The notes under the pieces were generated by a model that made no database searches, was not told where the DNA came from, and saw only the letters and a list, made by a program, of their open reading frames with translations. From the IMG/VR virus record IMGVR_UViG_3300031673_000538, positions 1-22,096 of that record: DNA of 22,096 nucleotides; one strand, given 5' to 3'. Positions within the stretch are counted from its first letter, which is position 1; every line of letters begins with the position of its first letter. Both the position numbers and the translations under genes were made by a program. Shown one piece after another: positions 1 through 22,096 of the stretch. Source of the DNA: a virus.

Positions 1-324
1 TCTTATAGAGTGACGGGAAGTCATTATAAATATCAAACAGCCCTTGTAAAAGGAAATTGTTTAGAGTTTAGAATTCCAAGCAAATTTGAGAGCGTTAAAC
101 AAATGATGAGACGATACGAGTTGTTTTATGAGTTGGTTAATTTTTCAATCAACAATCAGAACACTAGCTTTAAAGCATTCTTGAAACACATCAAGCCAAT
201 TATATTGTCAATGTATAGTGGAGACGTGGCAAAGGTTGATTTGGTGATGAATTTATCGGTACATTTTCAGAAATTCATTGATACGGGAGTGATTCACGAA
301 AGCATAGCAGAGTTCTTAGGGTGA
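1..324 (+). CDS. hypothetical protein, 5' end outside the window
   Basis: The reading frame is open from base 1 and ends with TGA at 322-324. A GTG at 10 could be a start, but no stop precedes it in frame, so the gene probably begins outside the window. The visible part (about 107 residues) is rich in Phe, Lys and Ile and looks like a small, mainly helical soluble protein. I recognise no motif or membrane segment. The stop codon lies inside a hairpin (CTTAGG at 315-320 with CCTAAG at 327-332), and a type III hammerhead ribozyme follows 16 bases later. Its mRNA would therefore be cut shortly after the stop. Confidence 0.6.
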   Translation, partial: SYRVTGSHYKYQTALVKGNCLEFRIPSKFESVKQMMRRYELFYELVNFSINNQNTSFKAFLKHIKPIILSMYSGDVAKVDLVMNLSVHFQKFIDTGVIHESIAEFLG

Positions 325-340
325 AACCTAAGGGCTTTGC

Positions 341-389
341 CCGTCCACGAGTGAGTGCTCGTGCTGATGAGCCAAAAATGGCGAAACGG
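341..389 (+). ncRNA. hammerhead ribozyme, type III (HHR1)
   Basis: All core elements of a hammerhead self-cleaving RNA are present. Stem III is CCGT (341-344) with ACGG (386-389). The cleavage nucleotide is C345. Stem I is CACGAG (346-351) with CTCGTG (358-363), closing the loop TGAGTG. The core CTGATGA is at 364-370, stem II is GCC (371-373) with GGC (380-382) around AAAAAT, and GAAA is at 383-386. Stem III is the open one, hence type III. The predicted cut after C345 separates the upstream gene from the gene starting at 412. Stem III is only 4 bp, as is common in type III hammerheads. A hairpin (GGGC at 333-336 with GCCC at 339-342) can form just upstream but competes with stem III for two bases. 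Confidence 0.9.
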
Positions 390-411
390 AAACCAATTTA
401 AAACATTCAAT

Positions 412-603
412 ATGAAGGCAGAAATTTCATTAAAAGAGTTCTTTATAGCCTTAGTGCTATTAAGCATAGCAAGAGCAACCGCAAGTGGCAAATTACAGCA
501 GTACATTCCATTCAATTCAGTAGAGGGAGAAATGGCTTTGGCAGTTCTTAGTGTGACATTTGGTGTGTTGTTACTACTAACATCAATCAAAATCAAGCGA
601 TGA
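412..603 (+). CDS. small two-segment membrane protein
   Basis: This 63-residue protein has two hydrophobic stretches, at about residues 8-22 (FFIALVLLSIARAT) and 42-58 (ALAVLSVTFGVLLLLTS), joined by a short polar loop, and ends in a basic IKIKR tail. It is most likely a small inner-membrane protein. Holin-like size and topology would fit, but nothing proves it and no endolysin gene is nearby. I prefer the ATG at 412 to an in-frame ATG at 355 because the longer version would read through ribozyme HHR1. The leader between ribozyme and start is A/T-rich with no Shine-Dalgarno motif, as is usual in Bacteroidota. The gene is flanked by HHR1 and HHR2. Confidence 0.7.
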   Translation: MKAEISLKEFFIALVLLSIARATASGKLQQYIPFNSVEGEMALAVLSVTFGVLLLLTSIKIKR

Positions 604-624
604 TAGTGCGGTAACGCAAAGGTC

Positions 625-643
625 GAGGAGGGCAAACCTCCTC
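625..643 (+). other. stable hairpin directly upstream of HHR2
   Basis: GAGGAGG (625-631) pairs perfectly with CCTCCTC (637-643) around the loop GCAAA. It abuts ribozyme HHR2, whose stem III begins at 644. There is no T-tract, so it is not a normal Rho-independent terminator. After ribozyme cleavage at 648 it would lie 5 nt from the new 3' end of the upstream mRNA, where it could block 3' exonucleases. That role is inferred. Confidence 0.65.
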
Positions 644-692
644 CCGTCTCGAAGTGAGTGCTTCGGCTGATGAGACCAAAAGGTCGAAACGG
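644..692 (+). ncRNA. hammerhead ribozyme, type III (HHR2)
   Basis: Second type III hammerhead, with the same architecture as the one at 341. Stem III is CCGT (644-647) with ACGG (689-692). Cleavage is predicted after C648. Stem I is TCGAAG (649-654) with CTTCGG (661-666), including one T-G wobble. The loop TGAGTG (655-660) is identical to that of HHR1. CTGATGA is at 667-673, stem II is GACC with GGTC (674-677, 682-685) around AAAA, and GAAA is at 686-689. Stem sequences differ from HHR1 while pairing is kept, which is covariation between two copies in one genome and strong support for a functional RNA. The next gene starts at 713. Confidence 0.92.
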
Positions 693-712
693 AAACTTTA
701 ATTTAATTTAAT

Positions 713-955
713 ATGGCAACAAAAGTATTAGTAATCATTACAGATGACAAGGTTTATTCAACCTATGTGGAGACAATTTGCTTCGTGCAGAATTACAGCA
801 ACGAGGCAGAAAAAGACGAGGCAGTTTTACAGGCGAAGGCAACAGCATTTAGTTATGCTTGTAGTTTCGGATTCGTTTACGTTGACACAATCACGTTAAG
901 AGGAAACCTAACAGACCAAGACATTTTTAATTATTTAAGCAATCACAAAATTTAA
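713..955 (+). CDS. hypothetical small protein
   Basis: An 80-residue soluble protein starting MATKVLVIITDDKVYSTYVET. It begins with a hydrophobic strand (VLVIIT) followed by alternating helices and strands, suggesting a small alpha/beta fold. I see no catalytic motif and do not recognise a family. It starts 20 bases after HHR2, so after ribozyme cleavage its mRNA would begin with the folded ribozyme body. It is followed after 4 bases by the next small gene, implying one transcript. Confidence 0.7.
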   Translation: MATKVLVIITDDKVYSTYVETICFVQNYSNEAEKDEAVLQAKATAFSYACSFGFVYVDTITLRGNLTDQDIFNYLSNHKI

Positions 956-959
956 TCAA

Positions 960-1127
960 ATGGAAACAGGAGACAAATTTATTCACAAGTACAATTCAAG
1001 TATTGAAATTGAATTGATTGAGCCAACTAGAAGAGGTTGGAAAGTATATCAAATTGAAAAGGGTAAAAAGAAAATTGCTTTTTTCGATAGCCAAGATATT
1101 CAAGGCAACAAATCAATCTTTAACTAA
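960..1127 (+). CDS. hypothetical 55-residue protein
   Basis: Starts METGDKFIHKYNSSIEIELI and ends GNKSIFN. The spacing to the genes on both sides (4 and 11 bases) and the A-rich leader make it a better gene candidate than the frame that overlaps it at 1018-1248. The pattern METGDKF..., then strand-rich segments and a Gly-Trp, resembles the short beta-rich modifier proteins common in phage early regions, but I cannot name a family. Confidence 0.6.
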   Translation: METGDKFIHKYNSSIEIELIEPTRRGWKVYQIEKGKKKIAFFDSQDIQGNKSIFN

Positions 1128-1138
1128 AACAAAACAAG

Positions 1139-1315
1139 ATGACAAAATCAAATTTAGTGTCCTTAAAGACACAAGCAGAAATCGAGAGGTTTCACAACTT
1201 ACTAATACGTTGTGGAAACATTTATTTAGCAGACATAAACAGAGTTGATTTGGCTTACAACAAAATAAAAGACCATGTTGAAAACCAATACAGCAAAGGG
1301 TTTATTAAATTTTAA
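1139..1315 (+). CDS. hypothetical 58-residue helical protein
   Basis: Begins MTKSNLVSLKTQAEIERFHN and ends YSKGFIKF. The composition predicts mainly helix with no membrane segment. The first codons include one copy of the recurring palindrome (1157-1172, GTGTCCTTAAAGACAC), encoding V-S-L-K-T. It follows the previous gene by 11 bases with an AAAACAAG leader. No recognised domain. Confidence 0.6.
   Translation: MTKSNLVSLKTQAEIERFHNLLIRCGNIYLADINRVDLAYNKIKDHVENQYSKGFIKF
1157..1172. repeat. GTGTCTT-N2-AAGACAC palindrome, copy 1 (diverged)
   Basis: GTGTCCTTAAAGACAC is the least perfect member of five copies of a 16-bp palindrome spread over the window. It lies inside a coding sequence. Confidence 0.5.
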
Positions 1316-1335
1316 CAAAATTTTAACACTAATTA

Positions 1336-1367
1336 TTTTAACAAGTCTAATTCTCGTCTTATTTTTG
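1336..1367 (+). promoter_or_regulatory. possible Bacteroidota promoter
   Basis: TATTTTTG at 1360-1367 matches the Bacteroidota -7 element TAnnTTTG. The -33 position (1336-1339, TTTT) is only a weak match to TTTG, with a 20-bp spacer. It lies in an 89-base gap between the genes ending at 1315 and starting at 1405, where a new transcript start would make sense. Confidence 0.45.
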
Positions 1368-1404
1368 TCGAAAATTAGTTCATTAACCTTTAAAATCAAA
1401 AATT

Positions 1405-1584
1405 ATGACAACAGAATTTACAGAAGTACAGGCTAAAGCCTACCTACAGCAGAGAGGTAAAACATCAGGGCGTTTTTACGTTAATGTATTCGGGTGGAGT
1501 TCATACTTGACCCTTGAGCCTACATTTGCGACACCAACCGGTAAAGTAAAAGGATTTCCAAAAACCAAAATAGTAAAATTATGA
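1405..1584 (+). CDS. hypothetical 59-residue protein
   Basis: Starts MTTEFTEVQAKAYLQQRGKT and ends FPKTKIVKL. It overlaps the next gene by the ATGA pattern at 1581-1584, a sign of translational coupling. The middle (GRFYVNVFGWSSYLTLEPTF) is aromatic and strand-rich. No family recognised. It is the first gene after the possible promoter at 1336-1367. Confidence 0.65.
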   Translation: MTTEFTEVQAKAYLQQRGKTSGRFYVNVFGWSSYLTLEPTFATPTGKVKGFPKTKIVKL

Positions 1585-2114
1585 GATTAATCACACAAAA
1601 AATCGTAACAGCTTTCGAGCAAAGGAGAGCCTTAAAAATTGACAACAGCGAGACAAACGGGACAAGCCTATGGCTATTCAACAATAAAATCGCAGAACAC
1701 AGAGAGGGTGGAATATGGATTACTAATGCAGGGTGGAGTAGTAAAACCACTAAGGAGAGACTTAACGGACTTACGGGCGTAAACATCACGCAGAAAAGAG
1801 GCGAGTGGTTTTTAAACGGGCATCGTTGGGACGGAGAATGGATTTGCTTGAATGACTTGACCTTGCTTGAGGAACAGTCAAACGAGCCTGAGTTTGACGT
1901 AACAAGCGAGTGGAATGGAGTGTACAGTGAGCCAAGGTATTCAGTATTTCATACGAACGATGAGACACAACTTGAGGTGGTGGAAAATATGTTAAATTCA
2001 GCAGACATAAGAACACGCAGAATGTATTCAGACACACAAGGAATGTACAAGCCAAACCATTTTATCGTGGTGTCTGTGGCAGACTTTGACGGAGCAAAAA
2101 ATTTAATTCAATAA
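1581..2114 (+). CDS. phage hypothetical protein, two-part
   Basis: A 177-residue protein. The N-terminal half (about 1-90) contains the run TTKERLNGLTGVNITQKRGEW and WFLNGHRWDGEW, which resembles a short, function-unknown segment I associate with phage proteins that carry 'RLN.L.GV.I.QK...W.LNG..WDG'. The C-terminal part (about 118-177) is strand/helix alternating and could be a separate small domain. No catalytic residues stand out. The ATG overlaps the stop of the preceding gene. Confidence 0.75.
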   Translation: MRLITQKIVTAFEQRRALKIDNSETNGTSLWLFNNKIAEHREGGIWITNAGWSSKTTKERLNGLTGVNITQKRGEWFLNGHRWDGEWICLNDLTLLEEQSNEPEFDVTSEWNGVYSEPRYSVFHTNDETQLEVVENMLNSADIRTRRMYSDTQGMYKPNHFIVVSVADFDGAKNLIQ

Positions 2115-2117
2115 TCA

Positions 2118-2133
2118 GTGTCTTTGAAGACAC
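2118..2133. repeat. GTGTCTTTGAAGACAC palindrome, copy 2
   Basis: Perfect 16-bp copy in the intergenic gap between the stop at 2114 and the start at 2149. The arms GTGTCTT and AAGACAC are perfectly complementary. Its position just upstream of a start codon would suit an operator or an mRNA hairpin. Confidence 0.6.
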
Positions 2134-2148
2134 ACAAAATTTAAAAAC

Positions 2149-2508
2149 ATGGGAAGATATTATAGTGGAGACATTAATGGTAAATTTTGGTTTGCATTGC
2201 AACCGAGTGATGCACCAAGCAGATTTGGTGGCGAAGTATTCGAGCCACAATACATTGAATACTATTTCGATGAAGAACATTTAGACGTTGTAAATGAAGA
2301 GATTAAAAACATTAAAGACTCTTTAGGCGACAAGGTAAAAGTACTCGAAGACTTTTTTAAGGAAGGTGCATCTTATAACGATGAAACACTAAAAGATTTA
2401 GGCGTAACCAACGAAGAACTGAGAGACTATGCTGACCTAGGTTTAGGCATACGGATACGAGATTTTTTAATCGAGAATGGGGAATGTTCATTCCAAGCAG
2501 AGATATAA
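2149..2508 (+). CDS. hypothetical acidic phage protein
   Basis: A 119-residue acidic protein starting MGRYYSGDINGKFWFALQPS. The N-terminal 50 residues are aromatic (YY, FWF, YIEYYF); the rest is helical and charged (EEIKNIKDSLGDKVKVLEDF). Such proteins are frequent in phage accessory regions, but I cannot assign a function. The leader AATTTAAAAAC before the ATG is nearly the same as that of the next gene, suggesting a common translation-initiation context. Confidence 0.75.
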   Translation: MGRYYSGDINGKFWFALQPSDAPSRFGGEVFEPQYIEYYFDEEHLDVVNEEIKNIKDSLGDKVKVLEDFFKEGASYNDETLKDLGVTNEELRDYADLGLGIRIRDFLIENGECSFQAEI

Positions 2509-2536
2509 ACATATAAGACATATAAATTTTAAAAAC

Positions 2537-2752
2537 ATGGGAGCAACAAAAAAAACATTTGAGATGACAAATTATTTAGCATGTGCTATTGCAGAGGGAT
2601 TCTGTGAGGGAGAGGGAGCAACAAGAGACGAGCAGATTCAGGCGTGGCAGTATTTACACGACACAGGACTTGCGTACAGCCTACAGGGTTGGTACGGGAG
2701 AACAGCCAAGCAGTTGATTGAAGAGGGAATTATTAACGATAAAAAACAATAA
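2537..2752 (+). CDS. small conserved phage protein (YLxDTGxxxSLQGWYGRTA type)
   Basis: The 71-residue product contains AWQYLHDTGLAYSLQGWYGR followed by TAKQLIEEGII, a pattern I associate with a small family of function-unknown phage proteins. I chose the ATG at 2537, after an A-rich leader (AATTTTAAAAAC), over an upstream in-frame ATG at 2477 that would overlap the previous gene by 32 bases. No catalytic motif is visible. Ribozyme HHR3 lies downstream. Confidence 0.75.
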   Translation: MGATKKTFEMTNYLACAIAEGFCEGEGATRDEQIQAWQYLHDTGLAYSLQGWYGRTAKQLIEEGIINDKKQ

Positions 2753-2754
2753 CT

Positions 2755-2820
2755 ATGAGAGCAATACTAAGATTTTTGCAAGAGTTAGCGAAGGCTTGTC
2801 CGAGAGAGACAAAGTGGTAG
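2755..2820 (+). CDS. possible 21-residue leader peptide upstream of HHR3
   Basis: A short ORF (MRAILRFLQELAKACPRETKW) starts 2 bases after the preceding stop and terminates exactly at the first base of ribozyme stem I (G2820). Its start context AACTATGAGAG is the same as that of a short ORF before HHR4 at 3226. It may be fortuitous. If translated, a terminating ribosome would sit over the ribozyme's 5' strand and could delay folding. Confidence 0.25.
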   Translation: MRAILRFLQELAKACPRETKW

Positions 2821-2881
2821 GCAAACTGATGAGACTTCAATAGTCGAAACCCGATTCAGTTCGGGTCTTTGTCAAACATTT
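2812..2881 (+). ncRNA. hammerhead ribozyme, type I (HHR3)
   Basis: Stem I inner helix: GGCAAA (2820-2825) with TTTGTC (2868-2873). Core CTGATGA at 2826-2832. Stem II: GACT (2833-2836) with AGTC (2842-2845), loop TCAAT. GAAA at 2846-2849. Stem III is closed: ACCCGA (2849-2854) with TCGGGT (2861-2866), loop TTCAGT. Cleavage is predicted after C2867. Stem I, the open one, can extend outward (AAGTG at 2812-2816 with CATTT at 2877-2881) across a small GTA/AAA internal loop, where natural type I ribozymes make their tertiary contact with loop II. Cleavage would leave a 26-nt A/U-rich 5' leader on the mRNA for the gene at 2894. Confidence 0.92.
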
Positions 2882-2893
2882 AAAATTAAAATT

Positions 2894-3220
2894 ATGATTC
2901 ACAAAATCGCAGAAATGTTCGGAATGGAGAGCAACGGGTATGCTTCTATTCACACAGAAAACTTTAACGAAAATCACGACCTACCTTGCTACATACCTGA
3001 GAACGCAGAAGATAAATACGACATCTTTAGCAGAAACGACATCAAGAGAGACGTTATTGAATGGCTCGATAGAGAAGACACCAAGGAATACTTGAAAGAA
3101 GTTTGGGACGGATTTATGCCCGAGATAAATGATGAGTTGATAAATAGTTGGGTCGAAATGGTTTACGATAACATATCGTGGGAGTTTCCAAGTACTTATT
3201 TAGAAAAATTTTTAATGTAA
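2894..3220 (+). CDS. hypothetical protein downstream of HHR3
   Basis: A 108-residue acidic protein (MIHKIAEMFGMESNGYASIH...) with many Asp/Glu and Trp residues and no hydrophobic segment. The sequence suggests a compact helical fold. The family is not recognised. It lies between two type I hammerhead ribozymes, so a fully processed mRNA would be a monocistronic RNA of about 430 nt running from 2868 to 3299. Confidence 0.75.
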   Translation: MIHKIAEMFGMESNGYASIHTENFNENHDLPCYIPENAEDKYDIFSRNDIKRDVIEWLDREDTKEYLKEVWDGFMPEINDELINSWVEMVYDNISWEFPSTYLEKFLM

Positions 3221-3225
3221 AAACT

Positions 3226-3315
3226 ATGAGAGATAAAGTGGTAGGCAAACTGATGAGAATTAAATATTCGAAACCTAAGCAAGTGAACTCGCTTAGGTAT
3301 TTGTCAAACAATTAA
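3226..3315 (+). CDS. possible short ORF reading through HHR4
   Basis: A 29-codon ORF (MRDKVVGKLM..., ending YLSNN) starts 5 bases after the previous stop with the same AACTATGAGAG context as the short ORF at 2755 and covers the whole core of ribozyme HHR4. It may be chance, because the ribozyme core fixes much of its sequence. If translated, ribosomes would unfold the ribozyme and inhibit cleavage. Confidence 0.2.
   Translation: MRDKVVGKLMRIKYSKPKQVNSLRYLSNN
3244..3305 (+). ncRNA. hammerhead ribozyme, type I (HHR4)
   Basis: Same layout as HHR3. Stem I GGCAAA (3244-3249) with TTTGTC (3300-3305) is identical. CTGATGA is at 3250-3256. Stem II is GAAT (3257-3260) with ATTC (3266-3269) around TAAAT, and GAAA is at 3270-3273. 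Stem III is ACCTAAGC (3273-3280) with GCTTAGGT (3291-3298). The cleavage-site base is A3299, which is allowed (any base but G) though less usual than C. Stems II and III differ completely from HHR3 yet pair perfectly. The upstream AAAGTGGTA and downstream AAACA are shared with HHR3. Cleavage would leave a 28-nt leader before the ATG at 3328. Confidence 0.9.
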
Positions 3316-3327
3316 AATTAAAACAAG

Positions 3328-3453
3328 ATGAACACAACACAAGAACAACAAACAAAAAAAAATGTACTAATCGACATGTTAGAGGATTATAACAATATAA
3401 AAAACGATTGGTATATTGAAAAAATAGTAAAGGAATTAAGAGAAACAATTTAA
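3328..3453 (+). CDS. hypothetical 41-residue protein
   Basis: Short, charged, mostly helical protein: MNTTQEQQTKKNVLIDMLED, then a Tyr/Asn/Lys-rich segment ending KELRETI. It starts 23 bases after the HHR4 core and ends 10 bases before the next ATG. No family recognised. Its placement between regular gene starts and its A-rich leader support it being real. Confidence 0.55.
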   Translation: MNTTQEQQTKKNVLIDMLEDYNNIKNDWYIEKIVKELRETI

Positions 3454-3463
3454 AATTAAAACT

Positions 3464-3625
3464 ATGAATAAAATTTATTGTGACATTTGCGACCAAGCAA
3501 GTGTAGAAACGTTAGAAGTACCAACAGAAGAAACTTTTTATTGTTGCTCAATGTGTACGGATAATAACAAAGACAGAGAAATTAAAGATAATAATTTCAA
3601 TTTTGTAATTGACTATAAAAACTAA
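3464..3625 (+). CDS. small Cys-rich, likely zinc-binding protein
   Basis: A 53-residue product with CDIC near residues 6-9 and CCSMC at about 27-31, giving four or five cysteines in the arrangement of a small zinc ribbon (MNKIYCDICDQ..., FYCCSMCTD). It probably binds one zinc ion and could contact nucleic acid or a host protein. The target cannot be inferred. Leader TTAAAATTAAAACT precedes the ATG, like those of neighbouring genes. Confidence 0.65.
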   Translation: MNKIYCDICDQASVETLEVPTEETFYCCSMCTDNNKDREIKDNNFNFVIDYKN

Positions 3626-3630
3626 AAATT

Positions 3631-3852
3631 ATGGAAGAGATTTATTATTTTGAGGGAATACCTCAAGACTTATTTGAGCATCCGGAAAAGTTGCCGAAAG
3701 AAATTCAAAACATTATAGAAAAGTACATTGACGCAGACTTATTCACTTGCGATGACACTAAAGCGTTATTAAAAGAGTTACAGATAAACGGATATACTTT
3801 TGATTACGGATTGGATTGTCAACCATTTAATCTTAGACCCTATGGAAGATAA
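3631..3852 (+). CDS. hypothetical 73-residue protein
   Basis: MEEIYYFEGIPQDLFEHPEK, ending QPFNLRPYGR. Acidic, helical, with no membrane segment or known motif. It follows the preceding stop by 5 bases and overlaps the next gene's ATG (3842), so the group at 3464-4003 is probably translated from one message. Confidence 0.65.
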   Translation: MEEIYYFEGIPQDLFEHPEKLPKEIQNIIEKYIDADLFTCDDTKALLKELQINGYTFDYGLDCQPFNLRPYGR

Positions 3853-4003
3853 TCGTACCTTCAGAATTACATACGGAAATAAATTTGTATGCAACATGTT
3901 AGCCCGAACATCATACGAGGCTATTGACAGAACATACAACAAATACATTGTAGAGTTTCCGCATTTGTCAAGAAAAAAAATTAATGCAAAAAAACTAAGA
4001 TAA
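3842..4003 (+). CDS. hypothetical 53-residue basic protein
   Basis: I take the ATG at 3842 (MEDNRTFRITYGNKFVCNML) rather than an upstream in-frame ATG at 3800, because 3842 gives the short overlap typical of this window. The product ends in a lysine-rich tail (RKKINAKKLR). No family recognised. It is the last gene before the strong promoter at 4005-4036. Confidence 0.55.
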   Translation: MEDNRTFRITYGNKFVCNMLARTSYEAIDRTYNKYIVEFPHLSRKKINAKKLR

Positions 4004-4004
4004 A

Positions 4005-4036
4005 TTTGGTAGTGTCTAAATTTTGTCTTACCTTTG
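4005..4036 (+). promoter_or_regulatory. Bacteroidota-type promoter for the gene at 4104
   Basis: TTTG at 4005-4008, a 20-bp spacer and TACCTTTG at 4029-4036 match the Bacteroidota primary sigma consensus TTTG-N19-21-TAnnTTTG in sequence and spacing. Transcription would start at about 4043, giving a leader of about 60 nt that contains a perfect palindrome (4066-4081). Confidence 0.75.
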
Positions 4037-4065
4037 TCTAAATTTAATTAATTAATCAGAGTTCT

Positions 4066-4081
4066 GTGTCTTCAAAGACAC
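4066..4081. repeat. GTGTCTTCAAAGACAC palindrome, copy 3
   Basis: Perfect copy with the CA centre (the reverse complement of the TG-centred copies), 30 bp downstream of the -7 box at 4029-4036 and 22 bp upstream of the ATG at 4104. It is well placed as an operator or 5'UTR hairpin. Confidence 0.65.
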
Positions 4082-4103
4082 TACTCACAAATCAAATCAA
4101 ATT

Positions 4104-5198
4104 ATGTGTATTATTATTGTAAAAAAAGCGGGGCTTAAAGTTCCAACAGATGTATTAAAATCATCAGCAAAAATCAACCCTCACGGATTGGGTATTGTAT
4201 GGCTTGATGACTACAGCGTTAGCTATCACAAATCAGCAGAGTATAAGTTACTCAACACAGACAGACCATTCATTGCTCACTTTAGGTATGCGACCGTTGG
4301 AGCGATAAACAAAGAGAACACGCACCCGTTTGTCTGTGGCTCAAATAAGAATGAATTGCTTATGATGAATGGTACAATCAAGGGGCTTGGAAACTTAAAG
4401 AAAAGCGACAGCAAAGAGTTGGCAGAGATACTTGGAGAATTCCCTCGTCATACTTGGAAAGAAGAGTTGGAGCGTTACGATTGCAGATTCGTAACAATGA
4501 ATACTAGAAACAAATCTTATCAGATGTACAACAGAGAGGATTGGCATAAAAAAGACGGGATTTGGTACAGCAAGGACAACGTTCTTGAGACAAATGTTGT
4601 GGCAGTTTACGGGACTTTAAAGAAAGGTTACAGCAACTATTGGAATTACTTATCGGGAAAGTCTCATCATTTAGGAAAAGGAAAGACCACTGACAAGTAC
4701 CCTCTTGTAGTGAAAGGACTACCTTATTTGATTAACGAGAAAGGCAAGGGGTATAATGTTGAGGTTGATGTGTTTAAGGTTTCAGATTCAGTTTTAAGTG
4801 CATTGGATAGACTTGAGGGTCATCCAATATGGTACAAAAGAGAACAAATAAACGTTACGTTGAAAGGTAAAAAAGTGTTGTGTTGGACTTACTTCAACAT
4901 AAAAGAAACAGCAGACGGAAAAGAGTTTCAAAAAAGCTTTGTTCAAAGACCTTTTAAAAGTTTTACCTCAAGCAGTTTTAGATTAGATACACCTATCTTG
5001 TCCGATAATTATCATACCAATCTTTTTAATTCAAAAATAAATGAAGAGACTATTGAGGATGATGAGTTTAACGTAGAGAATGAGTCTCCAATATGCATAT
5101 CTTGTTACAATGATTTGGAGTTTGATGGTTTCGAACATTATCATTGTGGTCAATGTTGTAATTGGTACACTACAAATGAGATTTTACAATACTATTAA
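4104..5198 (+). CDS. class II glutamine amidotransferase-like / gamma-glutamylcyclotransferase-like fusion
   Basis: A 364-residue protein in three parts. Residues 1-140 resemble an Ntn-type class II glutamine amidotransferase: Cys2 directly after Met (MCIIIVKK) is the nucleophile position, with INPHGLGIVW, FIAHFRYATVG and a MNGTI motif. Residues 163-270 resemble the GGCT/AIG2 fold: VYGTLKKGYSNYW with the substrate loop at about 168-175, then LDRLEGHPIWYKRE, where Glu238 is at the usual catalytic position. The tail has CISCYNDL (about 331-334) and CGQCCNW, a probable zinc ribbon. The pairing suggests cleavage or rearrangement of glutamyl or isopeptide bonds; such domains are known to cluster with amidoligases, but none is visible here. 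The gene has its own promoter. Confidence 0.85.
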   Translation: MCIIIVKKAGLKVPTDVLKSSAKINPHGLGIVWLDDYSVSYHKSAEYKLLNTDRPFIAHFRYATVGAINKENTHPFVCGSNKNELLMMNGTIKGLGNLKKSDSKELAEILGEFPRHTWKEELERYDCRFVTMNTRNKSYQMYNREDWHKKDGIWYSKDNVLETNVVAVYGTLKKGYSNYWNYLSGKSHHLGKGKTTDKYPLVVKGLPYLINEKGKGYNVEVDVFKVSDSVLSALDRLEGHPIWYKREQINVTLKGKKVLCWTYFNIKETADGKEFQKSFVQRPFKSFTSSSFRLDTPILSDNYHTNLFNSKINEETIEDDEFNVENESPICISCYNDLEFDGFEHYHCGQCCNWYTTNEILQYY

Positions 5199-5208
5199 TA
5201 ATAAAGCA

Positions 5209-5436
5209 ATGAGATATAAAAAAGAGATTATAGAAGCCGCAGAGAGCAAGTGCTACTCAAGGATTGTTTCGCTTATCAGAGAGATAAAAGACTTAGGTCA
5301 AGACATCTTAAATAACAATATAGGAGCTATAACAATTGAAGAGCTACACCTATTAAGGCAAGGAGCAGAGAAAGAGTTACTAATATGGGATTTGTTAAAC
5401 GACTCCCTTAAAAAATACAAGGATGAAACTTTATAG
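5209..5436 (+). CDS. hypothetical helical protein
   Basis: The 75-residue product (MRYKKEIIEAAESKCYSRIV...) is almost entirely helical and heptad-like, and may form a small coiled-coil or helical bundle. I use the ATG at 5209; an upstream in-frame start at 5080 lies inside the previous gene. It overlaps the next gene by 14 bases. Function unknown. Confidence 0.65.
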   Translation: MRYKKEIIEAAESKCYSRIVSLIREIKDLGQDILNNNIGAITIEELHLLRQGAEKELLIWDLLNDSLKKYKDETL

Positions 5437-5647
5437 AATAAACACTACAGCATACGAAGAAGAGGATTTCTTCTTGCTTACAGACTTATCAGAGCAAGAC
5501 ATAGCAGAGGTTGTAAACCCTATTGTTATGGCAGAGCGTGACGGGTACGAAGAGTACGAGAACGAAACATTGTTAGATGCTTTACGCAGTAGGTATCCTG
5601 ACAAAAAAATTACGATGATTGTAGAATTTGAACAGCTAACGTATTAG
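5423..5647 (+). CDS. hypothetical acidic protein
   Basis: 74 residues, strongly acidic (YEEEDFF, ERDGYEEYENE), with short strands at both ends (MKLYRINTTAY and KKITMIVEFEQ). Small acidic phage proteins of this kind sometimes mimic DNA, but that is only a possibility here. It overlaps the preceding gene and is the last gene before a 189-base non-coding stretch with strong RNA secondary structure. Confidence 0.65.
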   Translation: MKLYRINTTAYEEEDFFLLTDLSEQDIAEVVNPIVMAERDGYEEYENETLLDALRSRYPDKKITMIVEFEQLTY

Positions 5648-5649
5648 AT

Positions 5650-5809
5650 GAGTAGCATTTGGAAATCCTTGCTTGTCGGCAATGTAGGACGTTGTGATGC
5701 TACAGGTTAAATTAGTTGCTACTCAGCTAAGTATTTTTCGGTAAATATTATACTTAGCAATCATAAAGACTAAAATCACAATAAGACTGACAGCTTGGAA
5801 AGACAAGCA
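5650..5809 (+). ncRNA. candidate structured RNA with alternative folds
   Basis: The gap 5648-5836 has no ORF but contains several perfect complementary pairs: GTAGCAT (5652-5658) with ATGCTAC (5697-5703); GAGTAGC (5650-5656) with GCTACTC (5718-5724); GCTAAGTAT (5726-5734) with ATACTTAGC (5750-5758); TTGTGAT (5692-5698) with ATCACAA (5775-5781); TGCTTGTC (5670-5677) with GACAAGCA (5802-5809); and a local hairpin GCTTG (5793-5797) with CAAGC (5804-5808). Some exclude each other, so the RNA may switch between a local fold and a long-range one. I match it to no known class. It could be a phage small RNA or a long 5' leader of the gene at 5837. Strand is assumed from the neighbours. Confidence 0.5.
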
Positions 5810-5836
5810 TTTTATTAACTTTAAATTTAATTAACA

Positions 5837-6445
5837 ATGAAAAAAGTAAATGACATTAAGGTAAAAGACTTTCAAGTTGTATTCCCTCATAAAAAAAAGT
5901 ATGAAGTACTTTATTGGATTGAAACGGGAGACGATAGAGAGTCTTTTGATGAGCAATTAGAAGCAGATACAATAGAGAAAGCTTTGTCTGAATTTAAAAA
6001 TAAAAATACTTTAGCTAAAATATATAGCATCAGTCTAGTTACTGAAAGTAAATTATTTATTAAAACAGAAATATCAAGAGATTTACTAGAAAATGTGTTT
6101 GTAACAGCTATTGAAGGTGGAAGTAATTATTGGTACTATCTACCAAAAAAATCTATAAGATTAATCAGGGATGCCATATCAAAAGAAGAAGACCCATATT
6201 TAGCAACAGCTATGTTAAAGGCAGTATTAGATAAAAATGTAGCAATTCCAATACACGATGCAGAAGAATATGAACATGAGATAGGTATAATTAGCAAATA
6301 TACAATTCAACATAGATTGAATAAGTTAGCTAAAGATGACGGATTAAAGTGGTGTCTTGATGCTGAATTGAGAGGAGAAGGAGATGCTGAGACTAGTGAT
6401 GTAGTGTTTCAATTTTTAACAATGGGAGAATACATTTATGGCTAA
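5837..6445 (+). CDS. conserved phage hypothetical protein
   Basis: A 202-residue protein. The middle segment ENVFVTAIEGGSNYWYYL followed by DAISKEEDPYLATAMLKAV resembles a family of uncharacterised phage proteins with the signature 'V.TA.EGG.NYW'. The N-terminal 50 residues (YEVLYWIETGDDRESFDEQL) look like a separate small alpha/beta part. No catalytic motif is clear. The start follows an A/T leader (AATTTAATTAACA) after the structured non-coding stretch and overlaps the next gene by 8 bases. Confidence 0.8.
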   Translation: MKKVNDIKVKDFQVVFPHKKKYEVLYWIETGDDRESFDEQLEADTIEKALSEFKNKNTLAKIYSISLVTESKLFIKTEISRDLLENVFVTAIEGGSNYWYYLPKKSIRLIRDAISKEEDPYLATAMLKAVLDKNVAIPIHDAEEYEHEIGIISKYTIQHRLNKLAKDDGLKWCLDAELRGEGDAETSDVVFQFLTMGEYIYG

Positions 6446-6827
6446 GTTTAAAAAAGGAAATAAACCTTGGAACGCAGGACTTAAAGGATTACATTTAAGT
6501 CCTAATACTGAGTTTAAGAAAGGAGTAACCACAATGGAGAATCATCCTAGTTGGAAAGGTGGAGAGCAACACTCTAAGCATGACTGTACTTATATAAACA
6601 TAGGAACAAACAAAAGAATTCGAAGACCTAAAAAAGTTTACGAAGATGCCCACGGAACTATGCCTAAAGGTTGGATTATATATCACTTAGACGGAGACAG
6701 ATACAATGATAGTTTGGATAACTTGATTGCGATACCTCGTGCGGTGCTTGTGCGCATAAACGCAGGACGTATGAACGCAAATTATCACGAGATAAAAAAA
6801 GCAGTAGAACAATTTAAAAACAAATAA
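6438..6827 (+). CDS. HNH endonuclease with NUMOD3-like N-terminus
   Basis: 129 residues. The N-terminus (FKKGNKPWNAGLKG, then FKKG and NHPSWKGG) resembles the NUMOD3 DNA-binding repeats of homing endonucleases. The C-terminal half has the HNH_3-type core IIYHLDGDRYNDSLDNLIAI at about residues 78-97, with His followed by DGD and two Asn in the usual HxDGxxxNxxxxNL spacing. It probably nicks or cuts DNA and may be a free-standing homing endonuclease, common between phage genes. It overlaps its upstream neighbour by 8 bases, and the next ATG is 2 bases after its stop. Confidence 0.85.
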   Translation: MAKFKKGNKPWNAGLKGLHLSPNTEFKKGVTTMENHPSWKGGEQHSKHDCTYINIGTNKRIRRPKKVYEDAHGTMPKGWIIYHLDGDRYNDSLDNLIAIPRAVLVRINAGRMNANYHEIKKAVEQFKNK

Positions 6828-6829
6828 AT

Positions 6830-7144
6830 ATGGCAACAGAAACAGAGAGAGATAATATAGACCCTATTGTAGAACAAGTAAAAGAGAAGTTTACGGAACG
6901 CTCTCAGGTTGGCGTGACAAAGTATGGAACCACATTAGAGAGAGGAGACCTTAGCTTATTGGATTGGCTTAATCACTTGCAGGAGGAGTTAATGGATGCT
7001 ACTTTGTATATCCAAAAACTGAAGAATGACTTAGACCAACATCCAAACGGAGTTATAATAACAAAAGAGTCTTGGGATAAGGCGGACAAGATAACGCATG
7101 AGGGATTTATTTATGTAAAATACACAGACTTAACAAGATTATGA
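6830..7144 (+). CDS. MazG-like nucleotide pyrophosphohydrolase
   Basis: 104 residues. FTERSQVGVTKYGTTLERGD, then LSLLDWLNHLQEELMDATLY, is typical of small phage all-alpha NTP-pyrophosphohydrolases. EELMD (EExxD) would supply metal-binding acids in the first helix pair. Only one such helix pair is visible, so the enzyme would be a short, oligomeric MazG relative that hydrolyses (d)NTPs and could alter nucleotide pools or the host alarmone response. It overlaps the next short gene by ATGA. Confidence 0.7.
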   Translation: MATETERDNIDPIVEQVKEKFTERSQVGVTKYGTTLERGDLSLLDWLNHLQEELMDATLYIQKLKNDLDQHPNGVIITKESWDKADKITHEGFIYVKYTDLTRL

Positions 7145-7227
7145 AACGGAAATTAATTAATTTTTTTTATTGGACACTTATAATAATAGCGTTAATTTTA
7201 TCAATACTAATAAATATAAACTTATGA
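7141..7227 (+). CDS. 28-residue single-span membrane peptide
   Basis: MKRKLINFFYWTLIIIALIL plus SILININL: a basic start followed by one hydrophobic helix, i.e. a tiny membrane peptide. It overlaps the previous stop (ATGA at 7141) and the next start (7224), so it sits exactly in the operon's coupling pattern, which argues that it is real. Target unknown. Confidence 0.55.
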   Translation: MKRKLINFFYWTLIIIALILSILININL

Positions 7228-7568
7228 TGACAATCAAACAACACTTAAAGTTAGAGAAATCAAGCTTAAAGCCAAACAAAAATAAAATTGAAGAACTTAC
7301 TAAAATACTAGAAAGAAATACATTAACTATTGAACAATGGAGAATGACAGGTAGATTTATACCTGCCGAGGAGTTTGTTCAAAATAATCCAAACATTAAA
7401 ATAGAAAAAGAATGTAGAGAGATTGTTGAATATGTCGGAAAATCATTTATTCAAGTATTTGGTAAATCAGATTTTGTCTTCAAAGACACTAAAAGAAAAA
7501 CACTAGATGAAGTGGAAGACAAAATGTGGATTGCCGTAGCTGAAAAGTTATGGTGCGAAAAATGTTAA
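7224..7568 (+). CDS. hypothetical protein
   Basis: I choose the ATG at 7224 (MMTIKQHLKLEKSSLKPNKN), overlapping the preceding stop, over an in-frame upstream ATG at 7170 that would bury the small membrane peptide. The 114-residue product is helical and lysine-rich and ends WCEKC. It contains an imperfect copy of the recurring palindrome (7474-7489), encoding V-F-K-D-T. No family recognised. Confidence 0.7.
   Translation: MMTIKQHLKLEKSSLKPNKNKIEELTKILERNTLTIEQWRMTGRFIPAEEFVQNNPNIKIEKECREIVEYVGKSFIQVFGKSDFVFKDTKRKTLDEVEDKMWIAVAEKLWCEKC
7474..7489. repeat. GTGTCTT-N2-AAGACAC palindrome, copy 4 (one mismatch)
   Basis: TTGTCTTCAAAGACAC, inside the gene at 7224-7568. It differs from the CA-centred consensus only at the first base. 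Confidence 0.5.
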
Positions 7569-7610
7569 TAAAATTAATTAAAAAATAGACAATATATAAA
7601 CATTTATTTG

Positions 7611-7618
7611 TATATTTG
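7611..7618 (+). promoter_or_regulatory. possible -7 promoter element
   Basis: TATATTTG matches the Bacteroidota -7 element TAnnTTTG in the 69-base gap before the gene at 7638. No good TTTG -33 element is found 19-21 bp upstream, so the call is weak. Confidence 0.35.
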
Positions 7619-7637
7619 CCTTTTAAAATCAAATAAA

Positions 7638-7940
7638 ATGAAAGAAGACGTGTTTAATCAGTATGTTGAGCGAGTGTTAGACCTGTTCAGTATAACAAAA
7701 GAAGAGTTTTACTCAAAGTCAAAAAAGAGAAACTTAGTAGACGCAAGACAATTAGTTTATTACTTGTGCGCTCAGAGACCTATTCAAATTACATACATTC
7801 AAAAGTTTATGTGCGAGAATGGTTATGATGTTGTACACTCAGTAATTATCCACGGTATCAAAGCTATGGACGGTAGAGTAAAAGAGGACAAAGATTATCA
7901 ATCAATAATTAAAGAACTCGATAGAGCAGTATTTATTTAA
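7638..7940 (+). CDS. DnaA domain IV-like DNA-binding protein
   Basis: 100 residues. SKKRNLVDARQLVYYLCAQ followed by ITYIQKFMCENGYDVVHSVIIHGI resembles the C-terminal DNA-binding domain of DnaA: a basic loop, the 'ARQ..MYL' helix, then a helix-turn-helix ending 'H.TV.HA'. The ATPase domain is absent, so it could bind DnaA-box-like sites without initiating replication itself, for instance marking the phage origin or competing with host DnaA. I start at the ATG at 7638, not at 7608, which lies in the promoter-like region. The recombination genes follow immediately. Confidence 0.7.
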   Translation: MKEDVFNQYVERVLDLFSITKEEFYSKSKKRNLVDARQLVYYLCAQRPIQITYIQKFMCENGYDVVHSVIIHGIKAMDGRVKEDKDYQSIIKELDRAVFI

Positions 7941-7961
7941 TCAAATTTAATTTATAGAAAA

Positions 7962-8678
7962 ATGGAAAAATCAAAAACAATTTTTGAGTTATTGTCGTCC
8001 GTTAATGTGAACGACAAGGTAGAGAAAAAAAGCAACCTAACCTACTTATCTTGGGCTTGGGCTTGGGCAGAAGTAAAAAAAGTATGTCCTGACGCATCCT
8101 ATCAAGTAAAAAGAGACCCTATTACACAAAAACCTTATTTTTATGATGAGAATCTTGGCTATATGGTTATGACGGAAGTGACCATAGAGGGTAAGACTTT
8201 AGAGATGTGGTTACCTGTAATGGACGGAGCCAACAAGTCTATGATGAATAAGCCATACACTTACAAAGGCAACGCTTGGATTAACGGAAAAAAAACCGAG
8301 ATAGAAAAAATAGTTGAAGCTGCCACCATGTTTGACATTAACAAAACATTGATGAGATGTTTGACTAAAAACTTGGCTATGTTTGGAATGGGACTTTACA
8401 TTTATGCAGGAGAAGATTTACCTGAGGTAGAAAGCACACCTATACAGGCACCAACAAGAGCACAAACTCAAGCACAACCTAAACAGACTGAGATTAAAGC
8501 TGAGTTAATTGAACTTAAAAAAGGAACAGAGAATTGGGACAAGGTAATTGCCTACGTTACAGCTAACAAATCATTAGGTATTGAATCTATAGGAAAACAG
8601 CTTCTTAGAAAATACAAAGTGACACCTGCTTTAAAGAAAGAAATCGCTAACTTAATAACACAAGCAAATGCAGATTAA
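7962..8678 (+). CDS. Sak-type single-strand annealing protein (DUF1071/SSAP_Sak)
   Basis: 238 residues. The N-terminal 150 residues carry the pattern of the DUF1071/SSAP_Sak family: LTYLSWAWAWAEVKKVCPDA, then GYMVMTEVTIEGKTLEMWLP, MNKPYTYKGNAWIN and INKTLMRCLTKNLAMFGMGL YIYAGEDLP. Such proteins coat single-stranded DNA and anneal complementary strands during phage recombination. A Gln/Ala/Pro-rich linker (about 160-178) separates a short helical tail (about 180-238), as in related annealing proteins. The stop overlaps the start of the exonuclease gene, and an SSB-like gene lies further downstream, forming a phage recombination module. Confidence 0.85.
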   Translation: MEKSKTIFELLSSVNVNDKVEKKSNLTYLSWAWAWAEVKKVCPDASYQVKRDPITQKPYFYDENLGYMVMTEVTIEGKTLEMWLPVMDGANKSMMNKPYTYKGNAWINGKKTEIEKIVEAATMFDINKTLMRCLTKNLAMFGMGLYIYAGEDLPEVESTPIQAPTRAQTQAQPKQTEIKAELIELKKGTENWDKVIAYVTANKSLGIESIGKQLLRKYKVTPALKKEIANLITQANAD

Positions 8679-9408
8679 TCAAGTATTAGAGCTTTTAAAA
8701 GACGACAGAGAGTATTACTCAGGAATAGGTAAAAATTACTTATCAAATTCAGACATTGGAACGTTATTAAATAATCCTAAATTTTTTGGAGTACCAAGAG
8801 AAGATAACAAAGCGTTTATGGACGGAAGATATTTTCATCAACTTATACTTGAACCTGAAAAGGCAAAGGATTTAAAATTTGTTGATGCAAGTACACGTAC
8901 TACAAAAATCTACAAAGACTTTTGCGAAGAAAACAATTTACCTTTCTGTATGTTACAAAAAGAAAAAGAAGAGATTGAGAGACTTGTAGGGGTTATTAAT
9001 AGTAACATTGCTTTCTTCGAAGAGATATACAAGAAAGGAAATCAATACGAAGTACCTGCTATTGCAGAGATTCAAGGTATGATGTGGAAAGGTAAGGCAG
9101 ACATTATTACAGACAATGCAATCATTGACTTAAAGACTACCTCAGACATTGATAAGTTCAAATGGAATGCTAAGAAGTATAACTATGACTCTCAATGTTA
9201 TATATACCAACAATTATTCGGTAAACCTTTAGTATTCTATGTAATAGACAAGACTACTGACATACTTGGTGTATTTAGACCTACTGAGGAATTTATTCAA
9301 TCAGGAGAAGCTAAGGTTGGTAGAGCTATCGAGGTATTCAATAAGTATTTCGGAGACAATCCAACTGACGACATTGAAAACTATTATATTGACGAATATT
9401 TATTTTAA
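8668..9408 (+). CDS. PD-(D/E)XK exonuclease, RecE/exonuclease VIII-like
   Basis: 246 residues. FMDGRYFHQLILEPEKAK is the 'G..fH..iLEP' segment of DUF3799/exonuclease VIII-like nucleases. The catalytic core follows: KGKAD (Asp at about 145), then IIDLKTTSD (Asp-Leu-Lys at about 152-154), and YDSQCYIYQQLFG (the usual Q..Y motif). It should resect double-stranded ends 5'-3' to make the strands used by the annealing protein encoded just upstream, with which it overlaps by 11 bases. It appears complete (ends IDEYLF). The first integron-like cassette begins within 46 bases of its stop. Confidence 0.85.
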   Translation: MQINQVLELLKDDREYYSGIGKNYLSNSDIGTLLNNPKFFGVPREDNKAFMDGRYFHQLILEPEKAKDLKFVDASTRTTKIYKDFCEENNLPFCMLQKEKEEIERLVGVINSNIAFFEEIYKKGNQYEVPAIAEIQGMMWKGKADIITDNAIIDLKTTSDIDKFKWNAKKYNYDSQCYIYQQLFGKPLVFYVIDKTTDILGVFRPTEEFIQSGEAKVGRAIEVFNKYFGDNPTDDIENYYIDEYLF

Positions 9409-9425
9409 AATTTTGAGCGATGGCA
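9402..9425 (+). repeat. 24-bp leader repeat, copy 1
   Basis: This segment, ending TTGAGCGATGGCA, matches 10647-10670 at 22 of 24 positions. Here its ATG (9420) opens a 20-codon ORF that runs into the methyltransferase start at 9454. At the second copy the ATG is the start of another methyltransferase. It marks the left edge of the first cassette cluster. Confidence 0.75.
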
Positions 9426-9453
9426 AATCACCAATTTAAACAACAAAAACAAG

Positions 9454-10023
9454 ATGAAAAAATACGATATAATTTATGCTGACCCTGCGTGGGGATATAA
9501 AAGCAGCGGAACTCCTGCTGCAAAAAGACCTTGCTTAGATAGGGGGGAAAAACCGCATAGTGTTAATCACTATTACGATACATTAACCCCGAAAGAAGTT
9601 GCAGAATTACCTATTAAAAACTTGGCTGCTGATAATGCGGTTTTGTTTATGTGGGTTACGAATCCGCTTTTACCTGAAACCTTTGAAGTAATGAAATCTT
9701 GGGGCTTTAAGTATAAGACTTGCATAACGTGGCACAAAGAAAGAGGAAAAGGTATGGGGTATTGGTTTAGAGGACATACAGAACATCTGTTATTTGGTGT
9801 AAGAGGTAAGGTTAAAGCTTTTAGATGCTTAGAACATAACATCAAGAAAATTAAAGTTGGGAAGCATAGTGAAAAACCCCAAGAGTTTAGGGATATGATA
9901 GAACTTGCAGCAGGTCACTTAGGAGATAAGATAGAACTTTTTGCAAGACAGACTTATGATGATTGGGATGCGTGGGGCAATGAGGTTGAAAATAGCATTG
10001 ACCTTAGTGAATATTACACCTAA
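9454..10023 (+). CDS. MT-A70-type adenine methyltransferase (orphan)
   Basis: 189 residues. MKKYDIIYADPAWGYKSSGT contains the motif IV variant DPAW (DPPW in the family) close to the N-terminus. ELPIKNLAADNAVLFMWVTN, WGFKYKTCITWHKERG and FRGHTEHLLFGVRG follow the usual order of phage MT-A70/MunI-like N6-adenine DNA methyltransferases, and KHSEKPQEFRDMIE is the typical late segment. No restriction enzyme is nearby, so it is probably an orphan enzyme protecting phage DNA. The stop codon TAA (10021-10023) lies inside the R''-like box CCTAAC of the attC-like site that follows, an arrangement common in integron cassettes. Confidence 0.85.
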   Translation: MKKYDIIYADPAWGYKSSGTPAAKRPCLDRGEKPHSVNHYYDTLTPKEVAELPIKNLAADNAVLFMWVTNPLLPETFEVMKSWGFKYKTCITWHKERGKGMGYWFRGHTEHLLFGVRGKVKAFRCLEHNIKKIKVGKHSEKPQEFRDMIELAAGHLGDKIELFARQTYDDWDAWGNEVENSIDLSEYYT

Positions 10024-10148
10024 CGTTGAGTATAAAAATTGAAGCGTGTAAGTACGCAAAAATTTAGAATAAACAAATACATTAACAAACAAGCAGAAGC
10101 CTTATAAACAGCCTAAAATAGCTTTTGTTTTTATACATTGTTAGGCAC
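10017..10148 (+). other. attC-like recombination site 1
   Basis: Imperfect palindrome about 132 bp long. CCTAAC (10019-10024), a short unpaired spacer and TATAAAAA (10031-10038) on the left mirror TTTTTATA (10128-10135), a spacer and GTTAGG (10140-10145) on the right. This is the R''-L''...L'-R' layout of attC, with the cleavage-type G-TT at 10140/10141. The middle carries a small hairpin GCGT...ACGC (10043-10056). The size is within the 57-141 bp range known for attC. The left 22 bases nearly equal those of site 4. Confidence 0.75.
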
Positions 10149-10157
10149 AGTTAACTT

Positions 10158-10502
10158 ATGATACCGACACTTAGAACAATTACTAGAAAATCTAAAATGG
10201 GTTTTGGAAAATATAAAGAAAAGACCGTTCAAGAAATGCTAGACCTTAGACGCACTCTTGACTTAATTTCTGCATATTATAAACTGACTTCTATAAATTA
10301 CCAAGAAGATATACTAACTGAATTAAAAATAACTGAACAATACAGGATTGAAAAACCATCTGCAAATAAAGAAATGTATTATAAATTTCTTAATGAAAAT
10401 GGATATAAATTAAGGTCAAGAGGGCAAGGTGCTGACAAACTTAAAAAACAAACCAAAGCCCTTTCCAAAAGACAGTTGCAAGGAATGAACCACGGTCGTT
10501 AA
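10158..10502 (+). CDS. cassette-borne hypothetical protein
   Basis: 114 residues, basic. KSKMGFGKYKEKTVQEMLDL resembles the 'FGKYKGKT' opening of DUF3820-like and related phage proteins, but the rest (LDLISAYYKLTSINYQEDIL, RSRGQGADKLKKQTKALSKR) is not a family I can name. It fills one cassette (10141-10590) on its own: it starts 17 bases after the left crossover point and stops 4 bases before the R''-like box of site 2. It has no promoter of its own that I can see and would be read from the operon. Confidence 0.7.
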   Translation: MIPTLRTITRKSKMGFGKYKEKTVQEMLDLRRTLDLISAYYKLTSINYQEDILTELKITEQYRIEKPSANKEMYYKFLNENGYKLRSRGQGADKLKKQTKALSKRQLQGMNHGR

Positions 10503-10506
10503 TTGT

Positions 10507-10597
10507 GCCTAACAAGGTATTTGCGAAGTTGCCCTTGCAGATACTTAAAATTAAGCACAAATGTTGATGGGCAATTTTGCAAATACCTTGTTATAGG
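10507..10597 (+). other. attC-like recombination site 2
   Basis: GCCTAAC (10507-10513) and the following AAGGTATTTGC...GTTGCCC (to 10534) pair almost perfectly with GGGCAATTTTGCAAATACCT (10569-10588), then TGTTATAGG (to 10597). A stem of about 25 bp in a 91-bp site. The outer boxes do not match: GCCTAAC on the left against GTTATAGG on the right. The left box matches the start of its own cassette (GTTAGGCAC, 10140-10148) and the right box matches the R'' box of the next cassette, as expected after attC recombination. Confidence 0.8.
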
Positions 10598-10646
10598 TAG
10601 TGCGGTTAATTAAGTATAAGGTTTGATACGAAGAACTAAAAAAAAG

Positions 10647-10670
10647 ATTTTAAAAAATTGAGCGATGGCA
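10647..10670 (+). repeat. 24-bp leader repeat, copy 2
   Basis: Partner of the repeat at 9402-9425 (22 of 24 identical). It contains the start codon (10665) of the methyltransferase gene. Confidence 0.75.
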
Positions 10671-11450
10671 GAAATTATTTTTGAGAAAAATAAAACATAC
10701 TTAGGAGATTGTTTGGATATAATGCCACAACTACCTGATGGAATATTTGATATGATTTTGTGTGATTTACCATACGGAACAACATCAAATAAATGGGATG
10801 CAGTAATACCATTTGATAAATTATGGGAGCAATACAACCGACTAATAAAGCCAAATGGAGTAATTGCACTTACAGCTTCACAGCCATTTTCAAGTGCATT
10901 GGTAATGAGCAATCCGAAGATGTTTAAGCACGAATGGATATGGATAAAAAACAGAGGTGGTAATTTTGCCAATACAGTAAGAGAGCCTTTTAAGGAACAC
11001 GAACAAGTGTTGATATTCAGTAATGGCAAATGGACTTACAATAAGCAGATGCAGGAACGAACAGGAGCAGGATTAGATAGAGTGAAGTATGATTTGAATT
11101 GGAGAAGCCAATCGGAAAATTACAGAGAGTTTGAAGGAAGGGAAGGACAGAAGCGACCTGAAATGAGAGTTCCTTCATCTTGGCAAAAATTCAACATAGA
11201 TACAAGCGGATTGCACCCTACAATTAAACCTGTGCCATTATTTGAATATTTGATAAAAACCTACACAAACGAAGGCGAATTGATATTAGATAACTGTGCA
11301 GGAAGCGGAACACTTGGAGAAGCGTGTTACAATACCAAACGAGATTATGTGATGATTGAGAAGGAAGAAAAGTATTTTGATTGTATTAAAAAGAGGGAGG
11401 AAAATTTTTTAAAATCTTTTTCACCGAAAACTTTATTCGATGCAGAATAG
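10665..11450 (+). CDS. beta-class DNA methyltransferase (N4/N6), orphan
   Basis: 261 residues. The catalytic motif IV DLPYGTTSNKWD (about residues 34-45) precedes the AdoMet motif I region (LILDNCAGSGTLGEACYNTK, about 205-224), followed by YVMIEKEEKYFDC. Motif IV before motif I makes it a beta-class amino-methyltransferase of the 'DNA methylase N-4/N-6' family. HPTIKPVPLFEYLIK is the usual motif X/late segment. No cognate nuclease is visible. It is the only gene of cassette 10591-about 11467 and probably modifies phage DNA against host restriction. Its recognition sequence cannot be inferred. Confidence 0.88.
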   Translation: MAEIIFEKNKTYLGDCLDIMPQLPDGIFDMILCDLPYGTTSNKWDAVIPFDKLWEQYNRLIKPNGVIALTASQPFSSALVMSNPKMFKHEWIWIKNRGGNFANTVREPFKEHEQVLIFSNGKWTYNKQMQERTGAGLDRVKYDLNWRSQSENYREFEGREGQKRPEMRVPSSWQKFNIDTSGLHPTIKPVPLFEYLIKTYTNEGELILDNCAGSGTLGEACYNTKRDYVMIEKEEKYFDCIKKREENFLKSFSPKTLFDAE

Positions 11451-11458
11451 TAGCATTA

Positions 11459-11497
11459 CCTATAACGGTTTAGGTATGGTGCGTTGAACACCAACCT
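11459..11497 (+). other. attC-like site 3, collapsed
   Basis: The R''-like CCTATAAC (11459-11466) is followed almost at once by GTTTAGGT (11468-11475), leaving no room for the usual stem. A hairpin GGTATGGTG/CACCAACC lies just after it (11474-11495, one bulge) and resembles the inner part of site 4. It is probably a shortened or recombined attC. CCTATAAC is the exact complement of the box that begins this cassette (GTTATAGG, 10590-10597). Confidence 0.5.
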
Positions 11498-11529
11498 TGA
11501 TAAAAGAGATTAAGTTAAAAATTATACAA

Positions 11530-11757
11530 ATGGCTGATACAAAGAAAGAACAATGCACTATACCTGATGTTAGGTGTAGTTTTTATGAGTTTGCAAAGCA
11601 GTACGTGACCATAAAAGATGAAGAAGGAAATGAACAAAAGTTTAGTGATAGACAATTGAACGAGATTAAAGAAATGGAAGACATGATGAACAAAGGATAC
11701 GAACTTAAATTTGTTCATTTACGCAGAGGCACGCAGTTACGTTGGGTTAAGAAATAA
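11530..11757 (+). CDS. cassette-borne hypothetical protein
   Basis: 75 residues, MADTKKEQCTIPDVRCSFYE..., ending FVHLRRGTQLRWVKK. The second half (FSDRQLNEIKEMEDMMNKGY, then a basic R-R-G-x-x-x-R-W end) resembles small uncharacterised phage proteins with a helical body and an RGG/RW tail. Function unknown. I use the ATG at 11530 because the in-frame ATG at 11497 lies next to the collapsed attC-like site. It is the only gene of its cassette and is followed 6 bases after its stop by CCTAAC of site 4. Confidence 0.65.
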   Translation: MADTKKEQCTIPDVRCSFYEFAKQYVTIKDEEGNEQKFSDRQLNEIKEMEDMMNKGYELKFVHLRRGTQLRWVKK

Positions 11758-11761
11758 ATTA

Positions 11762-11825
11762 CACCTAACGCTGAGTGTATGGTGTCGTTTGAGGCACGAA
11801 AATGCACTATACATATTGTTGTGTG
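11762..11825 (+). other. attC-like recombination site 4
   Basis: CACCTAAC (11762-11769), a spacer and TGTATGGTG (11776-11784) mirror CACTATACA (11805-11813), a spacer and GTTGTGTG (11818-11825). 64 bp long with an unpaired central spacer of unequal length on the two sides, as in attC. The left end shares 20 of 22 bases with site 1. The right box (GTTGTGTG) does not match the left box, as for site 2. After it, GTAGTGCGG (11825-11833) repeats the bases at 10596-10604 that begin the methyltransferase cassette. Confidence 0.7.
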
Positions 11826-11860
11826 TAGTGCGGATTATTAACAATAAAACTCTTTGCTTA

Positions 11861-11898
11861 GCCTCAGAGGTAGAGAGTTGGTTTAAATAGACTGAGGC
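11861..11898 (+). other. inverted repeat upstream of the SSB-like gene
   Basis: GCCTCAG (11861-11867) pairs with CTGAGGC (11892-11898). It lies in the 95-base gap between site 4 and the SSB-like gene and may be a leader hairpin or operator. Parts look like a tRNA D-arm (CTCAGAGGTAGAG), but no acceptor or T arm exists. Confidence 0.4.
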
Positions 11899-11920
11899 GT
11901 AATTTAAAATACATAGAAAA

Positions 11921-12247
11921 ATGGCACAAGACCAAGAGAAGATTTTCGCAGACGGATTTATCTTCAAAAGAAACCCAAAAGCACCACAATTTGTAGTGGG
12001 CAGAGTATCAATGAAAGTAGAGGAAGCTATCGCTTTCTTAAAGACCCACGAGAAGAATGGTTGGGTAAATGTGGATATTAAAGAAGCTCGAAGTGGTAAT
12101 CACTACATTGAGTTAGACACGTTCGTTCCAAGCAATGATATTACGGTTGACAATTACAATGCTTCAAAACAGTCTCCAACTAAACCACCGGCAACGGCAG
12201 AAATGCCTCAGATAGCAGGAGATAAAGATGAGGATTTACCATTCTAA
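11921..12247 (+). CDS. SSB-like single-stranded DNA-binding protein
   Basis: 108 residues. The body (ADGFIFKRNPKAPQFVVGRV, then WVNVDIKEARSGNHYIELDT) is strand-rich and fits a small OB-like or phage SSB-type fold, though not a standard SSB family by eye. A low-complexity Pro/Thr/Ala linker (about 84-97) leads to the acidic C-terminus DKDEDLPF. That ending closely resembles the DDDIPF tip of bacterial SSBs, which recruits replication and repair proteins. It lies after the Sak-exonuclease pair and before the primase-helicase, where an SSB is expected. A strong terminator follows. Confidence 0.72.
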   Translation: MAQDQEKIFADGFIFKRNPKAPQFVVGRVSMKVEEAIAFLKTHEKNGWVNVDIKEARSGNHYIELDTFVPSNDITVDNYNASKQSPTKPPATAEMPQIAGDKDEDLPF

Positions 12248-12254
12248 GCCCAAT

Positions 12255-12286
12255 AAAAAAAGGGGAATTAACGTTCCCCTTTTTTA
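12255..12286 (+). terminator. Rho-independent terminator after the SSB-like gene
   Basis: GGGGAA (12262-12267) pairs with TTCCCC (12274-12279) around a 6-base loop, flanked by an A-tract (12255-12261) and a T-tract (12280-12285) that extend the stem and give the U-run. It starts 8 bases after the SSB stop and should end the operon carrying the recombination genes and first cassettes. With the A-tract it may also work on the other strand. Confidence 0.9.
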
Positions 12287-12316
12287 GCTTTGGATTATGT
12301 CAACAATTTATCTCCC

Positions 12317-12354
12317 TATATATATATATATATTCTTTCTTCTTCTTCTTTTTT
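12317..12354. repeat. (TA)8 run followed by a TTC-rich tract
   Basis: Eight TA units (12317-12332) are followed by TTCTTTCTTCTTCTTCTTTTTT-like pyrimidine sequence to 12354, within the 214-base gap between the SSB-like gene and the primase-helicase. The rest of the gap is A/T-rich without an ORF. Easily melted DNA next to replication genes could be an unwinding element, but no iterons were seen to support an origin. Confidence 0.5.
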
Positions 12355-12461
12355 ATTTAATATTATTTTATTTTTAAAATTAACAAAAAAGACAGAAGTA
12401 TTAGTAATCAGTAAGTTAAGTTTTAAAAAATAACATATAAACGACATATAAATAACATAAA

Positions 12462-14858
12462 ATGGCACATTCAGTAACCATATTTCAAAATATAAGAGAT
12501 ACAGATACCCCTTTTTACAGAGATATTAACGTGATTCTCAATAGAATAAAGGACGGAGCAGGGGCTACCAAGGATATTGTTAAGAAAATTAGATTAGAGA
12601 AAGATAAGTCTGAGCGTAACGAAATAAAGAAGCAGTTGCCTGCAATTTGTTTTAGTGGTAAATTTACAAAAAGAACAGATTCATCACTATCTGAGCATTC
12701 AGGTATCATCTGTTTGGACTTTGATGGGTATCAAAAGCAAAAAGAATTATTACAGGACAAGGAAACATTATCTAAAAATAAATATGTTTATTCTGTATTC
12801 ATTTCTCCATCAGGAAACGGATTAAAAGTATTGGTTAAGATACCTGCTGACCCCGACAACCATACAAACTATTTTAATAGCCTTGAAAAGTATTTTAATT
12901 CCCCTTATTTTGACAAGACAAGTAAAAATATCAGTCGAGTGTGTTACGAGAGCTATGACCCACTTCTTCATATTAACCCAAATTCTTCGATTTGGGACAC
13001 GATTGAAGAGCCGGAGTACGTAGAGGTTAACCGAACAAGAGATAAGGCTACAATTCCAATTACAGACGAAAATAAGATAGTTGAAATACTTGTTAAGTGG
13101 TGGGAGAAAAAATTCCCTATGCAAAGTGGACAAAGAAATCAAAACGCATACGTTCTTGCAATGGCATTTAATGACTTTGGAATAAACAAAAGTTTGGCAG
13201 CATACGTTCTTAATCAATTTGCATCAGACGATTTTAAATTATCAGAGATTGCAACAACAATTGATTCTGCTTATAAAAATACATCAAGCTTTGGAACTAA
13301 GTATTACGAAGATGAAGAGCGTATAAATAGTATTAAAGCTAAATTAAGACGAGGAGCTTCTAAAAAAGATATTAAATACCAACTTCAAGAAAGTGATTTA
13401 GATGATGATATTATTGATTCTGTATTATCTAGGATTGAGGATGAAAATGCAAAGATGACTTTTTGGACTAAGAACGACAAGGGGATTATAAAAATAATTC
13501 ATGTGTTATTCAAGCAGTTTTTAGAAGATAATGGTTTCTATAAATTTTGTCCTGAGGGAGGAAGAAACTATGTGTTTGTAAAAGTTACAAACAATCTAAT
13601 AGACCATACATCAGAAAAGGAAATTAAGGATTTTGTTTTGAATTACTTGATTGATTTAGATGACGTTTCTATTTATAATTATTTTGCAGACAATACTAGA
13701 TTTTTTAAAGAAGAGTTTTTATCGTTGTTATCTACAATTGAAATTTATTTTATAGCAGATACAAAGGATACTTCTTATTTGTATTATAAAAACTGTGCAG
13801 TTCAGATAACAAAAGATTCAATAAAAACGATAGACTATTTGGATTTGGGAGGTTATGTTTGGAAAGACCACGTTATTGATAGGGTTTTTACTATTGGAGA
13901 AGTAACAGATGCTTGTGATTTTAGAAAGTTTGTATCAAACATTAATGGTTCAGATGAGCATAGAGTGAAATCAATGGAAAGTACATTAGGTTTTTTAATG
14001 CATGGATATAAGAACTTATCATTTTGCCCTGCAGTTATTCTAAATGATGAAGTAATTAGTGATAATCCTGAGGGAGGAACAGGAAAAGGATTGCTTATGA
14101 ATGCTCTTAGCAAAATGAAAAAAGTAGTTACCATTGACGGCAAGTCTTTTACATTTGAAAGAAGTTTCGCTTATCAGTTAGTATCTGCAGATACTCAGAT
14201 ATTAGTTTTTGATGATGTTAAAAAGCATTTCGATTTCGAGAGGTTATTTTCTGTAGTAACAGAAGGATTAACTCTTGAGAAGAAAAATAAAGACGCTATC
14301 AAGATACCTTTTTCAAAGTCCCCTAAGATTGCCATAACCACAAATTATGCGATTAAAGGTTCAGGAAATTCATTTGCAAGACGTAAGTGGGAGTTGGAGT
14401 TACATCAGTATTATAGAAAGAATTTTACACCACAAGATGAGTTTGGAAAGCTAATGTTTGGAGATTGGAATGATGATGATTGGATGCAATTTGACAACTA
14501 TATGATTCAATGCTTAAAAAATTACTTGAATACAGGATTAGTAAAAACAAACTTTGTAAATTTAAAAACTAGACACTTATCTCAAGAAACTTCTCACGAG
14601 TTTATCGAGTGGGTAGGATTGGTTGATAACATAGACAGAAGTAGTATTATGCCTTTAAATGTTAGGCTTTATAAAAATGAGCTTTATAATAATTTTGTTG
14701 AAGAGTACCCCGACTATAGTTCGAGAGGAAAGATGTCTATAAGTAGAACTAAGTTTTACAGATGGCTATCTCACTATGTAAATTACAGAGAGGATATTGA
14801 ATCAGACCAAGACAGAGACCATATTGGAAGATGGATAATACTTAAAAAAATACCGTAA
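12462..14858 (+). CDS. primase-helicase: BT4734/VirE-like N-terminus plus SF3-type helicase
   Basis: 798 residues. Residues about 1-190 match the BT4734/VirE N-terminal domain (a primase-type fold): HSGIICLDFDGYQKQKELLQ and SVFISPSGNGLKVLVKIP. A second part (about 195-285) resembles the helical domain that follows in such proteins. The C-terminal helicase has GGTGKG (Walker A, about 538-543), QILVFDDVKKHF (Walker B, about 579-590) and KIAITTNYAIKG (sensor/motif C, about 621-632), then SFARRKWELELHQYY, all typical of phage D5-like/SF3 helicases. It should unwind DNA and may prime replication. Priming is inferred, since I do not see all catalytic acids with certainty. Confidence 0.88.
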   Translation: MAHSVTIFQNIRDTDTPFYRDINVILNRIKDGAGATKDIVKKIRLEKDKSERNEIKKQLPAICFSGKFTKRTDSSLSEHSGIICLDFDGYQKQKELLQDKETLSKNKYVYSVFISPSGNGLKVLVKIPADPDNHTNYFNSLEKYFNSPYFDKTSKNISRVCYESYDPLLHINPNSSIWDTIEEPEYVEVNRTRDKATIPITDENKIVEILVKWWEKKFPMQSGQRNQNAYVLAMAFNDFGINKSLAAYVLNQFASDDFKLSEIATTIDSAYKNTSSFGTKYYEDEERINSIKAKLRRGASKKDIKYQLQESDLDDDIIDSVLSRIEDENAKMTFWTKNDKGIIKIIHVLFKQFLEDNGFYKFCPEGGRNYVFVKVTNNLIDHTSEKEIKDFVLNYLIDLDDVSIYNYFADNTRFFKEEFLSLLSTIEIYFIADTKDTSYLYYKNCAVQITKDSIKTIDYLDLGGYVWKDHVIDRVFTIGEVTDACDFRKFVSNINGSDEHRVKSMESTLGFLMHGYKNLSFCPAVILNDEVISDNPEGGTGKGLLMNALSKMKKVVTIDGKSFTFERSFAYQLVSADTQILVFDDVKKHFDFERLFSVVTEGLTLEKKNKDAIKIPFSKSPKIAITTNYAIKGSGNSFARRKWELELHQYYRKNFTPQDEFGKLMFGDWNDDDWMQFDNYMIQCLKNYLNTGLVKTNFVNLKTRHLSQETSHEFIEWVGLVDNIDRSSIMPLNVRLYKNELYNNFVEEYPDYSSRGKMSISRTKFYRWLSHYVNYREDIESDQDRDHIGRWIILKKIP

Positions 14859-14874
14859 GTAAATTCAAATTATA

Positions 14875-15291
14875 ATGAATAATGAGGATATTATAGAAAG
14901 AGTTCTTGGTTATAATAATTATGAAATGTGGCAGAAATGTGAACTTCTGAGAAAAGTAATAAACATATCTGTAGAAAGAAAAGAGGGTAGAGGTAAAAAT
15001 GTTAGAGTCATAAAAGAACTTAAATATAATACATCTAGTAAAGTTAGAAGAACAATAGAACGAAGTTGTGAATATTATAAAAAATTACACGAAGAAAACA
15101 TGGATAAAAAAAAGCAAGTAGGAAGTTTTGAAATAACTAAATACAGAATTGAGAATGTAAATGGAGAACCTAAGATAGTAATAGATATGGTAAAGGTACT
15201 AGACACAAATGGTCAGTACATTAAGTTTGCTAGTTTAGAAAAAGTAATTGATTACTTAGAAAAATATCCTGTTAAATTTAAGAAATTATGA
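14875..15291 (+). CDS. hypothetical protein between the helicases
   Basis: 138 residues, basic and helical (MNNEDIIERVLGYNNYEMWQ..., then SVERKEGRGKNVRVIKELKY), with an alpha/beta C-terminal half (FEITKYRIENVNGEPKIVID). No motif recognised. It sits 16 bases after the primase-helicase, and its stop overlaps the ATG of the SF2 helicase (15288). A small replication accessory or helicase partner is plausible from context only. Confidence 0.7.
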   Translation: MNNEDIIERVLGYNNYEMWQKCELLRKVINISVERKEGRGKNVRVIKELKYNTSSKVRRTIERSCEYYKKLHEENMDKKKQVGSFEITKYRIENVNGEPKIVIDMVKVLDTNGQYIKFASLEKVIDYLEKYPVKFKKL

Positions 15292-16517
15292 TTCAGTTTA
15301 GAGATTATCAAACAGACATAATTAATAAAGGCTCTCAAATTTTATTAGAGTATGGGTTTGTATATCTTGCAATGGAGGTTCGTACAGGAAAAACATTGAC
15401 GAGCCTCGGTATTGCAGATACGTTAGGTGTAAGTAATGTTTTGTTCTTGACTAAGAAAAAAGCAATATCAAGTATTGAGGCAGACTACCAAAGGCTTTCT
15501 CCTTTTTATGCTCTCACTGTTATTAATTACGAAAGCATGCATAAACTTACTGATATTAAATGGGATTTGATTATTTGCGATGAGTCACACAGTTTAGGTG
15601 CGTTTGCAAAGCCAAACAAAAGAGCACAGCAGGTAAAAGAGCTTATCAGAATAACTAAAGCTAAAGTAATTTTGCTTTCAGGAACACCAACTCCTGAGTC
15701 TTACTCTCAGATGTATCATCAGGTTTATGGCATACCAAAAAATCCTTTTAAAGAATTTAAAAATTTCTACAGATTTTGTGATAAATTTGTAAATGTAAAA
15801 ACCAAAATGATAAATGGTTTAATGATGAATGACTACTCCGGTGGCAAGGAGGAAATAATAAAAGCCATGGAGCCATTTATGATTAATTACACACAAGAAG
15901 AGGCAGGGTTTGTTGCTAAAATAACTGAGGAGGTCTTTGAGGTAGAGCTAAAAGAATCAACCTATAAGTTGATTAAAAAGTTAACAAGAGATTTGGTTGT
16001 TGAAGGAAAAGAAGAGGTTATTTTAGGGGATACTCCGGTAAAGTTAATGATGAAATTGCATCAGTTGTACTCAGGAACCGTTAAATTCGAGAGTGGTAAT
16101 TCGATGGTATTGGATACATCTAAAGCAGAGTACATAAAAGAGACTTGGGAGGGTTGTCAGATAGCGATATTTTACAAGTTTAAAGAGGAGCTTGAGGCAT
16201 TAAAGCAAGTGTTTGGAGACGAACTAACAACAGAGCTTAGTGTCTTTGAAGACACACATAAGAACATAGCGTTGCAGATAGTCTCAGGGCGTGAAGGAAT
16301 ATCTTTGAAGAAGGCAGAGTATCTTGTGTACTACAACATAGATTTCAGTGCAACAAGTTATTGGCAATCGAGAGACAGAATGACAACCAAGGACAGACCT
16401 GAGAATGAAGTGTTTTGGATATTCTCTAAAAGAGGTATTGAGCACGAGATTTACAAAGCAGTAACCAAAAAGAAGGATTATACATTAGCACACTTTAAAA
16501 AAGATTTTTATTTATGA
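15288..16517 (+). CDS. SF2 (SNF2/DEAD-type) helicase
   Basis: 409 residues. Q-motif-like FRDYQ at the N-terminus; Walker A variant YLAMEVRTGKTLTSLG (about 27-42); Walker B DLIICDESHSLG (DESH at about 97-100); motif III LLSGTPTPES (about 126-135); and motif VI ATSYWQSRDRMTTKDRP (about 355-371). These are the SF2 motifs in phage SNF2-like helicases, which are shorter than cellular Swi2/Snf2 proteins. It is likely a DNA translocase or helicase in phage replication or recombination. One copy of the palindromic repeat lies inside (16240-16255). Overlaps of 4 bases at both ends (ATGA) show translational coupling. Confidence 0.9.
   Translation: MIQFRDYQTDIINKGSQILLEYGFVYLAMEVRTGKTLTSLGIADTLGVSNVLFLTKKKAISSIEADYQRLSPFYALTVINYESMHKLTDIKWDLIICDESHSLGAFAKPNKRAQQVKELIRITKAKVILLSGTPTPESYSQMYHQVYGIPKNPFKEFKNFYRFCDKFVNVKTKMINGLMMNDYSGGKEEIIKAMEPFMINYTQEEAGFVAKITEEVFEVELKESTYKLIKKLTRDLVVEGKEEVILGDTPVKLMMKLHQLYSGTVKFESGNSMVLDTSKAEYIKETWEGCQIAIFYKFKEELEALKQVFGDELTTELSVFEDTHKNIALQIVSGREGISLKKAEYLVYYNIDFSATSYWQSRDRMTTKDRPENEVFWIFSKRGIEHEIYKAVTKKKDYTLAHFKKDFYL
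16240..16255. repeat. GTGTCTTTGAAGACAC palindrome, copy 5
   Basis: Perfect copy inside the SF2 helicase gene, identical to the intergenic copy at 2118 (also followed by ACA). It encodes V-F-E-D-T. Confidence 0.6.
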
Positions 16518-16729
16518 CACCAAAAGAAAAAGCAGAATATTTAGTTAGAAATATGGAATTTCAAATTACGTATGTTTACGACCCAACGGAATCTCAGGCA
16601 TATGATAGTGCTAAAAAATGTGCACTAATAGCAGTTGATGAGATAATTAATACATTAGACCATCTACCGATAACATTTGGAGTAAAAGCATATTGGAAAA
16701 AAGTTAAAAAAGAAATAGAAAAATTATGA
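16514..16729 (+). CDS. hypothetical small helical protein
   Basis: 71 residues. The opening MTPKEKAEYLVRNME and the segment AKKCALIAVDEIINTLDHL resemble a small protein common in Bacteroidota phages and prophages ('MTPKEKA..LV...CALIAVDEII'), with unknown function. It overlaps both neighbours by ATGA. Confidence 0.75.
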   Translation: MTPKEKAEYLVRNMEFQITYVYDPTESQAYDSAKKCALIAVDEIINTLDHLPITFGVKAYWKKVKKEIEKL

Positions 16730-17004
16730 AAAACAAGTTAGCAGGGAAGCACCCCTCTTATGACAAGTTAGGTATGTCAGAAGAAAGAAAGAAAAAAAAG
16801 TTAGCATACGATACCAAGTATCAAGCTACTGAGGAACGTAAAAAGTACAGAGCAAAGCTCAACAAAGCCAATCGAGAAGCCGGTACTTATGGTAATGAAG
16901 ATGGCTTAGATATGAGTCACACAAAGTCAGGAAAAGTTACAAAAGAAAAAGCTAAAACTAATAGAGCAAGAAACGGTCAGAACTCTAAAAGTACAAAAAA
17001 ATGA
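16726..17004 (+). CDS. basic protein related to degenerate phage HNH proteins
   Basis: 92 residues, very basic. YQATEERKKYRAKLNKANRE followed by DGLDMSHTKSGKVTKEKAKT and NRARNG resembles small marine-phage proteins of the form 'YH.S..Q...RA.RN.ARR...G...DG.DV.H..GN......NRS', which look like HNH domains. Here only one His of the catalytic pattern remains and the GN element is lost, so it may bind DNA without cutting. The assignment is by pattern memory only. Coupled to both neighbours by ATGA overlaps. Confidence 0.6.
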   Translation: MKNKLAGKHPSYDKLGMSEERKKKKLAYDTKYQATEERKKYRAKLNKANREAGTYGNEDGLDMSHTKSGKVTKEKAKTNRARNGQNSKSTKK

Positions 17005-17669
17005 CAACAACAGACTCTAATGTATTAAACATGAATATACCTAACCTAAAATTAAAGGTTAGAAGAAGTTGGTTAACTAAGAATGATAGCGACAATTTTA
17101 CTTTTGATAATTGCTATGCTTTTGCTATACAGAGCGTATCAGGAAAGATACTTACCTTTCACATAATGACAGATTATGGTATGCTAAGAAGTCGTGTGCC
17201 AATTTCAGAGTTGTTCTTTGAGAAACCTAAAAAAGATATTCCTGCAGACTTTAAACAGCTTTGGGATTGCTTTAGTGAGAATGTATCTGTTACAGAATAT
17301 TTTTATCTCGCTGAAAAAAGATGCAAGGTAATTTTAAAAGACAAGTCTTTTGTTTGGGCTACATACCTATTTACAGTAGATTGGTTTCATAACCCATATA
17401 GCGATGAGCCAACTGACTATAAATGTGGACACGTATTATTGGCTGACGATGGTTATCTTTTATGTCAACCAAACAATAGAATATATTGGAAGGACTCTAA
17501 CTTCATAACTAATGAGTTCCCCGTAAACCCTAAAGATTTTAAGGTTGATACAGAGCTTAAATGCGTTGAATCAGAGAGCGACAGATGGGTAAGTTCCGAT
17601 GGAGACTCTTTTTATTACGATATAAACGAAATAAAAGAAGACAATGACAGAGGCTCAGATACAGTCTAA
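17001..17669 (+). CDS. conserved phage hypothetical protein
   Basis: 222 residues, strand-rich and Trp/Tyr-rich. YLFTVDWFHNPYSDEPTDYK and CGHVLLADDGYLLCQPNNRI YWKDSNFIT form a block that I associate with uncharacterised proteins of aquatic phages. Two repeated beta-type halves are possible (residues 15-75 and 105-175). No catalytic residues are evident. It overlaps VRR-NUC by 26 bases. Confidence 0.75.
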   Translation: MTTTDSNVLNMNIPNLKLKVRRSWLTKNDSDNFTFDNCYAFAIQSVSGKILTFHIMTDYGMLRSRVPISELFFEKPKKDIPADFKQLWDCFSENVSVTEYFYLAEKRCKVILKDKSFVWATYLFTVDWFHNPYSDEPTDYKCGHVLLADDGYLLCQPNNRIYWKDSNFITNEFPVNPKDFKVDTELKCVESESDRWVSSDGDSFYYDINEIKEDNDRGSDTV

Positions 17670-17886
17670 AAAAATTAAAGAGCTTGAGGCTCAGGGATAC
17701 TATGTTATTAAGTTAATATTGACTAATAAAAAAGGTATCCCTGACTTGATAGCAATACCTAAAGATTCAGATGTCTTGTTTGTGGAGGTAAAAGGACCGA
17801 AAGGCTCTATCCGTCCAATGCAAGACTATAGGATTGAAGAACTAAAAAAACACGGAGTTAAAGTTAAAATACACAAACCTATTTAA
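17644..17886 (+). CDS. VRR-NUC domain nuclease
   Basis: 80 residues, the size of a stand-alone virus-type replication-repair nuclease. The motifs are GIPDLIAIPKD (Asp of PD) and VLFVEVKGPKGSIRPMQ (E-x-K, then the 'G..R..Q' signature). Such phage enzymes cut branched or flap DNA structures during replication and recombination. The start overlaps the preceding gene, so it belongs to the replication operon. Its stop codon lies inside the R''-like ATTTAAC of attC-like site 5, so the second cassette cluster joins the backbone directly at the end of this gene. Confidence 0.88.
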   Translation: MTEAQIQSKKIKELEAQGYYVIKLILTNKKGIPDLIAIPKDSDVLFVEVKGPKGSIRPMQDYRIEELKKHGVKVKIHKPI

Positions 17887-17945
17887 CGAAAACGTATAAG
17901 ATACGTTGCCTTTTTCGGCAATGGATTTTATACAGTGTTACCTAC
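17881..17945 (+). other. attC-like recombination site 5
   Basis: ATTTAAC (17881-17887), a spacer and GTATAAGATACGTTGCC (17894-17910) pair with GGCAATGGATTTTATAC (17917-17933), a spacer and GTTACCTAC (17937-17945) across a 6-base loop. The stem has about 16 pairs with one mismatch, and the spacers are unequal (GAAAAC against AGT). The right box complements the R''-like box of the following cassette (GTAGGTAA, 18623-18630), not the left box of this site. Confidence 0.7.
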
Positions 17946-17964
17946 TGTACTAAAAAAATGATTT

Positions 17965-18618
17965 ATGACTGAACCTAATATAGAATTACTAAACATTGAT
18001 TGCTTGCACTACTTAAAGCAATGCGAGGATAAACAATTTGACCTTGCAATAGTTGACCCTCCTTATGGTGTGCAATACGCAAGAGGTAAAAATGGATATG
18101 GCAATACAACAAAGAATTTACCTAAATTGACTGATGTTGATTGGGATAAAAGCACACCTACTGACGAATATTGGCAAGAATTATTTAGAGTTTCTAAAAA
18201 TCAAATTGTTTGGGGTGGCAATTATTTTGCTTTACCTGTAAGTAAGTGTTGGATAGTATGGGATAAAATAGGTGAGATGGAACTTAAAAACCCATTTGCA
18301 GATTGTGAACTTGCTTGGACTTCTTTTACTAAAGTTGTAAAAAAGAAAACAATTAGACAACAAGGATTTATAAAAGACACTAAAGATAAGGTTAGAATAC
18401 ACCCAACTCAAAAACCTACTGAACTTTATAAATGGGTTTTGGATAATTATGCTGAACCTAAAAGCAAAATACTTGACACACATTTGGGTGGCGGAAGCAT
18501 TGCGATTGCTTGCTATGATTTAGGTTTTGACCTAACAGCTTGCGAGATAGATAAAACTTATTTTGATGGTGCAAGCAAAAGGCTAAAAGATAGAAAAAAT
18601 GCACCTACCCTTTTTTAG
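17965..18618 (+). CDS. beta-class DNA adenine methyltransferase, orphan
   Basis: 217 residues. LAIVDPPYGVQYARGKNGYG carries motif IV (DPPY, about 31-34). FRVSKNQIVWGGNYFALPVS is a typical middle segment. KVRIHPTQKPTELYKWVLDN precedes motif I, ILDTHLGGGSIAIACYDLGF, then DLTACEID. The order IV before I marks the beta class. It is the third unrelated methyltransferase gene in the window and again the only gene of a cassette (17938 to about 18647). It has no cognate nuclease and probably protects phage DNA. The stop lies inside the terminal inverted repeat of the cassette. Confidence 0.88.
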   Translation: MTEPNIELLNIDCLHYLKQCEDKQFDLAIVDPPYGVQYARGKNGYGNTTKNLPKLTDVDWDKSTPTDEYWQELFRVSKNQIVWGGNYFALPVSKCWIVWDKIGEMELKNPFADCELAWTSFTKVVKKKTIRQQGFIKDTKDKVRIHPTQKPTELYKWVLDNYAEPKSKILDTHLGGGSIAIACYDLGFDLTACEIDKTYFDGASKRLKDRKNAPTLF

Positions 18619-18663
18619 TATTGTAGGTAATATACGGCTATGAAGCGTTGCCGATAAATACGC
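18611..18663 (+). other. attC-like site 6, diverged
   Basis: GTAGGTAA (18623-18630) acts as the R''-like box. Inside, CGGC (18635-18638) pairs with GCCG (18650-18653), or alternatively AGCGT (18644-18648) with ACGCT (18659-18663). The right R' box is not clear; G-TT at 18647-18649 is a candidate. Together with the start of the cassette (17938-17957), the 20 bases at 18611-18630 form a terminal inverted repeat with 18 of 20 matches. Confidence 0.5.
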
Positions 18664-18683
18664 TATAACTTTCAAATAATAAC
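18647..18683 (+). repeat. direct repeat flanking the gene at 18688, copy 1
   Basis: The segment starting GTTGCCGATAAATAC and ending TCAAATAATAAC repeats at 18923-18955 with about 28 of 33 positions equal and a 4-base insertion. The two copies bracket the gene at 18688-18933. Confidence 0.65.
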
Positions 18684-18687
18684 TAAA

Positions 18688-18933
18688 ATGAGTAAAGAAA
18701 ACGAACCTTTAGGAAAGCACGAAAACGGCAATGAATTTATAGCCGTTGTTAGCACACGTTCTTTCAACAAATTAGAAATGTTAGCAGAAGATTTAGAATG
18801 TGTAAAAATGTGGTTAGATGATAAAAAAGCACCGAAAACAGATAGTGATGGAAATGAATATAGTGTTGTTGGAAGAATACAATGTTTGTTGAATGTGTGC
18901 CAACGTATCGAGGCGAAGGTTAGTTGCCTATAA
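18688..18933 (+). CDS. cassette-borne hypothetical protein
   Basis: 81 residues. MSKENEPLGKHENGNEFIAV opens a soluble acidic protein; VSTRSFNKLEMLAEDLECVK is helical, with three cysteines near the C-terminus (CLLNVCQRIEAKVSCL). No family recognised. It is bracketed by a 33-37 bp direct repeat, the second copy of which covers its last codons, and is followed by attC-like site 7. This marks it as an inserted unit. Confidence 0.6.
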   Translation: MSKENEPLGKHENGNEFIAVVSTRSFNKLEMLAEDLECVKMWLDDKKAPKTDSDGNEYSVVGRIQCLLNVCQRIEAKVSCL

Positions 18934-18955
18934 ACACTAACCATCAAATTATAAC
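18923..18955 (+). repeat. direct repeat flanking the gene at 18688, copy 2
   Basis: Partner of 18647-18683. Begins GTTGCCTATAAACAC and ends TCAAATTATAAC. It overlaps the stop codon of the gene (18931-18933) and the left part of attC-like site 7. Confidence 0.65.
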
Positions 18956-18996
18956 AAGACCTTGCAAGGCAATTAACTTTAGCTATTGTTAGGCAC
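18926..18996 (+). other. attC-like recombination site 7
   Basis: GCCTATAAAC on the left (18926-18935) and GTTAGGCAC on the right (18988-18996) are R''/R'-like boxes, with a central perfect palindrome CCTTGCAAGG (18960-18969). Arm pairing is weaker than in sites 1, 2, 4 and 5. The right box is identical to that at 10140-10148. Confidence 0.5.
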
Positions 18997-19004
18997 TTTT
19001 AATT

Positions 19005-19244
19005 ATGGGAATATTAATAACAATGCAACCGTATAAAAAATTCTTTAAAAGATGGAAGCACAAACTTTTTGAATGCCCTACATTTTGGAAATCATTATGG
19101 AGAAATATGACGTTTAGAAATGCCTCGTTTAGTTGCCCAAGATGTCATAAACATTACCATTGTTATTGGGATGGAAACGATGTAACAGGACACGGCATAG
19201 ACTATTGCAATAAGTGTGCTAAGGAATTAGAGGCTAATAATTAG
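19005..19244 (+). CDS. zinc-ribbon protein
   Basis: 79 residues: a basic, aromatic N-terminal part (YKKFFKRWKHKLFECPTFWK) followed by CPRCHKHYHCYWDGNDVTGH and GIDYCNKCAKELEANN. The CxxC...CxxC pairs (about residues 45-48 and 69-72) form a zinc ribbon. It probably binds nucleic acid or a partner protein. The gene begins 17 bases after the crossover point of site 7. No clear R''-like box follows its stop, so it may be the last unit of the cluster, fused to the backbone. Confidence 0.7.
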   Translation: MGILITMQPYKKFFKRWKHKLFECPTFWKSLWRNMTFRNASFSCPRCHKHYHCYWDGNDVTGHGIDYCNKCAKELEANN

Positions 19245-19298
19245 TTGTCCCAAAAAGTAACTAAATTGGAGACAGAATTAAATAAAAAAAACAACATA

Positions 19299-19766
19299 AT
19301 GGAATCATTAAAAAGAATAGTAAACGATATTTTTCTAACAGACTTAGATGATAAGTCAAGGATTAGAAAAAATGTAGATGCAAGAAAGGCTTATTCAAAA
19401 ATATTAAGAGACGTTGGATTTTCTTTTCAGTATATAGGTAATTCAATAAATAAAAATCACGCATCAATAATACATTATTGTCGTTCTTGTGATTATCTTT
19501 TCTTATATGACAATGTTTTTCAAAAAAAATTCAACTTGGCTAAAAGACAGTTTTTATTAGAAAACAATAATTACAAACCAACATCAAATGAAGACATATA
19601 CACCATTGCAATACAGTTAAGAGAAGAGCTTGACTCAGTGTTGTTTGAAAAAAATAAAATGTTAAATGATTTTGTTGACCATTTAGAGAATCATGTAATA
19701 GAAAAAGGATATATGCCTAATATAGATTATTGTAGAAATAAAATATTACCATTGTTTAGCGGTTAA
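19299..19766 (+). CDS. DnaA domain IV-like protein with helical tail
   Basis: 155 residues. SRIRKNVDARKAYSKILRDV followed by FSFQYIGNSINKNHASIIHY corresponds to the DnaA C-terminal domain ('R..ARQ..MYL', then 'IG...GRDHSTV.H'), with N-H-A-S-I-I-H in place of the DnaA signature. A helical extension (about 85-155) follows. No AAA+ domain. It may bind DnaA-box-like DNA. I place the start at the ATG 19299; the frame continues upstream to a TTG at 19245, which would add a short coiled-coil segment but requires a rare start. It is the second DnaA-IV-like protein of this window (see 7638). Confidence 0.65.
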   Translation: MESLKRIVNDIFLTDLDDKSRIRKNVDARKAYSKILRDVGFSFQYIGNSINKNHASIIHYCRSCDYLFLYDNVFQKKFNLAKRQFLLENNNYKPTSNEDIYTIAIQLREELDSVLFEKNKMLNDFVDHLENHVIEKGYMPNIDYCRNKILPLFSG

Positions 19767-19776
19767 ATTTTAAATT

Positions 19777-19956
19777 ATGGAAGAGCAAAAAAGAGCCGAG
19801 AGAATATCTCGAAGAATAGAAGAGTACCACGTAGTACTTACGGACATCTATGAAAAATTAGTTGACCGAGAATTTAAGTCTGTCCAAAAGGACGCTCAGT
19901 TCTTAATTATGGAATTACGCTATATTTTAAAATCAATAGAAGAAGATGACTTTTGA
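19777..19956 (+). CDS. hypothetical 59-residue helical protein
   Basis: MEEQKRAERISRRIEEYHVV, ending LKSIEEDDF. Highly charged and helical throughout, probably a coiled-coil or small helical hairpin. It starts 11 bases after the preceding stop with leader TTTTAAATT and overlaps the next gene by 11 bases, which supports coupling to it. Function unknown. Confidence 0.65.
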   Translation: MEEQKRAERISRRIEEYHVVLTDIYEKLVDREFKSVQKDAQFLIMELRYILKSIEEDDF

Positions 19957-20359
19957 AACAGAACAAGATTTAATTAGAGAGAAAAAAGCGATTCAAACTT
20001 TTGTTAGTATGTTTGGTGGCTCTTTCCAAAAACTCGACCCACACGATATTGACTACAAAGTTTTTGATAAAAATGGTAAACTAATAGCTTACGCAGAGGT
20101 AAAAGGCAGAATTAGGACAATGTACAATGCCTACCCCCTTCCGGTTGCCGCAAGAAAATTAGTAAAATTGACTGATAAAAGATTAACTCCTGTGGTTATA
20201 TGGGCTTGTGAAGATGGTATCATCTATGGCAAAGTAGATAAATTAAAAGGAGAAATCCGATGGGGCGGTAGAGCCCCACGAGACAACTCTTTCAATGATG
20301 CAGAACTCATGGTCTATTATGATAAACAAAAAGAACTAAAGTATATAAGATACTCTTAA
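19946..20359 (+). CDS. PD-(D/E)XK nuclease-like protein
   Basis: 137 residues. DPHDIDYKVFDKNGKLIAYA followed by EVKGR gives the D...E-x-K signature of the PD-(D/E)XK superfamily (Asp at about 34-36, Glu-Val-Lys at about 51-53). Then VAARKLVKLTDKRLTPVVIW carries the strand-helix pattern of the fold, as in small phage nucleases or restriction-endonuclease-like proteins. Target unknown. Its stop shares TTAA with the stop of the opposite-strand gene (4-base tail-to-tail overlap), so transcription converges here without an evident terminator between. Confidence 0.7.
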   Translation: MTFETEQDLIREKKAIQTFVSMFGGSFQKLDPHDIDYKVFDKNGKLIAYAEVKGRIRTMYNAYPLPVAARKLVKLTDKRLTPVVIWACEDGIIYGKVDKLKGEIRWGGRAPRDNSFNDAELMVYYDKQKELKYIRYS

Positions 20360-22096
20360 TTTTTTTTCTTTTTATAGCTATAAGATTTCTTGTAAGTTCC
20401 ATCTTTATTCTTTTTTCTTTTTATAGGCTTAGTATATCCATACTCCTTATCTTTTTCTTTTTGAAGTTCATCTCTTAGTAATTTACTAGCAGCTTTATCC
20501 TCTTTAGTTAGTCTATTCCATTCTGATTTAGGTCCGAAGTTCTTAATCCAAAGAGGTTTATTGTATCTTTTTAAGTCAGAAACAGTCTTGTATGTAACTC
20601 CTTTTGATTTGTCAACAAGGAGTTCATTTTTCATTTCTTTAAGTTCTTGCTCCTCTAATTCATAAGAATCTTTTATTTGAATTTTTTCCAATAATTTCTC
20701 TGCAGCTTCTCTTTGCTTAGTGTTTTTAGACTTAGAAATCATATCTTCAATTATCTCAATCTTTCTATCCTTTGACTCCATTTTTTCAATTGAAGGTGCT
20801 TTTTTCTTTGCAATTCTAACAGCATTTCTTCCAACAGTAGAAACCTCAGGAGATGCTAAACCTGTAATGTTTGCTGCAAGTACAAATGGAAATAAATCAC
20901 TTAATGCTTCTTGGTCTTCTTCTGATATTACTCTCGTTTGCCCAAAATCATTTTCATATTCTCCTGTAACAGACATAGATAATATATTCCAAATTTCCTC
21001 TCCTCTTTTTGCGGCTATACCAAAAGTACCTAATCCATCAAGAGTGTTTTGTTTCTTAGATTCGTACAATGAAACTCTGTCTTTCTCTGATATATCCAAA
21101 GCATCCTGAGTTAGTTTAAGAAAATCAGAAGCTGTATTTTGTATAAGTTTATCAGCAACGGGAATTGGAGAAAAAATATCCGTAACTGTAGAAGTTAAAG
21201 CTCCTTTTATAAGACTTTCTTTTCTTTTTTCTTTTTCTTCATCATCATCTCCTCTTCCCATTAAAGAAGCTGCTGCAGTTGCTAAAAGTATAGATATAGA
21301 TGCTGATAATGCTCTAAATGTAGCCATCTCTACAGCGTATCCTGCTAAAGAACGTGCAGCAATTTTTTTATCTTCTGCAGTTGAAACATTCCAATATTGT
21401 AATGTTCTTAAATCAGAACCTAGTCTTGATGCTTGATTCATTCTAAAACTAGCAAAAGGCATAAATATTTTTACGCCTGTTTGAGCAAAAGGATTTCTAT
21501 TAGCAAATAAACTTCCTGCTAGGTCTGTATCTGAAATATTTTGCTGTCTATCTACCATTCTTTGAGCATAATCTGCAGCTTTTTTATTAACCTCGTGAGT
21601 TTGATAATCTATACCACTAGGCTCTATTCCTTGTTGTTTTAATGATTGCTCATAATATGATTTCCAAGAAGATACAGCTATCCAAACATCAGGCTTTACT
21701 AAGAATAATTTTAAATACTTCTTATTGGCATCATCTATTAGTTTTAAAGCTTTTTCTCCTTTAGATTCTGCAGCTTGATTTACAAGACTATTTATTGAGT
21801 CAATATCAGCTTGAGATTCTACACCTCTATTTGAAATGGCATATCCTGTACCATTAAGCCAACTCATAAAATCAGTATTTGACATTGCTGAAAAATCAAT
21901 ACTTCCTTTGTTATTTATAAGTGTATTTGCGATTACAGGTAAAACTTGTTTCAAAGGCTGAGTAGGTCCTGCTAATGCTTGTCCAACTCCAAGAGTAGCG
22001 ATTTTATTCAAGCCTTGCATCATTTTCGAAAACTCATCATTAGAATATGGATTTTTATTTCTAATGTTGTTAATGTATTGCTGAACTCTACCTATC
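20356..22096 (-). CDS. C-terminal part of a large virion-type/polyvalent protein (partial)
   Basis: The minus-strand frame is open to the window edge; upstream of the Met at 22023 another 24 codons (IGRVQQYINNIRNKNPYSND...) read without a stop, so the start lies outside. The visible 579 residues are Ala/Lys-rich and helical. Around NPFAQTGVKIFMPFASFRMN and a hydrophobic segment (SASISILLATAAASLMG) it resembles the C-terminal region of large polyvalent phage proteins (LPD38-like) or of internal virion proteins injected with the DNA. The end is a coiled-coil region and a lysine-rich tail (YKKSYSYKKKKN). It is the only gene on this strand, probably the start of the late/structural block. Confidence 0.75.
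   Translation of the reverse strand, partial: IGRVQQYINNIRNKNPYSNDEFSKMMQGLNKIATLGVGQALAGPTQPLKQVLPVIANTLINNKGSIDFSAMSNTDFMSWLNGTGYAISNRGVESQADIDSINSLVNQAAESKGEKALKLIDDANKKYLKLFLVKPDVWIAVSSWKSYYEQSLKQQGIEPSGIDYQTHEVNKKAADYAQRMVDRQQNISDTDLAGSLFANRNPFAQTGVKIFMPFASFRMNQASRLGSDLRTLQYWNVSTAEDKKIAARSLAGYAVEMATFRALSASISILLATAAASLMGRGDDDEEKEKRKESLIKGALTSTVTDIFSPIPVADKLIQNTASDFLKLTQDALDISEKDRVSLYESKKQNTLDGLGTFGIAAKRGEEIWNILSMSVTGEYENDFGQTRVISEEDQEALSDLFPFVLAANITGLASPEVSTVGRNAVRIAKKKAPSIEKMESKDRKIEIIEDMISKSKNTKQREAAEKLLEKIQIKDSYELEEQELKEMKNELLVDKSKGVTYKTVSDLKRYNKPLWIKNFGPKSEWNRLTKEDKAASKLLRDELQKEKDKEYGYTKPIKRKKNKDGTYKKSYSYKKKKN

Follow-up and report, generated by a model that had tools for sequence, protein, structure and literature searches.

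What is the role of four hammerhead ribozymes (HHRs) lying just upstream of small genes in a viral DNA fragment? The analysed region (below, the window) comprises positions 1 to 22,096 of the IMG/VR record IMGVR_UViG_3300031673_000538. The four HHRs are rather likely to be gene junctions at which the early transcript of a Bacteroidetes phage is cut, the hosts probably being Flavobacterium-like bacteria.

Hammerhead ribozymes in the window

A pairing descriptor applied to the window yielded exactly four HHRs, all on the plus strand, and none on the minus strand (Table 1). These are the four motifs of the preliminary description, whose coordinates, strand, complete cores, cleavage positions, division into two types and downstream start codons all proved correct. 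The core letters (CTGATGA, GAAA, and UH at the cleavage site) are complete in each HHR, and the invariant positions C3 U4 G5 A6 N7 G8 A9 ... G12 A13 A14 A15.1, U16.1 H17 are present in 4 of 4. The core is surrounded by three helices with the pairs 10.1-11.1, 1.1-2.1 and 15.1-16.1. With the same descriptor, shuffled windows contained 0.027 matches on average (300 dinucleotide shuffles), compared to the four found. A strict fixed-length core pattern was too rigid and had no matches. One weak match of the type III model, at 17116-17164 on the minus strand, was rejected, as it lacks the hammerhead core.

The Rfam search suggested in the preliminary description gave a partial answer. The type III pair was matched by RF00008 (Hammerhead_3), HHR 1 with 38.0 bits (E 4e-5) and HHR 2 with 36.8 bits (E 9e-5), both below the gathering score of 48.5 bits. 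No Rfam match was reported for the type I pair; the type I family of these phages is missed by Rfam scans as run here. Family models built from relatives, R1 for type I and R2 for type III, score much higher: 72.5 bits for HHR 1 and 69.6 bits for HHR 2 (R2), 69.5 bits for HHR 3 and 60.4 bits for HHR 4 (R1).

Table 1. Features of the HHR region. HHRs were found by the pairing descriptor; stems are given in the order I/II/III.
Feature	Position	Strand	Remarks
Conserved upstream gene, C-terminal part	10-324	+	
Hairpin, 14-15 bp	307-340	+	0 nt from stem III of HHR 1; overlaps last codons and stop of ORF 10-324
HHR 1, type III	341-389	+	7/4/4 bp; predicted cut 345/346 (GUC/C)
63-aa hydrophobic small protein	412-603	+	homologues after matching HHR in records L014 and L016
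Hairpin, 7 bp (GAGGAGGGCAAACCTCCTC)	625-643	+	flush with stem III of HHR 2
HHR 2, type III	644-692	+	7/4/4 bp; predicted cut 648/649
80-aa small protein	713-955	+	different, unrelated gene here in L014 and L016
Promoter-like motif GTCTAANNNTNGTCTTANNTTTGTC, Bacteroidetes TAnnTTTG type	1345-1369	+	between the two HHR pairs
Conserved 21-aa ORF, MRAILRFLQELAKACPRETKW and stop	2755-2820	+	last base of the TAG stop also in stem I of HHR 3
HHR 3, type I	2820-2873	+	6/4/6 bp; predicted cut 2867/2868
108-aa small protein	2894-3220	+	other genes here in L014, L016 and Elemovirus
ATGAGAG...ATAAAGTGGTAGG	3227-3245	+	directly before HHR 4; from sequence and alignment
HHR 4, type I	3244-3305	+	6/4/8 bp; predicted cut 3299/3300
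41-aa ORF	3328-3453	+	
Promoter-like motif, second copy	4014-4038	+	after the HHR cluster

HHRs in related phages

The relatives contain 254 distinct HHRs in 155 loci. None of the 70 loci with multiple HHRs has them on both strands, and in the relatives' records of 60 kb the HHRs, up to ten of them, are gathered in a single cluster spanning no more than about 5 kb. Judging from these records, the HHR cluster is an established architecture, common in related phages. The initial impression that such clustering is unusual has to be abandoned, all the more as clusters of this kind were published in 2011 (PMC3088659).

For the covariation test the sequences were selected by motif, pairing not being required for selection. 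All three helices demonstrate strong covariation across hundreds of sequences, in agreement with the early remark that the stems differ between copies while the pairing is kept. Pair 3 of stem III of type I is formed in 134 of 134 sequences by six pair types (shuffle mean 54), and pairs 1-6 of stem I of type III are formed in 21 of 21. In type III the letters of loop I (GUGAGUGC) and of loop II are conserved, and UUNA is conserved in loop II of type I; in hammerheads, a tertiary contact between loops I and II serves activity at cellular Mg2+. The loops of stem III are frequently GNRA or UNCG (81/197).

A pattern scan of genome contigs for hosts or prophages produced only three MAG contigs, two of them labelled Patescibacteria or Wolfebacteria and none Bacteroidetes. 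The examined regions of Tenacibaculum phage Gundel_1 and Manatee Spring virus are devoid of HHRs, and a comparison of the HHR clusters L153 and L114 with named phages gave no match.

Structure of the junctions

The junctions have a fixed order: stop codon, hairpin, predicted cut site, short A-rich leader, ATG. The distance from the HHR to the ATG is 20-22 nt in the window, with ATGs at 412, 713, 2894 and 3328. Among the relatives, the next ATG lies approximately 16 nt downstream of type I HHRs (13-18 nt in most), and an ATG occurs within 40 nt of 96% of type I and 78% of type III HHRs, compared to 21% at random. The end of the upstream stop codon has its median at +1 from the start of type I and at -34 from the start of type III; in type I, the stop codons end at 0, +1, +6 or +10 of the HHR. 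Viral type III HHRs are preceded by a strong hairpin flush with stem III in 33 of 45 cases, compared to 9.85 in shuffles; for type I there is no excess of flush hairpins over shuffles. The two such hairpins of the window, tested as intrinsic terminators, are followed by CCGUC with no U run and are absent from the terminator list. Homologous junctions may be occupied by type I in one phage and by type III in another.

All four HHRs had initially been assigned to intergenic gaps. This needs correction for HHR 3, as the stop codon of the preceding 21-codon ORF overlaps its stem I. The same arrangement of this ORF and HHR 3, with length and stop kept, was found in Elemovirus and several IMG/VR phages, followed by four different genes in four phage groups. 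The segment immediately upstream of HHR 4 resembles the two ends of the same ORF with its middle deleted. The 108-aa protein has no relatives in viral contigs. A suspected identity of the gene ending at 324 as an ATP-grasp protein or amidoligase was dropped, as there was no Pfam match.

The HHR pairs are 2.1 kb apart, and several genes between them have no HHR. The promoter-like motif occurs twice in the window (0.04 expected), and since one copy lies between the HHR pairs, more than one transcript is likely.

Possible mechanism

Since the four HHRs are situated at joints of small early genes, with up to ten in relatives, the phage most likely trims its own mRNA into single-gene pieces without the help of proteins. 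At the sequence level this is supported by the canonical cores, covarying stems, single strand and fixed order of elements. The ribozyme would fold as the RNA polymerase passes and then cut at its own UH site, leaving an upstream RNA with a hairpin near the 3' end and a 2',3'-cyclic phosphate, and a downstream mRNA starting with 5'-OH. In type I, stem III would serve as the end hairpin. In type III, a separate end hairpin would stack flush on stem III, which is short, and the hairpin of stem I would also stand at the start of the downstream mRNA. By cutting, the ribozyme may stand in for both a terminator and a promoter, so that neighbouring small genes would obtain their own mRNAs with their own stability. 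Predicted examples are the mRNAs 346-648 (about 303 nt) and 2868-3299 (about 432 nt).

The preliminary description proposed a processing series that cuts one early transcript into single-gene mRNAs. Processing is in keeping with the location of the HHRs at gene junctions and on a single strand; cutting of one transcript throughout is not supported, given the distance between the pairs, the HHR-less genes between them and the promoter-like motif at 1345-1369. Many genes of the same region have no HHR. The efficiency of cleavage in the cell is uncertain, because thermodynamic folding assigns stem III of the type III pair of the window a probability of only 0.25-0.39, and in longer context the value for stem I of the type I pair falls to about 0.1-0.4.

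A broader reading is tentative, somewhat short of an even chance: the stop codon, end hairpin, HHR cut, leader and ATG could form a modular protein-free junction used in phages of Bacteroidetes and others, in which types I and III are interchangeable, what is selected is a cut whose upstream end is capped by a hairpin, and downstream genes can be swapped.

Alternative explanations

It is quite possible, though not the favoured reading, that an HHR is chiefly an element forming the 3' end of the upstream gene in place of a terminator, the downstream gene being incidental. The joining of each HHR to its downstream gene, assumed initially, need not hold: among pairs of type III HHRs from different phages, which are not independent, the upstream gene is conserved and the downstream one different in 106, and the reverse is seen in 8. 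Further support comes from the homologues of the gene that ends at 324, which have a type III HHR behind them in about 18 other phage contigs, from the 21-codon ORF, which accompanies HHR 3 even as the downstream genes change, and from the frequent GNRA and UNCG loops of stem III. However, the bias in type I is weak (62 vs 41 pairs), and the narrow range of type I distances to the ATG suggests that the downstream leader matters too. A regulated switch, in which translation of the upstream ORF, a ligand or a protein sets the folding of the ribozyme, so that cleavage would be gene control rather than constitutive processing, seems unlikely. Given the positions of the stop codons on type I HHRs, a ribosome terminating there would occlude stem I together with part of the core; the constant length and stop of the ORF before HHR 3 and the weaker pairing of stem I in longer context are consistent with such control. 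On the other hand, there is no conserved extra aptamer-like domain, the overlap of stop codon and ribozyme is not general, since in type III the stop lies about 34 nt upstream, and genome compactness alone may account for it.

Mobile or selfish copies of retrozyme or satellite type, spreading in phage genomes with no role for the phage, are still less probable. HHR 3 and HHR 4 have flanking letters in common and resemble a duplication, and HHRs within one phage are often alike; but they are always on one strand, nearly always at gene junctions and in one cluster only, different types occupy the same junction, and neither a flanking element nor a dimer arrangement was seen. That the motifs are accidental or decayed and inactive is hardly credible, despite the sub-threshold Rfam scores and the unreported type I pair. 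The chance origin is rejected because of the shuffle expectation and the covariation of stems, and the latter, extending across hundreds of sequences, also argues against decay.

Comparison with known systems

Prophage HHR clusters that comprise types I, II and III and flank single genes or short blocks of genes were described by Perreault et al. 2011 (PMC3088659; examples in Fig. 3 are the ardA triple of Agrobacterium tumefaciens, Clostridium scindens and Azorhizobium), who proposed that clustered HHRs cut long phage RNA into single-gene mRNAs. According to the same paper, HHR cleavage in other phage clusters was demonstrated in vitro and in E. coli, and no in vitro activity was seen for 4 of 18 consensus HHRs. 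A 2017 review (PMC6155905) repeats this processing role, and calls the role of bacterial and phage hammerheads an open question. As in those clusters, several close HHRs on one strand surround small phage genes here. The differences are the source, IMG/VR phage contigs and the cultured Flavobacterium Elemovirus, and the density of up to ten copies in 5 kb. The cluster descriptions of PMC3088659, in the part considered here, mention neither the flush hairpin before type III, nor the overlap of type I with stop codons, nor the exchange of types at the same junction. No later paper on such an HHR arrangement was found in the open-access literature. The kind of element is already known, and the regular layout and type replacement at the same joint look new. 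The large comparative set provides a fixed geometry and sharp predictions of mRNA ends. Since the cultured Elemovirus, which grows on Flavobacterium sp. BAL314, has one type III HHR (L005 10276-10330) and one type I HHR (12067-12124), the processing idea is directly testable.

The HHRs share the core letters, three stems and UH cleavage site with RF00008 and the Rfam type I hammerhead family. Unlike RF00008, type III here has a short stem III and the shared loop I; unlike the Rfam type I family, stem I is GGYWAA/UUWRCC with no internal loop visible.

In the lytic haloviruses HF1/HF2, HHphage (PMC3088659) likewise immediately precedes the first early gene, and a 5' end has been mapped close to the cut, but it has a variant core, an archaeal host and one copy. 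The Pseudomonas Bruynoghevirus (phage U47) has a type III HHR directly before its first early gene (L165 1088-1136, 55 bits), whose letters are similar to one HHR in L039; the PaP3-type HHR is named in PMC3088659. It differs in being a single early element and in a U-U at the first pair of stem II. The same U-U stem II variant occurs in the second HHR of L016.

Candidate hammerhead ribozymes

The descriptor for hammerhead ribozymes (HHRs) of types I, II and III, which combines the core letters with minimum lengths of 4, 3 and 3 pairs for stems I, II and III, has exactly four matches in this 22,096-base IMG/VR virus record, all on the plus strand, with 0.027 expected by chance per shuffle (300 dinucleotide-preserving shuffles of the window). 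The coordinates, ATGs and cut sites that the preliminary description had assigned to four HHRs, each upstream of a small gene, are all correct. Rfam matches the type III pair under its curated score and leaves the type I pair unreported. These Rfam scans miss the Flavobacterium phage HHR family. A 29-codon open frame (ATGAGAGATAAAGTGGTAGGC... to TAA, window 3227-3316) passes through HHR 4 and is probably accidental.

Positions of the candidate elements
Feature	Record	Positions	Strand	Basis or remark
Type III HHR 1	window	341-389	+	descriptor
Type III HHR 2	window	644-692	+	descriptor
Type I HHR 3	window	2820-2873	+	descriptor
Type I HHR 4	window	3244-3305	+	descriptor
Hairpin ahead of HHR 1	window	307-340
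Hairpin ahead of HHR 2	window	625-643
21-codon ORF MRAILRFLQELAKACPRETKW	window	2755-2820		precedes type I HHR at 2820
Promoter-like motif GTCTAANNNTNGTCTTANNTTTGTC	window	1345-1369, 4014-4038
Palindrome GTGTCTTNNAAGACAC	window	1157-1172, 2118-2133, 4066-4081, 7474-7489, 16240-16255	+
Ten-HHR cluster	G047	2808-7574		R1/R2 scan
Five-HHR cluster	G009	13762-18245		R1/R2 scan

The stems covary in a set picked by motif letters alone, to prevent circular selection. In type I, pair 2 of stem II is formed in 104/109 sequences (shuffle mean 48) and pair 3 of stem III in 134/134, with six pair types (shuffle mean 54). In type III, pairs 1-6 of stem I are formed in 21/21 sequences with up to six pair types. 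The pairing counts in alignments A1 and A2, whose rows were descriptor-chosen, are consistent with this set.

Relatives

Patterns derived from the window copies matched 9 (type I) and 27 (type III) IMG/VR stretches, and a broader type I pattern at least 120. Overall, 155 loci contain 254 distinct tight HHRs: 197 of type I, 51 of type III and 6 of type II. Among the 70 multi-HHR loci none uses both strands and 21 mix types. Family models R1 (type I) and R2 (type III), built from relatives, gave about 101 and 45 strong matches, respectively, in 50 whole records; these were chosen for HHR-pattern matches, so the counts are uninformative on the overall frequency of such phages. In each record the HHRs are confined to one cluster of at most about 5 kb.

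The cultured relatives belong to the Flavobacterium phage genus Elemovirus; they carry one type III HHR at the head of the rightward operon, before its first gene, and a single type I HHR further on. Type I clusters of other phages (L012 6487-7778, L015 2597-3392) precede Shine-Dalgarno-like TAGGAG, and thus the junction architecture probably extends to hosts beyond Bacteroidetes. The type III pattern also retrieved pairs of type II HHRs about 20 nt ahead of ATGs in phage contigs L022, L025 and L036. Type III HHRs with similar loops occur in three MAG contigs (L045 461-1541, with three inside 1.1 kb; L046 2536-2584; L047 7462-7512), two of them labelled Wolfebacteria or Patescibacteria.

Structure of the junctions

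HHRs lie within 40 nt of the ATG of an ORF of at least 30 codons in 96% (type I) and 78% (type III) of cases, versus 21% for random positions. The stop codon upstream of a type I HHR often lies inside the ribozyme itself; the median position of its end is +1 relative to the HHR start, with peaks at 0, +1, +6 and +10. Most type I copies have 13-18 nt between the HHR and the next ATG, and 81/197 have a GNRA or UNCG loop on stem III.

In type III, the upstream stop ends about 34 nt ahead of the HHR and the gap contains a strong hairpin (median -14.4 kcal/mol; other gene starts have -4.9). Of 45 viral type III HHRs, 33 have a hairpin whose end is no more than 6 nt from stem III, versus 9.85 in shuffled segments; it is flush in 29, and 32 hairpin sequences are distinct. 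The same test revealed no such excess for type I HHRs. Stacking on the 4-bp stem III is one possible role of the flush hairpin, and capping the upstream RNA at its 3' end is another. The two hairpins in the window lack a U run after them and so are not intrinsic terminators. The 16-base palindrome GTGTCTTNNAAGACAC (at most one mismatch) has five plus-strand copies in the window versus 0.09 expected; it also forms the core of the hairpin ahead of type III HHRs in eight loci (L019, L021, L023, L024, L031, L034, L039, L075).

Twelve HHR pairs of unlike type, not independent of each other, have homologous genes on both sides. At one such junction, type III with its hairpin in L026 corresponds to type I in L146 and L032; the downstream genes have 77-81% DNA identity, with the alignment starting at the ATG. 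The predicted cut at the junction is conserved; the ribozyme type is not.

The upstream gene alone is shared in 106 type III pairs and the downstream gene alone in 8; for type I the counts are 62 and 41. Many of the pairs in these counts derive from a single conserved gene. About 18 other contigs have a type III HHR after the gene that in the window ends at 324. The 21-codon ORF before HHR 3 is conserved in four contigs besides Elemovirus; its length and stop stay constant across Elemovirus and several IMG/VR phages, and the genes after this ORF and its HHR are unrelated among the window, L014, L016 and the Elemovirus group. Codon differences summed over pairs (54 synonymous versus 56 nonsynonymous) make this ORF lean weakly toward coding, possibly for a microprotein or leader peptide. 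HHR 4 looks to be preceded by both ends of the same ORF.

Possible mechanism

The best reading of these sequences is that the HHRs cleave the nascent early transcript where genes meet. The upstream RNA would be left with a hairpin and a cyclic phosphate at its end, and the downstream mRNA would begin with a 5'-OH; predicted mRNAs include 346-648 and 2868-3299. Cleavage, its timing and any effect on stability or translation we infer from the observed sequence, pairing, geometry and conservation. This processing reading is limited by several genes at 713-2755 having no ribozyme, by the computed folding of stem III in the type III copies (pairing only 0.25-0.39), and by the motif GTCTAANNNTNGTCTTANNTTTGTC, probably a Bacteroidetes-type early promoter (two copies versus 0.04 expected in the window). 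Its positions suggest that the two HHR pairs belong to different or overlapping transcripts; the preliminary description had assumed one. A stretch resembling this motif occurs in L014 near 1250-1280.

In the searchable part of the literature there is no account of the flush hairpin, the fixed stop/ATG geometry, type exchange at one junction, a ten-HHR cluster or the Rfam-missed Flavobacterium phage family. The cluster members and the processing idea are already known: Perreault et al. 2011 (PMC3088659) describe HHR clusters around single genes in prophages, put forward processing to single-gene mRNAs, and show that some HHRs cleave in E. coli as well as in vitro. De la Pena et al. 2017 (PMC6155905) restate the phage link and term the HHR role open.

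Further downstream, window 4104-5198 encodes a glutamine-amidotransferase-like part fused to a gamma-glutamyl cyclotransferase domain (PF06094, E 7e-22). A similarly annotated gene is found near GroEL/GroES in the Manatee Spring podovirus.

Follow-up and report, generated by a model that had tools for sequence, protein, structure and literature searches.

In the canonical integron cassette, the attC site lies behind its gene and on the same strand. Orphan DNA methyltransferases of phages, for their part, can shield phage DNA from restriction. The two subjects meet in the 17 phage CALINs (integrase-less integron cassette clusters) described by Qi et al. 2023 (PMC9892861), one of which, in the Bacteroidota phage P12002L, holds two methyltransferase genes. 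These authors showed that IntI1 recombined one P12002L attC site in E. coli, remarked on the divergent attC directions in this phage and suggested a protection-from-restriction role for the cassette methyltransferases; P12002S appears in their reference list only (PMC9892861). Kang et al. 2015 (PMC4615864) obtained the lytic Polaribacter phages P12002L and P12002S on a single host strain. That phages carry CALINs with methyltransferases, and that IntI1 can use a phage attC, is already known (PMC9892861), and an earlier sequence-only reading of the DNA treated here, which held integron-type cassettes in phages to be hardly described, was outdated on this point.

We analysed the window, that is the 22,096-base virus record IMGVR_UViG_3300031673_000538, by comparing it with related IMG/VR and other viral contigs (designated by L-numbers). 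As judged from its sequence, it contains a CALIN-type cassette system, a variant in which attC polarity is reversed and for which there is direct evidence of cassette gain or loss. It resembles the P12002L CALIN in having attC-type sites between methyltransferase genes and genes of no assigned function, without integrase, in a phage of (likely) Bacteroidota, and the two are connected by homologous hairpins and by a common covariance model (R2, below). It differs in belonging to an uncultivated podovirus-like genome, in having two arrays and in showing an exact natural single-cassette difference; relative to the published description of P12002L, the reversed polarity is shown in the present analysis for both. 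With the cassettes of class 1 integrons and of the Vibrio and Shewanella chromosomal integrons, the window shares R and L boxes, hairpin, AAC/GTT crossover and complementary start and end boxes, whereas attC lies there after the gene on the same strand and here before the gene on the other strand. Unlike orphan phage methyltransferases, those of the window are exchanged singly via site-specific recombination sites. A search of the open-access literature (subscription papers and preprints being outside it) did not turn up any description of phages that differ naturally by a single cassette or show reversed polarity, and within that literature both observations appear to be new.

Phage backbone and the two arrays

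The backbone of the window comprises a Sak annealing protein, an exonuclease, an SSB-like protein, a primase, a helicase, a VRR-NUC nuclease and a DnaA-like protein (Pfam, PHROGs). It is common to many IMG/VR contigs and to MW202828.1 (Podoviridae sp., circular, 60.9 kb), and relatives keep the gene order Sak-Exo-SSB-primase. For the SSB-like protein itself, the search of Pfam and PHROGs gave no match, and nothing in the window matched Rfam. Because the closest named matches of the primase are Flavobacterium, Polaribacter and Cellulophaga phages, we infer that the host of the virus is likely one of the Bacteroidota. Array 1 consists of four attC-like hairpins (A-D) between co-directional genes at 10015-11827, and array 2 of hairpins E-G at 17878-18997; three of the array genes encode DNA methyltransferases. 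The features are the following:

7962-8678: Sak annealing protein (Pfam, PHROGs), preceding the exonuclease
8668-9408, plus strand: exonuclease (PDDEXK, DUF3799/exonuclease VIII-like; Pfam, PHROGs), left neighbour of array 1
9454-10023, plus strand: MT-A70-type DNA methyltransferase (PF05063, 8.9e-26), ending in box TACACCTAAC (10015-10024)
10015-10149, minus strand: site A, boxes 10015-10024 and 10140-10149; R' is the left box in gene direction and attC reads on the minus strand
10140-10513, plus strand: orf114 unit with ORF 10158-10502 (114 aa, no assigned function), start box GTTAGGCACA, end box TGTGCCTAAC
10504-10599, minus strand: site B, boxes 10504-10513 and 10590-10599, a near-perfect hairpin
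10514-11466, plus strand: cassette absent from contig L002, made of hairpin B, an N6/N4 methyltransferase gene (10665-11450; PF01555, 7.4e-25) and end box TACCTATAAC
11457-11578, minus strand: site C, boxes 11457-11466 and 11569-11578
11569-11769, plus strand: unit of ORF 11530-11757 (75 aa, no assigned function), boxes GTTAGGTGTA and TACACCTAAC
11760-11827, minus strand: site D, boxes 11760-11769 and 11818-11827, found by R2
11818-11847, plus strand: remnant of a lost cassette, situated after site D and before the native SSB leader, 91% match to the start of a cassette in L278
11921-12247, plus strand: SSB-like protein with an acidic DEDLPF tail read from the sequence, right neighbour of array 1
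17878-17946, minus strand: site E, boxes 17878-17887 and 17937-17946, weak in R2 (14.5 bits)
17937-18631, plus strand: methyltransferase unit with N6/N4 gene 17965-18618 (PF01555, 2.4e-12), boxes GTTACCTAC and GTAGGTAAT
18622-18757, minus strand: site F, boxes 18622-18631 and 18748-18757, 93% match in L372
18748-18904, plus strand: unit of ORF 18688-18933 (no assigned function), boxes GTTAGCACAC and GTGTGCCAAC
18895-18997, minus strand: site G, boxes 18895-18904 and 18988-18997, followed by ORF 19005-19244

According to the sequence-only reading, a cassette array had been inserted between the exonuclease gene and the SSB-like gene, and the relatives L003 and L083, in which these genes lie about 90-100 bp apart, bear it out. 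The reading had missed the second array, and the outer borders of the first are eroded: start box and 5' hairpin of the MT-A70 gene are lost, and D is followed by a cassette stump. The VRR-NUC and DnaA-like genes adjoin directly in L003 and L004. The VRR-NUC gene (17644-17886), whose stop codon overlaps the left box of site E, forms the native border of array 2; the array starts exactly at this stop (TTTAA|C), which would fit insertion at a secondary site.

Anatomy of the sites and comparison with chance

In gene direction, each site presents a left box ending in AAC, then, after a short spacer, two arms enclosing a loop, and finally a right box starting with GTT. The four imperfect palindromes with boxes that had been noticed between the genes of array 1 are all real and exceed chance, as seen in the repeat ranking and folding of B, the matrix scores of A and D, the R2 score of D and the box pairing of the complete units. 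The right box of C falls within the reading frame of the gene that follows. A CALIN is recognised by two or more neighbouring attC sites, and here A-D lie within 1.9 kb and E-G within 1.2 kb. Sites E, F and G are weaker than A-D, and box pairing and cross-genome matches support them. R' conforms to GTTRRRY in A, B, D and E and deviates in C (GTTATAG), F (ATTACCT) and G (GTTGGCA); R'' conforms to the box consensus (RYYYAAC/GTTRRRY) in A and C and deviates in B and D.

Every complete gene unit opens and closes with complementary 10-nt boxes, with full complementarity (10/10) in the orf114 unit, the unit of the methyltransferase gene at 10665 and the unit of ORF 11530-11757 (orf86), 9/10 in the unit of ORF 18688-18933 and 8/10 in that of the methyltransferase gene at 17965. 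Over the start and end boxes of these five units, 33 of 35 variable positions are complementary, a value reached by a single pairing out of 120, the true one. The left-arm motif CCTAACGYTGAGTRTA is present in 36 IMG/VR stretches, and in 14 contigs besides L002 the right-arm motif comes within 300 nt after it. In an alignment of 15 of these sites, all from other contigs, the inner stem shows compensatory changes, and genes flanking the sites are co-directional in 14/14 sites of other viral contigs.

Site B is the top-ranked inverted repeat of the 22 kb, with 25-nt arms that are 92% complementary and a folding z of about -6 to -7 versus shuffles. Folding energy clearly beats shuffles for B and E only; A, C and D, with z of -0.3 to -0.9, are not singled out by energy alone. 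A matrix made from the 15 sites of other contigs and scanned with a variable loop gave 58.9 for A and 48.5 for D, the maximum in 100 dinucleotide shuffles being 26.1; because the left-arm motif shared by A and D had served to collect the training sites, only the right arms count as independent in these scores. R2, a covariance model built from the same 15 sites, gave 45.8 bits for D (E 8e-10), scored E weakly, matched one P12002L site of the same site family and did not detect A, probably because of the long loop of this site. The search with a general attC model that the sequence-only reading had proposed gave a divided answer. R1, a covariance model from gammaproteobacterial attCs of arrays with known integrase, detected no site in the window, and thus none of A-D, which counts against our preferred explanation, and likewise no P12002L site, and it matched sites of three sister contigs, L273 (24.9 bits, E 0.003) and, weakly, L290 and L259 (E 0.17 and 0.27). 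attC models trained on proteobacteria may overlook this site family.

Cassette gain or loss and the polarity of attC

The comparison with related phages that had been suggested gave, besides the empty site of L003 and L083, a genome lacking exactly one cassette. The viral contig L002 (IMGVR_UViG_3300031578_000906; 99.99% identical) represents the same phage and equals positions 9905-22096 of the window minus 10514-11466, apart from a single mismatch over 11,239 bp. The breakpoint lies within a common TAAC (GTTA on the minus strand), which corresponds to the integron crossover YYYAA|C; because this TAAC is the sole sequence common to both junction flanks, an assembly error is unlikely to be the cause of the difference. 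A second case is provided by P12002L and P12002S, whose backbones are 99.6% identical and which differ by a cassette-type unit: P12002S has an extra unit (hairpin, gene, ...GCTAAC) after GCAGGTAAC, with both ends exactly at AAC|. Two further breakpoints between these phages lie at AAC|, and one falls some 11 nt into a hairpin, a position that speaks against the explanation we prefer. The window and L002 on the one hand and P12002L and P12002S on the other both place the exchange at G|TTRRRY of R'. Since the differences between two near-identical genomes, and between two isolates on the same host strain, amount to single cassettes and fall at the crossover expected, the traffic of phage cassettes becomes directly testable.

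In L002 and P12002S alike, the moved unit takes its upstream hairpin and leaves the downstream one, with breaks at left boxes. attC stands 5' of the co-moving gene and on the opposite strand, so that the polarity of attC is reversed relative to the genes and the hairpin travels with the gene downstream. The sequence-only reading had recognised attC-like sites with one gene per unit, which is correct, and took their layout for that of integron cassette arrays, whereas these sites point against the genes and not with them. Reversed polarity is concluded because excision junctions, R1 strand calls and box-flanking bases agree. R1 matched L273, L290 and L259 on the strand opposite the genes in 3/3 cases, of which L273 alone is strong. 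Canonical attCs have AA after R'' in 23/32 and GC before R' in 20/32; among the seven window sites, AA follows R'' in five on the minus strand and in one in gene direction. The gene-direction strand folds more stably in 14/15 phage sites, which is weak evidence, because the bottom strand is favoured in just 17/30 canonical attCs. Reversed polarity would alter the reading and expression of phage arrays.

These results bear directly on the possibility of ordinary cassettes of normal polarity, with each attC belonging to the upstream gene, acquired en bloc from a bacterial integron. Such cassettes would agree with the box and hairpin layout and with stop codons close to the left box, but this origin is improbable given which hairpin moves at the junctions, which already contradict it, the R1 matches to sister sites on the opposite strand only and the normal polarity of the bacterial integrons of the sampled phylum, unlike that of the phage sites. 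The same cassettes were also looked for in bacteria, as the sequence-only reading had advised, and none was found: a compact-site pattern that does work on viral loci matched neither the genome contigs nor any of 395 genomes from a single phylum. A bacterial integron with attCs of this type was not detected there, which counts against our preferred explanation.

Recombinase, gene units and hairpins

A complete integron has intI and attI with its array; in the window no intI was found and no attI was recognised. With the TIGR02249 profile and its family cut-off, no integron integrase was detected in the 22 kb of the window. The 23 related or site-bearing virus records (some of about 60 kb) and six further records likewise gave none over the cut-off; among the 23, G017 has one match below it. 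IntI over the cut-off was present in 105/395 genomes of the sampled phylum. As no integron integrase exceeds the cut-off in these phages, we infer that IntI would be supplied in trans, by the host.

We consider it quite probable that the window carries two CALINs with host-supplied IntI and an anti-restriction cargo. A cassette would consist of an attC hairpin and then a gene; an integron-type tyrosine recombinase of the host would fold the gene-direction strand into a hairpin and catalyse exchange at RYYYAA|C in the box immediately upstream of it, excising or inserting a circle of the hairpin and the downstream gene. The cassettes would be read within the rightward phage operon, certain hairpins possibly also providing the start codon and N-terminus. 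The methyltransferases would most likely protect phage DNA from host restriction, alongside small genes of no assigned function, and the phages would have a concrete route by which they could swap methyltransferases to follow host restriction.

Gene units bounded by boxes also recur elsewhere. The orf114 unit is found with 92-94% nt identity in the unrelated contigs L363 and L364 with other hairpins; in L364 the match (94%) is confined to start box through end box, and in L363 both boxes are altered in concert to GTTGTGCGTA and TACGCACAAC, a change that may arise in the circular form, where both boxes make one palindrome. The hairpins having changed while the orf114 unit was kept (window versus L364) counts against exchange by IntI as set out above, as one-box exchange cannot account for it. 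Some hairpins are coding: site F contains the start codon (18688) of ORF 18688-18933 together with some 20 codons of its N-terminus, and ORF 11530-11757 has its start codon (11530) in the loop of site C. The protein of ORF 18688-18933 is 93% identical in L371, where its unit lies between other hairpins and has a different N-terminus, and in L372 hairpin F is fused in frame to a different gene. The idea that each hairpin stays with its own gene is contradicted by L363, L364, L371 and L372, and the separate recurrence of units and hairpins indicates that the two are exchangeable separately.

Such recurrence of units without their own hairpins, and of hairpin F with another gene, could suggest transposon-like gene units with 10-bp terminal inverted repeats mobilised by some other enzyme, the hairpins being separate modules, and three gene units do have perfect 10-bp inverted ends. 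This we find as improbable as normal polarity: there is no target duplication, the flanks having TAAC alone in common; the ends vary among units and change in concert, unlike fixed transposon ends; and the hairpin moved along with the gene in the window/L002 and P12002L/S pairs. The Sak and exonuclease genes adjoining array 1, the common family motifs of the hairpin arms and the P12002L/S breakpoint in a hairpin arm would fit homologous or microhomology recombination driven by Sak between similar intergenic hairpins; with clean junctions sharing about 4 nt (TAAC) and falling at the same box position every time, that origin is improbable too. Terminators or RNA-processing hairpins, for which the location at gene ends would speak, are scarcely credible, since B and E alone clearly outdo shuffles in folding, two of the hairpins contain start codons, and the presence/absence junctions, which already contradict them, and the cross-genome units would be left unaccounted for.

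Beyond two CALINs served by host IntI, it is a real possibility, which we put forward tentatively, that Bacteroidota phages possess their own cassette lineage of inverted polarity, in which the hairpin precedes the gene, recombines on the coding strand and can give start codon and N-terminus, with genes and hairpins shuffled independently of each other, perhaps at an attI-like site carried by the phage, as an exchangeable anti-restriction store in the early operon. The unit of ORF 11530-11757 has a 93% nt match in L374, spanning 11534-11769. A homologue of the MT-A70 gene is flanked by sites in L246, with start box GTTAGGTGTA, and the site behind it matches site G at 83%.

A pseudoknot in the leader of the SSB-like gene

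At 11848-11898 of the window, the leader preceding the SSB-like gene folds into an H-type pseudoknot, a structure conserved in 21 sequences. In their alignment, paired cells amounted to 94.6% and changes on both sides were found in 12 of the 16 pairs. The Rfam database contained no match for this pseudoknot. The mRNA of T4 gene 32 carries an autoregulatory pseudoknot, of which the structure in the window is reminiscent.

Sequences at the ends of the arrays and before their genes

In the Polaribacter phage P12002L, the final AAC box of each of the two arrays is directly followed by an identical sequence of about 65 bp (AACGGATAAAACAAGTTTTACC...), which closes the array:

about 29150-29260 and 37190-37310, minus strand, array-end sequence of about 65 bp

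This sequence, present in a single copy in P12002S versus two in P12002L, is possibly an attI-like site carried by the phage. Like it, a stretch of about 178 bp following the end box in both arrays of contig L372 (2755-2932 and 3731-3908) resembles an array-start sequence common to both arrays. The motif TTGAGCGATGGCA precedes both methyltransferase genes of the first array of the window (9415 and 10660), variants of it precede genes in other arrays (contigs L270 and L375), and it may constitute a shared cassette leader.

Other features of the phage group

Because the relative L009 presents a tRNA-like sequence (GGTTCGAATCC, about 1700-1760) in its exonuclease-SSB gap, the position of the first array in the window, this gap looks like an insertion spot of a general kind. 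In the close relative L083, an attC-type site (121-243) lies upstream of Sak at a distance of about 2 kb, making this the third position for such sites within this phage group. Finally, the window phage encodes two distinct small proteins, each with a DnaA C-terminal-like domain (7608-7940 and 19245-19766).
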